DNA of 64,000 nucleotides, from positions 1 through 64,000 of the forward strand of contig JAILRA010000018.1 of NCBI GenBank assembly GCA_024698715.1, written 5' to 3'. A program made the translations under genes and the position numbers. This DNA comes from Lachnospiraceae bacterium. GTDB taxonomy: Bacteria; Bacillota; Clostridia; Lachnospirales; Lachnospiraceae. Below are positions 1 to 64,000 of the stretch, piece by piece. Position 1 is the stretch's first letter. Every line of letters starts with the position of its first letter. The notes beneath the pieces were generated by a model. That model saw nothing but the letters and a program-made list of their open reading frames with translations. It was not told the origin of the DNA and made no database searches.

Positions 1-15
1 AAGGAGGAAAAAGAA

Positions 16-1026
16 ATGGCTTTATTTGAATCATATGAAAGACGTATCCCTCAGATCGAAAAAGTTCTTGCAAGCTATGGAATTTCTTCCCTTGAAGAAG
101 CTGAAAAGATCACAAAAGATGCAGGTCTTGATGTTTACCACTTGGTAGAAAAAATTCAGCCTATTTGCTTCGAAAATGCAAAATGGGCTTACACAGTAGG
201 CGCAGCAATCGCTATTAAGAAGAATGCTCGTCGTGCAGCTGATGCTGCTGCAGCAATCGGTGAAGGTTTACAGGCTTTCTGTATTCCCGGATCAGTTGCA
301 GATACACGTAAGGTTGGTCTTGGACACGGTAACTTAGGAAAGATGCTCCTTGAAGAAGAGACAGAATGCTTTGCTTTCCTTGCAGGTCACGAATCATTCG
401 CAGCTGCAGAAGGTGCTATCGGTATCGCAGAGAAGGCTAACAAAGTTCGCCAGAAACCTCTCCGTGTTATCCTTAACGGTCTCGGAAAAGACGCTGCTCA
501 GATTATTTCAAGAATTAACGGATTTACTTTTAAAGAAACAGAGTATGATCCTTATACTAATACAGTAAAAGTAACAAATAGTATTGCTTATTCAGATGGC
601 CTTCGTGCAAAGGTTAACTGCTACGGTGCAAACGATGTTTGCGAAGGTGTTGCAATTATGCATTTAGAAGGTGTTGACGTTTCCATTACCGGTAACTCAA
701 CCAACCCTACAAGATTCCAGCATCCTGTTGCAGGTACATACAAGAAGGAATGTATTGAGCAAGGCAAGAAGTACTTCTCAGTTGCATCAGGCGGCGGCAC
801 AGGACGTACACTTCATCCCGATAACATGGCTGCAGGTCCCGCTTCCTATGGTATGACAGATACAATGGGTCGTATGCACTCAGATGCTCAGTTCGCAGGT
901 TCGTCATCAGTTCCCGCTCACGTTGAGATGATGGGTCTTATCGGTGCAGGCAACAACCCCATGGTTGGTATGACGGTTGCAGTTGCAGTTGCTGTTCAGG
1001 AAGCTGCTGACGCAGGTAAATTTTAA
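16..1026 (+). CDS. GGGtGRT family protein
   Basis: The 336-residue protein carries the glycine-rich signature SGGGTGRTLHP near residue 260, which names the GGGtGRT family of anaerobic clostridia; the biochemical function of the family is not established. The rest is alanine- and glycine-rich with further conserved-looking stretches (GLGHGNLGKML, AGHESFAAAEGA) and no signal peptide or membrane segment, so it should be cytosolic. An AAGGAGG site lies directly upstream of the ATG, at the very edge of the window, so the upstream neighbour cannot be seen. A 14-bp perfect hairpin follows the stop codon. The family call is secure; the role is unknown. Confidence 0.9.
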   Translation: MALFESYERRIPQIEKVLASYGISSLEEAEKITKDAGLDVYHLVEKIQPICFENAKWAYTVGAAIAIKKNARRAADAAAAIGEGLQAFCIPGSVADTRKVGLGHGNLGKMLLEEETECFAFLAGHESFAAAEGAIGIAEKANKVRQKPLRVILNGLGKDAAQIISRINGFTFKETEYDPYTNTVKVTNSIAYSDGLRAKVNCYGANDVCEGVAIMHLEGVDVSITGNSTNPTRFQHPVAGTYKKECIEQGKKYFSVASGGGTGRTLHPDNMAAGPASYGMTDTMGRMHSDAQFAGSSSVPAHVEMMGLIGAGNNPMVGMTVAVAVAVQEAADAGKF

Positions 1027-1046
1027 TATTTTCATTTAGAAATAAA

Positions 1047-1080
1047 TTTCAAAGGTGTCATACATTTGACACCTTTGAAA
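1047..1080 (+). terminator. hairpin after GGGtGRT gene
   Basis: A perfect 14-bp stem (TTTCAAAGGTGTCA pairing with TGACACCTTTGAAA) with a 6-nt loop lies 20 nt after the stop codon. There is no clean T-tract directly after it, so it may stabilise the mRNA 3' end as much as terminate. Confidence 0.65.
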
Positions 1081-1139
1081 AAATTTGAAATTTTATTGGT
1101 TTAAATTGATAAAATATTAATTTTTTGTTAATTAAAGTC

Positions 1140-1168
1140 TTGACTTTGATATACATACAAGTTATAGT
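1140..1168 (+). promoter_or_regulatory. promoter for small membrane protein
   Basis: TTGACT (1140-1145) and TATAGT (1163-1168) are separated by exactly 17 nt, each one base off the sigma-A consensus. It sits about 50 nt upstream of the ATG at 1218. Confidence 0.75.
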
Positions 1169-1217
1169 ATTTATAGTTGTATGGCAACACAATTTAAATT
1201 ATAGGAGGAAAATCGAA

Positions 1218-1484
1218 ATGAGTAAGAAAGTAGCTTCAATTCTTTGCTATTTAACATTCATTCCTTGGTTGATCGCATTCTTAGCATACAAGGGTGACAA
1301 GAGTGAAATGAGCAAGAATTACACCCAGGGTCTTATCTGTGCTATTCTTTACATTATCCCTGTAGGAATTACCCAGATTATTGCATCAATCTTCATGCTT
1401 ATTGCAATTATCAAGATCTTCCAGGGTGAAGAGCAGCCTGAGCTTCCCGTTATCGGTAGCATGGACTGGTTCGCAGGTAAGTAA
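1218..1484 (+). CDS. small DUF4870/Tic20-like membrane protein
   Basis: This 88-residue protein has two or three hydrophobic segments (about residues 5-22, 36-50 and 52-66) and a short acidic tail. The layout, with a conserved-looking KNYTQGL between the helices, resembles the small DUF4870/Tic20-like membrane proteins, whose bacterial role is unknown. I chose the ATG at 1218 because AGGAGG lies 8 nt upstream; an in-frame ATG at 1125 has no ribosome site and lies upstream of the promoter. The gene is monocistronic, with its own promoter and a strong terminator. Confidence 0.75.
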   Translation: MSKKVASILCYLTFIPWLIAFLAYKGDKSEMSKNYTQGLICAILYIIPVGITQIIASIFMLIAIIKIFQGEEQPELPVIGSMDWFAGK

Positions 1485-1542
1485 TTTATACATTGATTGA
1501 ATTCAAATGTAAAAAAATTTTTTTAAATTTTAATTCAGCAAC

Positions 1543-1583
1543 AAAAGAAGCATTAGAGTAACATTTAATGCTTCTTTTTTTTT
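1543..1583 (+). terminator. intrinsic terminator
   Basis: GAAGCATT (1547-1554) pairs with AATGCTTC (1567-1574), extended by A/T pairs, and is followed by nine T residues. It ends the small membrane protein transcript. Confidence 0.85.
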
Positions 1584-1596
1584 AATTCAATGCAAT

Positions 1597-1624
1597 AAAA
1601 AAACGATTGTTTCCAATCGTTTTT
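1597..1624 (-). terminator. intrinsic terminator of lipoprotein gene
   Basis: ACGATTG / CAATCGT stem with a TTTC loop. On the minus strand it is followed by a run of T, placed 8 nt after the stop codon of the leftward lipoprotein gene. Confidence 0.8.
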
Positions 1625-1631
1625 AAACTGA

Positions 1632-2075
1632 TTATCTTTCCTGAGGTTTTTTCTGAAGCACGTCGCCCATATAATTAACACATTTGATAACTTCGTTGTA
1701 ATTGGCGATGCCGTTTTTAAAATCTATATCACTGTATTCGCCGTCGAGTGCCTTATGAAAATAGTCTTCGGAAATCGAAACATATTTTGAAGCACTTTCC
1801 GAAAGGAAAACACAGTCCTGAAATTCCTTCGGGGGTTCAACATTTGCAAAATCATCAAATGAAACTCTTAATGATTCGAGGGATTCGAACATGTCCTGTA
1901 CGGATTCATCCGAATCTACATCAATGTTGTTTATCTTTGCATCCGTAGAAACGATCTTCTCGTATAAAACATTGACTTCTTTATGATAATTGTCATATTC
2001 CAGTTTGTTATAACATCCTGTAAGTGCGAATGACAGGCATAAACATCCGACACATATCAGTTTTTTGTATTTCAT
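1632..2075 (-). CDS. putative lipoprotein
   Basis: The 147-residue protein begins MKYKK followed by a hydrophobic stretch and the lipobox LTGC at about residue 20, so it should be exported and lipid-anchored. The mature part is acidic and predicted helical, with no family I recognise. An upstream TTG in the same frame lies inside the ribosome site; GGAGG sits 5 nt before the ATG at 2075, so I use that ATG. It has its own terminator and diverges from ilvB across a 137-bp gap. Confidence 0.75.
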   Translation of the reverse strand: MKYKKLICVGCLCLSFALTGCYNKLEYDNYHKEVNVLYEKIVSTDAKINNIDVDSDESVQDMFESLESLRVSFDDFANVEPPKEFQDCVFLSESASKYVSISEDYFHKALDGEYSDIDFKNGIANYNEVIKCVNYMGDVLQKKPQER

Positions 2076-2149
2076 TATATCCTCCAAAACTTAGTTATAA
2101 TCCAAAAAATAAAATACCATATATTGAGTTTTTATGCAACAAACAATTA

Positions 2150-2178
2150 TTGAAGTGGTTTTTAAATTATGATACTAT
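2150..2178 (+). promoter_or_regulatory. ilvB promoter
   Basis: TTGAAG (2150-2155) and TACTAT (2173-2178) with a 17-nt spacer, 35 nt before the ATG. I see no T-box and no leader peptide rich in branched-chain residues in the gap. Confidence 0.6.
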
Positions 2179-2212
2179 GTTTAAAGATTGGTTACTGAAC
2201 ATTGGAGGAATC

Positions 2213-3838
2213 ATGAACGGAGCTTTACTTCTCGTAAAATCACTTGAAAAAGAAAACGTAAGCGTTTTGTTCGGTTATCCCGGAATTTCCATTTGTCCTT
2301 TATTTGACAAACTGACTGAATCATCCATTCATTCGGTGCTTGTTCGTCATGAAGTAAATGCCGCGCACGAAGCTAACGGATACTACAGAAGTTCGGGGAA
2401 AGTGGGCGTTTGTGTTTCCAGTTCCGGACCCGGTGCGACCAATCTGATAACCGGAATTGCCACGGCATTTGCCGACAGCATACCTATGGTAGTTATTACA
2501 GGTCAGGTTAAAAGCGAACATATCGGTTCCGATCTTTTCCAGGAAGCCGATATAGTCGGTGCCTGCGAATCTTTCGTTAAATACAGTTATCTTGTCAAAG
2601 ATGCTTCGTTGATACCCAAGACCGTCAAAGAAGCTTTTTATATTGCAAGTACAGGACGTAAAGGACCTGTTCTTATTGATATTCCCGTTGACGTTTTACG
2701 TGACGAAGGATATGAATTCAATTATCCCGATGAAGTAAAATTAAGAACTTATAAGCCTACACTTAAAGGTCATTCCGTTCAGATAAAAAAGATCATAAAT
2801 GAATTGTCCAAGGCTTCCAAACCGATCATCATGGTTGGCGGAGGTGTTAAATTATCTGATTCCATCGAAGAAGTTCTGCAGTTTGCCAAGAAACACAATA
2901 TTCCTTTTGTTTCAACGATGATGGGGATTGGGATAGGACGGGATGATAACCCTCTTTATATAGGAATGGTTGGAAACAACGGTTCCAAATTTGCCAATAA
3001 AGCCATTAATGAAGCCGATTGTCTTATCGTAGCCGGAGCCAGAGTTGCAGACAGGGCAGTTAAACAACCCGATCTTATCACAAAAGACAAAACTCTTATT
3101 CATATAGATGTGGATCCTGCAGAGATCGGCAAGAATGCCGGTCCTAATATTCCGGTTGTCGGAGATCTGAAAGAAGTATTCATCGAGCTGAATAAGTTTG
3201 AAGAACAATTTGATTTTTCGGACTGGGTTAACAGGATAAATACATATAAGATGACCAGAGAGGGTTTGAGAGAATCAACCAATCTTTATGTCGATCCCAA
3301 GGAATTCGTTTATTCACTCACCGGACGTCTTAAAGAAGAATCCTTGATCGTAACGGATGTCGGTCAGAATCAGATCTATGCCTGTTCCAATTTTATATCT
3401 CTCGGAGCGGGATTTATCACTTCCGGCGGTTTCGGTTGCATGGGATTTTCCGTTCCTGCTGCTATAGGCGCTAAGATCGGCAATCCTGAAAAAAGGATCA
3501 TCTCTTTAAACGGTGACGGTGCTTTTCAAATGTCGATGGCTGAACTTTCTACGTTAAAGCAAGAAAATGTTGATATTAAAATAGTTATCTTTAATAACAA
3601 ATCGCTTGGAATGATCAAAGAATATCAGCATCTTAAGTACAATAATAATTATACTTTTAATGAACTTAACGGTTATCCTCATTTTGACTGTATTGCCAAA
3701 GCTTATGATATAGATTACAGGGAATGCCATTCAAACAATGAAATGGAAGACTGTATAAACTGGCTTTTATCAACGAAAGATACATGTATTCTTGAACTTA
3801 ATGTCGACAGAGATGCATTTACCTGCATGAATATATAA
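2213..3838 (+). CDS. ilvB: acetolactate synthase large subunit
   Basis: This ThDP enzyme (541 residues) condenses two pyruvates, or pyruvate and 2-oxobutyrate, in branched-chain amino-acid synthesis. Visible are the catalytic Glu47 in LVRHEVNAAHEANGYYR, the SGPGATNL stretch, and the ThDP/Mg motif GDGAFQMSMAELSTL from about residue 434, followed by NNKSLGM. It is a little shorter than the usual 560-590. The start at 2213 is set by GGAGG five nt before the ATG; the frame stays open upstream to 2024 but that part overlaps the divergent lipoprotein. A regulatory subunit gene follows, which favours the anabolic type. Confidence 0.93.
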   Translation: MNGALLLVKSLEKENVSVLFGYPGISICPLFDKLTESSIHSVLVRHEVNAAHEANGYYRSSGKVGVCVSSSGPGATNLITGIATAFADSIPMVVITGQVKSEHIGSDLFQEADIVGACESFVKYSYLVKDASLIPKTVKEAFYIASTGRKGPVLIDIPVDVLRDEGYEFNYPDEVKLRTYKPTLKGHSVQIKKIINELSKASKPIIMVGGGVKLSDSIEEVLQFAKKHNIPFVSTMMGIGIGRDDNPLYIGMVGNNGSKFANKAINEADCLIVAGARVADRAVKQPDLITKDKTLIHIDVDPAEIGKNAGPNIPVVGDLKEVFIELNKFEEQFDFSDWVNRINTYKMTREGLRESTNLYVDPKEFVYSLTGRLKEESLIVTDVGQNQIYACSNFISLGAGFITSGGFGCMGFSVPAAIGAKIGNPEKRIISLNGDGAFQMSMAELSTLKQENVDIKIVIFNNKSLGMIKEYQHLKYNNNYTFNELNGYPHFDCIAKAYDIDYRECHSNNEMEDCINWLLSTKDTCILELNVDRDAFTCMNI

Positions 3839-3896
3839 GATTTGTATACTATTTATATTTAAAAAATATGAATCATATTTGGAGTTAGATCGTTTT

Positions 3897-4373
3897 ATGA
3901 AAAGGATTTTTTCCGTTTCCGTAGAAAACAGATTTGGTGTTTTGAGCAAGGTCTCTTCATTGTTTGCAAGAAGAGGCTATAATATTGAAAGTCTGACCGT
4001 GGGCGAAACCCATGATCCGACTATTTCGAATATGACAATTGTATCCAGTGGCTCTCCTCATGATCTTGAACAGATTGAAAAACAATTGAACAAAAAGCTT
4101 GATGTTATAAAAGTCAGAACTTTCAAGGAAGAGGAATCGGTTTCGAGAGAACTTATTCTGGTCAAGATAAAATATACGGCATCCGACAGAAGTGAGATCA
4201 TTGAGATATGCCAGATAACCAAGGCTGAGATCGTTGATACTACCGACAGCAATATGATCCTTCTTTTATGTGATACACCCGACCATGTGGATAAATTTAT
4301 CGATATGCTAAAGAAATTCAGTATCATCGAGCTTTCGCGAACCGGTACGCTTGCAATGAAGAAGTGTAAGTAG
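3897..4373 (+). CDS. ilvN: acetolactate synthase small subunit
   Basis: Regulatory subunit of acetolactate synthase, 158 residues. It opens with MKRIFSVSVENRFGVLSKVSSLF, the typical beginning of an ACT domain (residues 1-75), where valine feedback is sensed in this family, followed by the C-terminal ALS small-subunit domain. A TTG 18 nt upstream also fits the frame, but the family normally starts at this ATG; GGAG lies 12 nt before it, slightly far. It lies 58 bp after ilvB with no terminator between, so co-transcription is likely. Confidence 0.92.
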   Translation: MKRIFSVSVENRFGVLSKVSSLFARRGYNIESLTVGETHDPTISNMTIVSSGSPHDLEQIEKQLNKKLDVIKVRTFKEEESVSRELILVKIKYTASDRSEIIEICQITKAEIVDTTDSNMILLLCDTPDHVDKFIDMLKKFSIIELSRTGTLAMKKCK

Positions 4374-4377
4374 ATTT

Positions 4378-4731
4378 ATGAAGAAACAAGATATTATTCT
4401 TTTGGCAGTAATCGTGATCGTTTTACTGCCTGCAGTGATCCTTCTTTTAAATACCGGCAAAGGCGGAACGGCGGTTGTCAGATCCGACGGGAATGTTATA
4501 GATACGATCAGCCTAGATAAAAACGGTACGTATTCTTATTCGAACGAACATGGATATAATATCGTGGAAATAACTGACGGGAAAGTAAGAGTTATCGAAG
4601 CGGACTGTCCCAATCAGGACTGTGTCAATAAAGGTTATATTAAAAGAAACAACGAATCGGTCATTTGTCTTCCGCACAGATTTGAAGTGACTATCAAAGC
4701 GAAGGATGACGAATACGATATAATTCGGTAG
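4378..4731 (+). CDS. NusG domain II-like membrane-anchored protein
   Basis: 117 residues with one N-terminal membrane helix (about 6-26) and an exported beta-rich domain. The pattern DCPNQDCVNKG followed by ICLPHRFEV matches the NusG-II-like (PF07009) proteins of clostridia, whose function is unknown; the two spaced cysteines are the family hallmark. Only 4 nt separate it from ilvN and 4 nt from the Gx transporter gene, a pairing commonly seen in clostridia, so the two probably act together at the membrane. Confidence 0.85.
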   Translation: MKKQDIILLAVIVIVLLPAVILLLNTGKGGTAVVRSDGNVIDTISLDKNGTYSYSNEHGYNIVEITDGKVRVIEADCPNQDCVNKGYIKRNNESVICLPHRFEVTIKAKDDEYDIIR

Positions 4732-4735
4732 ATAG

Positions 4736-5236
4736 ATGAAAAAAACTGCGAAAATCACGTTTTTGGGATTGTTTACGGCTGTTGCTCTGGTTCTTTCTTT
4801 CCTGGAAACACTAATTCCGAATCTGGTTCCGATTCCGGGATTTAAACCCGGACTTGCTAATTTTGCCGTTCTTCTGGCCCTTTATTTATTCGGGTTTAAG
4901 GAAGCGGTGATAGTGGATCTGTGCAGAATAATTCTGGCAGCACTTTTATTCGGCTCATTCTTTTCTTTATGGTACGCTTTATCAGGCGCGGCATTTGCAC
5001 TGATCATAGAAGTTATCATTAAGAATACCGATAAGTTTTCACCCATCGGTGTATCGGTATTCGGGGCGATATTCCATAATCTGGGACAGTTTCTTGTTGC
5101 CGTGTTGATAATAAAATCATTTGGAATTTTGTACTATCTGCCATTTACATTGCTTTTCTGTGTACTTTCAGGTGCTTTAAACGGATATCTTGTTCTGATA
5201 TTAAAAGACAGGCTGAAATTTTTGAAGAAAGAATAA
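4736..5236 (+). CDS. Gx transporter family membrane protein
   Basis: The 166-residue protein has four to five hydrophobic helices and the conserved IPGFKPGLANFAVLLAL stretch of PF07456. That family was first labelled heptaprenyl diphosphate synthase component I and is now usually called Gx transporter. The substrate is unknown. It is tightly coupled to the preceding NusG-II-like gene. The stop codon is followed by T-rich sequence without an obvious hairpin. Confidence 0.83.
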   Translation: MKKTAKITFLGLFTAVALVLSFLETLIPNLVPIPGFKPGLANFAVLLALYLFGFKEAVIVDLCRIILAALLFGSFFSLWYALSGAAFALIIEVIIKNTDKFSPIGVSVFGAIFHNLGQFLVAVLIIKSFGILYYLPFTLLFCVLSGALNGYLVLILKDRLKFLKKE

Positions 5237-5325
5237 ATTCCGATAGAATAAATTTTTTTTATTTTTTTTATTAAAACGATCAATTAAAAATCTGAAATGA
5301 TCAAATAAATTTATAAATTTAGTTT

Positions 5326-5825
5326 ATGAAAAAAATATATGTATTAATAATTCTTGCTTTTTCTTTCTTTTTCTTATCATGTACTTCAGCGCAAGAGAGT
5401 GAAGTATTTGTTCCGATAGAAAAACCGGAAAAAAAAAGATTTTATATTTTGACAATGTTTTTTCTTCCTTTGAATATCCGGGAAGATCTGTTAATGAAAT
5501 ATATAATGATAAGTATATAAATGAAAACGGTTTTATTCCTTTTGAAGGAATGTTCATCAGTGCTCCGGTGGCAGGAGAGATACATTTTGATGAATCAAAA
5601 GATGAACCTGTGATCGAATATGTTACTTTTACGATATATGAAAATGATCTGTCGCAGGACGACTGCCAGGCTTATTTATATAATACTTATGGTGCACTTA
5701 TTGCAGAAGGGACTGATGCGGGCGAAGACGGACAGATTTACTGGCGAAGATATTTTACGGGCAGTAAACTTCTTAAATACTCAAAAAGGGCTAAAGACGA
5801 TTTTTATACGATTACGGTTGAATAA
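5326..5825 (+). pseudogene. lipoprotein gene split by a frameshift at an A9 run
   Basis: The first frame encodes a signal peptide with lipobox FLSC (Cys at about residue 19) and continues to a run of nine A at 5429-5437, after which it leaves frame and stops at 5520. From just after the run, the -1 frame is open and protein-like (ILYFDNVFSSFEYPGRSVNE, then NENGFIPFEGMFISAPVAG) to a stop at 5825. Joined, they give one lipoprotein of about 166 residues. The slip could be a sequencing error, a phase-variable tract, transcriptional slippage or -1 ribosomal frameshifting. I do not recognise the family. No clear ribosome site precedes the ATG. Confidence 0.7.
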
Positions 5826-5839
5826 ATAAAATATGGTAA

Positions 5840-6433
5840 ATGAACATGTATGGTTTTATTAAAGGAACAATTGATTTTATAAAAAACAATCAGGTATGCA
5901 TCGATACCGGTAATGTCGGTTATCTCGTGAATATCTCCGAAAAAACATATAACGAATTACTCGGAGAAACAGATGAAATTAAGTTATATACGTATACTTC
6001 CGTTAAAGAGGATGATATTTCTTTATATGGATTTTTAACTATCGAAGAACTTGATTTTTATAAGCTTCTTATCGGAGTTAATTCAATCGGTCCGAAGCTT
6101 GGCATGAGCGTACTTTCGTATTTTACAATCAGCGAACTGGTCACTTATATCGTAAATAAAGATGCCAAGGCAATTTCAAAAACTCCCGGACTCGGACCAA
6201 AATCGGCTGAAAAGATCATCATCGATCTTAAGGACAGAGTATCTTCATTTGCTGTTGATTCGGTTGAATATGTACCTTCCAATGAAGAAGATGAGACATT
6301 AAACGAATGTGTTGATGCGCTTATTTCTCTTGGGTTTAAGAAAAAAGATGCTATATCTGCAGTCAGAAAAGTAAAAGATTATACTGATCTTTCGGATCTG
6401 CTTTCCAAAGCTCTTGTATTTTTTGACAACTGA
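5840..6433 (+). CDS. ruvA: Holliday junction branch migration protein RuvA
   Basis: RuvA tetramers bind Holliday junctions and load the RuvB motor. The protein (197 residues) opens with YGFIKGTIDF typical of the N-terminal OB fold, has the helix-hairpin-helix stretch TPGLGPKSAEKIIIDLKD around residues 113-130, and ends in the small domain III that contacts RuvB. A second ATG at 5846 would give the more usual MYGFIKG start; neither has a good ribosome site. ruvB follows after 50 bp. A GAACATGTATG half-match to a LexA box overlaps the start codon, too weak to call. Confidence 0.95.
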   Translation: MNMYGFIKGTIDFIKNNQVCIDTGNVGYLVNISEKTYNELLGETDEIKLYTYTSVKEDDISLYGFLTIEELDFYKLLIGVNSIGPKLGMSVLSYFTISELVTYIVNKDAKAISKTPGLGPKSAEKIIIDLKDRVSSFAVDSVEYVPSNEEDETLNECVDALISLGFKKKDAISAVRKVKDYTDLSDLLSKALVFFDN

Positions 6434-6483
6434 TTTTTTGATGATAAATTCATTAAACGTTATAAATCATTCAGGTATTTAAA

Positions 6484-7476
6484 ATGAGCAGAACAATAGA
6501 AACCAAACTTACAAAAGAAGATGTTTTGATAGAAAAAGGTTTAAGACCTGCCAAACTCAGCGATTATCTCGGTCAGGAAAAGATAAAGACTGCTGTCGGG
6601 ATTTCCATCAAGGCTTCAAAACTAAGAAATGAGCCTTTGGATCATATTTTATTGTACGGACCTCCCGGACTTGGGAAAACAACTCTGGCCCAGATCCTTG
6701 CCAATGAAATGGGTGTAAATATAAAGATTTCATCGGGACCGGCAATTGAAAAGCCCGGAGATATTGCTGCAATCCTTAATGGACTTAAACCCGGAGATAT
6801 TCTTTTTATAGATGAGATCCACAGGCTGAACAGGGTTGTTGAAGAAGTTCTTTACTCAGCAATGGAAGATTTTTGCATAGATATCATGATCGGTAAAGGT
6901 CCCGCGGCAAAGAGTGTCAGGATGAAACTGCCGAAATTCACTCTTATCGGTGCTACAACAAGAGTCGGAATGCTTACTGCGCCGCTGAGAGACAGATTCG
7001 GAGAAATTCATAAACTTGAGTATTATTCGATAGAAGAATTATCCAATATAGTTATCAAATCCGCTGTAAGGCTCGATACTTCACTTGACATGGAATCGGC
7101 CAATGAACTTGCAAGAAGATCCAGAGGAACGCCTCGTATTGCGAACAGACTTTTAAAAAGAGTCAGGGATTACGCCCTTGTTGCAAATAACGGGATAATC
7201 ACCAAGCAGATAACCGATGAATCACTTGATATGCTTGATATCGATAAATACGGACTTGATGCTACCGACCGAAAATATCTTGAAACCATCATTGAAAGAT
7301 TCAAAGGCGGTCCCGTCGGCGTTGAAACGCTGGCAGCTTCATTATCCGAAGAAACCGATACGATAGAAGATGTATACGAACCTTATCTTTTACAGCTCGG
7401 ATTCATCCAGAGAACACCCAAAGGAAGGGTTGCCACGGACGTTTCTTATGCGCATTTGGGGCTTGAAAAGGACTGA
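6484..7476 (+). CDS. ruvB: Holliday junction DNA helicase RuvB
   Basis: Hexameric AAA+ motor that pulls DNA through the RuvA-bound junction. The 330-residue protein has Walker [10 protein letters not shown] (59-67), Walker B with DEIH (110-113), the sensor/arginine-finger region [18 protein letters not shown], and the C-terminal winged-helix domain with [13 protein letters not shown]. The length is normal. It follows ruvA in the standard order. Confidence 0.97.
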
Positions 7477-7564
7477 TTATTTTTGTATACTAAATTTTGG
7501 TTGATTTATCTTAATTTTCAGCTTTTCTTTAAAGAATCTATATTTTAATTGGGGTATAAACAAT

Positions 7565-7942
7565 ATGACCGGTAAAAGTGAAATTGAAGTTATAATCGGG
7601 GGAAAAGTTTACTACATTTCAGGATACGAATCAGAAGAATATCTTCAGAAAGTTGCTTCATACATTAATTCCAAAATAAGTGATTTTGAAGGCGAAGACG
7701 CTTATAAAAGATTAAACGGTCAGTATCAGAATTTATTGCTTCTTCTCAATATGGCAGACGATTATTTTAAAGCCAAGAATAAGATAGCTCTTCTGGAAGA
7801 AGAAGTTAAATCCAAAGACGATGATCTTTGTAATATAAAGCATGAACTTATTTCCACTCAGATAAAGCTTGATAATGCCAAAAACGAGATCAACGAAAAA
7901 GACCTGACGATCGCCAGAATGGAAGGTCAGGCAGGAAAATGA
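7565..7942 (+). CDS. zapA: cell division protein ZapA
   Basis: The 125-residue protein begins with the ZapA head domain (EVIIGGKVYYISGYESEEYLQKVASYINSK) and ends in a long coiled coil (about 75-122, KNKIALLEEEVKSKDDDL). ZapA binds FtsZ filaments and bundles them at the division ring. It stands alone between ruvB and the U32 gene and has a clear terminator behind it. Confidence 0.88.
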   Translation: MTGKSEIEVIIGGKVYYISGYESEEYLQKVASYINSKISDFEGEDAYKRLNGQYQNLLLLLNMADDYFKAKNKIALLEEEVKSKDDDLCNIKHELISTQIKLDNAKNEINEKDLTIARMEGQAGK

Positions 7943-7949
7943 TCAATTA

Positions 7950-7978
7950 AACTGTATGATGATATCATACAGTTTTTT
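7950..7978 (+). terminator. intrinsic terminator after zapA
   Basis: AACTGTATGAT (7950-7960) and ATCATACAGTT (7964-7974) form a perfect 11-bp stem with a 3-nt loop and a T-tract. Confidence 0.85.
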
Positions 7979-8004
7979 ATAATTGATGGATTGAAGGAAA
8001 AATA

Positions 8005-10248
8005 ATGGTTGAGTTACTTTCTCCCGCAGGTGAATACAGATCGTTTGTCGGTGCCATAAGTGCCGGCGCCGATGCAGTTTATCTTGCCGGAAATATGTAC
8101 GGAGCCAGAGCAAGTGCTGTAAATTTTACTGCTGAAGAGATCATTTCCGCGATTCATTACGCGCATCTTTTTAACCGTAAAGTTTATCTTACGGTCAATA
8201 CCCTTACCAAAAATGAAGAGCTTGATAAGCTGTATGATTTTTTAAGTCCGCTTTATCTTTCGGGTCTTGACGGAGTTATTGTACAGGATATCGGAGTTAT
8301 CTTATACATAAAAGAATTTTTTAAAGATCTTGAAATACATGTATCCACGCAGGCGGCCGTGACCAGTGTTTACGGTGCCGATTTTTATGATGAACTCGGC
8401 GCTTCACGTGTTGTTCTTGCCCGCGAACTCACCCTCAATGAAATTAAAAAGATAAATGAAACCGGAATCCAAACAGAATGCTTCATTCATGGTGCAATGT
8501 GTTATTCGTATTCCGGATTATGTTTGTTTTCTTCTTTTCTCGGCGGGAATTCCGGCAATCGCGGACGTTGCAAAGGCCCCTGCAGACAACCTTATAAGAT
8601 CAATAACAAAGAAGCATATTATCTCAGCCTTGCTGATATGAATACACTTGATGTGATCGATAAACTCATTGATTCGGGTATTTATTCTTTTAAGATTGAA
8701 GGAAGACTTAAAAGCCCTTCGTATGCGGCAGGAGTTACATCGGTTTATCGAAAATATATAGATTTTTGCCTCGAGAATCCGGGCAAACCTTTGATAGTTT
8801 CCGAAGAAGACAAAAATCTTCTGAATTTCCTGTATTCAAGGGCCAAGAGCGGTCACGGTTATTATTTTTCCCCTTCGTCAAAGAAGATGGTCACGCTTGA
8901 TAAAGGTGCATACAATAAAGTTGACGAAGATCTCGAAAGAAAAATAATTGAAAAATATATCGATGATCCTGTTAAAAAAGATATCGGATTTACATTTGAA
9001 GGATCATGCGGAGATTATGCCGGATTAACAGCTTATACGACTATAAACGGTAAAAGATTTGAGACTCATGCTTTATCGGATAACAGGATTGAAAAAGCAG
9101 TAAAAGAACCGACTTCGGAAAATGACATTCTCAGGCAGTTAAAGAAACTCGGAAACACCTGCTTTGTTTTAGAAGAATGCAATATTACTATAAATGACGG
9201 ATTTATTCCTTCGTCGATGTTAAACAATCTCAGAAGACAGGTTTCTGATTCACTGACAGAACAGATAAATAATTCCGATAACGAAAGGACTTTGTTTGAA
9301 GAATGCATAAACAATTCCGATAACTGTAATGTTTTGTCGGAAGAAAACGATCATAAGCTTGAAAATAATGATCCTTTATCCGACAAAAACAGTACCGGAT
9401 CTGTAAAAGATCTCAGAAAAATTGCTTTTGTAAAGAGCTTAGAACTGTTGAACGAAGCAATCAAGTCTGATTTTTACGATGCCGTTGTTGTCTCTTCAAA
9501 ATTAGCCGAAGATAAAGAATTCAGATCCATAATCGAGAAGAATAATAAAGATTTATACATTGAACTTCCGCCTATAATAAGGGCTTTGAACGAACAAGAT
9601 ATTTCCGAAACCGTTAATTTTGCAAATGAATCCGATTTTATCAAAGGTATTTTCGTAAACCAGTATGATCAGTATAATTTTTTGAAGTTATGCGGATTCA
9701 CGGAAAAATCAGCCGGATTTGAAAAAGAAATTTGCGCAGGATTTAACGTATATAATTACAATGATAAGGCTTCGTGTTTCAATGAAGAACTTTTTGATCT
9801 GCGGTTTATCGGTGCCGAATTATCAATAAAAGATATAGATGACATGAATATAAACAAAGCATGTGTCATGGTTTACGGAAGAGCGCCGCTTATGTACACA
9901 GCCAACTGTGTGATGAAAACAACTGACAGATGTTCGAAATACAGTGATACAAAGACTGATTCTTTTATTAATCTGAAAGACAGGATCGGAATGGATTTTA
10001 AAGTTAAATTATCCTGCAGCGATTCTTTATGTTTTAATACGATATACAACTCCAAACCCACATCACTTCATAAGTATCTGGAACATTTTAAAAAAATCGG
10101 TTTAAACAGTTTTGCTTATTCATTTACGGACGAAAACACCGAAACTTTTAAACTTGTTACAAACTATTACAAAAATGTTCAAAACGGTAACTTTTCGGAA
10201 CCGCCTTTTGAATTCACCGCATATCATATGAAAAACGGTGTATTATGA
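8005..10248 (+). CDS. U32 family peptidase / RNA-modification-type protein (long form)
   Basis: 747 residues. The first 280 or so are the U32 core: ELLSPAGEYRSFVGAISAGADAVYL at the start, an iron-sulfur type cysteine set at C166, C173, C189 and C193 (CYSYSGLC, GNRGRCKGPC), and FKIEGRLKSPSY. Characterised relatives with this core (RlhA, TrhP) make tRNA or rRNA hydroxylations rather than cutting protein, so peptidase is a historical name. The remaining part is the extended C-terminal region of long Firmicutes U32 proteins and includes an acidic, low-complexity stretch near residues 410-460. The substrate cannot be told from sequence. AAGGA precedes the ATG. Confidence 0.88.
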   Translation: MVELLSPAGEYRSFVGAISAGADAVYLAGNMYGARASAVNFTAEEIISAIHYAHLFNRKVYLTVNTLTKNEELDKLYDFLSPLYLSGLDGVIVQDIGVILYIKEFFKDLEIHVSTQAAVTSVYGADFYDELGASRVVLARELTLNEIKKINETGIQTECFIHGAMCYSYSGLCLFSSFLGGNSGNRGRCKGPCRQPYKINNKEAYYLSLADMNTLDVIDKLIDSGIYSFKIEGRLKSPSYAAGVTSVYRKYIDFCLENPGKPLIVSEEDKNLLNFLYSRAKSGHGYYFSPSSKKMVTLDKGAYNKVDEDLERKIIEKYIDDPVKKDIGFTFEGSCGDYAGLTAYTTINGKRFETHALSDNRIEKAVKEPTSENDILRQLKKLGNTCFVLEECNITINDGFIPSSMLNNLRRQVSDSLTEQINNSDNERTLFEECINNSDNCNVLSEENDHKLENNDPLSDKNSTGSVKDLRKIAFVKSLELLNEAIKSDFYDAVVVSSKLAEDKEFRSIIEKNNKDLYIELPPIIRALNEQDISETVNFANESDFIKGIFVNQYDQYNFLKLCGFTEKSAGFEKEICAGFNVYNYNDKASCFNEELFDLRFIGAELSIKDIDDMNINKACVMVYGRAPLMYTANCVMKTTDRCSKYSDTKTDSFINLKDRIGMDFKVKLSCSDSLCFNTIYNSKPTSLHKYLEHFKKIGLNSFAYSFTDENTETFKLVTNYYKNVQNGNFSEPPFEFTAYHMKNGVL

Positions 10249-10257
10249 TGATTTTTC

Positions 10258-10286
10258 TTCCATTTTCGGCATTTTTATAGTATAAT
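10258..10286 (+). promoter_or_regulatory. promoter of cheX-like/cheY unit
   Basis: A perfect TATAAT (10281-10286) with TTCCAT 17 nt upstream (10258-10263); the -35 is weak. GGGAGG follows 8 nt before the ATG at 10321. Confidence 0.6.
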
Positions 10287-10320
10287 GCATATTAGAAGTT
10301 TATAACTTTGGGAGGTTATT

Positions 10321-11202
10321 ATGATTAGTCGTTTATTAGGGTCTTATTTGCTTAAAGAAGGCAAACTGACTGCAGAGCAACTCGAGACCGTTTACGAGAC
10401 AATGCGTAAAGTTCGTGTCAAACTCGGAATTATCGCTATCAGCGAAAAGATGATGACTACAGAACAGTCCGACGAAGTCAACAGATTACAGGCTATCGTT
10501 GACAAGAGATTCGGTGATATTGCCGTTGAAAAAGGTTATCTTACCAATGAACAGGTTACCAGACTTCTCGGTTTACAGGGCAATCAGTATCTTTCATTCG
10601 TTCAGTCGATCGTCGACAACGAGTTCATGGATGTTAAAGATATTGAAGAAGCATTGCTTGATTACAAGAATTCCAACGGCTTTACTGCTACGGATATCGA
10701 AGCTTTAAAGAGCGGAGATTCAGACAGGATCGTTCCTATATTCTTACCTCAGAATACCGTAGAGTATCAGCTTGATTATGTTCTCATATGCATAAGAACA
10801 CTTATTCGTCTTATAGATGCCGATGTTTATATCGGAAAAGGTTATTTTACAGATTATCTTGACGTAAATTATTATGCTATGCAGAGTCTTGACGGCGACA
10901 ATAAAGCTTCCATGGCTTTCACAGCCGAAGGAAAGGAAATACTTGCACTTGCCGATGCGTTTGCAGGTGAAAAATTCGACAATGTTGATGCCGATTCCCT
11001 CGATTCGGCTGCTGAATTTATAAATTGTGTTAACGGCTTGTTTGCGACAAATGTATCTTCTAAATTTGCGATAGATATGTTACCGCCCGAATATTGCGAG
11101 ACGAGTGCCAAGTTCACGGGCAAGATTCTCGTTCTTCCTTTGTATATTCAGGGAAAAGAAGTAAAACTGATTACCAGTTTCGGCGATTTCATTAACAAGT
11201 AA
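10321..11202 (+). CDS. CheX-type phosphatase domain protein with N-terminal LGDIA-like repeats
   Basis: 293 residues. The C-terminal third holds the CheC/CheX/FliY phosphatase signature D-x3-E-x2-N (D228, E232, N235) with prolines at 255-256, in a fold matching CheX. The N-terminal 130 residues have two or three related helical units (KLGIIAI..MMTTEQSDEVNRLQ, then RFGDIAVEKGYLTNEQVTRLLGLQ), reminiscent of the GspE/MshE N-terminal domain that can bind cyclic dinucleotides in some proteins. Inference: it dephosphorylates the CheY-like protein encoded 15 nt downstream. No chemoreceptor, CheA or flagellar gene is in view. It has its own promoter and a strong ribosome site. Confidence 0.75.
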   Translation: MISRLLGSYLLKEGKLTAEQLETVYETMRKVRVKLGIIAISEKMMTTEQSDEVNRLQAIVDKRFGDIAVEKGYLTNEQVTRLLGLQGNQYLSFVQSIVDNEFMDVKDIEEALLDYKNSNGFTATDIEALKSGDSDRIVPIFLPQNTVEYQLDYVLICIRTLIRLIDADVYIGKGYFTDYLDVNYYAMQSLDGDNKASMAFTAEGKEILALADAFAGEKFDNVDADSLDSAAEFINCVNGLFATNVSSKFAIDMLPPEYCETSAKFTGKILVLPLYIQGKEVKLITSFGDFINK

Positions 11203-11217
11203 TGGGAGGAATTTTTA

Positions 11218-11571
11218 ATGGCTAGGATTTTGATTGTGGATGATTCCAGAACATCAAGAAAAATTTTAAGAGGATTATTGGAAGAGTCGGGACACGAGGT
11301 TGTTGCTGAGGCAGAAAACGGCGAAGACGGTGTTGAAAAATACAAGGAATTCAAACCCGATGTAACGACTTTGGATATAACGATGCCTGTTATGGATGGT
11401 TTACAGGCACTTTCCAAGATAAAAGAGTTTGATTCCGGTGCCAAGGTTATCATGGTTACGGCTGCCGGTCAGCAAAATAAGATGGTTGAAGCCATAAAGA
11501 ACGGTGCCAGCGAATTTGTTACCAAGCCTTTTGAAAAGGAAAACATTTTAAAAATTATTGAAAAAATGTAA
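11218..11571 (+). CDS. CheY-like single-domain response regulator
   Basis: A stand-alone receiver of 117 residues: the acidic pair in ILIVDDSR (D9, D10), the phospho-acceptor aspartate in LDITMPVMDG (about residue 53), the switch threonine in MVTAAG and the lysine in VTKPF. There is no output domain, so it acts by protein binding. GGGAGGA lies 7 nt before the ATG. It follows the CheX-like gene directly and is closed by a terminator, so the two form a two-gene unit. Confidence 0.9.
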   Translation: MARILIVDDSRTSRKILRGLLEESGHEVVAEAENGEDGVEKYKEFKPDVTTLDITMPVMDGLQALSKIKEFDSGAKVIMVTAAGQQNKMVEAIKNGASEFVTKPFEKENILKIIEKM

Positions 11572-11577
11572 ATTGAG

Positions 11578-11611
11578 AAACGAATAGCTTGCTGTCAGGC
11601 TATTCGTTTTT
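11578..11611 (+). terminator. intrinsic terminator after cheY-like gene
   Basis: AAACGAATAGC (11578-11588) pairs with GCTATTCGTTT (11599-11609), loop of 10 nt, followed by T residues. Confidence 0.85.
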
Positions 11612-11645
11612 GATATTAGTACTTGGCGAGGTTTTAATTATTTAA

Positions 11646-12026
11646 ATGGATTTCTCGGATTATGTTTATGTCGATGATTATTGCTTTTCCAACTTCGACA
11701 AAATAAAAGAGAATATAGACAGCAGAAAGAAGATGATCACTGATTCTTTTTTTGTTGTCATCTTGAATGAGTATACATCCAAACTGGAATTCACCGAGTG
11801 GATGTTTCTACTGCAGGGCCATTATAAAAAACGTTCTCCGCTTATCGTCGGTCTGGCTAAAGACTATGATTCGGCAGAAGAATTGATAAGTCATATGATT
11901 CAAAACTGTCTTATCAAAGTCGGAAGTCTTGATTATATTTCATATCTTGCATCTCTGCCCGAGATTGACAAGGACAGTACGATTCCGAAACTTTTAAAGA
12001 TTTCCGGAGGAAAAATGTATGCTTAA
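11646..12026 (+). CDS. protein of unknown function
   Basis: A 126-residue cytosolic protein with no family I recognise. It is rich in aromatic residues at the start (MDFSDYVYVDDYCFSNF), then has mixed helix/strand segments. Its last 8 bp overlap the start of the DUF2953 gene, so the two are translationally coupled and belong to one operon with gerW and the J-domain gene. No strong ribosome site is visible before the ATG. Confidence 0.65.
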   Translation: MDFSDYVYVDDYCFSNFDKIKENIDSRKKMITDSFFVVILNEYTSKLEFTEWMFLLQGHYKKRSPLIVGLAKDYDSAEELISHMIQNCLIKVGSLDYISYLASLPEIDKDSTIPKLLKISGGKMYA

Positions 12027-12963
12027 AGTTTTGGCAATCATTGGAATTGTACTCGGAAGTCTGATATTGATCGCACTTCTTATCCTGCTGATCTTTTTAT
12101 TTGTCCCTTTCAGATATAAAATCGGCGGATCCAATAAAGAAACTCTTTATGCTTATTTTCTTATGACATTTTTCCTGTCTTTTTTCAGACTTCGTGTTTA
12201 TTACAAAGAGAAAATGGGCTGGGCTTCGTTAAGGATTTTAGGAATTAAGATTTTTGATAATAAGATACCGGAAATAATCGATTTCATTGAAAAAGTATCG
12301 GACAAATTATCTAAAAAGGATTCTAAATCAACCGAAGAAAGCGATACTTCAAAGAGTGACGAAGATACACTTCCCGAAGAGGATTCCGAAGAATATAAGG
12401 TTTCTCTGGAAGAAGCGGAAGCTTATCTTAACGAGCATGACGAAATAGAAGATATGAATGCCATAGAAAAGAATATTTCTTTTCTGTCTTCTTTAAAAGA
12501 ATTTGTTTTAAACATAAAGAAAAAGTGGTATAATTTTAAAGAGTTTGTAAATGAAAAACTCAAGCAATGGGAGAAGACCAAAAAGTATATTAAATTTTAC
12601 TGGAAGGTTTTACACAGCCCTTCTCTCAAGCCTACATTGATACTTTTTAAAGATATATCAATCAGGATTTTAAAGCATATTTTCCCTCGAAAATGGAGAA
12701 TGAAAATAGTTTACGGTGATAAAGATCCGTATCTGACCGGGAAAGTTCATTCGTATATATGCATGGCGAGGGGATTATTCGGAAGGGAAATTGATTTTAC
12801 TCCCGTCTGGGATGAAAACAGATTTGAATTTGACGGATATGTCAGCGGATATGTTCAAATGTACGTTTTCCTTGGAGTTGCATTCAAACTGCTTACAAAT
12901 AAGCATTTGAGAAGAATGTTTTTTTTGATAAAAAAAGGAGGAAAGATTAGTGGCAGAAAATAA
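12019..12963 (+). CDS. DUF2953 domain membrane protein
   Basis: 314 residues: a long N-terminal membrane helix (about 4-32), a second hydrophobic stretch near 45-60, an acidic low-complexity linker (about 90-150), a basic helical segment, and a C-terminal beta-rich part with IVYGDKDPYLTGKVHSY that matches the DUF2953 family. Function unknown. In clostridia DUF2953 genes usually lie next to gerW/ytfJ, as here: the gerW start overlaps the end of this gene by 14 bp. Confidence 0.8.
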   Translation: MLKVLAIIGIVLGSLILIALLILLIFLFVPFRYKIGGSNKETLYAYFLMTFFLSFFRLRVYYKEKMGWASLRILGIKIFDNKIPEIIDFIEKVSDKLSKKDSKSTEESDTSKSDEDTLPEEDSEEYKVSLEEAEAYLNEHDEIEDMNAIEKNISFLSSLKEFVLNIKKKWYNFKEFVNEKLKQWEKTKKYIKFYWKVLHSPSLKPTLILFKDISIRILKHIFPRKWRMKIVYGDKDPYLTGKVHSYICMARGLFGREIDFTPVWDENRFEFDGYVSGYVQMYVFLGVAFKLLTNKHLRRMFFLIKKGGKISGRK

Positions 12964-13348
12964 TTTTGACGGTTTGATCAATTCTTTAATGGAAGGAATG
13001 GACGGATTTTTATCCACCAAAACCGTTGTCGGCGATCCTACCAAAGTCGGCGACACAATAATTGTTCCTCTTGTTGATGTATCTTTCGGTGTCGGAGCCG
13101 GTGCTGCAAAAGGAGATAAGAAAAACGGCGGCATGGGCGCATTATCCGGAAAGATGACTCCTTCGGCCGTGCTCGTGATCTCAAACGGTCATACAAGACT
13201 TGTTAATATCAAGAATCAGGATTCCTTAACGAAGATCATCGACCTGGTACCTGATATCATGGATCGTATCAGTGTCAGAAAGAATAAGGACGGCGTAACT
13301 GATGCCAATGCCATTGAAACGGCATTTCCTAAAGAAAATGAAGAATAA
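12950..13348 (+). CDS. GerW (YtfJ) family protein
   Basis: The 132-residue protein has the GerW/YtfJ core: TVVGDPTKVGDTIIVPLVDVSFGVGAGAA, a glycine-rich loop and a C-terminal IIDLVPDIMDRI. In Bacillus the relative affects spore germination; whether this organism sporulates cannot be seen here. The start codon is GTG, with AGGAGG 7 nt upstream, inside the end of the DUF2953 gene. Confidence 0.88.
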   Translation: MAENNFDGLINSLMEGMDGFLSTKTVVGDPTKVGDTIIVPLVDVSFGVGAGAAKGDKKNGGMGALSGKMTPSAVLVISNGHTRLVNIKNQDSLTKIIDLVPDIMDRISVRKNKDGVTDANAIETAFPKENEE

Positions 13349-13356
13349 TTGATCAT

Positions 13357-13959
13357 ATGGATAATTTTATTTCAATATTAAGGGATTCCAATTCGCCGGA
13401 AGAACTTGAAGAATTGAAAGTTCAGCTGTTTCGTGAGAATGTCAGGATCAAGACGGACAAAGCTGATCTTGAAGATTTAAGAGATGCGGTAGCGAATGAA
13501 AAAAAAGAACTCGAAGCTTTTAAGGAAGAACTTGATTCTATCAAAGAGGAACTTGATAAAAAAAAGATTCAGTTTGATAAAGAGGTCGAAGAAGTTAATA
13601 AAGGTATCGAGAGTTCCAGAAAAAAACTTGAAAACGATCTGACATTTCTTAATAAAAAACAGACTTTTCTCGAATCCGGATTCAAGCAGCTTGATTCCGA
13701 CAGACAAAGACTCAATCGGGAAAAAGAAGATTTCAAAAAATACAAGGACAGAAGCGAATCGATAAGAAAGGTTCCCACTTTGGAATACAGACAGGGAATT
13801 TTCTTTAAGGGAATCACCACAGAAAAAGGTTTAAAAAAAAGATATAAGGATCTGATAAAAGTATTTCATCCGGATAATATTACAGGAGATACCTATACAC
13901 TTCAGAATATTAACAGGGAATACGAGATATTACTTCATGATTTACAAAAGAAAGTTTAA
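13357..13959 (+). CDS. coiled-coil protein with C-terminal J domain
   Basis: 200 residues. Residues 12-135 are a highly charged heptad-like coiled coil (KKELEAFKEELDSIKEELDKKK). The last 60 form a J-domain-like unit, GLKKRYKDLIKVFHPD.., with the HPD tripeptide at 171-173 that stimulates DnaK ATPase. Unlike classical DnaJ the J domain is at the C-terminus, and there is no zinc or substrate domain. Inference: it recruits DnaK to a partner held by the coiled coil. It sits 8 nt after gerW, last in its operon. Confidence 0.78.
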   Translation: MDNFISILRDSNSPEELEELKVQLFRENVRIKTDKADLEDLRDAVANEKKELEAFKEELDSIKEELDKKKIQFDKEVEEVNKGIESSRKKLENDLTFLNKKQTFLESGFKQLDSDRQRLNREKEDFKKYKDRSESIRKVPTLEYRQGIFFKGITTEKGLKKRYKDLIKVFHPDNITGDTYTLQNINREYEILLHDLQKKV

Positions 13960-13987
13960 GAAGCATCCCCGAAAAGGATGCTTCTTT
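13958..13987 (+). terminator. intrinsic terminator after J-domain gene
   Basis: AAGAAGCATCC (13958-13968) pairs with GGATGCTTCTT (13976-13986); it overlaps the stop codon and has a short T-tract. Confidence 0.75.
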
Positions 13988-14008
13988 GTATACAGAGCCG
14001 AAAATGAG

Positions 14009-14039
14009 CAAAAAAATAGAGTAGGGATAAACCCTACTC
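14009..14039 (-). terminator. rpmB terminator
   Basis: GAGTAGGG (14019-14026) and CCCTACTC (14032-14039) form an 8-bp stem. On the minus strand it is followed by TATTTTTTT, 20 nt after the rpmB stop. Confidence 0.85.
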
Positions 14040-14058
14040 ATACAAACTTCAATGATAA

Positions 14059-14244
14059 TTACGCTCTTTCAACCATGCCTGATTTTAAACATCTTGTGCA
14101 TACATGCATTGTCTTGGTTGTACCGTTAACCTTACACTTAACTGTTCTGATATTGGAATTCCAAATATGATTTGAACGTCTGTGTGAATGGCTTACGTTG
14201 TTACCGAAATGAACACCTTTATCACAGATATCGCATTTAGCCAT
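14059..14244 (-). CDS. rpmB: 50S ribosomal protein L28
   Basis: 61-residue L28. The motifs AKCDICDKG and HVCTRCLKSG show two CxxC pairs, so it is the zinc-binding (C+) form. GGAGG lies 8 nt before the ATG at 14244. It diverges from the asp23-fakA-recG genes, the common Firmicutes order. It has a good promoter and a terminator of its own. Confidence 0.95.
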   Translation of the reverse strand: MAKCDICDKGVHFGNNVSHSHRRSNHIWNSNIRTVKCKVNGTTKTMHVCTRCLKSGMVERA

Positions 14245-14311
14245 TTTTAACACCTCCTTAACTTACAAAAAAGGATAAGGAGAATGTATCTCCACAATCC
14301 ACAACGTAAGT

Positions 14312-14340
14312 ATTATACAAAAAACTTATGTAAATGGCAA
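14312..14340 (-). promoter_or_regulatory. rpmB promoter
   Basis: On the minus strand TTGCCA (14335-14340) and TATAAT (14312-14317) are 17 nt apart. The leader between it and the gene holds a short GGAGA/TCTCC hairpin (14270-14284) followed by a T-rich stretch, possibly a weak attenuator. Confidence 0.75.
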
Positions 14341-14389
14341 CAACTAATTTTAAAAAAGTGTAAATTTTATTAACAATATGTGAATTATG

Positions 14390-14418
14390 TTTATTTTTTC
14401 GAATATAGGATATATAAT
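14390..14418 (+). promoter_or_regulatory. asp23-fakA-recG promoter
   Basis: TATAAT at 14413-14418 with a weak TTTATT 17 nt upstream; 35 nt before the ATG at 14453. Confidence 0.6.
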
Positions 14419-14452
14419 ACAATACAGTGTGTAAAAAAGAGGAGGATACAAT

Positions 14453-14809
14453 ATGAACGGTACTCTGGATACTCATTTGGGCAATGTTCAGGTGGATAAT
14501 AATGTTATTGCCGAATATGCAGGTAATGTAGCTCTTGAATGCTACGGCGTTGCGGGCATGGCTCAGATCAATGTTGCCGAAGGTGTGGCAAGCATTCTTA
14601 AAAGAGACAGTATTGGTAAGGGTATTTCAGTTTCTCTTGAAAATAACAAACTCACGATAAATCTTCATATTATTGTTGCTTTCGGTGTTTCGATCACGGC
14701 AGTTGCCAATAATGTTATGAGTGAGGTTAAATACAATGTTGAACAATTCGCCGGTCTTGATGTTGAAAAAGTCAATGTCTTTATCGAAGGTGTCAGCATT
14801 GTCGAGTAA
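14453..14809 (+). CDS. Asp23/Gls24 family protein (YloU-like)
   Basis: 118 residues with the Asp23 fold: GNVQVDNNVIAEYAGNVALECYGVAGMA at the start and NVMSEVKYNVEQFAGLDVEKVNVFIEGV at the end. YloU-like members are small cytosolic proteins that often accompany FakA. GAGGAGG lies 8 nt before the ATG, and the fakA gene follows after 12 nt. Confidence 0.9.
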   Translation: MNGTLDTHLGNVQVDNNVIAEYAGNVALECYGVAGMAQINVAEGVASILKRDSIGKGISVSLENNKLTINLHIIVAFGVSITAVANNVMSEVKYNVEQFAGLDVEKVNVFIEGVSIVE

Positions 14810-14821
14810 GGAGGATTTTTC

Positions 14822-16495
14822 GTGGCAGTGAACAGCATTAACTCAGAACTTCTTGCAAAGATGTTCATGGCGGGTGCCTGCAGTCTTGAAAAGAAAAAAG
14901 AATATATAAATGAATTAAATGTATTTCCCGTTCCTGACGGAGACACCGGAACAAATATGACGATGACGATCATGTCGGCATATAAAGAACTCAACAATCT
15001 TGAAAATCCTGATATGAGAGCGGTTTGCAAAGCTATTTCATCCGGATCTTTAAGGGGTGCCAGAGGAAACAGCGGTGTTATATTATCACAGCTTATCAGA
15101 GGTTTTACCAAAGTGGCCTGTGAGTATAAGGAACTGGACATAGATGTTTTGACCGAAGGATTTAAAAATGCGGTCAATACTGCATATAAAGCAGTAATGA
15201 AACCTAAAGAAGGCACAATTCTTACGGTTGCTTCCGGTATTTACGATAAAGCAGCCGAATTAAGAAAAAACGGCGAAACGGATCTTGCGGTTTTTCTTCA
15301 GAAAACTGTGGATTACGCAGATGAAGTTTTGCTAAAAACTCCTGAGATGCTTCCTGTATTAAAACAGGCAGGTGTCGTGGATTCGGGTGGACAGGGACTT
15401 ATGGAAGCTATACATGGCGCGTTGGATTTATTCCTGGGTAAGGATGTTGAACTGACAATATCAACCAAGCCTCAGAATAAGAGTGAAAAAGGATTTAATA
15501 ACGAAAGTATTGTTGCAAAAGAAATAAAATACGGTTATGCAACCGAATTTAATATTATACTCAAACAACCTTTTAACGTTAAGGCTGAACTCGATTTCCA
15601 GAATTTCCTCGGTGCGATCGGTGACAGTGTTGTATTCATGCCTTCGGAAAAAAGTGCAAAAGTATACATTCACACAAACGATCCCGGTCTGGTAATTCAA
15701 AGAGGAATTAAATTCGGCATGCTCTCTGATATCAAGGTTGATAATATCAAACTTGAAAATCCCTCTAAAAAGACCGAAGAACCTTCTTCGAATACTGTTT
15801 CAAAACCTGTAAAGGAAGAAAAGGCAGCCGAAGCCAAAGAATACGGATTTATAGCTGTTTCAGTTGGCGACGGTATGAGTGAGATCTTCAAGTCAATCGG
15901 TGCCGATTATATCATTGAAGGCGGACAGACCATGAATCCTTCCACCGAAGATATGCTTAATGCTATTGAAAAAGTAAATGCAAAGCATATTTTCATCCTT
16001 CCGAACAACAAAAATATCGTTATGGCGGCAAATCAGGCGAGGGATCTGACAGAGAATAAAGAAGTTATTGTTATCCCTACCAAAACCGTTCCCCAGGGAA
16101 TAGGTGCTATGATAAGCTTTATGCCTGAATCAGATGTCAAGGATAATACCGACAACATGATCGAGGGTGCCAATAATGTTAAAACAGGCCAGGTAACATA
16201 TGCCGTAAGAGATACAGAGATTGATGATAAAGTCATTCAGAAAGACGATTATATGGGAATCGGAGATAAGGGAATCTTATCCGTAGGTCCCGACAGAGAT
16301 ACTGTTACCAGAAAAATGATCGATGAAATGGTAGATGATGATGCAAGTGTTATTACTATTTATGTTGGTCAGGATGTAGAGGAAGAATCTTGTAACAGAT
16401 TAAAGGAAGAACTCGAAGAAGCTTACGAAGATCTTGAAGTTGAGATTCAGATCGGAGGTCAGCCGATTTATTATTACATAGTTTCAGTTGAATGA
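14822..16495 (+). CDS. fakA: DAK2-domain fatty acid kinase FakA (YloV)
   Basis: FakA phosphorylates fatty acids presented by FakB (DegV) proteins for lipid synthesis. In 557 residues I see the DAK2 nucleotide/Mg site PVPDGDTGTNMTMT (37-48), the SLRGARGNSGVILSQLIRG loop, GVVDSGGQGL near residue 187, and the C-terminal DegV-like domain with ILPNNKNI and PTKTVPQGIGA. A serine/lysine/glutamate-rich linker lies near residues 315-335. The start is GTG, with GGAGG 7 nt upstream. No fakB gene is in the window. Confidence 0.93.
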   Translation: MAVNSINSELLAKMFMAGACSLEKKKEYINELNVFPVPDGDTGTNMTMTIMSAYKELNNLENPDMRAVCKAISSGSLRGARGNSGVILSQLIRGFTKVACEYKELDIDVLTEGFKNAVNTAYKAVMKPKEGTILTVASGIYDKAAELRKNGETDLAVFLQKTVDYADEVLLKTPEMLPVLKQAGVVDSGGQGLMEAIHGALDLFLGKDVELTISTKPQNKSEKGFNNESIVAKEIKYGYATEFNIILKQPFNVKAELDFQNFLGAIGDSVVFMPSEKSAKVYIHTNDPGLVIQRGIKFGMLSDIKVDNIKLENPSKKTEEPSSNTVSKPVKEEKAAEAKEYGFIAVSVGDGMSEIFKSIGADYIIEGGQTMNPSTEDMLNAIEKVNAKHIFILPNNKNIVMAANQARDLTENKEVIVIPTKTVPQGIGAMISFMPESDVKDNTDNMIEGANNVKTGQVTYAVRDTEIDDKVIQKDDYMGIGDKGILSVGPDRDTVTRKMIDEMVDDDASVITIYVGQDVEEESCNRLKEELEEAYEDLEVEIQIGGQPIYYYIVSVE

Positions 16496-16499
16496 TTTC

Positions 16500-18479
16500 A
16501 TGAATTATAATGAATTAAAAAACATATCAATAAAACAACTAAAAGGGGTGGGCGAAAAAAACGCCGCCCTTTTTGCGCGCTTGGGAATAGAATCCGTTTA
16601 TGATCTTATAAGTTACTATCCGCGAGCTTATAAAAAACTTCCGGCTCTTTGCAAGGTCTGCGAACTAAAAGAAGGGGAAGTCTGCGCTGTAAAACTTAAA
16701 GTATCGGATGATTTGTATTTTAAGAAGACTGCCAGCAATGCAGTTACAAGCGTAACCGGATTTGATTCGACCGGAAAGGTTTTAATGACCTTTTTCAGGG
16801 TTACATATTTAAGAAGCATGCTTAAGACTGGCTCTGAATGGGTGTTTATGGGTGTTGTCAAAAGAAAAGGTCGCAATTTCGCTTTTGAAATGCCCGAGAT
16901 TCATAAAACTTATGAATATATTGAGAATCTAAAGAATTTACAGCCTGTATACCATTTAACCAAAGGAATAAATTCAAAATCTATTGCGAAATATGTTACC
17001 GGCTCTATAAATGAACTCGGTCCCTTTGAGGATAAACTTGATCCCGAGATAATTAAAAAATTCGGCTTTCCTTCGCTTTCAAGGGCATTGTCGGATATAC
17101 ATTTTCCGATTAATGAAGAAGACTATATTTTTGCAAGAAACAGACTTGCCTTTGAGGAATTTTATGATTTCTTTATTCAGTTGAATGAAATCAAGAAAAA
17201 TTACAACAGACTTAAATCCGAATATGTTTTTTTGGAAACTGCCGAATATGAGAGATTTAAAAGCATAATACCGTTTGAACTTACTGCAGGCCAGAACAAT
17301 GCATTAAACGACATTGTTTCAGACCTTACAGGCGGTTTTGTAATGAACAGGCTTATTCAGGGCGATGTAGGATGCGGTAAAACTATTGTTGCTTTTCTTG
17401 CGGCTCTTTTATGTGCTTCCAACGGATATCAGTGTGCATTTATGGCACCTACGGAGGTCCTGGCAGCCCAGCATTTTACCAAATTTAAAGATCTGATTGA
17501 AAGGTATAAACTGAATCTTAATATTTCGTATCTTTCCGGTTCTACGACACAGACAGCAAGAAAAGAAATTCTTAATGATTTGTCTCTGGGAAGTATTAAT
17601 CTCATTGTCGGTACACATGCTTTAATAGAAGATAATGTTGAATTTGAAAATCTCGCTCTTGTCATAACTGATGAGCAGCACAGATTTGGTGTTCTTCAGA
17701 GAAATATTCTGTCGGACAAAGGCAATAAACCTCATATTTTAAGCCTTTCCGCAACACCCATTCCCAGAACTCTTGCAAGCGTATATTATACCGATTTGCA
17801 GGTTTCGCTGATTAAAGACAAACCTTCATGCAGAATTCCGATTAAAACAGGTTTAAGAAGTTCTCAAAACCGTGTTGAAGGATTGAGGTTTTTATATTCA
17901 AAAGTCAAGCTCGGACAGCAGGCCATAGTTGTCTGTCCAATGATAGAAGAAAACGAAGATACCAATCTTTCAAATGTCACCGATTATGCCAAATATTTAA
18001 AAGAACTTATGCCTGATGATATAAAAATCGGTGTTTTGCACGGCAGGATGAAGAATAACGAGAAGAACCGTATTATGCAGTATTTTGCCAATAATGATAT
18101 TAATATACTTGTATCAACTACTGTTATTGAGGTCGGTATCGATGTTCCAAATGCCACAGTTATACTCATAGAAAATGCCGAGAGATTCGGACTCGCAACA
18201 TTACATCAGTTAAGAGGGCGTGTCGGAAGAGGCAGTCTTGAATCGTATTGTATTTTAATTAACGGCTCGGGCAAGGAAGAAGAAAACGACAGACTTAATG
18301 TTATGCTTGAATCGGAAGACGGATTCTATATAGCTGACGAAGATTTGAGATTAAGAGGACCCGGCGATTTGACAGGTATCCGACAAAGCGGAGACATGCA
18401 TTTCAAAATTGCCGATATGTACAGAGACAGAGAGCTCTTTGTAAAAGCGAAAGAATATGCAGATAAAAAGTATTTGTAA
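16500..18479 (+). CDS. recG: ATP-dependent DNA helicase RecG
   Basis: RecG remodels stalled forks and branched DNA. The 659-residue protein has the N-terminal wedge domain (SIKQLKGVGEKNAALFARLGI), Walker A QGDVGCGKT, the DEQH box in VITDEQHRFGVLQR, SATPIPRT, and the C-terminal VIEVGIDVPNAT / RLRGRVGRG-type motif (HQLRGRVGRG). I chose the ATG at 16500, 4 nt after the fakA stop; a TTG at 16488 overlapping fakA is also in frame. Neither has a ribosome site, so translation is likely coupled. Confidence 0.95.
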   Translation: MNYNELKNISIKQLKGVGEKNAALFARLGIESVYDLISYYPRAYKKLPALCKVCELKEGEVCAVKLKVSDDLYFKKTASNAVTSVTGFDSTGKVLMTFFRVTYLRSMLKTGSEWVFMGVVKRKGRNFAFEMPEIHKTYEYIENLKNLQPVYHLTKGINSKSIAKYVTGSINELGPFEDKLDPEIIKKFGFPSLSRALSDIHFPINEEDYIFARNRLAFEEFYDFFIQLNEIKKNYNRLKSEYVFLETAEYERFKSIIPFELTAGQNNALNDIVSDLTGGFVMNRLIQGDVGCGKTIVAFLAALLCASNGYQCAFMAPTEVLAAQHFTKFKDLIERYKLNLNISYLSGSTTQTARKEILNDLSLGSINLIVGTHALIEDNVEFENLALVITDEQHRFGVLQRNILSDKGNKPHILSLSATPIPRTLASVYYTDLQVSLIKDKPSCRIPIKTGLRSSQNRVEGLRFLYSKVKLGQQAIVVCPMIEENEDTNLSNVTDYAKYLKELMPDDIKIGVLHGRMKNNEKNRIMQYFANNDINILVSTTVIEVGIDVPNATVILIENAERFGLATLHQLRGRVGRGSLESYCILINGSGKEEENDRLNVMLESEDGFYIADEDLRLRGPGDLTGIRQSGDMHFKIADMYRDRELFVKAKEYADKKYL

Positions 18480-18492
18480 TATATGTTTTACT

Positions 18493-18527
18493 CCCTTAAG
18501 TGCATTATTGTACTTAAGGGAATTTTT
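18493..18527 (+). terminator. intrinsic terminator after recG
   Basis: CCCTTAAGT (18493-18501) pairs with ACTTAAGGG (18512-18520), followed by AATTTTT. It separates the recG operon from the SLH array. Confidence 0.8.
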
Positions 18528-18612
18528 ATGAAATCCAATTAATTAGTAGATAAATGTTTAAGAGTATTGTAAAATTTTAAAGTGGGAATAAAAAAGAATT
18601 TCGGAGGTTTGT

Positions 18613-19977
18613 ATGAAAAATAAAGGTTTAAGGATTAGAAAGAGCGCTTTAAGCTTTATCCTTTCTTTTTTTATGATTTTGAGTCTGATTCAATTCAGCA
18701 CTTTGAAAGTAAAAGCTGACGGAAATGTTGTTGATATTTTCAATGACGTTATCGAAGGACAATGGTATGTAAATGCTGTTCAGTTTGTTTATGACCGCGG
18801 AATAATGGTTGGTACTAGTGCGAATACTTTCGGTGTTAGTCAGAAACTTCAGCGCGAACAGTTCGCACAGATTCTTTACAGTATGGCCGGAAAACCGGCT
18901 GTTGCTGCAGATGCAGAAAATCCTTTTAAAGATGTAAAGAATAATCCCGGATATCCGAGAGATGCCATTCTTTGGGCTTATTCAGAAGGAATAGTTGCAG
19001 GAAATGCAAACGGTACCTTTGGTGTCGGTCAGGCAATTCAAAGACAGGCTGTTGCTGTAATGCTTTATAAATATGCTCAGAAATTCCATTATAATCTGAC
19101 GACAAACGATAATGCACTTGACGGGTTTGATGATAAGTCGAATGTAGCAAACTGGGCTCTTCCTTCTATGAAATGGGCAGTAACTCAGGGTATTATTTCG
19201 GGAAAAGGAAACGGTAAAGTTGATCCTGCAGGAAATGCTACAAGAGCAGAGTGTGCGGCAATGATTAAAATGCTGATTCAAAAAAATAATCCTCAGGTCG
19301 GCGATATAATCACATTCGGTAAATATGAACAGGATGACAACGAAGCGAATGGCAAGGAAGATATAGATTGGATTGTTTTAAGTGTGGAAAACGATCGTAT
19401 GCTTCTTATAAGTCAATATGCTCTTGATAATGTCCCGTATCATACTTCATATTCCGATATCACATGGGAAAACAGTTATATAAGAAATTGGCTGAATGAC
19501 GATTTTATAAATACTGCATTCAGTGAAGAAGAACGTTCCATAATACCTACCGTAAAACTTAAAAATGAAAATAATCCCCGCTATGATACACCCGGCGGAA
19601 ACGATACTGAAGATAAAATATTTTGTCTGAGTGTGAAAGATACTGAAACTTATTTCGGGGATTATAATTCATATGATGAAAAATACTTTGACGGTTATAA
19701 TCAGAGATTGATATGTGATTGCACACAATATGCCGTAAACAGAGGAGCTTTCCGCTATATTATAACAGAAGAAGATTACGAAAATACACTGAGTAAAAAG
19801 GGCTATTCTGCAGATGTTGTTAATATGCGTACCTGCAGCTGGTGGCTCAGAACACCGGGAGGCGGTAATAAATATGCATGCATAATCGGCCATATGGGAG
19901 AATTCGGTGCGTATCAGGATCGTGAAGTAGAATTGGACACTCTTACGGTTCGTCCTGCAATTTATGTGGAATATTAG
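18613..19977 (+). CDS. secreted SLH protein with DUF6273-like C-terminal domain (copy A)
   Basis: 454 residues. A signal peptide (1-36, ending around KVKADG) is followed by three SLH repeats (about 38-97, 100-163 and 168-226, the last with the canonical TRAE). SLH domains bind secondary cell-wall polymer, so the protein should be held on the surface. Residues 232-454 form a domain I assign to DUF6273: VGDIITFGKYEQD, W-x-V, TWENSYIRNWLNDDFINTAF, CSWWLRTPG and the terminal TVRPAIYVEY. Its function is unknown. CGGAGG lies 8 nt before the ATG. It is the first of four related genes. Confidence 0.85.
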   Translation: MKNKGLRIRKSALSFILSFFMILSLIQFSTLKVKADGNVVDIFNDVIEGQWYVNAVQFVYDRGIMVGTSANTFGVSQKLQREQFAQILYSMAGKPAVAADAENPFKDVKNNPGYPRDAILWAYSEGIVAGNANGTFGVGQAIQRQAVAVMLYKYAQKFHYNLTTNDNALDGFDDKSNVANWALPSMKWAVTQGIISGKGNGKVDPAGNATRAECAAMIKMLIQKNNPQVGDIITFGKYEQDDNEANGKEDIDWIVLSVENDRMLLISQYALDNVPYHTSYSDITWENSYIRNWLNDDFINTAFSEEERSIIPTVKLKNENNPRYDTPGGNDTEDKIFCLSVKDTETYFGDYNSYDEKYFDGYNQRLICDCTQYAVNRGAFRYIITEEDYENTLSKKGYSADVVNMRTCSWWLRTPGGGNKYACIIGHMGEFGAYQDREVELDTLTVRPAIYVEY

Positions 19978-20016
19978 TTTGATATTATTAAATGATATTT
20001 TTAATGCAATTAATAA

Positions 20017-20148
20017 GATTATTTGATTATCAGATATCTTAATGCATGCGTTGTTTCAGATTTGGGAATATCCGGTGCAAATAACTGTGATGCAAGTATT
20101 GCCCGTGAAATTATAGGTATCAGACCTGCTGTATATATTAAGCACTGA
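20017..20148 (+). pseudogene. 3' remnant of another DUF6273 gene
   Basis: Between copies A and B, an open stretch with no start codon reads RYLNACVVSDLG.. and ends ..EIIGIRPAVYIKH before a TGA at 20146. This lines up with the last 35-40 residues of the neighbouring DUF6273 domains (NKYACIIGHMGEFG.. to TVRPAIYVEY). The rest of that gene is missing. It marks a deleted or replaced paralogue at the point where gene B now begins, 19 nt downstream. Confidence 0.75.
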
Positions 20149-20167
20149 GATAAAAAGAGGGGATACA

Positions 20168-22114
20168 ATGAAAAGGGAAATCAAAAGAATAATCTGTTTG
20201 TTTCTTTCTGTCTTACTGACTGTCGGCATCGTGAATATCAGATCAATAAGCGTAAAAGCGGACGGCAGTGTGGTCGATATTTTCAGCGATGTTAAAGCGG
20301 GACAATGGTATGTGAACGCTGTACAGTATGTCTATGATCGCGGAATAATGATAGGAACGAATGCAAACACATTCGGAGTCAGTCAAAATCTTCAACGTGA
20401 GCAGTTCGCTCAAATTCTATACAGCATGGCAGGAAAACCAACTGTTCCCGCAGATGCTCAAAATCCCTTTAAAGATGTAAAAAATTATTCCGGTTATCCG
20501 AGAGATGCCATCCTCTGGGCTTATTCAATGGGAATAGTTGCCGGTAACGGTGACGGCACATTCGGAGTCGGTGAAGCAATTCAAAGGCAGGCTGTAGCCA
20601 GCATGCTTTATAAATATGCGCAGTCTTTCGGTTATGATCTGACTTCAAATCAGAATGCAATTAATGAATTCAATGATAAATCCAATATTGCCGAATGGGC
20701 AAAACCTGCAATGAACTGGGCTGTAACCCAGGGTATTATTTCAGGAAAAGGAAACGGCAAGGCAGATTCGACAGGAAATACAACCAGAGCTGAATGTGCA
20801 TGCATGATAAAAAAATTACTGATTCTTTCCCAGACAACCGGAAAAATCAGAATAAATTTACTGGTTGCAGCTATTGACCCCATGCTTTATTCGGTTGACG
20901 GAAATCCTTTCGGAAACGGATGCGATAGTATTAAGGCTTCTGAATATCTTAGATTTTCGCTTGATGATTCATTGATGTTCTGGTGCAATAATTTTATGGA
21001 GATTTCGCATAATACGGTAGATATAAACATTGTAGATACCGTTATTATCGATGAATTTCCCAAATACAAATCCATAGATTCGCTTGATAATGAATCTTTT
21101 CAGAGATTATTTAAAAAAGATGCCGATGGTTTCGGAGACTGGTATTCCGGTATCACAGATCCTGAATATGCCCAATATGACACCTGCGGCGATCTGGATT
21201 ATCAATATTATATAGATAAACTTGATCTGGTAAAAAGAAAGAATGCCAATGAGTTTAATATGGTCTTTTTAATCGGGATTGACCCTTTGTCTCCGTTTGA
21301 AACAAGTATGGTTGGCAGGCATCCATTCTACGTCAACGGCGGCATTTTTGAAGCAGACTGCGATAATTTTGTTATAATAACACCCACATTTTCAAGACAG
21401 GACGGATCATTGGAAGATATCGGTCATATGGCTGAAAATATGCTTGGATATTCATATAGTGAAGTTTATTATTCGGAAGGATTAATAGACGGAAGCGATT
21501 ATTCCGCGTTAAATGACTGGGAAAAATATTGCCTTTGTAAATATATTGCGACACCAAATACGGAAGTTTACGGATACGGAATGGTTCATTTTTCTCCGAA
21601 TTCCGAAAGAGATTACGATTGGGCAAATGATAATATAGTAAAATATTACAAAGACTGGAGAAACGGATCGGATATTCAGGAATTTTCGGCATCTGAATGC
21701 TATCTTAATGATCCTCTGTATTCTTATAATCACGATCCTTGTATTTCTCATCACAGATGGTGGTTCTACAATATGCCATACGAAAAGGGAAGAGATAAAG
21801 AAGGGTATTATAACAGCTGGTGGAGATATATTTTTACTCCGGACTATGTAACTCATGTTTTACCCGAGAATTCATATTCTGATTCCAAAATAACCATTAA
21901 GGTCGGGGACAAAAAAACTGTTCCTTTTATACTTGAATACTTTACAGGACAGAAAGTTCATACCGATTCCTGCGAAAGCCTTGCTTTTGTATCTGTAAGT
22001 AACAGTAATCTTTCTGTTGAGGATGGCAGAATCTGCGGCAAAAAAGCAGGCAAGAGCAAAGTTACAGTAAAAATTGACGGTAAAAGTCTCGTATATAATG
22101 TAATAATTGAATAA
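20168..22114 (+). CDS. secreted SLH protein with a different C-terminal domain (copy B)
   Basis: 648 residues: signal peptide (to about residue 35), three SLH repeats closely similar to copy A (37-225), then about 340 residues unrelated to DUF6273. This middle part contains EDIGHMAENMLGYSYSEVY (H419 region), HFSPNSERDYDWANDN, and HHRWWFYNMPYEKG with NSWWRYIF (about 525-550). These resemble, from memory, an uncharacterised secreted family of actinobacteria and fungi; I cannot name an activity. The last 80 residues look like an Ig-like (Big2-type) domain (ITIKVGDKKT..KAGKSKVTVKIDGK). AGAGGGG precedes the ATG. It is the only copy of the four without a DUF6273 tail. Confidence 0.8.
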   Translation: MKREIKRIICLFLSVLLTVGIVNIRSISVKADGSVVDIFSDVKAGQWYVNAVQYVYDRGIMIGTNANTFGVSQNLQREQFAQILYSMAGKPTVPADAQNPFKDVKNYSGYPRDAILWAYSMGIVAGNGDGTFGVGEAIQRQAVASMLYKYAQSFGYDLTSNQNAINEFNDKSNIAEWAKPAMNWAVTQGIISGKGNGKADSTGNTTRAECACMIKKLLILSQTTGKIRINLLVAAIDPMLYSVDGNPFGNGCDSIKASEYLRFSLDDSLMFWCNNFMEISHNTVDINIVDTVIIDEFPKYKSIDSLDNESFQRLFKKDADGFGDWYSGITDPEYAQYDTCGDLDYQYYIDKLDLVKRKNANEFNMVFLIGIDPLSPFETSMVGRHPFYVNGGIFEADCDNFVIITPTFSRQDGSLEDIGHMAENMLGYSYSEVYYSEGLIDGSDYSALNDWEKYCLCKYIATPNTEVYGYGMVHFSPNSERDYDWANDNIVKYYKDWRNGSDIQEFSASECYLNDPLYSYNHDPCISHHRWWFYNMPYEKGRDKEGYYNSWWRYIFTPDYVTHVLPENSYSDSKITIKVGDKKTVPFILEYFTGQKVHTDSCESLAFVSVSNSNLSVEDGRICGKKAGKSKVTVKIDGKSLVYNVIIE

Positions 22115-22129
22115 TAAAAAGGGGGTCTT

Positions 22130-23512
22130 ATGAAAAAAAGAATTAAGAGATTAATCTGTTTGTTTCTTTCTCTTTTTATGGTTGTCGGTATAATTAACTT
22201 CCGTTCTTTGACTGCCAGTGCCGATGGTAATGTTGTTAATATTTTCGATGATGTGGAAGCCGGCAAATGGTATGTGAATGCCATTCAGTTTGTGTATGAC
22301 CGCGGAATTATGGTCGGAACAAGTGCTAATACTTTTGGCGTTCATCAAAAACTGCAGCGCGAACAGTTTGCTCAGATACTTTACAGTATGGCGGGCAAAC
22401 CTTTTCTGAAACGCGGCATCAAAAACCCGTTTTCGGATGTTCCCGATGAACCGGGATATCCCAGGAATGCGATACTTTGGGCCTATTCCGAAGGAATAGT
22501 TGCAGGTAACGCTGACGGCACATACGGTGTAGGTCAGGCCATTCAAAGACAGGCTGTAGCCGGCATGCTTTATAAATATGCCCAGAAATATAACTATGAT
22601 TTGACTGTAAATCCTGAAGCTTTAACCGGATTTAATGATTCAAAAAAAGTATCGAATTGGGCCGGTAATTCAATGAAATGGGCCATAACTCAGGGAATAA
22701 TTACCGGTAAAGATGACAGGACTCTCGATCCTTTGGGCAATGCTACAAGAGCAGAATGCGCTGCAATGATTATGCGTCTTATTAACAAAAATTCAGGCGA
22801 AAAACCTAAAGTAGGAGATATTATTAAATTCGGCAAATCCGAACAGGACGCAAATGCATCCAACGGAAAAGAACCGATTGAATGGCAGGTGCTTAAAGTA
22901 GAATCAAACCGCGTACTTGTAATAAGCAAGGATGTTTTGGATAACAGAAGATATAATGAACTTAATGGTGTAATGCTTACATGGGAAACATGTGATTTAA
23001 GATACTGGCTTAATAATGATTTTAAAAATGAAGCATTTAACGGTTCCGAACTGGCAAGAATTCCTACGGTAACAGTTAAAAATGAAGACAATGAATCTGC
23101 CGGAATAGAAGGCGGAAATGATACTCAGGATAAGCTTTTCTGTCTTAGCATAAGTGAGATAGATGAATTGTTTGAAATGAATTATAAGCCCGGAGGTTAT
23201 CATCCTAATTATCTTCTTTACAGTCAGTATTTAATAGCGGCTCCTTCTCAGTACACTATTTCTCAGGATGCATATGTTTTTCATATAACCGAAGAATATT
23301 ATAATGATTATTTGTCAGGGTGGAATTATAACCGTGACGTTATCGGAAAGACAGGAACTAATTGGTGGCTTCGAACACCCGCACAAATAAATGGCCAAGC
23401 TAATGAGTTCTGCAATTGCTTTGTGGAATATCAGGGATTTTCCGGCGAGGGCATGAGGCAACAGGTTAGACAGCCTTACGGAGTACGTCCCGCTTTGTAT
23501 TACTATTATTAA
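22130..23512 (+). CDS. secreted SLH protein with DUF6273-like domain (copy C)
   Basis: 460 residues with the same plan as copy A: signal peptide ending near ASADG, three SLH repeats (about 37-224) nearly identical in layout to A and B, then a DUF6273-like domain (about 232-460) with VGDIIKFGKSEQD, TWETCDLRYWLNNDFKNEAF, NWWLRTP and the terminal GVRPALYYYY. The stretch between WWLRTP and RPALY differs strongly from copies A and D. Ribosome site GGGGG lies 6 nt before the ATG, 15 nt after copy B, so the array may be co-transcribed. Confidence 0.85.
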   Translation: MKKRIKRLICLFLSLFMVVGIINFRSLTASADGNVVNIFDDVEAGKWYVNAIQFVYDRGIMVGTSANTFGVHQKLQREQFAQILYSMAGKPFLKRGIKNPFSDVPDEPGYPRNAILWAYSEGIVAGNADGTYGVGQAIQRQAVAGMLYKYAQKYNYDLTVNPEALTGFNDSKKVSNWAGNSMKWAITQGIITGKDDRTLDPLGNATRAECAAMIMRLINKNSGEKPKVGDIIKFGKSEQDANASNGKEPIEWQVLKVESNRVLVISKDVLDNRRYNELNGVMLTWETCDLRYWLNNDFKNEAFNGSELARIPTVTVKNEDNESAGIEGGNDTQDKLFCLSISEIDELFEMNYKPGGYHPNYLLYSQYLIAAPSQYTISQDAYVFHITEEYYNDYLSGWNYNRDVIGKTGTNWWLRTPAQINGQANEFCNCFVEYQGFSGEGMRQQVRQPYGVRPALYYYY

Positions 23513-23541
23513 TGTAATTTATCATAAAGGAGATTATTTTT

Positions 23542-24903
23542 ATGAAAAAATTTGCCAGGAGTGCTTTTTGCTCACTTCTTTCGCTTATATTGATTGTAAG
23601 TGTTTTACAAATAAGCACTCTTACAGTTAAAGCTGAAGGAGAAGTGGAAAACATTTTTAGTGACATCAAAGGAAACGAATGGTTTGTTCCTTATGTTCAA
23701 TTTGTTTATGATACCGGTATAATGAGCGGAAAGGGCAATGTTTTTGATCCCGCCGGAAATATGCAAAGAGAGGAAATCGCACAGATTATATATAATCTTG
23801 CCGGAAAACCTCAGCTTCATGCCAATCCGGTAAATCCATTTACTGATGTAAAAAGCAGTGACTGGTTTTACAAAAGCATCATCTGGTGCTCGGCCAACGG
23901 AATAGTCGGTGGTATCGGAAACGGAAAATTTGGAACCGGTCAGAAAATAACCAGAGAAGATTTTGCTTTAATGTTTTTTAAGTTTGCACAGGCCAGAAAT
24001 CTCGATTCAGTTAATAATATTGACAATACTGCAATCGAAGGCTATGCGGATACCGCTAAAATCAGTCCTTATGCAAAAACAGCCATGAACTGGGCGATAA
24101 GTAACGGCCTTATAAGCGGAAAAGGAGCTGCGGGTGCACCCAAATCCGAAATAAAACTTGACCCTAAAGGCTATACCACAAGAGCTGAGGGCGCCACAAT
24201 AATCAAACATTTTTTTGCTATCAATATTCAAAAATGGGATACGATAAGATTTGGACGATACGAACAGGACAATAATATCGATAACGGCAAAGAGGCTATT
24301 GAATGGGAAGTTCTTCGCGTTGATGGCAATAAAGCATTATTAGTCAGCAAATATGTCCTTGAACGCAAACGAATCAACGAAACGTATTCTGATGTTACTT
24401 GGGAAACATGTTCATTAAGAAAATGGCTTAATGAAGATTTTATAAATACCGCGTTTACCGGTGCGGAACAAAAAAGAATTCCGACTGTTACATTGGTTAA
24501 TGATAATAATCCCAAAAAAGGAACTTCAGGCGGCAATAAGACTAAAGATAAATTATTCTTATTAAGTATTGATGATATTATGGAATGTTACGGATATCAA
24601 AGTTTTGATCTTGATAATATATACGGATTTAATCAGAGATTAATCTGTGCTCCCACGCCATATGCCAAAAATGCCGGCATAGAAGAATATGTCATTACGG
24701 AAGAGGATTATAATGATTACAAACAATACGGTTATACAGAAGATATAATCGGAATGATCGGCTGCAGCTGGTGGACTCGTACTCCGGGCGAAAATTCCAG
24801 GTCGAATTTGTTTATAAATCCCCTCGGATATACAGGAGAATGGTATTCCGTTCACGATGCAGGTCCCGGAATTCGTCCTGTATTGTATTTTGAATTTAAA
24901 TAA
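23542..24903 (+). CDS. secreted SLH protein with DUF6273-like domain (copy D)
   Basis: 453 residues. The signal peptide (to about residue 32) is followed by three SLH repeats that are clearly more diverged than in copies A-C (NIFSDIKGNEWFVPYVQFVYDTGIMSGKG; third repeat with TTRAE) and then a DUF6273-like domain (231-453): WDTIRFGRYEQD, TWETCSLRKWLNEDFINTAF, CSWWTRTPG and the ending GIRPVLYFEF. AAGGAG precedes the ATG. It is the last gene of the array; a strong hairpin terminator follows at 24982. Confidence 0.85.
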   Translation: MKKFARSAFCSLLSLILIVSVLQISTLTVKAEGEVENIFSDIKGNEWFVPYVQFVYDTGIMSGKGNVFDPAGNMQREEIAQIIYNLAGKPQLHANPVNPFTDVKSSDWFYKSIIWCSANGIVGGIGNGKFGTGQKITREDFALMFFKFAQARNLDSVNNIDNTAIEGYADTAKISPYAKTAMNWAISNGLISGKGAAGAPKSEIKLDPKGYTTRAEGATIIKHFFAINIQKWDTIRFGRYEQDNNIDNGKEAIEWEVLRVDGNKALLVSKYVLERKRINETYSDVTWETCSLRKWLNEDFINTAFTGAEQKRIPTVTLVNDNNPKKGTSGGNKTKDKLFLLSIDDIMECYGYQSFDLDNIYGFNQRLICAPTPYAKNAGIEEYVITEEDYNDYKQYGYTEDIIGMIGCSWWTRTPGENSRSNLFINPLGYTGEWYSVHDAGPGIRPVLYFEFK

Positions 24904-24981
24904 TATGTTTCGGTTAAATTCAGAAGGCATTCTGATTGATAAAATATATCTTTTTGAATGCATGAATTAATCGATGCTTTT

Positions 24982-25036
24982 AAAATACATTATGTGGTCT
25001 TAATTTTTCGTTATGCACCATATAATGTATTTTTTT
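24982..25036 (+). terminator. terminator at end of SLH array
   Basis: AAAATACATTATGTGGT (24982-24998) pairs with ACCATATAATGTATTTT (25017-25033), 17 bp with one G-U pair, followed by T residues. It closes the array before the topoisomerase IV promoter. Confidence 0.85.
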
Positions 25037-25057
25037 CTTTTATTTCAAGGCATGATA

Positions 25058-25066
25058 TGGTATAAT
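25058..25066 (+). promoter_or_regulatory. extended -10 promoter of parE-parC
   Basis: TGGTATAAT is a perfect extended -10 element with no good -35 hexamer. The expected RNA start near 25073 leaves a leader of about 70 nt to the ATG at 25146. Confidence 0.65.
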
Positions 25067-25145
25067 TTTATGGATGTGCGAACATATGTCCGATTTATTT
25101 TGTTCGTTTTATTCAAATATTTTTAAAGAAAGTCAGAGATTTATT

Positions 25146-27065
25146 ATGGCTCAAAAACAGGTTTATGATTCAAGTTCTATTATGGTCCTCGAAGGCCTTG
25201 AGCCTGTAAGGGAAAGACCGGGAATGTATATAGGTTCAACATCCACAAAGGGTTTGAATCATCTTGTGTACGAAATAATGGATAACTCGGTCGATGAACA
25301 TATGGCCGGATTTTGTGATACAATCAGCGTTTCTTTAAATGCTGACGGTTCCGCTACGATAAGTGATAACGGAAGAGGTATTCCCGTAGACAGACATGAA
25401 AAAGGAATTACTGCCGAAAGAATTGTTTTGACGACTCTTCATGCAGGAGGAAAATTCAGTAATGATGTGTATAAAAATGCAGGTGGTCTTCATGGTGTCG
25501 GAAGTTCTGTTGTAAATGCTTTATCAAAACGTTTTGACATTACTGTAAAACGTGACGGATTTGTTTACAAAGATGCATACGAATACGGAAAACCCGTAGT
25601 AGAACTAGAGGATGGTCTGCTTCCCGTATCCGGAAAGACAAGAGAAACCGGTACCAGCATTACATTTACTCCGGATGATACCATTTTCGAAAAGACTTAT
25701 TTCAGATCTGAAGATATTAAATCCAGAATCCATGAAACTGCTTATCTCAACCCGGGACTGACTATTATTTTCGAAGATAAAAGAGAAAACAAAGAAAAGA
25801 TCGTTTTCCATGAAGAAGAAGGAATCACAGGTTTTGTTAAAGATCTTAACAAAGGTAAGGAAGTGCTTCATGATGTAATCTGTCTTCACGGTCAGAGCGA
25901 ACATGTAATCGTTGACTGCGCTTTTCAGTATGTCGACGAATTTCATGAAAACGTACTCGGCTTTTGCAATAATATTTACAATGCCGAAGGCGGTACACAT
26001 ATAACCGGATTTAAAACCATGTTTACACAGGTGATCAACAATTACGCAAGATCGCTTGGTATATTAAAAGATAAAGACCCTAATTTTACCGGTGCTGAAG
26101 TGAGAAACGGCCTGGTTTGTGTTCTTTCGATCAAACATCCCGAACCCCGTTTCGAAGGTCAGACCAAAACCAAACTGGATAATCAGGATGCTTCAAAAGC
26201 CGTATCAAAAGTTATTAATGACGAATCACAGCTTTTCTTTGACAGAAATCTTGAGATTTTGAAAACGATCATCGGATGTGCAGAAAAGGCTGCAAAGATC
26301 AGAAAAGCCGAAGAAAAAGCCAAGACAAACATGCTCGGCAAACAGAAGTTTTCATTTGACTCGAACGGAAAACTTGCCAACTGTGAATCAAAAGATGCCG
26401 AAAAATGTGAGATATTCATTGTCGAAGGTGATTCCGCGGGCGGTTCCGCCAAAACCGCAAGGAACAGAAAATATCAGGCAATCCTTCCAATCAGAGGTAA
26501 GATCCTTAATGTCGAAAAAGCCAGCATAGACAAGATTCTCGCCAATGCGGAGATCAAAACCATGATCAATGCTTTCGGTTGCGGCTTTTCGGAAGGATAC
26601 GGCAACGATTTTGATATAAGCAAACTTCGTTATGACAAAATAATAATCATGGCGGATGCCGATGTCGACGGTGCTCATATCAGTACATTGCTTCTGACAT
26701 TGTTCTATCGTTTTATGCCGGAACTTATTTTTGAAGGCCATGTTTATATTGCAATGCCTCCTCTTTATAAAGCAATTCCGGCTCGTGGTGAAGAAGAATA
26801 TCTGTATGATGATGCGGCACTTAACGCGTACAGAAAGAAACATAAAGGACCATTTACACTTCAGAGATATAAAGGTCTCGGTGAAATGGATGCCGAACAG
26901 CTTTGGGAAACCACACTCGATCCGGAGAGAAGAAATCTAAAACAGATTCAGATAGAAGATGCTTCCATGGCTTCAAAGCTTACGGAACTTTTGATGGGTA
27001 ATGATGTTGCACCCAGAAAAGAATATATTTACAAACATGCCAATGAGGCTGAACTTGATATATAA
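25146..27065 (+). CDS. parE: DNA topoisomerase IV subunit B
   Basis: ATPase subunit of a type IIA topoisomerase. In 639 residues I see the GHKL ATP site (EIMDNSVDE 43-51, DNGRGIPV 74-81, GGLHGVGSSVVNALS), the TOPRIM motif EGDSAGGSA, PIRGKILNVEKA, MADADVDGAHI and the terminal QRYKGLGEMD. A frame-open ATG at 25074 would sit at the predicted transcription start, so I prefer the ATG at 25146. I call it topoisomerase IV rather than gyrase because its partner lacks the GyrA box and no dnaA/recF neighbours are present. Confidence 0.87.
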   Translation: MAQKQVYDSSSIMVLEGLEPVRERPGMYIGSTSTKGLNHLVYEIMDNSVDEHMAGFCDTISVSLNADGSATISDNGRGIPVDRHEKGITAERIVLTTLHAGGKFSNDVYKNAGGLHGVGSSVVNALSKRFDITVKRDGFVYKDAYEYGKPVVELEDGLLPVSGKTRETGTSITFTPDDTIFEKTYFRSEDIKSRIHETAYLNPGLTIIFEDKRENKEKIVFHEEEGITGFVKDLNKGKEVLHDVICLHGQSEHVIVDCAFQYVDEFHENVLGFCNNIYNAEGGTHITGFKTMFTQVINNYARSLGILKDKDPNFTGAEVRNGLVCVLSIKHPEPRFEGQTKTKLDNQDASKAVSKVINDESQLFFDRNLEILKTIIGCAEKAAKIRKAEEKAKTNMLGKQKFSFDSNGKLANCESKDAEKCEIFIVEGDSAGGSAKTARNRKYQAILPIRGKILNVEKASIDKILANAEIKTMINAFGCGFSEGYGNDFDISKLRYDKIIIMADADVDGAHISTLLLTLFYRFMPELIFEGHVYIAMPPLYKAIPARGEEEYLYDDAALNAYRKKHKGPFTLQRYKGLGEMDAEQLWETTLDPERRNLKQIQIEDASMASKLTELLMGNDVAPRKEYIYKHANEAELDI

Positions 27066-27095
27066 AAGATATTATCGTTTTAGGAGCTGTATATA

Positions 27096-29333
27096 ATGGC
27101 TGAAAAGATCATAAAAAGCGAATATTCCGAGGTGATGAGCAAATCGTTCGTGGATTATGCCATGAGCGTTATCATCGCACGTGCACTTCCGGATGTCAGG
27201 GACGGATTAAAACCCGTTCAAAGACGTGTGCTTTATGATATGCACGAACTCGGAATCAAACATGACAAACCTTACAGAAAATCCGCAAGGATCGTCGGTG
27301 ATACGATGGGTAAATATCATCCTCACGGTGATTCTTCAATATATGATTCACTGGTTGTCCTGACACAGGATTTCAAAAAAGGACTGGCTCTTGTTGACGG
27401 ACATGGTAACTTCGGTAATATTGAAGGCGACGCGGCCGCTGCAATGCGTTATACCGAAGCAAGACTTCAAAAGATTACCGAAGAAGCTTTTCTTGCCGAT
27501 CTGGATAAAGATGTTGTTGATTTTGTTCCGAATTTTGACGAAACCGAAAAAGAACCGAGCGTTCTTCCGGTTAAGATTCCTAATATCCTTGTTAACGGTT
27601 CGGAAGGAATCGCAGTAGGTATGGTAACAAGCATTCCTCCTCATAATCTCGGTGAAGTGATCGACGCAACTTTAATGTTTTTAAAAGATCCGGATATGAC
27701 AACCGCGGACCTTATGAAATACATCAAAGGACCGGATTTTCCTACCGGCGGTATAGTTATCAATGAAGATGAACTTCTTCAGATTTACGAAACAGGTGTC
27801 GGCAAGATCAAAGTCAGAGGAAAAGTGGAAGTGGAAAAAGGCAAGAACGGTAAAACCAATCTTGTGATCACTGAGATCCCTTATCCGATGATAGGTGCCA
27901 ATATTTCAAAGTTTCTTTCTGATATTGCCGCACTTTACGAATCCAAAAAAGCGCCTGATATTGTAGATATTTCCAATCAGTCTTCCAAGGAAGGCATCCG
28001 TATCGTTATCGAGCTCAAAAAAGATGCCGATGTAGAAAACTACAAGAACATGCTATATAAGAAGACCAGACTGGAAGATACATTCGGTGTAAACATGCTT
28101 GCCATTTCTCACGGCAAACCCGAAACATTGTCTCTTCGTGATATAATTGCCAATTGCGTTGAATTCTCATACGAGTTCAATCAGAGAAAATATACCAATC
28201 TTTTGGCCAAAGAAGAGGAAAAACGTGAGATCCAGGAAGGCCTTATCAAAGCCTGCAATGTTATCGACCTTATAATTGAGATCCTTCGAGGTTCAAAAGA
28301 CCGTGCGATGGCTAAAAAATGTCTCGTTGAAGGGATAACTGACGGTATACATTTTAAATCCAAAGAATCCAAGATCATGGCAATGCAGCTCATGTTCACC
28401 GAAAAACAGGCAAATGCCATTTTGGAAATGCGTCTCTATAAACTCATAGGACTTGAGATCGAAGCACTTATCAAAGAACATGACGAAACCATGTCCAATA
28501 TTTTCAAATATGAGGATATTCTTGAAAGAAAAAGTTCGATGACTCAGGTCATTTCGGAAGAATTAAAGGCTATCAAAAAACAATATGCCAGAGAAAGACG
28601 TACTGTTATTTCCAATCAGAGTGAAGCTGTCTATGAAGAGAAGAAGATGGAAGAGATGGATGTGTACGTTCTTATGGACAGATTCGGTTATGTAAAGGCA
28701 GTCGATCTGGCTACATATGACAGAAACCTCGAATCCATCAAAGAAGAATGCAAATTTGCCGTTCTTTGCAAAAACACCGGAAAAGTCTGTCTGTTTGACG
28801 ACAACGGAATGTTATATACAGCCAAAGTGGCCGATATTCCTCTCGGAAAGATCAGGGATAAAGGTATACCCATTGACAATATTACGGCATATACTTCAAA
28901 CGATTCTTCGATCATGCTTTTATGCTCGCAGTCGGATCTGAATCTTTACAGAATGATATTCATATCCAAGATGAGTTTCATGAAAGTTGTGGACGGCGGA
29001 GAATTCGACGTAACGAGAAAGACCATTCAGGCAACCAAACTTACCGACAAGGACAGACTTGCGTGCGTTTGCATACTCAATGAACAAAAGAATGTAGTTC
29101 TTGTATCCGATGACGGTTATTTCTTAAGATTCCCGATCGAACAGATACCGGAAAAGAAGAAGGGTGCTGTCGGAGTAAGGGGTATGAAACTGAGTAACGG
29201 AGCGCTTATAGACAAAGTGTTCTTTACCGGTAATGCTACGGATAATGTTATCATATATAATGATACCGAAATTCCTTCCTCTAAGATAAAACTTTCCAAC
29301 AGGGACGGAAAAGGAACTAAACTGAGATTGTAA
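27096..29333 (+). CDS. parC: DNA topoisomerase IV subunit A
   Basis: DNA-breaking subunit, 745 residues. The catalytic tyrosine is Y119 ([11 protein letters not shown]); the quinolone-determining stretch [12 protein letters not shown] (75-86) keeps the sensitive-type Ser80/Ser81 and Asp84. The C-terminal beta-pinwheel has degenerate repeats and no QRRGGKG box, and the protein is shorter than a typical GyrA (about 820 or more), which favours ParC. It follows parE after 30 nt, with AGGAG before the ATG. Confidence 0.87.
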
Positions 29334-29345
29334 AAGAGGTGCCTT

Positions 29346-29900
29346 TTGAGAGTAATCGCAGGAACTGCAAGAAGCATCAATTTAATAACGCCGAGGGGAC
29401 TTGATACACGTCCTACAACGGATAAATACAAAGAAACACTTTTTAACTGTCTTCAGTCATACGTTGGCGGATGTGTTTTCGTTGATCTGTTTTCGGGCTC
29501 CGGCGCAATAGGTATTGAGGCTTTGAGCAGAGGTGCAGCCAGGGCGTATTTCGTAGATAATTCACGCGAAGCATATGACTGCATCAAAGCTAACTTAAAT
29601 AAAACAAAGCTGATCGATAAAGCAAGCATATTCAAAGAAGATGTTTCGTTTTTTATAAGAAGCCATCTTAAGGAAATTCCGGATATTGTATTCATAGACC
29701 CTCCGTTTGCAAAGCATTTGGAAAAAGAAGTTATTCCCATGCTTGACGAAAATCATCTTATAGGCGATGATACAATTATCGTTGTAGAATGTGACTGTGA
29801 AGCTGATTTCGGATTTCTGGCAGATCATGGTCTTGAAATATTCAAAACCAAAGAATATAAGAACAATAAACATGTTTTCATATCGAAAATAACCGATTGA
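29346..29900 (+). CDS. rsmD: 16S rRNA (guanine(966)-N(2))-methyltransferase RsmD
   Basis: 184-residue SAM methyltransferase of the RsmD family: MRVIAGTARSINLITPRG..TRPTTDKYKETLFN at the start, SAM site VDLFSGSGAIGIEALSRGA, and the base-binding motif DPPFAKHLEK. It starts at TTG, with AGAGGTG just upstream. coaD follows after 21 nt, the usual Firmicutes rsmD-coaD pair. Confidence 0.93.
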   Translation: MRVIAGTARSINLITPRGLDTRPTTDKYKETLFNCLQSYVGGCVFVDLFSGSGAIGIEALSRGAARAYFVDNSREAYDCIKANLNKTKLIDKASIFKEDVSFFIRSHLKEIPDIVFIDPPFAKHLEKEVIPMLDENHLIGDDTIIVVECDCEADFGFLADHGLEIFKTKEYKNNKHVFISKITD

Positions 29901-29921
29901 TCATTTGAAAGGAAGTATCCC

Positions 29922-30407
29922 ATGGGCAGTGCCATTATTTATCCTGGAAGTTTCGATCCCGTTACCTACGGCCATATCGATATTATTAGAAGGGCATCTA
30001 AAAACTATGATACAGTGTATGTTTCGGTTTTGGACAATAATAAAAAAAGTCCCTTGTTTACAGTTGAAGAACGTGTTAAAATGTTAAATGATGTGACTAA
30101 AGATTTTGACAATGTAATTGTTGAAACTTTCAGGGGACTTCTTATTGATTATGCTAAGGAAAAAGATGTTCGCATGGTACTTAGAGGCTTGAGAGCATTG
30201 ACGGATTTTGAGTATGAGCTTCATATGGCTCAGACCAATTATCTCATATCCGGCGGAACGCTTGAGACCGTTTTCCTACCTACCGATTTGGAATATTCAT
30301 ATCTTTCTTCCACTACAGTCAGAGAGATTGCAAGTTTTCACGGTGATGTTACCAAATTTGTTCCTGAAAGCATTGCCGAAAGTTTGTATAAAAAATTCGG
30401 ATATTAG
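29922..30407 (+). CDS. coaD: phosphopantetheine adenylyltransferase
   Basis: CoaD makes dephospho-CoA from 4'-phosphopantetheine and ATP. The 161-residue protein has the nucleotidyl-transferase motif GSFDPVTYGHIDIIRRA at the start, LRGLRALTDFEYELHMAQTN in the middle and the YLSSTTVREIASF motif near residue 130. Length is normal. AAAGGAAG lies 6 nt before the ATG. Confidence 0.95.
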   Translation: MGSAIIYPGSFDPVTYGHIDIIRRASKNYDTVYVSVLDNNKKSPLFTVEERVKMLNDVTKDFDNVIVETFRGLLIDYAKEKDVRMVLRGLRALTDFEYELHMAQTNYLISGGTLETVFLPTDLEYSYLSSTTVREIASFHGDVTKFVPESIAESLYKKFGY

Positions 30408-30424
30408 ATTGGAGAAATAATTCA

Positions 30425-31156
30425 ATGGCAGCTGAAAAAGATAATGTTGATGTTCAGAAGTTAGAGCGTAAGATTTCGGAAATCGAAAAAATTCTTGATG
30501 AAAGCAAGCCTTCAAAACTCAAAAAGGGAATGATTCTTGTTGATTTGGAACTTATTTTGGAAAAGCTTGAAGAATTAAAATCAATGGTTCCCGAACAGAT
30601 AAAACTCGCAAACAATGTTCTTTCCAAGAGAGAGAAACTTTTAAAAAGTGCAGAAGCTCTTGCTCATGACAAGATTGATAAGGCGAATGCCAAAGCTTTT
30701 GAAATAGAAAAAGAAGCTATGGATAAAGCGGCTGAAACCGAAGAAATGCTTCAGAACAAATTATCAGAGAATGAGATCATGCTCGAAGCTCAGAAACAGG
30801 CAGATGCTCTTGTTGAAGAAGCGCAGATCCTTTCACAGAAAAGTGTCGATGAAGCTGAGGCTTACAAAGAAGATATAATTAAGAGCATGAACTTCTATAT
30901 GGACGATATTCTCGTTGATATGTTAAAAGCAGTTGAAGAAGTAATGCTTAAGAACAGCAAGACTTTCGAAGATGCTCAGGCAAGACTTGATACTCTTTAC
31001 AGCAAGATTGAAGACAACAGAGCTGAGATCGCTCCTATGCTTGAAGAAGATGAGCCTGCTGAACCTAAAGCAAAGGCAGAGCCCAAACAACAACAGTATA
31101 TCCCCGAAGAAGAGGATTATAATGACGGTTTATCCGAGGATGACGAAGATTTCTAA
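30425..31156 (+). CDS. coiled-coil protein of unknown function
   Basis: 243 residues, almost entirely helical and charged (about 5-200), with a stretch typical of membrane-ATPase stalk or DivIVA-like coils (EKEAMDKAAETEEMLQNKLSEN), and a disordered acidic, proline-containing tail (210-243, EEDEPAEPKAKAEPKQQQ). No domain is identifiable. Genes of this kind sit behind coaD in related clostridia, by my recollection. AGAAATAATTC precedes the ATG; a terminator follows. Confidence 0.7.
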   Translation: MAAEKDNVDVQKLERKISEIEKILDESKPSKLKKGMILVDLELILEKLEELKSMVPEQIKLANNVLSKREKLLKSAEALAHDKIDKANAKAFEIEKEAMDKAAETEEMLQNKLSENEIMLEAQKQADALVEEAQILSQKSVDEAEAYKEDIIKSMNFYMDDILVDMLKAVEEVMLKNSKTFEDAQARLDTLYSKIEDNRAEIAPMLEEDEPAEPKAKAEPKQQQYIPEEEDYNDGLSEDDEDF

Positions 31157-31163
31157 AATAAAG

Positions 31164-31191
31164 ATGACCTCTTGATGAGAGGTCATTTTTT
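31164..31191 (+). terminator. intrinsic terminator
   Basis: ATGACCTCT (31164-31172) pairs with AGAGGTCAT (31178-31186), loop TGATG, followed by TTTTT. Confidence 0.85.
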
Positions 31192-31214
31192 ACGTTTTGA
31201 TTAAGGTTAAATAT

Positions 31215-31790
31215 ATGTTTTCAAAATTTAAAGGACAATTCGGATATTTGAGAAAACAGCCGGTAAGAGTGGGTATTTTTACCGTCGTTCTTCTTTTTAT
31301 GTGCGCAGCTGTATTTCTGACGGGCTATATACTTAAAGGTGATGTTAAGAACATTTTTACCGTAGTGGCTGTTTTGGGCACCTTGCCCGCCGCTAAGATG
31401 ATAGTTTCATTCATCATGTATCTTAAAGCTGAAAAATTCACCTGTAAGAAAGATACTTATGAACGCGTGGAAAAAGTTTTGTCCGGTAAGGATGTCGAAT
31501 ACGGATATGATTTTTATCTTACCAGTTATAAGACCAATTTCGCCGTTTCTTCCTGCGCCGTTTTTGACGGTTCTATGATCCTATTATATCCGGACGGCAA
31601 AGAAAAAAACAAAGAATTACGTGAGCATGTCGAAAAATATCTTAATAATAATTCGATAACTCAGGTTAATGTTTATGTGCTTGAAAGTGAAGATAAATAT
31701 ATCGAAAGACTTAAAAGCGCAGATTCATCATATCACAAAACCGAAACCGACACTGCAGCGATAACTCTGATCAAGAACCTTTCTCTTTAG
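31215..31790 (+). CDS. membrane protein of unknown function
   Basis: 191 residues with two N-terminal membrane helices (about 20-41 and 47-70) and a soluble C-terminal domain of mixed strands and helices (70-191). I do not recognise the family. I take the ATG at 31215, which has AAGG 8 nt upstream; a TTG at 31197 lies too close to the preceding terminator. Confidence 0.65.
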   Translation: MFSKFKGQFGYLRKQPVRVGIFTVVLLFMCAAVFLTGYILKGDVKNIFTVVAVLGTLPAAKMIVSFIMYLKAEKFTCKKDTYERVEKVLSGKDVEYGYDFYLTSYKTNFAVSSCAVFDGSMILLYPDGKEKNKELREHVEKYLNNNSITQVNVYVLESEDKYIERLKSADSSYHKTETDTAAITLIKNLSL

Positions 31791-31807
31791 TTTTTCTTAT
31801 TTATCTT

Positions 31808-32764
31808 ATGAAAGAATTCATAATAAACAAAACCAACGAAAATCAAAGACTGGATAAATATCTCAAAAGGATCATGCCTTCGGCTTCGAATGCATTTATA
31901 TATAAAATGCTTCGTAAAAAGAATATCGAACTGAATTCCAAAAGAGCCAAAGGAGATGAAATACTTAAATCCAACGATTCCGTTAAGCTTTTCTTTTCGG
32001 ACGAGACTTTTGAGAAGATGACAGGTTCTTACAAAAATGTCGAAATTGTCGAGTTTGAGGAAGCTTTTAAAAGTATCAAAGGTGTTTCGGTTGTTTTTGA
32101 ACATGAAGATTTCATGATCCTCTATAAGCCTGAAAATGTTTTAACACAAAAAGAAAACAATGATACTTTATCCCTGAATGAATGGGGTATAGGATATCTT
32201 TTATCAACCGGAGTTACGGATACCGAATCGCTCAGAGAATTTAAACCTTCCGTATTGAACAGGCTTGACAGAAACACCAAAGGTCTGGTCATCTTCGGTA
32301 AAACTTTAAAAGGCAGTCAGCGTCTGAGTGAAATGATCAAAAAAAGGCAGATGAAAAAATATTATTTCGCCAAAACGGAACCCGGCTGTGATCTTAACGG
32401 AATTTATAAAGCATATCTGTCGAAGAATAACAAAACCAATAAGGTTTCAATATATACTAATATTGATGATATACCTGAAGGCGTGAAATATTCACCGATC
32501 ATCACAGGTATAAAAGTGTTGAGATCGGATACCGAATGTTCGTTGCTCGAAATTGATCTGATAACCGGGAAATCACATCAGATAAGATCTCATTTATCGA
32601 GCCTTGGATTCCCTTTACTCGGTGATGCAAAATATAACGGAAGAACTGACAAAACCAATAAATACCAGTCTTTATGTGCATACAAGATAGTATTTCCCAA
32701 GATAACGGATGAAGACTGGAAATCGTTAAGCGATAAAACAATTCAGATTAATGTTGACAAATGA
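31808..32764 (+). CDS. RluA-family pseudouridine synthase (RluC-like)
   Basis: 318 residues. The N-terminus is an S4-like RNA-binding domain (NENQRLDKYLKRIMPSASNAFIYKMLRKKNI), and the catalytic domain has NRLDRNTKGLVIFGK, which carries the invariant aspartate of the RluA family, plus TGKSHQIRSHLSSLGFPLLGDAKY near the end. The target uridine (23S rRNA or tRNA) cannot be decided. A second family member, RluD-like, is encoded at 55967. Confidence 0.87.
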   Translation: MKEFIINKTNENQRLDKYLKRIMPSASNAFIYKMLRKKNIELNSKRAKGDEILKSNDSVKLFFSDETFEKMTGSYKNVEIVEFEEAFKSIKGVSVVFEHEDFMILYKPENVLTQKENNDTLSLNEWGIGYLLSTGVTDTESLREFKPSVLNRLDRNTKGLVIFGKTLKGSQRLSEMIKKRQMKKYYFAKTEPGCDLNGIYKAYLSKNNKTNKVSIYTNIDDIPEGVKYSPIITGIKVLRSDTECSLLEIDLITGKSHQIRSHLSSLGFPLLGDAKYNGRTDKTNKYQSLCAYKIVFPKITDEDWKSLSDKTIQINVDK

Positions 32765-32782
32765 TCTGATTAAAGATATACT

Positions 32783-32821
32783 TTGATACAATAATTTGAT
32801 AATTTGCTAATTAGTTATCAA
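32783..32821 (+). promoter_or_regulatory. his promoter with overlapping palindrome
   Basis: TTGATA (32783-32788) and GCTAAT (32806-32811) are 17 nt apart. An interrupted inverted repeat, TTGATAA (32796-32802) and TTATCAA (32815-32821), flanks the -10 region and contains CTAATTAG in its centre. Inference: an operator for hisZGD. Confidence 0.5.
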
Positions 32822-32854
32822 TTTAAAGCGCTAAAGTAAACTTGAGAGGTTAAT

Positions 32855-33820
32855 ATGAATTTATCTTTACTTCATACTCCCGACGGTGTAAGAGATTTTT
32901 ACGGGATTGAACTTGATTATAAGAATTATATTATGAACAGATTCGAAGAGAACATTAAGCTTTACGGTTATGATGAGATTCAGACTCCGACGCTTGAATT
33001 TCTTAATGTTTTTCTTGAAGAAACCAATTATTCTTATGAATCAAAAACTTTCAGATTTATCGACAGGGACGGTGAAACACTTGTTTTAAGACCGGATTAT
33101 ACACCTTCGGTCGCAAGATGTGCCGTAAAATATTTTTCGGACGAGAATTATCCTTTAAGATTCTTTTATAAAGGCAATGCTTTTTCAAACAAAGGTCTTT
33201 ACGAAGGAAAGGCTATCGAAGTGACACAGATGGGCATTGAACTTTTAAAAGACGATACTTATCTGGCAGATGCGGAAGTATTGACGATCGTTATCAAGAA
33301 TCTTATCGCGATCGGCCTTGAGGATTTTAAGATCTGCGTTAATACCAAGGAAGAGGATACTTCCAGACTGAATAAAGTCATTTCTCTTTTGAATGATTAC
33401 GGATATTCAAAATATATTACTTACGATCCCGATATTGATTCCAATTTCATGTATTATACAGGAATGGTATTTAAGGTATATACATACGGTGTCGGAGATT
33501 CCATATGCAAGGGCGGAAGATATAATTCGCTTCTTGAAAAGTACGGTGAAGGTGTTCCGGCAGTCGGATGTGTGTTCATGATCGATAATATCCTTCAGAG
33601 CCTTAAAAAACAGAAGATAGAAATGAAAAAAGCATGTCATTCCAAGATTTATCTTATTTATGACGATGAGAATGAAAATGATGCAATAAAAAAAGCGGAA
33701 GAATACAGAAAACAGGATCGGATATGTGTATTGGTTAAAAATACCGATTATGATGATACATTCAAAGATTTTTGTGCTTCCAACGACTATAAGGTTGAAA
33801 TATTTAAGGAGAATTCGTAA
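32855..33820 (+). CDS. hisZ: ATP phosphoribosyltransferase regulatory subunit HisZ
   Basis: HisRS-like paralogue (321 residues) that activates short-form HisG. Class II synthetase features are visible: TPDGVRDFYG at the start, the motif-2-like FRFIDRDGETLVLRPDYTPSVAR region, and a C-terminal remnant. The length and the neighbouring 213-residue HisG rule out a true histidyl-tRNA synthetase. AGAGG precedes the ATG; hisG starts on its stop codon. Confidence 0.93.
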   Translation: MNLSLLHTPDGVRDFYGIELDYKNYIMNRFEENIKLYGYDEIQTPTLEFLNVFLEETNYSYESKTFRFIDRDGETLVLRPDYTPSVARCAVKYFSDENYPLRFFYKGNAFSNKGLYEGKAIEVTQMGIELLKDDTYLADAEVLTIVIKNLIAIGLEDFKICVNTKEEDTSRLNKVISLLNDYGYSKYITYDPDIDSNFMYYTGMVFKVYTYGVGDSICKGGRYNSLLEKYGEGVPAVGCVFMIDNILQSLKKQKIEMKKACHSKIYLIYDDENENDAIKKAEEYRKQDRICVLVKNTDYDDTFKDFCASNDYKVEIFKENS

Positions 33821-34461
33821 TGGATGACAGATATTTGGCGATTGCATTATGCAAAGGCAGAGTTGCCAACCAGACAATGGACCTGCTCGAAAGCCTCGGT
33901 ATTAAATGCGATGAAATCAAAGATAAAAACACAAGAAAACTGATATTCACCAACGAAGAGTACAAACTCAAATTCTTTCTTGCCAAAGGACCCGATATCC
34001 CCACTTATGTTGAATACGGTGCAGCGGATCTCGGAGTTGTCGGAAGTGATATAATCGATGAAGAGCAAAGGAGAGTAATAGAGCTTTTGGATCTCGGCTT
34101 CGGAAAATGCAGAATGTGCGTTTGCGGACCAAAAGATGCCAAAGAGCTCCTTTTACACCGCGAACAGATAAGAGTTGCGACCAAGTACCCTGTGATTGCC
34201 AAGGATTATTTTCATAACAAAAAATATCAGACTGTTGATATAATCAAACTTAACGGTTCGGTGGAACTCGGACCCATCGTGGAACTTTCGGATGTTATCG
34301 TCGATATAGTCGAAACAGGTTCAACATTAAGAGAAAACGGTCTTGAAGTTCTTGAGGAAATATGTCCGATCTCGTCGAGACTTATAGCTAACAGGGTCAG
34401 TCTTAAGATGCAAAAAGAAAGAATAGAAAAACTTACCGAAGAGATCAAAAAGCATCTTTAA
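33820..34461 (+). CDS. hisG: ATP phosphoribosyltransferase, short form
   Basis: First committed enzyme of histidine synthesis, 213 residues, lacking the C-terminal regulatory domain and so needing HisZ. Visible: LAIALCKGRVANQTMDLLESLGI, DIPTYVEYGAADLGVVGSDII, and the PRPP site DVIVDIVETGSTLRENGL. The start ATG shares its first base with the hisZ stop codon, and GGAG lies 8 nt upstream. Confidence 0.95.
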   Translation: MDDRYLAIALCKGRVANQTMDLLESLGIKCDEIKDKNTRKLIFTNEEYKLKFFLAKGPDIPTYVEYGAADLGVVGSDIIDEEQRRVIELLDLGFGKCRMCVCGPKDAKELLLHREQIRVATKYPVIAKDYFHNKKYQTVDIIKLNGSVELGPIVELSDVIVDIVETGSTLRENGLEVLEEICPISSRLIANRVSLKMQKERIEKLTEEIKKHL

Positions 34462-34491
34462 ACGTTTATCAGTCTGTTAAGGAGAAAGCAA

Positions 34492-35781
34492 ATGAAGAAA
34501 TATATACTGAATGACGAAAACAAGAATAATATATTAAACGATCTACTTAAAAGAAGTACTTCGAATTATCCCGAATACGAGAAAAAAGTTGCCGATATCT
34601 GCGAAAATATTAAGGAAAACAAAGACAGTGCTTTATTTGAATATACTTTAAAATACGATAAATATGCACTTAACGCGGATAATATCAGAGTGACCGAAGA
34701 AGAAATCGAAACGGCCTGCAAGAGTATCGATCCCGAACTTTTCGATATTATGCAGGAAGCGTTTGAAAACATTAAGGATTATCACAAAAAACAGTTAAGA
34801 AATTCATTCTTTGATACTACCGAAGAAGGAGTTTTCCTTGGACAGAGGATCCTTCCAATCGAAACTGTCGGGGTATATGTACCCGGAGGAAAAGCAGCTT
34901 ATCCCTCATCAACATTAATGAATATCGTTCCTGCACTTGTAGCGGGTTGTAAAAGGATCGTAATGGCTACCCCCTGCAATGCGGAAGGAAAGGTAAGTCC
35001 TACAACACTTGCAGCTGCCGGGATCTGCGGAATTAACGAAATATACAAGATCGGCGGCGCACAGGCAATAGCTGCAATGGCGTACGGAACTCAAAGCGTT
35101 CCCAAGGTGAGCAAGATAGTAGGACCGGGAAATATTTTCGTTGCACTTGCTAAAAGATACGTATACGGACATGTTTCGATCGATTCAATCGCAGGTCCCA
35201 GTGAGATACTTGTACTTGCAGACGAGACGGCAAATCCCAAATTTGTTGCTGCCGACCTTATGAGTCAGTGCGAACATGATGAAATGGCCAGCGGCATACT
35301 GATCACCACTTCAGAAGAACTTGCTTCAAATGTTGAAAAATATATAGATGAGTTTCTTGAAACCGCACCAAGAAAAGAAATACTTGAGAAATCGCTCGAA
35401 CAGTTCGGTTTCATCCTGATCGCCAAAGACATGAAAGAAGCCGTTGATGCGGTTAATGACATAGCAAGCGAACACCTTGAGATCCTCACCAAAAATCCTA
35501 TCGAAACAATGGGTATGGTAAAGAATGCAGGTGCCATTTTCCTCGGCGAGTACTCATCCGAACCTTTGGGAGATTATTTTGCGGGACCCAATCACGTGCT
35601 TCCCACCAACGGAACGGCCAAGTTTTTCTCACCTTTATCCGTTGATGATTTCATCAAAAAGAGCAGCGTGATCTGCTTCTCGAAAGAGGCTTTGGAAAAA
35701 CGTCACTTAAAGATTGAGAAATTTGCCAAGAGCGAAGGTCTTTACGCTCACTCCAAATCAATTGAAGTAAGATTTGAATGA
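34492..35781 (+). CDS. hisD: histidinol dehydrogenase
   Basis: 429-residue zinc enzyme for the last two steps of histidine synthesis. Signatures: YVPGGKAAYPSSTLMNIVPA, GGAQAIAAMAYGTQSVPKVSKIVGPGN, SIAGPSEILVLAD, QCEHDEMA and ASEHLEI, covering the known zinc and NAD sites. AAGGAG lies 8 nt before the ATG. hisB follows after a 109-bp gap with palindromes and a possible promoter. Confidence 0.96.
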   Translation: MKKYILNDENKNNILNDLLKRSTSNYPEYEKKVADICENIKENKDSALFEYTLKYDKYALNADNIRVTEEEIETACKSIDPELFDIMQEAFENIKDYHKKQLRNSFFDTTEEGVFLGQRILPIETVGVYVPGGKAAYPSSTLMNIVPALVAGCKRIVMATPCNAEGKVSPTTLAAAGICGINEIYKIGGAQAIAAMAYGTQSVPKVSKIVGPGNIFVALAKRYVYGHVSIDSIAGPSEILVLADETANPKFVAADLMSQCEHDEMASGILITTSEELASNVEKYIDEFLETAPRKEILEKSLEQFGFILIAKDMKEAVDAVNDIASEHLEILTKNPIETMGMVKNAGAIFLGEYSSEPLGDYFAGPNHVLPTNGTAKFFSPLSVDDFIKKSSVICFSKEALEKRHLKIEKFAKSEGLYAHSKSIEVRFE

Positions 35782-35795
35782 TCATTTTAAGATAA

Positions 35796-35848
35796 TCCAT
35801 TATGGAGAATAAATTTGTTTTCCATAATGGATAAATCTGTTTTATAAT
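35796..35848 (+). promoter_or_regulatory. twin palindromes and putative hisB promoter
   Basis: TCCATTATGGA (35796-35806) and TCCATAATGGA (35821-35831) are each 11-bp palindromes and reverse complements of one another, 25 nt apart centre to centre. The second overlaps the -35 position of a TATAAT at 35843-35848 (17-nt spacing from TTCCAT). This looks like a two-site operator for a hisB-hisIE promoter, though it could instead fold as a hairpin. Confidence 0.5.
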
Positions 35849-35890
35849 GTAAATTGTTGATCATAAAGAAATTTGAAAAGAGGAAATCCC

Positions 35891-36499
35891 ATGAGATCTG
35901 CCACACAGGAAAGAAACACCAAAGAAACACAGATAAAGATAAGTCTTAATATTGACGGTTCCGGAAAGACCGATATCAGTTCGGGAATCGGATTTTTCGA
36001 CCATATGCTCAATTCCTTTGCAAAACACGGGAATTTCGATCTTGACCTTGTATGCAAAGGGGATCTTGAAGTCGATTGCCATCATTCCGTTGAAGATATA
36101 GGAATCGTGCTCGGTAGCTGCTTTAAAGAAGCTCTGGGCGATAAAACCGGTATAAACAGATATGCTTCTTTTATATTACCGATGGATGATGCGCTGGTTT
36201 TATGTGCGGTTGATTTTTCGGGAAGACCTTATCTTAACTTCTCTTATCAGTTCGAAGAAGAGAGAGTATCCGATTTTGACGTTTCCGCTGTAGGAGATTT
36301 CGAAACCGAAACATTAAGGGAATTTTTGTATGCTCTTTCATATTCCGCGGGAATGAACCTTCATGTAAAGATAATGGACGGAGTGAATACACATCACATT
36401 ATAGAAGCGATCTTTAAAGCCATGGCAAACGCCATGAGAATAGCTGCATCCAAAAATCCCGAAAGAGAAGGTCTTCTTTCGACGAAAGGAGCATTATAA
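35891..36499 (+). CDS. hisB: imidazoleglycerol-phosphate dehydratase
   Basis: 202 residues, single-function HisB. Manganese-binding motifs are present: FFDHMLNSFAKHG, DCHHSVEDIGIVLG and, near the end, GVNTHHIIEAIFKAMANAM. AGAGGAAA lies 4-10 nt before the ATG at 35891; a TTG at 35873 in frame is not needed. hisIE begins 1 nt after its stop codon. Confidence 0.95.
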   Translation: MRSATQERNTKETQIKISLNIDGSGKTDISSGIGFFDHMLNSFAKHGNFDLDLVCKGDLEVDCHHSVEDIGIVLGSCFKEALGDKTGINRYASFILPMDDALVLCAVDFSGRPYLNFSYQFEEERVSDFDVSAVGDFETETLREFLYALSYSAGMNLHVKIMDGVNTHHIIEAIFKAMANAMRIAASKNPEREGLLSTKGAL

Positions 36500-36500
36500 A

Positions 36501-37661
36501 ATGGTTTTTATATGTAAAGCAATAGATTTTGACAACAGTAAGGGATATAAGGATTATCTTGATATCGTAAACGAAGCCAATCGTAAAGGTTATGATTTCC
36601 TTTTTGTAAAAGGAAGTGCTTTTTCCGACAGTGAAAAGGAGAATTTCTTTCACAGTATGATTGAGATCAATTCTCTGGCTGAAATTCCCGTTATAGTCGA
36701 GTTTCCTCTTACTCATTTCGAAGATATGAAGAAACTTTATTATGCCAATTCCAAAACTATCGTTATCTCTCAGGGTACAACACTTGACGGATCCGTTATA
36801 GAAGACGGAAGAAAAAGATTCGGCGAAAAACTGATAGTTAACAAAGAAACTGTTAATAATGCTGCATTAAATGAAGTTTTTTCTGATTCTGGCTCCTTTG
36901 AATTTGTTTCGTATTTCATTAATGAAGATGATATATCCGATAAAGATGTTTATGTTCTTGACAGATCCGGTAAGGATTTCAATGTATTTACTTACAAGGA
37001 AGAATTGAATTCAAAAGGATTTGATACAAAATCCCTTAAGCCTTCTTTTTCCTGGGAAGAACTCAAAAAAAATGACGACGGACTCGTTCCGGTTATTGTT
37101 ACCGATTATAAAACAGACAAGATACTTATGATGGCTTATATGAATGAAGCCGCATATTACAATACTTTCAAGACCGGTCTTATGAATTATTATTCAAGAT
37201 CGCGCAGATCTCAATGGATAAAAGGTGAAACGAGCGGTCATTTCCAGTACATCAAATCAATGAAAGCCGATTGCGATATGGATACATTACTCGCTTCAGT
37301 TTCTCAGATCGGTGTTCCCTGCCATACGGGAAAGGATACATGCTTTTTCAATGATGTTCTGAAAGACGATTCCGTACAGAAGAACCCTTCGAAGATATTG
37401 ACGGATCTTTATAAAGTCATTGAAGACCGTAAGGTAAATCCCAAGGAAGGCTCTTATACAAATTATCTTTTCGACAAAGGATTGGATAAGATACTCAAAA
37501 AAGTCGGTGAAGAAGCGTGCGAGATAGTTATCGCTTCCAAGAACGAAGAGCCCAAAGAGATTAAATATGAGATCGCAGATTTTCTGTATCATCTGTCCGT
37601 GCTGATGGTTGAAAAAAATGTCACATGGGAAGAAGTTGCCGAAGAACTGTCCAAAAGGTAA
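36501..37661 (+). CDS. hisIE: HisIE with an N-terminal HisA/HisF-like half-barrel
   Basis: 386 residues, about twice a normal HisIE. Residues 195-290 are the HisI cyclohydrolase: LMMAYMNEAAYYNTFKTGLMNYYSRSR, KGETSGHFQ, and zinc cysteines in DCDMD and PCHTGKDTCFF. Residues 300-386 are the HisE pyrophosphohydrolase with KKVGEEACEIVIA. The first 190 residues resemble part of a HisA/HisF TIM barrel (ICKAIDFDN; IPVIVEFPLTHFEDMKKLYYANSKTIVIS; ERFGE-like RKRFGEKLIVN) but with key phosphate-binding glycines lost. Inference: a non-catalytic, perhaps structural, domain. hisA, hisF, hisH and hisC are not in the window. Confidence 0.88.
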   Translation: MVFICKAIDFDNSKGYKDYLDIVNEANRKGYDFLFVKGSAFSDSEKENFFHSMIEINSLAEIPVIVEFPLTHFEDMKKLYYANSKTIVISQGTTLDGSVIEDGRKRFGEKLIVNKETVNNAALNEVFSDSGSFEFVSYFINEDDISDKDVYVLDRSGKDFNVFTYKEELNSKGFDTKSLKPSFSWEELKKNDDGLVPVIVTDYKTDKILMMAYMNEAAYYNTFKTGLMNYYSRSRRSQWIKGETSGHFQYIKSMKADCDMDTLLASVSQIGVPCHTGKDTCFFNDVLKDDSVQKNPSKILTDLYKVIEDRKVNPKEGSYTNYLFDKGLDKILKKVGEEACEIVIASKNEEPKEIKYEIADFLYHLSVLMVEKNVTWEEVAEELSKR

Positions 37662-37664
37662 ATA

Positions 37665-39527
37665 ATGAGAAAAACCGCTTTAAGTCATGAAATATTGATG
37701 ACAGTTGACAAACCGGCCAGATATATAGGCGGAGAATTCAATTCCGTAACCAAGGATCCCGATGAAGTTGATATCAGGTTCTGTATGTGTTTTCCTGATG
37801 TTTACGAAATAGGTATGTCGCATCTCGGGATTCAGATTCTTTATTCCATGTTCAATTCTTTTGAAGATACATGGTGTGAAAGAGTTTATTCGCCGTGGCC
37901 TGATCTGGATAAGATTATGAGGGATAACAATATCCCTCTTTTTTCACTTGAAAGTCAGGATAATGTTAAAGATTTTGATTTTCTGGGTATAACTCTTCAA
38001 TATGAAATGTGTTATACGAATATTTTACAGATACTTGAACTTGCTCAGATTCCGGTGTTTGCCCAAGAAAGAAATGAAGATCATCCCATAGTGATAGGCG
38101 GCGGCCCATGTGCATACAATCCTGAACCGATCGCGGATTTTTTTGATATGTTTTATATCGGCGAAGGTGAAGTATCATATCGAAAGCTTCTGGATCTGTA
38201 TAAGGAATGCAGAAGAACCGGTTATTCAAGAGAAGAATTTCTGTATAAAGCTTCTTTTATAGACGGGATTTACGTGCCTTCACTGATCGGAGTCGAATAC
38301 AACGATGATTTTACGATAAAAGCTTTCAAACCGCTGAAAGAAGGCGTTAATACAATTGTCAAAAAAGATGTGGAAACCGATCTTAACAATACTTTTTATC
38401 CTTTAAAACCGGTGATACCTTTTATAAAGGCGATCCAGGACAGGATCACACTGGAGATCATGCGCGGTTGTCCGAGAGGCTGCAGATTCTGTCAGGCAGG
38501 TCAGTTATACAGACCTATAAGAACACGTGATGTCGAATTGCTGAAAGAATATGCAAGAACAATGATAGAAAATTCAGGATATGAAGAGATCAATTTAAGT
38601 TCACTTTCTTCATCTGATTATCCCGAACTTCAGGAATTGCTTTTATATCTTATTGATTACTGTAATGAGAAAAAAGTTAATATTTCACTGCCTTCCTTAA
38701 GAATCGATGCCTTTTCCTTAGATGTTATGGGTAAAGTTCAGGATATAAAGAAATCAAGTCTTACGTTTGCTCCCGAAGCCGGTTCCCAAAGAATGCGAAA
38801 TGTTATTAACAAGGGACTTACGGAAGAACAGATCCTTGAGGGTGCTAGGCTTGCTTTTCTGGGCGGTTGGAATAAGGTTAAACTCTATTTTATGCTCGGC
38901 CTTCCTTTTGAAGAAGACGAGGATGTGGTTGCGATCGCTGAACTTTGCGAAAGAGTTGCTAAAGAGTATTACGAAACTCTTCCAAAAGAAAAGAGGACAC
39001 AAAGAGTCTCAATAACCGCATCCACTTCGTTTTTTATCCCGAAACCCTTCACGCCTTTCCAGTGGGCATCGCAGTTTTCGCTTGAAGATTTCAGAGACAA
39101 AGCTTATCTGACAAAACAGAGCATAATGAGCCAGCTTAATCAGAGAAGTATAAAATATAACTGGCATGACACCGATGTATCAGTACTTGAAGGTGTTTTT
39201 GCCCGTGGTGACAGAAGACTGTCAAAAGTTATTTATGATGCATATAAAAACGGTGCTGTATTTGATGCTTGGAACGATTTCTTTGATTTTAATATCTGGG
39301 TCAATGCTTTTGAATCAAACGGGATCGATATGAAATTTTACACACAGAGAGTCAGAGATATCGATGAGGTGTTCCCTTGGGATTTCATAGATATAGGTGT
39401 CAGAAAAGAGTATCTGAAAAAAGAATGGCTTAAAGCCAAAGAAGGAAAGATCACTGAAAACTGCATGATCAAATGCAACGGATGCGGAGCCAATGTCTAC
39501 GGTTCCGGTAAATTCTGTTTCAGATAA
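37665..39527 (+). CDS. TIGR03960 family B12-binding-type radical SAM protein
   Basis: 620 residues. An N-terminal segment with the cobalamin-type fold (CMCFPDVYEIGMSHLG) precedes a radical SAM domain with RGCPRGCRFCQAGQLYRP, the CxxxCxxC cluster motif near residues 268-275, and SLSSSDYPEL. This family always accompanies the TIGR03936 protein encoded next. Its reaction is not established. The C-terminus has two further CxxC-like cysteines (CMIKCNGCGAN). Confidence 0.9.
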   Translation: MRKTALSHEILMTVDKPARYIGGEFNSVTKDPDEVDIRFCMCFPDVYEIGMSHLGIQILYSMFNSFEDTWCERVYSPWPDLDKIMRDNNIPLFSLESQDNVKDFDFLGITLQYEMCYTNILQILELAQIPVFAQERNEDHPIVIGGGPCAYNPEPIADFFDMFYIGEGEVSYRKLLDLYKECRRTGYSREEFLYKASFIDGIYVPSLIGVEYNDDFTIKAFKPLKEGVNTIVKKDVETDLNNTFYPLKPVIPFIKAIQDRITLEIMRGCPRGCRFCQAGQLYRPIRTRDVELLKEYARTMIENSGYEEINLSSLSSSDYPELQELLLYLIDYCNEKKVNISLPSLRIDAFSLDVMGKVQDIKKSSLTFAPEAGSQRMRNVINKGLTEEQILEGARLAFLGGWNKVKLYFMLGLPFEEDEDVVAIAELCERVAKEYYETLPKEKRTQRVSITASTSFFIPKPFTPFQWASQFSLEDFRDKAYLTKQSIMSQLNQRSIKYNWHDTDVSVLEGVFARGDRRLSKVIYDAYKNGAVFDAWNDFFDFNIWVNAFESNGIDMKFYTQRVRDIDEVFPWDFIDIGVRKEYLKKEWLKAKEGKITENCMIKCNGCGANVYGSGKFCFR

Positions 39528-39550
39528 ATTATAAATTTAATGGGTTTTAT

Positions 39551-40225
39551 ATGGTAATAAGATTTAAATTCAAAAAATACGGACCGGTCGTATATATAGG
39601 ACATCTGGATATTATGCGTTTTTTTCAGAAAGCTATTAGAAGATCCGGAATAGACGCTGCCTACACCGAAGGTTTTTCGCCTCATCTTAAATTAAGTTTT
39701 GCTCAGCCGTTAAGTGTCGGAATCGAAACAGACGGAGATTATTTTGATCTTGAAATGAATACGCTTCCGGATATGGAAACGCTGGTTGATCAAATGAATA
39801 AGCAGTGTGTTGACGGAATTGAAATATTAAACGCCACATTACTGGGCGAAAATGTTTCAAACTGTATGAGCAGTGTAAAAGCGGCGGAGTATATATATGT
39901 CTTTGACGATCTGTCAGGATGTAAGGATAAGATAAGCGAATTCTTTTCTCAGGAATCATATGTTTTCGAATATGTCAGAAAAGACAAGGTCAAAACTAAA
40001 GATCTGATGGAAGATGTTTACTCGTTTAAGATCTTAAACGATAAAGAAATGACCGTTACGGTTAATGCTTCTTCGGCCGGTAATCTTCGAGCGGATGTTG
40101 TTACGGAAGCGCTTCAGAAATACGGAGTAGAAGCCAATTGCGGATATTATCGGAGAACAGATCTTTTTACAATGGATGAAAACAATAAATTAATCAGTTT
40201 AAGGGATATGGGTAAGGTTTACTAA
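39551..40225 (+). CDS. TIGR03936 family radical SAM-associated protein
   Basis: 224 residues with the DUF2344/TIGR03936 start (IRFKFKKYGPVVYIGHLDIMRFFQKAIRRS..GIDAAYTEGFSPH). It is encoded directly behind the TIGR03960 protein and ahead of the RNase G gene, the standard clostridial order. Function unknown; it probably works with the radical SAM protein, since in some bacteria the two are fused. Confidence 0.88.
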   Translation: MVIRFKFKKYGPVVYIGHLDIMRFFQKAIRRSGIDAAYTEGFSPHLKLSFAQPLSVGIETDGDYFDLEMNTLPDMETLVDQMNKQCVDGIEILNATLLGENVSNCMSSVKAAEYIYVFDDLSGCKDKISEFFSQESYVFEYVRKDKVKTKDLMEDVYSFKILNDKEMTVTVNASSAGNLRADVVTEALQKYGVEANCGYYRRTDLFTMDENNKLISLRDMGKVY

Positions 40226-40237
40226 AACTTTTGAAAA

Positions 40238-41191
40238 ATGATCAGACCTAAAGAGAAAAATGCCGACGGAAAAATTTATTCTCCGATCGAAGGCACTGAA
40301 CTTATTATCGTAAAAAAAGAAAACAGATATATTTATATGGTTTTTGAGAATAAAGAACTGAAAGACCTTGAGATCGAAAACTGTAACGAACTTCCGGTCG
40401 GTACAAGATTCGCAGGCAAAGTCGATTCATTATCCCCGCAGATAAATGCCGCTTATATTCTGATGCCTGATAAAAACCGAGCGTTTCTTAAGAACGCTCC
40501 GAAAGATCTGAAATGCGAATCCGTGATCCCCGTAGAGATAAAAAGATCTTCTTCAAAAGGAAAACTAGCATCCGTTTCTATAACTGATGACGATATAGAA
40601 CATAAAACCGTATTTTCGATAATCAGTTACGGAAAAAGAACTTTTGAAAAACTGTTCGGGGAATATTCTTTTGAGCGTGTATTGACCGACGAAGACAAAC
40701 TTTACAGTGAAATAATCCAATACAATTCGGCTAATGAGAGCATGGATGAAACCAAAATCATTCTTTACAGGGATTCAATGGTATCTCTCGGGGTCCTTTA
40801 TTCCGTTACAAAAAGACTTGAAGAGTCAACTTCGAAAACAATCTGGTTAAAGAGCGGTGCAAACATATTTATTGAAAACACCAATGCTTTTACCGTTATT
40901 GATGTCAATTCCGCCAAAAACGACAAAAAGGGCGAAAACTCTTACCTGAAGATAAACAAAGAAGCTGCCCGCGAGATCTTCAGGCAGATGAACATTCGAA
41001 ATTTATCCGGCATTATTCTGGTTGATTTTATAAATATGACCGGTGAAGAGGAAAAAGATCTTCTGGATTATATGAACAAATTGTGCAAAGACCAGAAAAA
41101 ATATACCAAAGTGGTTGACATAACACCGTTGGGAATAGCCGAAATCACCCGTAAAAAAGAAGGGCCGACACTTGGCGATATATGTATTTAG
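40238..41191 (+). CDS. rng: ribonuclease E/G family protein (short form)
   Basis: 317 residues. The catalytic DNase I-like domain is present, with magnesium aspartates in FTVIDVNSAK and IILVDFINM, and a preceding S1-like part is shortened. The zinc-link cysteines and small domain of longer RNase E/G proteins are absent, and ends at EITRKKEGPTLGD. Such short forms are usual at this locus in Lachnospiraceae, but quaternary structure must differ from E. coli RNase E. Confidence 0.85.
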   Translation: MIRPKEKNADGKIYSPIEGTELIIVKKENRYIYMVFENKELKDLEIENCNELPVGTRFAGKVDSLSPQINAAYILMPDKNRAFLKNAPKDLKCESVIPVEIKRSSSKGKLASVSITDDDIEHKTVFSIISYGKRTFEKLFGEYSFERVLTDEDKLYSEIIQYNSANESMDETKIILYRDSMVSLGVLYSVTKRLEESTSKTIWLKSGANIFIENTNAFTVIDVNSAKNDKKGENSYLKINKEAAREIFRQMNIRNLSGIILVDFINMTGEEEKDLLDYMNKLCKDQKKYTKVVDITPLGIAEITRKKEGPTLGDICI

Positions 41192-41262
41192 TCCTTTTTA
41201 TTACTATATTTTGTGTATATTTGAAAACATAAGTATAAAGTTTTCATAACTCAAAAAAGTGC

Positions 41263-41291
41263 TTGAATAAATGTCTGAAATTTGGTAATAT
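41263..41291 (+). promoter_or_regulatory. promoter upstream of the SHOCT-repeat gene
   Basis: TTGAAT (41263-41268) and TAATAT (41286-41291), 17 nt apart, with TGG just before the -10 (extended -10). It lies upstream of a terminator-like hairpin at 41320. Confidence 0.6.
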
Positions 41292-41319
41292 TAATAAGCG
41301 ATATAAAGAGTTTGAAGAG

Positions 41320-41352
41320 AAGATCTAATAACATTAGATTTTATCTTTTTTC
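41320..41352 (+). terminator. hairpin with T-tract between rng and the SHOCT-repeat gene
   Basis: AAGATCTAAT (41320-41329) pairs with ATTAGATTTT (41333-41342), loop AAC, followed by ATCTTTTTT. It may end the rng transcript, but because a good promoter lies before it, it could also act as an attenuator in the next gene's leader. Confidence 0.6.
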
Positions 41353-41414
41353 GCTTTTATAAGTAATATTATACTCCATGATTATTAAGGGGAAGAAAAG
41401 GGAGGTTAACAAGA

Positions 41415-43148
41415 ATGGCAACTGCTCAGGTTTTTTCTTGTAATTACAGCGGCAGCATCAAGAATAAGTTGCTTAAAGGCGGAGATAAGTTGTTCTTAAA
41501 GATCGAGGACACAAAGATTTCCGGAAAGGCTTTCATTTGTAACGAGGAAGGTCGTAACGGATATATCGATAATTTCGAATATCCCATTAACGATGTCAGA
41601 GAAGTTTATAAGGGTGATTATCAGGGTGATGTTGCTCTTATCATGAATACACGTATCACAAGTTTGTACGGTACCAAAAAAGCTCAGACAATTTTCCCGG
41701 CAATCAAAGATATTGATGTTGTAGTTGAGATTCTTGGTGAATTAAAGGAAAAGACATCGGCAGCCGGAAGCGCAGCAGAAACAAGAAGAGCTGCAACAAC
41801 ACAGAGTCAGCCTATCGGCCGTCCCGTAGCTCCTAAGCCTGTTGCTCCTACACCTGCACCTCAGCCTGCTCCTCAGGCAGTTCCTTCAGCTCCCGTGCCT
41901 TCGGGAAATCTTGATGCAAAGAGCATCAAACAGGAAGTTACGCAGTCTGTTGTTGTTAAGAAGGATTCTGCAATCGGAAGCGACAGCATCGGCGGTGCCT
42001 TACTTAACAGAAAGCCCGCAGAACCCATGCGTTCATCAGCAAACGCTGTCGGAAGTGCAGTTATGCAAAAGTCGATACGTCAGCCTCAACCGGCTCCCAC
42101 ATCTCAGCCTGCACCTCAACCGGCTCCCGCACCTCAGCCTGCTCCCCAGCAAAAGAAAAACGATTCCGAAGACTTCCAGAAGAGAATGGAGAAATTATAC
42201 GTTCTCAAGGATTGCGGAATGCTTACAGATAAAGAATTCGATGCAAAGAAACTTGAACTTGTTTCAGAGCTTTGCGGAATGACCGACTTCAATGAGAAAG
42301 TACAGAAACTTGTTGTTCTCAAAGAGTGTGGAATGCTTTCCGAAAAAGAATTCGATTCCAGAAAAGTTGATATCATCAAAGAATGCTGCTCAACTGATGT
42401 TGAGGATCTCGTCGAATACAAGAGAAATGTTGAAAGACTTCCTTACCTCAAACTCGGCGGTATGATCGATGAAGCTGAATTCATCGATAAGAAGAACAGT
42501 GTTTTGGCAGAAGTTGAGTATTCAGATCTCGATCCCGATGAAATTACACTCAGAAAACTTGAAAGATGGCCCGTTCTTCACGAAGCTGATATGCTTACAG
42601 AAGATGAATTCAAGATCAAGATCCAGTCACTTGTTGATCATATCGACGTTGACGAAACAGATTCGATTGATTCACTTTGTGTTAAGTTAAGAAAATGGCC
42701 GCTTCTTGTACAGGCAAGACTTATTTCCGAAAGCGAATTCAAGAAGAAACAGAACGATGTTATCGATTCGTTCACCAATTCACCTTGGTATGATGTTCCT
42801 TCATTTACAGTAGTTGTTGAAAGACTTATGGCTCTTAAAGAGTGTGACTGGCTTTCAGAACTTGATTTCCATTCTAAGAAAGTTGAGCTTCTCAGAAAAG
42901 TTGCTGCAGTTGATGATTATATCACCAAAGTTCAGCTCTATATGGCTCTTCCTCAGATCGGACTTATCAGCCAGGGCGATTTCGAAGTTAAGAAGCAGGA
43001 ATTCGTAGAAGAGATATTTGCTCCCGGAGACGGATCAACAGAAGAGTTCCAGACCAAAGTTAAAAAACTTATGGATCTTGAAAAGACCGGAATGCTTACA
43101 ACTGATGAATTTACAAGCTACAAGATGAAGCTTATGAGTGAGCTGTAA
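41415..43148 (+). CDS. large protein with eight SHOCT-like repeats
   Basis: 577 residues in three parts. Residues 1-115 are a compact beta-rich domain (FLKIEDTKISGKAFICNEEGRNGYIDNFEYPINDVREVYKG), possibly PH-like. Residues 115-250 are a disordered linker with many PAPQ units. From about 252 to the end, eight tandem units of 32-40 residues follow the SHOCT pattern, a hydrophobic pair, CGML(T/S)-x-x-EF-x-x-K-K, for example LYVLKDCGMLTDKEFDAKK. Units 3-7 are diverged. SHOCT normally occurs once, at the end of a protein. No signal peptide or membrane helix is present. GGGAGG lies 10 nt before the ATG. Function unknown. Confidence 0.8.
   Translation: MATAQVFSCNYSGSIKNKLLKGGDKLFLKIEDTKISGKAFICNEEGRNGYIDNFEYPINDVREVYKGDYQGDVALIMNTRITSLYGTKKAQTIFPAIKDIDVVVEILGELKEKTSAAGSAAETRRAATTQSQPIGRPVAPKPVAPTPAPQPAPQAVPSAPVPSGNLDAKSIKQEVTQSVVVKKDSAIGSDSIGGALLNRKPAEPMRSSANAVGSAVMQKSIRQPQPAPTSQPAPQPAPAPQPAPQQKKNDSEDFQKRMEKLYVLKDCGMLTDKEFDAKKLELVSELCGMTDFNEKVQKLVVLKECGMLSEKEFDSRKVDIIKECCSTDVEDLVEYKRNVERLPYLKLGGMIDEAEFIDKKNSVLAEVEYSDLDPDEITLRKLERWPVLHEADMLTEDEFKIKIQSLVDHIDVDETDSIDSLCVKLRKWPLLVQARLISESEFKKKQNDVIDSFTNSPWYDVPSFTVVVERLMALKECDWLSELDFHSKKVELLRKVAAVDDYITKVQLYMALPQIGLISQGDFEVKKQEFVEEIFAPGDGSTEEFQTKVKKLMDLEKTGMLTTDEFTSYKMKLMSEL
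42168..43146 (+). repeat. eight tandem SHOCT-like coding repeats
   Basis: Protein-level repeats begin at residues near 252, 287, 329, 371, 412, 458, 500 and 541. The first two and the last are closest to the consensus GML(T)-x-EF-x-x-K; the middle ones have W-P-L/V-L and other changes. The DNA is not an exact repeat, so the duplications are old. Confidence 0.7.
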
Positions 43149-43166
43149 TTTAAAAGATAAATTAGC

Positions 43167-43195
43167 AAAGGCCCGCATAAAAATGTGGGCCTTTT
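43167..43195 (+). terminator. intrinsic terminator after the SHOCT-repeat gene
   Basis: AAAGGCCCGCAT (43167-43178) pairs with ATGTGGGCCTTT (43183-43194), loop AAAA, one G-U pair, followed by T. Confidence 0.88.
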
Positions 43196-43237
43196 AATAT
43201 GCAAAGTCTTGCGAAAAAAATTATATTATATTACATA

Positions 43238-43266
43238 TTGACAATCATATTGATTTTTAGTAATAT
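43238..43266 (+). promoter_or_regulatory. rplU operon promoter
   Basis: A perfect TTGACA (43238-43243) and TAATAT (43261-43266) with a 17-nt spacer. The predicted RNA start near 43273 coincides with the beginning of the L21 leader. Confidence 0.85.
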
Positions 43267-43270
43267 ATTT

Positions 43271-43344
43271 GAGTATGCCGCATAACTAGGTAAAAGTGGC
43301 TTCTGCCCACCGAAGTTAGCGAGATTGTTAATAAGGAGGTGCCT
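43271..43344 (+). promoter_or_regulatory. ribosomal protein L21 leader RNA
   Basis: The 70-nt leader before rplU folds into an outer stem TAACT (43283-43287)/AGTTA (43314-43318) and an inner GTGG/CCAC hairpin (43296-43310), preceded by GCCGCA and followed by the AAGGAGG ribosome site. Position and pattern fit the L21 leader of Firmicutes, thought to be an autoregulatory site for the operon. The match is by eye. Confidence 0.65.
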
Positions 43345-43345
43345 T

Positions 43346-43651
43346 ATGTACGCTATTATTGCAACAGGAGGAAAGCAGTACAAAGTTGCTGAAGGTGATG
43401 TAATCAACGTTGAGAAGATTGAAGCTGAAGTTAACGATACTGTTACTTTTGATGACGTTCTTGCAATCAGCGATTCTACATTCAAAGCAGGCGATGACTG
43501 TGCCAACAGCACTGTATCCGCAACTGTTCTTGAGCAGGGTAGAGGCAAGAAGGTTATAGTATACAAGTACAAGAGAAAATCCGGTTATCATAAGAAAAAC
43601 GGACACAGACAGTACTTCACAAAAGTTAAAATCGACAAGATTAATGCTTAA
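43346..43651 (+). CDS. rplU: 50S ribosomal protein L21
   Basis: 101-residue L21: YAIIATGGKQYKVAEGDVINVEKI at the start and KKVIVYKYKRKSGYHKKNGHRQ(Y)FT in the RNA-binding C-terminal part. The ATG at 43346 has AAGGAGG 5 nt upstream; an ATG 21 nt earlier lies in the leader. First gene of rplU-prp-rpmA. Confidence 0.96.
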   Translation: MYAIIATGGKQYKVAEGDVINVEKIEAEVNDTVTFDDVLAISDSTFKAGDDCANSTVSATVLEQGRGKKVIVYKYKRKSGYHKKNGHRQYFTKVKIDKINA

Positions 43652-43653
43652 TT

Positions 43654-43974
43654 ATGGTATCTGTTATCATTTACAAGAAAAACGGTTCATATTACAGAGT
43701 TGAATGTTCCGGTCATGCCGGAGATGCTCCTGCGGGAGAAAACATTTTATGTGCTGCGATTTCGGCACTGGTTATAAATTGCTTTAACTCTGTTGAGCGT
43801 TTTACCGAAGATTTTGTTTCATCTGAAACAAGCAAAGACGGTATAACAAGTTTACAATTAAAAGAGAATATCTCTCATGACACAGAACTTCTTGTGAAAT
43901 CTTTGGAACTTGGACTGAATGAGATTTCAAAGGATAACGGAAAATATTTGAAAATTTCGGTTAAGGAGGTATAA
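43654..43974 (+). CDS. prp: ribosomal-processing cysteine protease Prp (YsxB)
   Basis: 106 residues with the Prp catalytic pair: His in [13 protein letters not shown] and Cys in [10 protein letters not shown]. Prp removes the N-terminal extension of L27 in Firmicutes, an essential step in Staphylococcus aureus. The substrate gene rpmA follows after 4 nt and its product carries the matching extension. It starts 2 nt after rplU. Confidence 0.93.
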
Positions 43975-43978
43975 ACCT

Positions 43979-45695
<1,717 letters not shown>

Positions 45696-45713
45696 TTATT
45701 GAGGTAATACTTA

Positions 45714-46019
45714 ATGACCAGCAAACAGAGAGCATATTTAAGATCAATTTCAAATTCAATAGAGCCATTATTTATGGTTGGCAAATCCAGCCTGACACCT
45801 GAATTTAATGAAGCAGTAAATGAAGCTTTTAATACTCATGAGCTCATTAAACTAAGTGTTTTAAAGAATTGTCCCGACGATCCGAAGGAACTTGCTGTTA
45901 CGATCGCGGAAAGAACACGAAGCGAAGTTGTTCAGGTAATAGGAAAGAAATTTATTTTATATAAACCTTTTCCCGAAAATCCCGTGATCATCCTTCCCAA
46001 AGCAGGGAAAACGGAATAA
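45714..46019 (+). CDS. yhbY: YhbY family CRM-domain RNA-binding protein
   Basis: 101 residues: LTSKQRAYLRS-type start (MTSKQRAYLRSISNSIEPLFMVGKSSLTPEF), ELIKLSVLKN and VQVIGKKFILYKP, matching the whole CRM domain. YhbY-like proteins bind pre-50S particles. It lies 18 nt after obgE and 3 nt before the nadD fusion gene. GAGG lies before the ATG. Confidence 0.93.
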   Translation: MTSKQRAYLRSISNSIEPLFMVGKSSLTPEFNEAVNEAFNTHELIKLSVLKNCPDDPKELAVTIAERTRSEVVQVIGKKFILYKPFPENPVIILPKAGKTE

Positions 46020-46022
46020 GAT

Positions 46023-47192
46023 ATGAAAACATGTATTTTCGGCGGTACTTTTGACCCCATTCACAAAGGACATATTCATATAGCCAAGAATGCCTTGTCA
46101 CAGTTTGGTCTGGACAAGGTTATTTTCATGCCTTCAGGCTGCTCTTATATGAAAAAAGACGTCACTCCTGCGATACACAGACTTAATATGTTAAAACTTG
46201 CCTTAGAAGGATCTGAAGGCTTTGAAGTAAGTGATCTGGAGATCAAAAGAGAAGGATATACGTACACTAAAGATACGGTAGAGATCTTCAAAAAAGAAAA
46301 TCCCGATGAAGAGTTATATTTTCTGATCGGGACCGATACACTTTTCATGCTTGAAAAATGGTATGAACCCGAATATCTTTTTGATAATCTGATCTTTCTT
46401 GTCGCAGACAGAAATGATGAGAACAGTGATAAAAAAGCAAAGGAATTAAGCGAGAGATTCAATGCGGATATAAGATTTATGAACTGTGATTTCCTGGATA
46501 TTTCTTCAACAAAGATCAGACAGGATATATGTGCAGTTAACTACGAAGAATTCGAAGCAAAAGACATAGATTCGAAAGTATATGAATATATAAAAGAAAA
46601 TCATCTGTATAAAGCATTATCCGATGCTGAAATGATAACCATTCTTTCTTCGGAATTAAAAGAATCAAGGCTTATTCATACACTCGGGGTGATCGATACT
46701 GCCAGCGCACTTGCTAAAGCTTACGGTGCAGATGTAAGAAAATGCGAAAAGGCTGCACTTTTACATGACTGCGCAAAATATATGCCGAAAGATGAACAGA
46801 TTGAAATATGCGAGCGTAATTTTATCAAATTAAACGATTTTGAAAGAAAGAAGAGCGCATTGCTTCATTCCAAAGCGGGTGCATGCCTGGCATATGAAAA
46901 ATATGGTATTACCGATACGGAAATCCTAGATGCGATCAAATATCATACAACCGGAAAACCTGATATGTCTTTGATAGAAAAGATAATTTTTGTTTCCGAT
47001 TTTATAGAACCAGGAAGAACACATTCGGATAAACTTCCGATGTACAGAATGATTGCCATGGCCGATCTTGATCTGGTATGCATGAATGTTCTTAAAGACA
47101 CCATAGATTATCTCAATTCACTCAACGAGGAGATTGACTCGATCACTCTGGAAACTTATTCATTCTACAAAGAATTGATTTCAAAGAGATAA
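46023..47192 (+). CDS. nadD: NadD-YqeK fusion: nicotinate-nucleotide adenylyltransferase and HD-domain Ap4A hydrolase
   Basis: 389 residues, two enzymes in one chain. Residues 1-195 are NadD: IFGGTFDPIHKGHIHIAKNAL, the T-x-GH type nucleotide site, and DISSTKIRQDI near 160. Residues 200-389 are the YqeK HD domain: RLIHTLGVIDTASALAKAYG, LLHDCAKYMP, and FVSDFIEPGRTH, the motif of symmetrical Ap4A hydrolases. In most Firmicutes they are two adjacent genes, followed by rsfS; here they are joined and rsfS is not downstream. Confidence 0.92.
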   Translation: MKTCIFGGTFDPIHKGHIHIAKNALSQFGLDKVIFMPSGCSYMKKDVTPAIHRLNMLKLALEGSEGFEVSDLEIKREGYTYTKDTVEIFKKENPDEELYFLIGTDTLFMLEKWYEPEYLFDNLIFLVADRNDENSDKKAKELSERFNADIRFMNCDFLDISSTKIRQDICAVNYEEFEAKDIDSKVYEYIKENHLYKALSDAEMITILSSELKESRLIHTLGVIDTASALAKAYGADVRKCEKAALLHDCAKYMPKDEQIEICERNFIKLNDFERKKSALLHSKAGACLAYEKYGITDTEILDAIKYHTTGKPDMSLIEKIIFVSDFIEPGRTHSDKLPMYRMIAMADLDLVCMNVLKDTIDYLNSLNEEIDSITLETYSFYKELISKR

Positions 47193-47258
47193 AAATCCGG
47201 AATTTCATAAAATTTTCAAAATAGAAAAATACAGGTTCTAAATTGCCTTACTGATCCT

Positions 47259-47286
47259 TTGCTCGATATATTTAATATGAGATAAT
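47259..47286 (+). promoter_or_regulatory. promoter of small lipoprotein gene
   Basis: TTGCTC (47259-47264) and GATAAT (47281-47286) with a 16-nt spacer; AGGAG follows 7 nt before the ATG at 47317. Confidence 0.45.
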
Positions 47287-47316
47287 ACATCTATAAAATC
47301 ATTTTAGGAGTTTGTT

Positions 47317-47694
47317 ATGAAAAAATTTATTGCAGTATTAATGTTTCTTTTAATGTGTTTTTCAATAGTTGCATGTGCTGAAAAAAAACCGGATATCACA
47401 GCGGATTACAATACCGTTCAGGAAGCGGTACAGGCACACAAAGACGGTAAAGACATTATAGGAAAAACGATCAAAGTCGAATTAAAGGAAGATAAGTATG
47501 CAGGGATAATTTTTGCAGAACCTGATTTAAACCTGAGAGCGAATTTACATCTTACACTAATTGCAGACAAATCAAAATCCTATGAAATAGAAAAAATACC
47601 TAAAGGAAAAACGGTAGTTGCAAAAGTAGAAATGATCGATGATCATCTGGTAAATTCAATTTATCTCTTTTCTACCGAATATCAAATCTATTAA
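47317..47694 (+). CDS. putative lipoprotein
   Basis: 125 residues. Signal peptide with lipobox SIVAC at about residue 19. The mature part has a short helical segment (YNTVQEAVQAHKDGKDIIGKTIKVEL) and then alternating strands (HLTLIADKSKS, GKTVVAKVEMIDDHLVNSIYLF) that could be an OB-like fold. I cannot name the family. It is convergent with lexA. Confidence 0.7.
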   Translation: MKKFIAVLMFLLMCFSIVACAEKKPDITADYNTVQEAVQAHKDGKDIIGKTIKVELKEDKYAGIIFAEPDLNLRANLHLTLIADKSKSYEIEKIPKGKTVVAKVEMIDDHLVNSIYLFSTEYQIY

Positions 47695-47701
47695 TAAAGA
47701 A

Positions 47702-47733
47702 ACCCCGTATGAATGTTCATACGGGGTAGTTTT
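47702..47733. terminator. bidirectional terminator between lipoprotein gene and lexA
   Basis: ACCCCGTATGAA (47702-47713) and TTCATACGGGGT (47716-47727) form a long stem with AGTTTTAT on the plus side and a T-rich tail on the minus side. Confidence 0.8.
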
Positions 47734-47748
47734 ATATCTTATCAGATC

Positions 47749-48375
47749 TTATTTGCAAAGTCTGAAGACTCCGAAAACTTTACCGAGGATCTGAATATTG
47801 CCGTTGACGATGATGGGGCTCATCGTATCGTTTTCAGGCTTTAGTTCGATATGATCTTTGAATTTGTAAAAGGTTTTGATCGTTGCGCTGTCATCAAGCA
47901 GAGCAACAACTGTATCTCCGTTTACTGCGGTATTGGTCTGACGGACAAATACATAATCACCGTCAAAAATACCTACATTTATCATACTGTCGCCTTTTGC
48001 TATAAGTACAAATACTTCGCTGTTTGGAAGCATATCGACGGGAACCGGAAAATAACCTTCAATATTCTGAGTTGCAAGAATTGGTTCACCGCAGGCAACT
48101 CGTCCGACAATAGGAACGGAAGCGGTTTCACATCTTAATTGATTGAAAGAATCATCAGTGATCTCAATACATCTGGGTTTTGCAGGGTCACGTTTGATGA
48201 GTCCGTTGGCTTCCAGCTTGTTCAAATGGGAGAACACACTGCTCGTGGATGATAATCCGGTGAACTTGCACATTTCCCTTACAGTAGGCGGAAAGCCTTT
48301 TTTCATTATATTATCCTTAATATACTCAAGCAGATCGTAATCGGTCTGAGTAAGCTTATTCTTTTCCCTTGCCAT
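47749..48375 (-). CDS. lexA: SOS repressor LexA
   Basis: 208 residues. Winged-helix DNA-binding domain (1-70: PPTVREMCKFTGLSSTSSVFSHLNKLEANGLIKRD) and self-cleaving S24 domain with Ser130 (KGDSMI) and Lys167 (TIKTFYK). The cleavage dipeptide is Cys95-Gly96 (GRVACGEP) instead of the usual Ala-Gly. AGAGGA precedes the ATG. Two LexA-box-like sites lie upstream (48418-48431 and 48465-48478), so it likely represses itself. Confidence 0.95.
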   Translation of the reverse strand: MAREKNKLTQTDYDLLEYIKDNIMKKGFPPTVREMCKFTGLSSTSSVFSHLNKLEANGLIKRDPAKPRCIEITDDSFNQLRCETASVPIVGRVACGEPILATQNIEGYFPVPVDMLPNSEVFVLIAKGDSMINVGIFDGDYVFVRQTNTAVNGDTVVALLDDSATIKTFYKFKDHIELKPENDTMSPIIVNGNIQILGKVFGVFRLCK

Positions 48376-48417
48376 ATTAATTCCTCTTTTAAATAGATTT
48401 GAAATTCGGAATATAAT

Positions 48418-48478
48418 CGAACATATATTCTGTATTCGATTTTAGCATACGAAGGATAATAAATCAAACATATTTTCG
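48418..48478. promoter_or_regulatory. two LexA-box-like operators
   Basis: CGAACATATATTCT (48418-48431) and CAAACATATTTTCG (48465-48478) each differ by about two positions from the Gram-positive box CGAACATATGTTCG. They lie between lexA and the 3' end of the diguanylate cyclase gene; both genes are leftward, so the sites belong to lexA. Confidence 0.6.
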
Positions 48479-48494
48479 AATTAAATCATCCGTA

Positions 48495-50258
48495 TTATAC
48501 TACAACTTTATTTCTGCCGGTTTCTTTTGCAGTATAGAGTTTCGCATCTGCATCACTGATATTTTCTTCGATGGTTTTTGCAGGATCGAAACTTGAAACA
48601 CCGAAACTTAACGTATGATTGATGATCGTTCCTTCATAAACACTGGGAGTATCTTCAACAAGCAGACGAAGTTCTTCGGCTTTGGCAGCACATTCGTTAA
48701 TATCCGTATCAACCATGATCATTATGAATTCTTCGCCGCCCCAGCGATACATTCCGTCACCCATCTTACAGTTCTTTAAAAGAATGCCTGCAACATCGCG
48801 CAATACTTCATCGCCGGCATTATGACCGTATGTATCGTTAACTCTCTTAAATTTATCTATATCGCATATGAAAAGGGAAATCTTTCTGTTTTCTGCAAGA
48901 ACTTTGCTGTATGTGCTTTCAAAATCGTTAAAGAATCCCATTCTGTTTTTAAGTCTTGTAAGTCTGTCGGTATGTGATTCTTCGAGGAAAACATCGGATT
49001 CAAGCGCAAGTCCGCAGATCGCTGCAACGAGAGAAAGCTTTTTGCAGTCCCTTTCGATATCGAATTTTCCGTCATCATCCATTTTGTTTATAACCTGATA
49101 AGCACCTATAAATTCACCTTTAATATTGTCTACGGGCATTGTGAGTATGGATTTGGTAACATATCCGGTTTTCTTGTCGACTTCAGCGTTAAAATTGGGA
49201 TCGTTATAAGGGTCGTTTGTGACAATGACCTGGCCAAGAGACAAAGCTTTTGCAACAAGTCCTTTATCATCGGGAATAACGATCTTCTCTGAATTGGTTG
49301 CAGCTGTTGTCCATAGAGTATGACTTGCTTTATCCCATTTCCAGAAGCTTGCTCTGTCAGCATTTACTAGAGTTCTGCCAAGATCTGTAATATGTTCGAA
49401 AATAGCGGAATGATCGCCTTTAACACCGTTACTCATATCCTTGTAAAGCAGATCGGAAATTGTAAAAATATCTTCAAGTTGTTTTTCGGCATTATTCATT
49501 TTTGTTTCCCCTTTATCATTGTTTTCTTCAAACAGCACGGCAGTTTTAATCCTGCTGTCTTTTATCTTGTTTAAAATATATTCTTCATCATCAAGATGCA
49601 TGATGTAAACAGAAGTGCCTCTGTCGGTCAGGCTTTTTAATAGTTCAATATTATCATCGATATATAGATGTACTCCTGAATTAAATGCTGATGATTCGGT
49701 ATACAATATGGTATTTTCATCAGCAAGATCCTTGAAAGGAGCGAGAGTGTTGGTATCGCCCGTATATATTATTTTCGTACCGCGGATATTTAACATGTAT
49801 CCGAAACACTTGTTTTTTAATGTCTCCACATGAGAAGTCATTACGGACGAGAGATCCCACTTATTTATATTTGATGCAATATCCAGTTCATAAGAATCCT
49901 TCTGACATCCTTCGATCGAATCGAGCAGATACTCAATGTCTTTTCTGACAGCCTCAGAAGGAGCTATGATACAGACGGGAATATGGAATACGAATTCGGA
50001 ATAGAAAATGAGCATTCCGATACCGCCTACGTGATCACCGTGCGTATGCGTTATAAGCACATATATCTTTTCAACGGAAGATTTGCTCATTCCCTGTGTT
50101 TTACAGTATTCTTCCGATAATCTTTCAAGACCTGTATTTTTGATCTTTAAAAATGATGACATCGGGCAGTCAAGCAGGACCAGATCGTTTCCGTCAATGA
50201 AGAACGCACTGTTCTGGTTTTGATTGAAAGCCGAATTTCTGCCGAAAAATCGAAGCAT
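48495..50258 (-). CDS. MBL-fold / GAF / GGDEF diguanylate cyclase
   Basis: 587 residues, three domains. Metallo-beta-lactamase fold (1-240) with HTHGDH (71-76), H143, D168 (YTGDT) and H221 (MHLDD), a complete two-metal set. GAF domain (about 260-425). GGDEF domain (about 428-587) with an intact GGEEF at 507-511 and DIDKFKRVNDTYGH, so it should make cyclic di-GMP. The inhibitory site is KMGD where RxxD is usual, so product feedback is probably weak. No signal peptide. AAAGGA precedes the ATG. I know of no characterised protein with this order. Confidence 0.85.
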   Translation of the reverse strand: MLRFFGRNSAFNQNQNSAFFIDGNDLVLLDCPMSSFLKIKNTGLERLSEEYCKTQGMSKSSVEKIYVLITHTHGDHVGGIGMLIFYSEFVFHIPVCIIAPSEAVRKDIEYLLDSIEGCQKDSYELDIASNINKWDLSSVMTSHVETLKNKCFGYMLNIRGTKIIYTGDTNTLAPFKDLADENTILYTESSAFNSGVHLYIDDNIELLKSLTDRGTSVYIMHLDDEEYILNKIKDSRIKTAVLFEENNDKGETKMNNAEKQLEDIFTISDLLYKDMSNGVKGDHSAIFEHITDLGRTLVNADRASFWKWDKASHTLWTTAATNSEKIVIPDDKGLVAKALSLGQVIVTNDPYNDPNFNAEVDKKTGYVTKSILTMPVDNIKGEFIGAYQVINKMDDDGKFDIERDCKKLSLVAAICGLALESDVFLEESHTDRLTRLKNRMGFFNDFESTYSKVLAENRKISLFICDIDKFKRVNDTYGHNAGDEVLRDVAGILLKNCKMGDGMYRWGGEEFIMIMVDTDINECAAKAEELRLLVEDTPSVYEGTIINHTLSFGVSSFDPAKTIEENISDADAKLYTAKETGRNKVVV

Positions 50259-50297
50259 TTTAGCAGTCCTTTCCCAAATACATTTTTGTTATATATT

Positions 50298-51410
50298 TTA
50301 ATCATCGGGATTTTCATTGTTTTTCGAAGAATCTTTTTTGACGGTATCGGTTTCTTCGTCCATATCTTCCCGAAGTTTAAAATTCATAATAGCCTTCCTT
50401 CTGGTATCATCCGAGATGGAAGCGTAGTGCTTTCTGGTGGTATTTACATCTTTATGTCCGAGGAAATCGGCAACGAGATAAATATCATTGGTTTCACGGT
50501 AAAGATTTGTACCGAAAGTACTTCTTAATTTATGAGGAGTAATATGTTTTAAAGTGTTGAGTTTACCGGTATATTTTGAAACCATGTTTTCCATGGCTCG
50601 GACCGACATTCTTTTATTCTGCATCGAAAGAAAAAGTGCGTCTTCGTGTCCTTCAACCGGAATGATATTTTCTCTCAGTTCGAGATAATTTGACAAAGCA
50701 TCGCAAACCTCATCACCGAAATAGATGATGGATTCCTTCCCGCCTTTTCTTCTGACCTTAAATCTGAATTCATCAAGATCCACATCGGAAATATTAAGAC
50801 CCACACATTCGGAAACACGGATCCCGGTACCGAGCATTACGGTAAGAATGGTAAAATCCCTTGTTGCGTTCTTATCAAAAAATCTCTGTTCGCCTTTTGT
50901 TAATTTCGCACCTTTTTCAACCAGGTCCAAAAGATCGACCACTTCATTGATATCAAGTCTTATGATCTCTTTTTCGTGAAGTTTGGGCATGGGAACAAGA
51001 TCGGCAGGATTGGTTTTTATCATTTCATTTACGAAATAGTAATGATAGAAACTCTTTAAAGAAGCAAGTTTTCGCGCTTTTCCACGTTCGTCATTCGTAA
51101 AGATCTTACCGTCTTTTTTGTAATATGAAAGATATTCCATATAGTACATGATATCGTTTCTGGTGATCACATCAAGAATATCGATCTTATAATCTGTAAT
51201 GGGGCAGTTTTTGAATTTATCATCCGAATCGTGTAAATATTCAAAGAAAACGATCAGATCGTACGCGTATGCGATCTTTGTACGGGAAGCGATAACATCG
51301 TTTTTACCGATAAAATAATCAGTACAAAAAGAAGGAAGCTTTTTAAGAAGTTCCCTTAATTTAATAACATTCTTGGCTTTTAAGGATTCATGGTAGTTTA
51401 AACTGTTCAT
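50298..51410 (-). CDS. tyrosine recombinase/integrase family protein
   Basis: 370 residues. An N-terminal SAM-like DNA-binding part (to about 150) and a catalytic domain with GTGIRVSECVGLN, the HKLRST box, LGHKDVNTT and the tyrosine in RKHYASIS, so all residues of the R-K-H-R-H-Y set seem present. The last 20 residues are a charged tail. It resembles XerC/D-type chromosomal recombinases; no att site, excisionase or other phage gene is near. It lies 6 nt after the TtcA-like gene and probably shares its transcript. Confidence 0.82.
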   Translation of the reverse strand: MNSLNYHESLKAKNVIKLRELLKKLPSFCTDYFIGKNDVIASRTKIAYAYDLIVFFEYLHDSDDKFKNCPITDYKIDILDVITRNDIMYYMEYLSYYKKDGKIFTNDERGKARKLASLKSFYHYYFVNEMIKTNPADLVPMPKLHEKEIIRLDINEVVDLLDLVEKGAKLTKGEQRFFDKNATRDFTILTVMLGTGIRVSECVGLNISDVDLDEFRFKVRRKGGKESIIYFGDEVCDALSNYLELRENIIPVEGHEDALFLSMQNKRMSVRAMENMVSKYTGKLNTLKHITPHKLRSTFGTNLYRETNDIYLVADFLGHKDVNTTRKHYASISDDTRRKAIMNFKLREDMDEETDTVKKDSSKNNENPDD

Positions 51411-51416
51411 AATAAA

Positions 51417-52139
51417 CTATTGAGGTTTACGCCATCCTTTTATATCGGAATTGCAGATTGCGGTGAAGATCCTTTCTCGTACTCCCGGAGCCTCATCGTT
51501 AATGGATCTGATCAGATCTTTGGCATATTGTCTTTTTGTATATCCGTCCACAGGACAGGGAGATTTGAGAACCGGAAGATTTTCAGTATGTACAAAACCT
51601 ATGATATCGGCTTCCTTCATATAGATAAAAGGTCTGATGACCGTAACATCGGATCTGTCCAGGTAAGTGACGGGAGAGAAGGTGTTCTGTCTGCCTTCGT
51701 ATATAAGAGACATCATATATGTTTCAACAACGTCATCCTGATGATGGGCATATGCGATCTTGGAGCAGTTATGTTCTTTAATGAAGTTATTCATGGCTCC
51801 TTTCCGCATTTTTGCACATAAAGAACAGGGATTTTCTTCGTTTCTTATGTTAAATACAATATCCGAGATCTCGGATTTTACAATATGGTATTCAATATCC
51901 AGTTTATCACATAATGCCTTGATCGCACTGAAATCAACATTGTCAAATCCCAGATCGCATGTGATACCGATGAGAGAGTAGTGGGCGGGGTAAAATCGCC
52001 TCATTCCCGCAAGAGAATAAAGAAGAGCAAGAGAATCCTTTCCGCCCGATATTCCTACCGCAATAACATCATTTTCGTTTATCATATTATAGTCATCGAC
52101 CGCTTTTCTGGTCTTAGACATTATCTGCTGTAATTTCAT
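51417..52139 (-). CDS. TtcA-like tRNA 2-thiolation/adenine nucleotide alpha hydrolase protein
   Basis: 240 residues. PP-loop SGGKDSLALLYSL near residue 35, an ENPCSLCAKMRKG cysteine pair, AHHQDDVVET and the CPVDGYTKRQYAKDLI motif, matching the TtcA group that thiolates tRNA cytidine-32 through an iron-sulfur cluster. A TTG 9 nt upstream is also in frame; the ATG fits better. Whether the true substrate is tRNA C32 cannot be seen. Confidence 0.82.
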   Translation of the reverse strand: MKLQQIMSKTRKAVDDYNMINENDVIAVGISGGKDSLALLYSLAGMRRFYPAHYSLIGITCDLGFDNVDFSAIKALCDKLDIEYHIVKSEISDIVFNIRNEENPCSLCAKMRKGAMNNFIKEHNCSKIAYAHHQDDVVETYMMSLIYEGRQNTFSPVTYLDRSDVTVIRPFIYMKEADIIGFVHTENLPVLKSPCPVDGYTKRQYAKDLIRSINDEAPGVRERIFTAICNSDIKGWRKPQ

Positions 52140-52330
52140 GTAAATCAATTCCGGTTTAACTGTAAAATCTGATCATTTCATTTAATATCGGCGTATTAAA
52201 ATATGTTTTGCAAAGTACACCTGCAATTAAGATTATACCATAAAATATATAGAATTATCTTTAATATTGTTTTATAATTTTATTTGTAGGTTTATTTGTG
52301 TATTTTATAATAATTACAGGGGAAAAAGCT

Positions 52331-53215
52331 TTGTCGGGAAAAAATCTGATCCGAAACATAATTACAATTTTTGCCATGATTTTAACGGCATTGTTATATC
52401 TTATATTTATCTTGGTGATCAGGATTCTTTTCACAACACCAACAGCTGATTCGATCATTCATAAAGCCAATATCGGAGTAATTTCCATTTTCAGTCTTGC
52501 AATTGTGATCTGCTTCATAATCATGGCTGTTGTGACCATGAAAGAGTTCAATTACATGAAACTTTACGCTAACGAACTCACTTATAACGGTTTATCCGAA
52601 GCATTACGCAATGCGACGCTTAAAAGAAAAGACAGATTCAAAAACAAATTCAGTGTCGGATATGTAGGAAGCGTTAATATACTGGCTAATTTTCTTTCAT
52701 ATGAATACAAATACGATGAAGCGATCGAAATGCTCGAGGAATTCGATCTTGTTGAATTAAAAGACAAAATGGGCCTCGAAAAAGCACGGCCCATGAAAGA
52801 TAATATCGTTACGTATTTCGGTCTTTTGGATAATCTTATGTCATTATATTGTCAAAAAGGCGATACAGAAAAGGCCGATATGTTATATGAACTGTTTAAT
52901 CCTTTATATAATGCATATATCCACAAATACGATTATCTTACGGATGTCTTATATGAAGCAAAGATTAAATACTGTATTTTAAAAGGAAATATTTCCGAGG
53001 CAGATTCGCTTCTTGATATCTTAAAAACTTCTTCACCTGTTCTATACGCATATTTAACGATGGAAAAGTTCGAAAAAACCGGTTACGAAGAAGATGCCTT
53101 GAACAGCATACTTGAAGAAGCAAATAATAATCTGGAAAACAGAGTACAGTTTAAGAAATATTATTCCGATCTTCTGGAAAGAAAAAAGAAAGAACTTACT
53201 GACAAGCAGGTGTGA
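52331..53215 (+). CDS. membrane protein with helical-repeat (TPR-like) domain
   Basis: About 294 residues. Two membrane helices (about 8-35 and 50-75) are followed by a soluble domain of paired helices (EYKYDEAIEMLEEFD, CQKGDTEKADMLYELFN, LKGNISEADSLLDIL) like degenerate tetratricopeptide repeats. I take the TTG at 52331, which has AGGGG 8 nt upstream; a GTG at 52298 with a weaker AGG is possible and would add 11 residues. Family unknown. The AI-2E-type gene follows with 2 nt between stop and start. Confidence 0.65.
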   Translation: MSGKNLIRNIITIFAMILTALLYLIFILVIRILFTTPTADSIIHKANIGVISIFSLAIVICFIIMAVVTMKEFNYMKLYANELTYNGLSEALRNATLKRKDRFKNKFSVGYVGSVNILANFLSYEYKYDEAIEMLEEFDLVELKDKMGLEKARPMKDNIVTYFGLLDNLMSLYCQKGDTEKADMLYELFNPLYNAYIHKYDYLTDVLYEAKIKYCILKGNISEADSLLDILKTSSPVLYAYLTMEKFEKTGYEEDALNSILEEANNNLENRVQFKKYYSDLLERKKKELTDKQV

Positions 53216-53217
53216 TT

Positions 53218-54612
53218 ATGAAATTCAAATGGGACAAAAAATACTTATACTGGGGTGCGACCGCACTTATCGTTCTTGCATTAACAGTTTTATTTAATTT
53301 CCTTTTAAATAACAATAAAGCGATAAGAGACGCTTTTACAAAACTGGTTAACATATTGCTTCCTATTATTTTCGGTTTTGTAATGGCATTTTTGATCAAT
53401 CCGTTAATGAAATGGTTTGAAAAATCCGTTTTTACTATATTTGACAAAAAAGCACCCGACAGAAAACTTCATCCCAAATGGAAAAAGAATCTGTACAGGA
53501 TCCTTTCGATGGTATTTTCATATTTCGTTATATTATTGCTTATCGCAACATTCGTAATAGCAGTTATTCCTCAGATAAGAGAAAGTATCATCAATATCGC
53601 AGATCTGTTTCCCGTATATAAAGACAATTTTATGCGATGGATCACAGGTCTTACCAAGAAATATCCGGAACTGGCCAAGTTCCTCGACAATTTTATGGAT
53701 GAAAATGAGCATGTTATTGATGACTGGACCAATAATACATTATATCCATGGCTTAAGAATCTTGCTGCAAGTGCATCCGTATATGTATTTAACATTTTTT
53801 CGGTAATTAAAAATCTTATCATCGGGTTCATTGTTTCGATCTATATTTTATTCAAAAAAGAAACTTTCAAAGGTCAGTCCAAAAAGATCGTTTATTCTTT
53901 GTTTAATATTAAAAACGGTAACATAATCATCAAAAATACGAGAATGGCTAACGACAAGTTTTCGGGATTTATCGTTGGAAAGATCGTAGATTCGCTTATA
54001 ATCGGATTTTTGTGTTTCGTAGGCTGTTCGATCATTAAGATCGAATATCCGGTATTGATCGCGCTTATCATAGGCGTAACCAACATAATCCCGTTTTTCG
54101 GACCCATTATCGGTGCGATCCCGTGCGTTTTGCTTTTACTTTTGATAAATCCGATACATTCACTTTATTTCCTTATATTTGTTATAGTTTTACAGCAGGT
54201 TGACGGAAATATCATAGGACCGAAGATTTTAGGCTCATCAACAGGAATTTCGAGCTTCTGGGTAATTTTTGCGATCACGATTTTCGGCGGTTTCTGGGGC
54301 GTTCCGGGCATGATTGTCGGTGTTCCTTTATTTGCCGTAATTTACACGCTGGTTCAGTCAATGCTTGAAATTGCTCTCAAAAACAAAGAATTACCTCAGA
54401 ACACGGAAAATTATGTATACCTGGACCATATTGATAAAGAATCCGGAGAATTTGTTGAAAAAGAACTTCCCAGCGTATTAATGGACAAAGCAAAACAGAA
54501 AAAAATCGAAGAAAAAGAATTACGTAAGCAGGAAAAACTTAAAAAAGCAGCCGAAAAAGAAAAAAATAAGGCTGAAAATATGAAAAACAAAGCAGAAAAC
54601 AATAAAAAATAA
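53218..54612 (+). CDS. AI-2E family (PerM-like) transporter
   Basis: 464 residues with seven or eight hydrophobic segments and the family's conserved core near the end: YPVLIALIIGVTNIIPFFGPIIGAIPC, DGNIIGPKILGSSTGIS and GFWGVPGMIVGVPLFA. The family exports diverse substrates or is of unknown role. The last 60 residues are a lysine/glutamate-rich tail (KNKAENMKNKAENNKK). The ATG at 53218 has AGGTG 5 nt upstream. It is coupled to the preceding membrane protein. Confidence 0.9.
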   Translation: MKFKWDKKYLYWGATALIVLALTVLFNFLLNNNKAIRDAFTKLVNILLPIIFGFVMAFLINPLMKWFEKSVFTIFDKKAPDRKLHPKWKKNLYRILSMVFSYFVILLLIATFVIAVIPQIRESIINIADLFPVYKDNFMRWITGLTKKYPELAKFLDNFMDENEHVIDDWTNNTLYPWLKNLAASASVYVFNIFSVIKNLIIGFIVSIYILFKKETFKGQSKKIVYSLFNIKNGNIIIKNTRMANDKFSGFIVGKIVDSLIIGFLCFVGCSIIKIEYPVLIALIIGVTNIIPFFGPIIGAIPCVLLLLLINPIHSLYFLIFVIVLQQVDGNIIGPKILGSSTGISSFWVIFAITIFGGFWGVPGMIVGVPLFAVIYTLVQSMLEIALKNKELPQNTENYVYLDHIDKESGEFVEKELPSVLMDKAKQKKIEEKELRKQEKLKKAAEKEKNKAENMKNKAENNKK

Positions 54613-54706
54613 TCCCATAGAAAATACAGGTATTGGGGTTTGATTTCAATCTTATTTATGCAAAATTATGTAAACTGTTTGACATAATTAGTATAAGGAG
54701 GCAAAT

Positions 54707-54922
54707 ATGGCTGTTGAAGCTGATATGGATATTGATTATGAAAAATTACGTAAAGCAATCGTTGCCAGAGAATTTGCAACAAGCTTCATCGTTCCGACAT
54801 TTTCCAATGTAGGAAACACAGCTAATGCAAATGCAGCAAATCCTGAGCAGTTATTGAGGATTGCCAGACGATACGGAATAAACGTTGAAAAATACAGAAT
54901 TAAGGATAAAAACAAGAAATAA
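54707..54922 (+). CDS. 71-residue protein of unknown function
   Basis: A small soluble protein with a charged N-terminal helix (YEKLRKAIVAREFATSFI) and an alanine/asparagine-rich middle (NTANANAANPEQLL), ending in lysines. AAGGAGG lies 7 nt before the ATG and a hairpin follows, so it is a true, separately expressed gene. Family unknown. Confidence 0.75.
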   Translation: MAVEADMDIDYEKLRKAIVAREFATSFIVPTFSNVGNTANANAANPEQLLRIARRYGINVEKYRIKDKNKK

Positions 54923-55299
54923 AGGTATAATAAATATAATTTTCAAATTAAAACAGGCAGTTGTTGATCATATCAACTGCCTGTAATTATTTTATAAATT
55001 AAGAACATAAAATGAATGGATCAGAAAAAATATGTTTTTTTAAGACCTAAATACTTACATAATCTAAATCTTACATAAATAATATAATTTATGAATAATA
55101 ATGTAAGTAATCAAACAAGAAGTTAAGTTGATAATTTCATACAGAAGATAACGATAAATAAATATGTTTTTTCTAGAAAAAATTAAACATATTCAGTTTA
55201 AACAATATAAATATATATATACATATAATTTAACGCATCTGTTAAACGATCAAGAATTATGGCTTATCTTCCGTAAAATACGTTTAACACTGCGTTAAA
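54923..55299. other. 377-bp AT-rich intergenic region with hairpin and paired palindromes
   Basis: After the hairpin at 54953-54985, about 240 bp are very AT-rich without a gene, tRNA or obvious promoter I can defend. A pair of TTTAAC-N5/6-GTTAAA palindromes at 55229-55247 and 55282-55298 lies at the right end, next to the stop codon of the leftward kinase-like gene. Confidence 0.6.
54953..54996 (+). terminator. intrinsic terminator after 71-residue gene
   Basis: ACAGGCAGTTG (54953-54963) pairs with CAACTGCCTGT (54974-54984), loop of 10 nt, followed by AATTATTTTAT. Confidence 0.75.
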
Positions 55300-55301
55300 T
55301 T
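55227..55301. repeat. long interrupted inverted repeat of two palindromic sites
   Basis: AATTTAACGCATCTGTTAAACG at the left (55227-55248) is nearly the reverse complement of CGTTTAACACTGCGTTAAAT at the right (55281-55300), 32 nt apart. Each arm also contains TTTAAC-N6/N5-GTTAAA. It could be a bidirectional terminator or a two-site binding element. Confidence 0.6.
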
Positions 55302-55932
55302 ATTCTTTTGCGAATAGTTGGATGTAATCTTCTATAAGCAGAACAGTCTTTTCAACGCCGAGTTTTGCTGAATTTATACAGAAATCATATGTCTTTGCAT
55401 GGCCCCATTTCGTGTCTGCATAATAATTATAATAACTTGCTCTGGAACGATCTTTCTTTTCGAGCATATCTTTTAATTTATTTTCGTTTTTGACTTCAGG
55501 ATGTTCGGCAGAGATTCTTTTAAGTCTGAAATCAATATCTGCATAAATGAAAAGTGAGATCAGATTATCGTAATCTTTGAGGATATAATCCGCACATCTT
55601 CCTACAATAACGCAGGACTCTTCCGATGCTATCTTTCTTACGGTATCGTATTGAGCAAGGAAGATCTTCTGGCCGTAAGGCATATCAGTAAGCGATCCTC
55701 TGTTGAAATTAATCGAATAGGGATCCGTAACAAGATTATAAAGGAAGCTGGAAGTCGGCTTTTCGTCGTGTTCCATGATTATTTCCTTGCATAAACCGGA
55801 ATCTTTAGAAACACGGTCGATGAGAGAGTTGTCATAAAACTTTATGCCAAGTCTTTCTGCAAGCTTCTCTCCTATTTCATGTCCGCCTGATCCGTATTGT
55901 CTACCTATTGTAATAATCGTCTTTTTCTCCAT
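55300..55932 (-). CDS. cytidylate kinase-like family protein
   Basis: 210 residues: ITIGRQYGSGGHEIGEKLAERLGIKFYDN at the start contains the P-loop-like GSGGHEIG of PF13189, and IVGRCADYILKDYDNLISLFIYAD continues the kinase fold. CMP/dCMP kinase activity has not been shown for most members; the substrate is open. GGGGG precedes the ATG. rluD lies 34 bp upstream on the same strand, so these genes may be co-transcribed. Confidence 0.85.
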   Translation of the reverse strand: MEKKTIITIGRQYGSGGHEIGEKLAERLGIKFYDNSLIDRVSKDSGLCKEIIMEHDEKPTSSFLYNLVTDPYSINFNRGSLTDMPYGQKIFLAQYDTVRKIASEESCVIVGRCADYILKDYDNLISLFIYADIDFRLKRISAEHPEVKNENKLKDMLEKKDRSRASYYNYYADTKWGHAKTYDFCINSAKLGVEKTVLLIEDYIQLFAKE

Positions 55933-55966
55933 TAATCAAACCCCCGTAATTAAAAATTGTTTTCCT

Positions 55967-56878
55967 TTATCTTAATTTTTCAAGAAGCTTAACGAATTCA
56001 GGATTTAAAGGAGCTTTAAATTCCACATATTCATTCTTTGTCGGATGTATAAATCCGATCGTCTCGGCATGTAAGACCTGACCTTCTATCTTAAATTCGT
56101 TAGTTGCAGGTCCGTAAATATGATCTCCGAGTATCGGATGATTAAGGTACTTCATTGCCAGTCTTATCTGATGCGTTCTTCCTGTTTCAAGTTTAAATTC
56201 TACCAGAGAATAGCCTTTATACTCTTCCACTGTTTTATAATGGGTTATTGCTCTCTTACCATGCAGAGAATCACATACAGCCATTCTTTTTCGGTCATTT
56301 TTGTCACGATCCATATAAATATCTACCAGACCTTCGCTGTCTTTCAGATGACCGATCACTATGCCGTAATATATTCTGTTGATCGAATGTTCTTTTAACT
56401 GTTCGGCGATATTTCTGTGTGCTATATCATTTTTACATATTATAAGCGAACCTGAAGTATCTTTATCTATCCTGTGAACTATCCCCGGCCTTAAAATACC
56501 GTTAATACCGGAAAGACAATCCTTGCAATGGTATAGCAATGCGTTTACAAGCGTTCCTTCCAGATGACCGCATGCGGGATGTACGACCATTCCCTTTGGT
56601 TTATTGACGATCAGAACATCATCGTCTTCGTATAAAATATCAAGCGGAATGTTTTCCGGTAATATTTCCAGAGAAATAGGATCAGGAACATTTAATATTA
56701 TTTCATCGTCTTCTTTTATTTTGTATGAATTTTTGGTTACGGTATTTCCGTTTATCTTAATATTGCCGTCTTTGATCAGTTTCTGAATATATGTTCTTGA
56801 TGCTTCTTTGTAAACATCACTCAAAAAAACATCTATTCTGATATCGTCATTGTCGGAAATGAATTTATATTCGGTCAT
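55967..56878 (-). CDS. rluD: RluD-like pseudouridine synthase
   Basis: 303 residues. N-terminal S4 domain (RIDVFLSDVYKEASRTYIQKLIKDGNIKINGN) and catalytic domain with GIVHRIDKDTSGSLIICKN, which holds the nucleophilic aspartate, and GRTHQIRLAMKYLNHPILGD. Length and sequence fit RluD, which modifies helix 69 of 23S rRNA, though the exact sites are unknown. Its ATGA overlaps the stop of the upstream gene by 4 bp. Confidence 0.9.
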   Translation of the reverse strand: MTEYKFISDNDDIRIDVFLSDVYKEASRTYIQKLIKDGNIKINGNTVTKNSYKIKEDDEIILNVPDPISLEILPENIPLDILYEDDDVLIVNKPKGMVVHPACGHLEGTLVNALLYHCKDCLSGINGILRPGIVHRIDKDTSGSLIICKNDIAHRNIAEQLKEHSINRIYYGIVIGHLKDSEGLVDIYMDRDKNDRKRMAVCDSLHGKRAITHYKTVEEYKGYSLVEFKLETGRTHQIRLAMKYLNHPILGDHIYGPATNEFKIEGQVLHAETIGFIHPTKNEYVEFKAPLNPEFVKLLEKLR

Positions 56879-57486
56879 TCCTTCTCCCAGGATTTCTGAT
56901 CATATGTTATCTCTTTAAAAGCTTCCAGGATTAATTCATCCGAAGGAAGTTCTCGTTCGATCCCTTTTCCGAGCTTGCATAAAAGCTTAGTCTGTCCTTC
57001 GTACCCGGCAGTTTCTTCCTTATAGATCTTATAGATATCATCTGCTTTGATCTTGCATTGTGAGATCATTACTTTGTAAGGAACGAGCAGGTCCCTGATC
57101 TCCAGATATTCTTCATTTGATATAAGTTCGGTTTTAAAAGAAACAAAAGCCAGCAGTACCAGACTTAATGAAATACAGTCGGCTTCGCTGAATTTACCGG
57201 TCTTTTTAAATACCGTATAAAAAATATTGTCCATAAAATCCAGTTCGGCTTCAACAGCTTCGTTTTCGGCTTTTTTATGGATGGCGATCAATTCTTTTAT
57301 GAAATGCTCAAGCGTATCATCATCCTGTGCAATAAGTTCATAGTTATTGTTTTCAAGCCACATAAAGAATTTTCCTTTATGAAGCGCACCTAGACGCAAA
57401 GCATGTGATAATAAGGTAATATAGTCTTTTGGATCGGATTGTTTGATCTTTTCAATTGTTAAATCTTTGATATTGGTTGTATTCAT
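56875..57486 (-). CDS. protein of unknown function
   Basis: 203 residues, largely helical and acidic, with no signal peptide, membrane helix or catalytic motif I can identify. It may be a four- to six-helix bundle (LLSHALRLGALHKGKFFMWLENNNYELIAQ; ISLSLVLLAFVSFKTELIS). Its 3' end overlaps rluD by 4 bp, so the products are made together. AGGAAA precedes the ATG. Confidence 0.65.
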   Translation of the reverse strand: MNTTNIKDLTIEKIKQSDPKDYITLLSHALRLGALHKGKFFMWLENNNYELIAQDDDTLEHFIKELIAIHKKAENEAVEAELDFMDNIFYTVFKKTGKFSEADCISLSLVLLAFVSFKTELISNEEYLEIRDLLVPYKVMISQCKIKADDIYKIYKEETAGYEGQTKLLCKLGKGIERELPSDELILEAFKEITYDQKSWEKE

Positions 57487-57506
57487 TTCAATTTCCTGAA
57501 TTTTCT

Positions 57507-57530
57507 AAAAAACTCTCCTGTTAGGGAGAG
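57507..57530 (-). terminator. terminator after sepF
   Basis: CTCTCC (57513-57518) pairs with GGAGAG (57525-57530). On the minus strand it is followed by TTTTTT, 30 nt past the sepF stop. Confidence 0.75.
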
Positions 57531-57563
57531 CTTAATAGATATTATCATATTATATATTTTAAA

Positions 57564-57953
57564 TTAAAGAAGGTTATCCGTAGGATCATCCTCTTCTCTC
57601 TTATCGCCTACGATTCCGACATCAGCAGGGCAAATAAGGAAAATGAATTCACTGATCTTCTGCATGGAACCGTCGATCGCATATACGCTTCCTGCGGTAA
57701 AATCGATAAGTCTCTGTCCGACAGCCTTATTAACGCCCGATAAATCGAGAATTACAGCTCTGCCGTTAAGTAATGTATCTGCTATTTCATAAGAATCTGC
57801 ATCAAAAGAACTTGCAATAATGTTACAAATCTCAAAATTACTGGAATTTGAATTATTGTTCTTGGAAGATTTTTTTAATAATGAAGAGAAACCGGATTTT
57901 TTCTTTCCATCATCTTTTTCGTCATCAAAAACATCCATTACGCTGCTAACCAC
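57564..57953 (-). CDS. sepF: cell division protein SepF
   Basis: 129 residues. An acidic/lysine-rich N-terminal region and linker (1-40) precede the SepF core: FEICNIIASSFDADSYEIADTLLNGRAVILDLSGVNKAVGQRLIDFTAGSVYAIDGS. SepF links FtsZ to the membrane; the N-terminal amphipathic helix is short here (VSSVMDVFDDE). Starts at GTG with GGAGG 8 nt upstream. It follows yggS after 18 bp, the common clostridial order. Confidence 0.9.
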   Translation of the reverse strand: MVSSVMDVFDDEKDDGKKKSGFSSLLKKSSKNNNSNSSNFEICNIIASSFDADSYEIADTLLNGRAVILDLSGVNKAVGQRLIDFTAGSVYAIDGSMQKISEFIFLICPADVGIVGDKREEDDPTDNLL

Positions 57954-57971
57954 TTTGAATTCCTCCTAAAA

Positions 57972-58661
57972 CTATATTCTGGAACCGAATATGGCGGTTC
58001 CCACCCTGACAAAATTTGCTCCTTCTTCAACTGCAACCTGATAATCACAGGTCATTCCCATTGACAAAAAGAAACCATCTTTATTATACAATCCTTTATT
58101 GGTAAGGTCAACCATTAAAGATTTAAGTTCCACAAAATATTGACGATTATCTTCACCGTTTTCAACATATGGCGCACTTGTCATAAGACCGCATACATCA
58201 ATACCCTCAATATTTTTGATCTCTTTAAAATTTTCTTCGAGATTCGAAGAAGTAAATCCGAATTTGGTTTCTTCACCCGCAACATTTACTTCCAGAAGGC
58301 ATTTTACGGTCATATTTCTCTTGACCGCTTCTTTTCCGATCTCTTTGGCGAGATGTATCGAATCAACCGAATGTATCATATATACTTTATCGATTATATA
58401 TTTGATCTTATTGGTCTGAAGATGGCCTATCATATGCCATTTAATGTCTTTTGGCAGAACTTCGTATTTTTCACAGAGTTCCTGGACGTAATTCTCACCG
58501 AAATCCCTGATTCCGAAATCATACACTTCTTTGATCATTTCAGGGGATTTCTTCTTGCTGACAGCAATCAGAGTTACATCTTCTTTGTTTCTGTCGCCCT
58601 TTTTTATGGATTCGTCGATATTACTGATTACTTCATTTAAATTGTTTATAAGTTCGCTCAT
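57972..58661 (-). CDS. yggS: YggS family pyridoxal-phosphate homeostasis protein
   Basis: 229 residues with a PLP-binding alanine-racemase-like fold: TLIAVSKKKSPEMIKEVYDFGIRDFGENYVQEL (PLP lysine in AVSK), WHMIGHLQTNKIKY, LLEVNVAGEETKFGF, and the terminal FVRVGTAIFGSR. No enzyme activity is known; it controls PLP levels. AGGAA precedes the ATG. Confidence 0.93.
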   Translation of the reverse strand: MSELINNLNEVISNIDESIKKGDRNKEDVTLIAVSKKKSPEMIKEVYDFGIRDFGENYVQELCEKYEVLPKDIKWHMIGHLQTNKIKYIIDKVYMIHSVDSIHLAKEIGKEAVKRNMTVKCLLEVNVAGEETKFGFTSSNLEENFKEIKNIEGIDVCGLMTSAPYVENGEDNRQYFVELKSLMVDLTNKGLYNKDGFFLSMGMTCDYQVAVEEGANFVRVGTAIFGSRI

Positions 58662-58687
58662 TATATTCCTGATATTATAAGTAAAGT

Positions 58688-60286
58688 TTATTCGTAGATA
58701 TATTCGTTATCCTTAACTTTGGAAGCATCCAAAGCAATGTAATCGTAAGGCTTGATCATCGTGTACTGAGGATCGATGATAACATACTCTTCATTTTCGT
58801 AAAGCTTCTTAATATTTTTGAAATCGGCATATCCCTGATTGATCTTATATACACCAAGCAAAGTGGCCGTTCTGTTAATTGTATAAGAAGATACTTCGTC
58901 AGAACCGTATACTGTATTTCCGAGTTTGACTATATCGGCATCGACATAGTATTCACCGGCATCTATTCTGTAAACATTTAATTCTGTTGTAACATATGTT
59001 TTGGTTCCGTCTTCGAGATATTTGTCAAGTTTGACACATACGGTATTAGTTGTTTCGTTAAAATCAAAAGCGATCGAATCCGGAATAAGAAGAAATTCCT
59101 TTTCCGTAACCGAACTTTTGGGAACCTTATAGCCGTTATTTTCGTTAGTAAAAATCTCGAAATCAAGGAATCTGTTATCCAGGTAATCCGCAACCGAAGT
59201 ATTAAAGGTTACAACACAGATCTTTTCAACAGATGCGTTTTTACCGGGTGCAAGAGCATCCAGGATCTTTACACTTCCTTTAAGCGTTTCCTGATTCTTT
59301 AAGAACTTGACCTTCATTTCCTTACCGTCAAATTCCTTGGCTTTTTCGTCTTCTATCGGAAAAACGAGCTGCCATGTATTTGAGGTTACAAGCTTATAAG
59401 CAAAACTGCCTTCGGTAACCATCTCGTTATTGGCGATTATATGTTTTTCATATTCGACATCATCCGAGAAAAATGAAGAATCGACATCCTGGGGCGTTAC
59501 ATCTTCGTATCCGTCGTAATAATATACTACATAACCGGGTTTTGCGTTTTCCACTCCGTCAGCACAGTAATATTTGTTGACATTGGTACCGTTTAAACTC
59601 ATGGAAGAAATCTTGTTAAGGATATAAAGATTGGACATCTTTAAGCTTATGCTGTCAAGTTCGTCCCTGAAATCATAAACATCCAGGAAATCGGATGCCT
59701 CGTAATCTTTGGAGAACTTAACGATGTCTCCTTTTATATCGATCAGGTCATCCATTGAAAGCGTCGAAGCTTCTTCGGTCTGATTGGTCATCATTTCTTT
59801 GATCTTGCCGGATCCGTCAATTGAATAAACAAGGTCTGTATGGGAAGCTTTTTCGCCTTCTTTAAGATAAAAATTGTAATATCCCGTACTCTTTGCGTTG
59901 TAAATCTTTTCCTCACGCAAAATAAGTCCCGTATATGAGTTCTGTTCGGACAATGCGCCTTCCTTTACCTGATATACGGAAATATTCTTTGAGTTGAAAT
60001 ATTTGTAAACACCGTATCCGAGATAACCGGACACCAGTAAAAGAACTATATAAAGAACAATCCTGAAAGAAATACTGTTACTTTTCGGGAAAAGGATCAA
60101 TCCGCTCTTGTTATTCTTATCCGGATCGTTCTTTACGTGATTTCTTTCTGAATTGGAGGTTCTTTTTCCTGAGTTACCCGATCTTTTCGAGGAATCGTTC
60201 CTGTTTTTCGTATTACGATTGCCCGAATCGGTGTTTCCTTTTCTTCTGTTGTTGCCTTCGTTATTAAAATCGAACCTGCTTACCAT
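58688..60286 (-). CDS. HlyD-like membrane-anchored protein
   Basis: 532 residues. A disordered, cytosolic N-terminal part rich in Asn, Ser, Lys and Arg (1-70), one membrane helix (about 75-97, IVLYIVLLLVSGYLGYGVY), and a long extracytoplasmic domain that begins like HlyD adaptors (YTGLILREEKIYNAKSTGYYNFYLKEGEKASHTD) and has a second lipoyl-like/beta half late in the chain. No transporter partner is nearby; it is a typical clostridial gene next to yggS-sepF. Function unknown, perhaps envelope or division related. Confidence 0.75.
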   Translation of the reverse strand: MVSRFDFNNEGNNRRKGNTDSGNRNTKNRNDSSKRSGNSGKRTSNSERNHVKNDPDKNNKSGLILFPKSNSISFRIVLYIVLLLVSGYLGYGVYKYFNSKNISVYQVKEGALSEQNSYTGLILREEKIYNAKSTGYYNFYLKEGEKASHTDLVYSIDGSGKIKEMMTNQTEEASTLSMDDLIDIKGDIVKFSKDYEASDFLDVYDFRDELDSISLKMSNLYILNKISSMSLNGTNVNKYYCADGVENAKPGYVVYYYDGYEDVTPQDVDSSFFSDDVEYEKHIIANNEMVTEGSFAYKLVTSNTWQLVFPIEDEKAKEFDGKEMKVKFLKNQETLKGSVKILDALAPGKNASVEKICVVTFNTSVADYLDNRFLDFEIFTNENNGYKVPKSSVTEKEFLLIPDSIAFDFNETTNTVCVKLDKYLEDGTKTYVTTELNVYRIDAGEYYVDADIVKLGNTVYGSDEVSSYTINRTATLLGVYKINQGYADFKNIKKLYENEEYVIIDPQYTMIKPYDYIALDASKVKDNEYIYE

Positions 60287-60295
60287 TTGTTACCT

Positions 60296-60325
60296 TTATA
60301 AAAGCCCCGGATTACCGAGGCTTTT
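60296..60325 (-). terminator. terminator after small P-loop gene
   Basis: AAAGCCCCGG (60301-60310) and CCGAGGCTTT (60315-60324), loop ATTA, one G-U pair, followed on the minus strand by TTTATAAAGG. Confidence 0.75.
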
Positions 60326-60340
60326 GAATGCTTTTATGTT

Positions 60341-60760
60341 TTACAGAGCTTCCATTACTTTATCTTTTAATGATTCGGGAATGTCTCCGTCCGTAGTCGA
60401 GATTGCGGCATAAATTTCGATGCCGAAAGTTTTGCTAAAATTATCCAATTTATCTATTATAGATTCCAATTCGTCTATAGATGTGTGCGACAAAGATAAG
60501 AAATTATCAAAATATAGTTCCTGTAAATCATGATCACCCGAAATGATTCCGAGAAGGAATCCGATAAACATATCTCCGGATGAAATATTGTATTCAGAAG
60601 CATTGATCAATCTGATCTTGTTGTTGAGTTCATACATATGCTTCGTAGATGTATCAAGATAAACGATGTTTCCCAAAATCTCCTTTACCTGAGAATTAAC
60701 TTTTTCGAGCAAAAATTTTGATTTGCCCTTTCCGTTCTTGCCTGTAATTAAATTCACCAT
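60341..60760 (-). CDS. small P-loop protein of unknown function
   Basis: 139 residues. A Walker A motif, GKNGKGKSK, sits at residues 7-15, right at the start after MVNLIT, but the chain is too short for a full ATPase; the rest is helical. Similar short proteins are annotated as twitching-motility or ATPase proteins without evidence. GGAGGTG lies 8 nt before the ATG. Confidence 0.7.
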   Translation of the reverse strand: MVNLITGKNGKGKSKFLLEKVNSQVKEILGNIVYLDTSTKHMYELNNKIRLINASEYNISSGDMFIGFLLGIISGDHDLQELYFDNFLSLSHTSIDELESIIDKLDNFSKTFGIEIYAAISTTDGDIPESLKDKVMEAL

Positions 60761-60859
60761 TGCAGTACACCTCCGATTGGAAAAATTATAGTTTAAAGCA
60801 TGTATTAATTATAGTTGATTTCAGACCAAAACACAAGATGATATATACTTCCGGACAAC

Positions 60860-61834
60860 TTATTTTGTACTTGAAATAAGCGAATCCATATCAGCATACA
60901 GGGTATCGTAATCCTCCGATTTTAATATGCATGCTATAAAAGGATTTCCGGCTGAATCTTCAAAATATATGATAAGACATTTGCCGGCAGCTTCAGTTGT
61001 ACCGGTTTTCCCGCCAATGACCTTATATCCTTCCGGGATCTCATGACTTCCGTTCAGATACATATTGGTAGAAGTAAGTTCCACGGTCTTTATCGTACCA
61101 TCGGCTTTTGTGTATGAAGTGGTATAACTTCCCTGGGATTCGATTTTGATAAATTTCTCGTTTTTACAAAGCTCGTTAAGGATAAGATAGAGATCGTATA
61201 CAGATGAATAATGCCCTTCTTCTGTCAGACCGTGAGGATTAACAAAATTGGTATGAGTTGCGCCAAGTTTCTTTGCTTCTTCATTCATAAGACGAATAAA
61301 TTCGACATATCCGCCGCCTTCATAGTTATAAGCGATCATATTTGCGACATCGTTGGCCGAATACAGAAGAAGAATGTTAAGTGCCTGTTCCATCGTAAGA
61401 GTGTCCCCTGTATCAAGCCCTATCTTCTGGGCACCCTTTTCATTGATCTTGCATTCATCGGTAAATGTAAGGATCTGATTCATATCACAGTATTTCAAAG
61501 CAACAAGAGTCGTCAAAAGTTTTGTGATACTTGCCGGAGTCATTTCGTCATACATGTTTTTGCCGTAAATAACATCGTTTTGGTTAATATCAAAAACACC
61601 GACAGCGTATGAAGTGTCTACACTGACGTCCTTATAATTTCCGTCATCGATACAAAGATCATGACCGAATGTATCAGATTGAAGATATAATGAATTTGCA
61701 TCGGAAATAGAAAGAGTTCCCAATGCGGAGTTTCTTTCAAATGCATACGGTAAATCGGATCTTCCGCATGCAGTCATGAAAAAAACAAGAAATATTGAAA
61801 TAAAAACAGCAATTCGTTTATTTATACATTTCAC
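60860..61834 (-). CDS. D-alanyl-D-alanine carboxypeptidase (lipoprotein-type)
   Basis: 324 residues of the DacA/DacF penicillin-binding fold: SxxK as [10 protein letters not shown], SxN as YSANDVAN and KTG as [11 protein letters not shown]. The signal sequence ends in a lipobox MTAC (about residue 22), so it may be membrane-anchored by lipid rather than a C-terminal helix. It trims the terminal D-Ala from peptidoglycan side chains. Starts at GTG inside the end of mgsA (17-bp overlap). Confidence 0.88.
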
Positions 61835-62213
61835 GCCACTCTAAATCTCCGCGATCAAGTGATTTTATTAACAGTTCGGCACTGGCCAGATTTGTAGCCA
61901 GAGGAATATTATGAACGTCACAAAGATGAATTACATTGTTAAGATCCGGTTCATGAACACTCGGTGTAAGCGGATCCCTGAGAAAGATCACAAGATCGAT
62001 CTGATTATGTTCGATCTGTGCACCTATCTGCTGTTCTCCGCCCAAATGACCGGCCAGGAATTTGTGAACGCTTAAGTTAGTGACTTCTTCAATGAGTCTT
62101 CCAGTGGTTCCGGTTGCATAAAGTTCATTTTTGCAAAGTATTCCCCTGTATGCTATGCAGAAATTCTGCATAAGTTTCTTTTTTGCATCATGTGCAATTA
62201 ACGCTATATTCAT
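61818..62213 (-). CDS. mgsA: methylglyoxal synthase
   Basis: 131 residues. [54 protein letters not shown] and [11 protein letters not shown] show the whole MgsA fold. The active-site loop reads [11 protein letters not shown] instead of GPLGGDQQIGA: the catalytic aspartate (Asp71 in E. coli) is Glu. The partner histidine (VHEPD) and the aspartates of LRDP and HEPD are kept. It lies between rodA and the carboxypeptidase gene. Confidence 0.92.
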
Positions 62214-62250
62214 ATTTATACCCCATCATTACAGTTTCGGTAAAACCGAT

Positions 62251-63405
62251 CTATATTTTACTGTTATTATTTTCTTCCTTACTCTGCTTTCTGGACCTCT
62301 GCAGTCTGACATTCATTACAAACCCCATACCTATATATAACACAAGCAATGAAGTCAGGCCATAGCTTACAAAAGGCAAAGGCAAACCGGTATTCGGGAA
62401 CAATCCCGTGGTAACGCATATATTTATCGTACTCTGGAAGCCTATATATGCGCCCATCCCTCCGGCAATTATCCGCCCCGGCAGATCCGGGGCCTTAAAC
62501 GCGACAATAAAACATTCGATAGTTATTAAGATCAGAAGTATTATTATCGTTGCGCTTCCTACGAAGCCAAGTTCTTCTCCGGCGATCGTAAAAATGAAAT
62601 CAGTCTGCGGCTCGGAAATAAAATTTCCTTTTTTAACCGAATTTACACCGGTATTGTTGAGCCCTTTTCCGGTCAGCTGTCCGGAACCTATAGCCATGAT
62701 AGAATTCTGCTGCTGGAACGCCTCTTCAAGTTCATATTCATCAGGATGAAGCCATGCCAGGATTCTTAACTGCTGATACGGTTTGACGATCTCTTTCTTG
62801 ACCAGTACAGAATTCGGCTGTATCAGGATTATGAATACTATTATGAAAGCCGGTATGGCCACGGCAGCCAGTGCAATGAAATACCGGTAATTGATCTCGC
62901 CCAAATACAGCAAACTGATAAAAATAAGTGAGAAAACAATGGTTGTCGAAAGATCCGGCTGCTTAAATATCAGAAGAACGGGCGGTACAGCCAGAATGCA
63001 CATTATGGCTATCATGTACCATTGATTGATCCTCTCTTTGAATTTCATTATAAACTGTGCAAAAAATAGAATCAACAGAATTTTTGCCGCCTCGGATGGC
63101 TGAAACCTGATACCGAAAAGCGTAAACCATCTTTTTGCACCAAGCGAAGTATCACCTTTTAATAGTACGGCCAGCAAAAGCGCTATCATTGCAAAATAAT
63201 ACAAAAACCAGATTTTTAGCCATATATGATAATCAATAAAAGAAAGGATTATCAAAACCGCAAGACCCGCCACGAATCCCATCAGCTGTTTTTTTGTATT
63301 ATCGGGCTGTGCGGAATTTACGAGCAGTATTCCCAAAACGGTTATGGTACAAAGATACAGTATTAACTTAAAATCATAATCTTTAAATTTATAATATTTA
63401 AACAT
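62251..63405 (-). CDS. rodA: RodA/FtsW-type SEDS peptidoglycan polymerase
   Basis: 384 residues with about ten membrane helices. Conserved SEDS motifs: GAKRWFTLFGIRFQPSEAAKILLILFFA, KQPDLSTTIVF and FISEPQTDFIFTIAGEELGFVG, plus GLPLPFVSYGLTSLL near the end. It is placed 5 nt after a class B PBP gene, so I call it RodA of the elongasome rather than FtsW. A poly-Asn tail ends the chain. Confidence 0.92.
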   Translation of the reverse strand: MFKYYKFKDYDFKLILYLCTITVLGILLVNSAQPDNTKKQLMGFVAGLAVLIILSFIDYHIWLKIWFLYYFAMIALLLAVLLKGDTSLGAKRWFTLFGIRFQPSEAAKILLILFFAQFIMKFKERINQWYMIAIMCILAVPPVLLIFKQPDLSTTIVFSLIFISLLYLGEINYRYFIALAAVAIPAFIIVFIILIQPNSVLVKKEIVKPYQQLRILAWLHPDEYELEEAFQQQNSIMAIGSGQLTGKGLNNTGVNSVKKGNFISEPQTDFIFTIAGEELGFVGSATIIILLILITIECFIVAFKAPDLPGRIIAGGMGAYIGFQSTINICVTTGLFPNTGLPLPFVSYGLTSLLVLYIGMGFVMNVRLQRSRKQSKEENNNSKI

Positions 63406-63410
63406 TGATT

Positions 63411-64000
63411 TTAATCTCCTCCTCCGCCGTTGTTGATCGGTGAATTCGCTTCGCCGTTCAACAGTTCGTCAGTATCGGTAATTCCGTAATAATATGCATA
63501 TACGTCTTTTGCCACCTGACCTGCGTTATTCGAGTTATATCCGTTCATGATACGGACCGTAACGGATATTTCGGGATTTGCATAGGGTGCAAAAGATATA
63601 AATAAAGCGTGGCAGGCTTCGTTCCAGGCTTCCTGTGCGGTACCTGTCTTACCGGCAACTTCCAGATCGTAATCAAAATATACTTTATGCCTTACAACTT
63701 CTCTCATGCCCCTCTGGAGCGTGTTCCATATTGAATTGTCCAGAGTAATATAGTTTCTGACTTCGGCCGAATTATCAAGATACAGATTCCCGTCCGAATC
63801 ATATATCTTATCTACCAGAGTAAGGTTGTAAACAGTGCCTTTATTGGCAATTGCTGTCACATATCTCGAAAGACCGATAGTTGTATAAGCATGAGTACCC
63901 TGTCCGATCATGGACGGTACAGGAAATTCATCGGAAACATTGGGATCGGATTCTGCTATCTCAACTCCTGATTTTTCTGACAGACCGAACATATCCGAAT
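63411..64000 (-). CDS. mrdA: penicillin-binding protein 2, 3' part (runs off the window)
   Basis: 196 residues of the C-terminal end of a class B transpeptidase; the frame is open to the window edge, so the N-terminal part is missing. Visible: SMIGQGTHAYTT, LEVAGKTGTAQEAWNEACHALFISFAPY, which includes the KTG motif, and a glycine-rich tail (NNGGGGD). The SxxK and SxN motifs lie outside. It partners with RodA, encoded 5 nt downstream. Confidence 0.9.
   Translation of the reverse strand, partial: SDMFGLSEKSGVEIAESDPNVSDEFPVPSMIGQGTHAYTTIGLSRYVTAIANKGTVYNLTLVDKIYDSDGNLYLDNSAEVRNYITLDNSIWNTLQRGMREVVRHKVYFDYDLEVAGKTGTAQEAWNEACHALFISFAPYANPEISVTVRIMNGYNSNNAGQVAKDVYAYYYGITDTDELLNGEANSPINNGGGGD

Follow-up and report, generated by a model that had tools for sequence, protein, structure and literature searches.

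In the genome that encodes the S-layer homology (SLH) proteins Sap and EA1, 19 further chromosomal genes carry SLH domains, BslO is a glucosaminidase, and the plasmid-encoded BslA is an adhesin (PMC7759979, in the portion of the article available). DUF6273 has been described in other settings. In the available sections of two reports, the DUF6273 domain of gut-phage proteins resembles C-type lectins (PMC10743442), and is hypermutated by diversity-generating retroelements (DGRs), with the variable region in gut phages mapping to the C-terminal end of the domain (PMC11792537). The statement in the preliminary description of our locus that the function of DUF6273 is unknown is therefore partly outdated, as a C-type-lectin fold and DGR hypermutation have been published. 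In the IgA peptidase of Thomasclavelia ramosa, a construct that lacked DUF6273 retained its cleavage of IgA Fab (PMC12402451, in the part of the text accessible), suggesting that the domain is dispensable there for substrate recognition.

Here, we describe an array of four SLH-anchored proteins in a window of 64,000 nucleotides from a Lachnospiraceae genome. Genes A (18613-19977, 454 aa), B (20168-22114, 648 aa), C (22130-23512, 460 aa) and D (23542-24903, 453 aa) are adjacent open reading frames (ORFs) on the forward strand. Each begins with a signal-peptide-like sequence, judged by eye from its basic start, hydrophobic stretch and AxA-like end, and each contains three SLH stretches according to Pfam (E 1.6e-27 to 2.8e-30). 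In A, C and D the anchor is followed by a tail with DUF6273 (PF19789; E 3e-24 to 4.9e-29), at 19390-19971 in gene A, with scores of 101.8, 86.2 and 93.2 bits, respectively, against a cut-off of 23.5. In gene B, an anchor at approximately 20264-20812 is followed from position 20843 by a module with an Ig-like end that matches neither DUF6273 nor any other Pfam family above cut-off. ORFs and Pfam thus agree with the preliminary description, which had proposed four adjacent genes with a signal peptide and three SLH repeats, three of them with DUF6273 and one with a different module. It had also described A to C as close in their SLH part and D as more diverged, and this holds: identity to the anchor of A is 79-80% for B, 74% for C and 42% for D, whose anchor lies at approximately 23632-24213. 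Other family collections added little: NCBIfam gave each gene one match far under its cut-off, and among PHROG families a Hoc-like head decoration family matched A (E 8.4e-6) and C (E 0.0035), and phrog_9958 matched A, C and D.

The array lies between recG (16488-18479, forward strand, Pfam) and a gene for a GyrB/ParE-type topoisomerase subunit (25074-27065, forward strand, Pfam), which we assign as parE rather than gyrB; a second parE-type paralogue, 53% identical, is present on contig 11 of the same genome. A terminator-like hairpin with a 13-pair stem and a T tail (18492-18521, forward strand) follows recG, as listed by a consensus terminator scan that overall found 6 sites compared to 4.7 expected, and a long hairpin followed by a T run (24982-25034, forward strand; fold -19.6 kcal/mol), a probable terminator, follows gene D. 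The downstream hairpin has a z-score of -7.4, with none of 200 shuffles equally stable, and is missing from the list of the consensus scan. Given these two borders, A to D are probably an operon-like cluster that forms its own unit between recG and parE. Spacing is 15 nt between B and C, 29 nt between C and D, and 190 nt between A and B. This last interval holds a probable remnant of a DUF6273 gene (20032-20148, forward strand), outside every listed ORF, whose translation corresponds to the last 38 codons and the stop and which ends 19 nt ahead of the start codon of B. Its score against a profile of the DUF6273 tail alignment is modest (14.7; E 0.0018 among the 1812 frames of the window, the next match having E 0.015), and by itself it has no Pfam match. 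We consider it a likely trace of a lost fifth DUF6273 gene.

DUF6273 was found in all 31 genomes of the genus, with 1 to 6 matches in each of the 30 others compared to 18 in the genome studied here, which also has 67 SLH matches. Eight of its genes have the layout of SLH followed by DUF6273, namely A, C, D and five dispersed copies on contigs 102 (two), 106, 42 and 100. Three genes elsewhere in this genome have the reverse layout, with DUF6273 first and a C-terminal SLH anchor. Among genus relatives, proteins of two (L057, L058) carry DUF4214 ahead of DUF6273 and no SLH, and in a third (L055) an SLH-DUF6273 ORF is truncated where its contig ends; a search of genome contigs with gene A found one relative, which matches in the SLH part only. 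Several other DUF6273 genes were observed. Contig 95 of the same genome encodes a protein kinase with a C-terminal DUF6273 domain (L047:3860-5743). Many genus genomes have DUF6273 frames of about this length (626-640 aa), and the kinase gene may thus represent the DUF6273 gene that the genus conserves. On contig 3, a 2471-residue ORF with three weak DUF6273 matches (L048:5430-12845) lies near an SLH protein whose anchor is the closest to that of D. In L058, a 107-residue ORF (L058:3990-4313) behind a full-length DUF6273 gene matches only the C-terminal part of the DUF6273 tail and resembles the remnant before gene B.

The order dak-recG-parE is conserved in the genus, and the gap between recG and parE was compared. 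Twenty of the 25 relatives with a parE match above 800 bits were retrieved, and recG and parE were on one stretch in 18. The array was absent from all 18 readable gaps, searched with SLH, DUF6273 and B-tail queries at E 1e-5. Eleven gaps were shorter than 300 bp and seven contained other genes: by sequence, a sigma-factor gene with a neighbour in four, a radical-SAM gene with others in two, and only unknown genes in one. For one sigma factor (L063) and one radical-SAM protein (L071), Pfam bore out the assignment. In one further genome (L075), in which the contig ends before recG, a DUF6273 gene is directly upstream of parE. The recG-parE gap is a site where genes come and go across genus relatives. 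The preliminary description had named invariance of the locus across strains, together with identical anchor and tail trees, as an argument against module exchange; among genus relatives, each species being represented by one genome, the site varies.

The idea of a constant anchor with diverging outer parts is upheld by the seven A-type DUF6273 copies (A, C and the five dispersed copies), in which anchors are 66-86% identical and tails 42-68%; the tails of A, C and D share 45-46%. However, recombination is not required to explain this contrast, because both anchors and tails have nearly saturated synonymous sites and neither set of trees rejects the groups of the other. At four-fold sites, identity is 0.29-0.56 in anchors and 0.23-0.56 in tails, compared to 0.33 expected for unlinked codons. 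A-type anchors are thus old and have been kept similar as proteins, not copied recently, and no recent exchange or homogenization is visible in either part. Recent gene conversion of the anchors left no sign: four-fold sites are near saturation, and exact matches are short, the longest reaching 11-20 nt between A, B, C and D and no more than 38 nt when all nine copies are compared.

The preliminary description had proposed separate trees of anchors and tails as a check on exchange. For the A-type copies, these gave no answer. Small anchor and tail trees had no starred branch, nor did a larger tail tree of 21 rows. When D was omitted, the seven A-type copies gave anchor and tail trees that differed in weak groups only, and none of five cross-tests rejected them: three anchor groups were compatible with the tails (p-AU 0.43, 0.29 and 0.29) and two tail groups with the anchors (p-AU 0.31 and 0.064). 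A single clade of A-type tails was unrejected with or without D (p-AU 0.223 and 0.283, respectively), as was a clade of A, C and D (0.101). These p-values assume groups named beforehand, which is the case for D, named in the preliminary description; the grouping of B discussed below and the groups in the A-type cross-tests were chosen after the trees had been seen. Tails of the A-type copies seem simply to evolve faster than their anchors, most of all in the C-terminal hairpin.

The anchor of D gave a clearer result. It is 42-45% identical to A-type anchors; its tail, at 44-50%, is as close to the others as most of them are. A tree was built of 30 SLH triplets, taken from this genome and from one relative and excluding partial matches of fewer than 150 residues. 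In it, one starred clade (98/93) united the anchors of A and B with those of the copies on contigs 102 and 106. The D anchor instead formed a clade (100/99) with three anchors of proteins without DUF6273, namely a transglutaminase/CBM_X2 protein, a beta-helix protein and a Flg_new-repeat protein, in all of which the SLH part lies towards the C-terminus. Placement of D among the A-type anchors was rejected (p-AU 0.000155). As judged from these sequences, the result supports an origin of the D anchor from another SLH lineage and module exchange for this gene. The tail trees are poorly resolved, and the tails thus leave room for an old divergence of D as a whole gene.

Gene B is a second case. 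With the whole tail as the query, the module was found only in its own genome among 392 genomes of the order. A 322-residue stretch found its own genome and one weak match (E 0.0084) among 398 genomes of the phylum; this candidate was dropped as a relative, the protein being a terminase large subunit. A 191-residue stretch matched 13 of 391 genomes of the class at E <= 0.05, comprising its own, two clear relatives (E 2e-40 and 1.4e-33) and ten at 0.0048-0.05. The clear relatives (L104 and L105), 42% and 36% identical over the 191 residues, represent two genera, both from a single further family. Of 391 class genomes, 11 matched a profile of the module, these same three over nearly the full length and eight in the Ig-like end or a partial stretch; of 275 genomes of the order, 3 matched, full-length in its own only. 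Searches of plasmids and of viral contigs found no matches, and among phage records six gave hits to the Ig-like end, at E 0.6-0.8. In both L104, which has a signal-peptide-like start, and L105, the module and Ig-like end precede the SLH anchor (two and three Pfam stretches, respectively), so that the anchor is at the end opposite to that in gene B. The anchor of B is approximately 80% identical to that of A and 31-34% identical to those of L104 and L105. A grouping of B with the L104 and L105 anchors was unrejected (p-AU 0.098), the anchors of these two relatives being long branches. The close similarity of the B anchor to that of A, together with the C-terminal anchors of the relatives, shows that the module is joined to an A-type anchor here, with the anchor on the other side, so that B is chimeric by its module, as D is by its anchor. 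The proposal that the locus evolves by recombination of modules therefore stands in part: it fits B, whose module has a C-terminal anchor elsewhere, and D, on the basis of its anchor clade and the AU test, but is not supported for A, C and the five other A-type copies, in which four-fold sites are near saturation and the trees do not reject one another.

An AlphaFold model of the A tail, made from 21 sequences, reached a pLDDT of 97.2. Its only significant match among solved structures was 9qa6 (E 2.7e-7, TMq 0.57), with no C-type lectin at E <= 0.001, and sequence searches of solved structures with the DUF6273 tail returned nothing significant. We infer that 9qa6 is the T. ramosa IgA peptidase, matched within its DUF6273 domain. 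As our fold search gave only this entry, assignment of the lectin fold rests on published DALI searches. Among viral models, twelve matched the A tail at E <= 0.001, and four of these bear the name DUF6273. The most variable part of the tail is a C-terminal hairpin (A-tail residues 193-219), with 2.73 bits of variation compared to 1.68 for the tail across the 21 sequences, flanked by near-invariant WW-R and RPA. In the 21 genus sequences, this hairpin is poor in K, E, Q, M and W (61 of 454 codons, compared to 426 of 1475 at the variable positions outside it). More of its codons also end in C or T, even when only amino acids with both kinds of ending are counted (143 of 220, compared to 314 of 610 elsewhere). 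Sliding windows that overlap the hairpin are the extremes of the tail for both counts, and individually, 16 of the 21 sequences have more C/T endings in the hairpin and 5 have fewer. Fisher p-values on these counts treat codons as independent, and the sequences are related.

The codon make-up of the hairpin is what an origin from an adenine template would predict, and one interpretation is that the tails are domesticated relatives of DGR-diversified phage lectins, with the bacterium having fixed a once-hypermutated DUF6273 repertoire on wall anchors. We regard this as improbable; the low content of K, E, Q, M and W could be explained by the composition of a binding site alone, and the third bases of the hairpin have lost any template-like freezing. 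Sequence searches with the A tail found nothing in viral contigs and two matches among 50,697 phage records, at E 9e-21 in a 5.8 kb record and at E 5e-10 in MT835514.1. The stretch of MT835514.1 in question (25524-37892; L120) is filed as bacteriophage, and its ORFs look like those of a bacterial chromosome. It encodes a DUF6273-like protein with a hydrophobic N-terminal stretch, and inspection of its ORFs by eye revealed no reverse transcriptase, nor did the repeat search applied to it reveal repeats.

We think it likely that the array encodes wall-anchored adhesins, each an SLH anchor with a ligand-binding outer part, whose family has grown by duplication, loss and occasional joining of anchors and modules. 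Proteins A to D would be secreted via their signal-peptide-like start, and the SLH triplet would hold them non-covalently on cell-wall polysaccharide, which for SLH-anchored proteins as a class would be a pyruvylated polymer made with CsaB. In A, C and D, the outer part would be a C-type-lectin-like domain whose hairpin side binds an extracellular ligand, a candidate being a glycan or protein of the host surface, the food matrix or another microbe. Ligand binding on the wall is, from sequence, the most likely function. Points against it are the IgA peptidase construct that works on IgA Fab after loss of DUF6273, and the fold search, in which 9qa6 but no C-type lectin scored significantly. Tails would diverge faster than anchors because the ligand of the anchor is constant and that of the outer part is not. 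The family would have grown through gene duplication, through gene loss as suggested by the remnant before B, and through occasional fusions that gave an outer part another kind of SLH anchor, as in B and D. A simpler account invokes tandem duplication and divergence alone, with anchors under purifying selection, tails drifting or selected to differ, and no exchange of domains. It accommodates A, C and the five dispersed copies, with their near-saturated four-fold sites in both halves, mutually compatible trees and short exact matches, but it is already contradicted for B, whose module is unrelated to DUF6273, and it does not predict that the D anchor groups with C-terminal anchors of proteins that lack DUF6273; as a full explanation it is unlikely.

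At the other extreme, the locus could be actively variable, serving phase or antigen variation through a dedicated mechanism (a recombinase, gene conversion or a DGR) that swaps or mutates the tails. DUF6273 is a retroelement target in gut phages (PMC11792537, in the part available) and in another phage adjoins a reverse transcriptase gene, the hairpin is the most variable part of the tail, and a truncated tail probably sits between A and B. However, the sole RVT_1 match in the assembly, which is 89% complete, is a fragment of a group II intron reverse transcriptase cut by the end of contig 47 (L039). The accessory protein bAvd matched in none of the 31 genus genomes, a search in which no positive control matched either. 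Copies share no exact match above 38 nt, and third bases at variable hairpin columns are not frozen by a template (0.315 identical compared to 0.29 expected, in the 21 DUF6273 sequences). There is thus no sign of a DGR in this genome, and we consider active variation very unlikely. A different question concerns B alone, which might be an enzyme, making the array one enzyme and three binding proteins. H195, E198, H249, D257 and D259 of its tail, invariant in the three full-length members, could hold a metal. Against this, only three sequences are available, the module has no significant Pfam, PHROG or solved-structure match, and a single-sequence model of it was useless (pLDDT 32.7), and we hold an enzymatic B to be possible but doubtful. 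For the array as a whole, the evidence supports exchange for B and D and divergence for the rest, with no sign of an active variation mechanism.

Compared to described systems, the array does not seem to be a new one; it resembles a surface-protein family of an ordinary kind, in which two domain swaps can be seen. Like the SLH family of Sap and EA1, it comprises many SLH-anchored paralogues in one genome that differ in their functional parts; in that family, the functional parts named in the available portion of the article are of other kinds, whereas three of the four genes here carry DUF6273 (PMC7759979). With tentaclins and other DGR-hypermutated phage DUF6273 proteins, as far as these are described in the accessible sections, it shares the domain and a variable C-terminal part (PMC11792537), which in the phage proteins belongs to a C-type-lectin-like fold (PMC10743442), but the array is cellular and SLH-anchored, no retroelement was found, and its divergence is old. 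The T. ramosa IgA peptidase, which the A tail resembles through the fold match to 9qa6, has an N-terminal domain named DUF6273 that precedes an M64 peptidase, with a possible sortase motif at the end (PMC12402451, in the part available); in the array, by contrast, DUF6273 follows the SLH anchor. The L104 and L105 proteins, from two genera of another family, combine a module and Ig-like end 33-34% identical to those of B over the aligned length, but their anchor is C-terminal, whereas that of B is N-terminal. The available text of PMC10743442 and PMC12402451 does not mention SLH, and no paper in the library searched, to which this statement is confined with no wider absence claimed, combined S-layer homology, C-type lectin and diversity-generating. 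DUF6273, which the papers retrieved describe as a target of phage hypermutation or in single proteins, is here an expanded SLH-anchored repertoire of a bacterial surface. Genes B and D provide two concrete examples of domain swaps in which module and anchor are found in reverse order elsewhere, and the array makes DUF6273 binding testable with stable natural variants.
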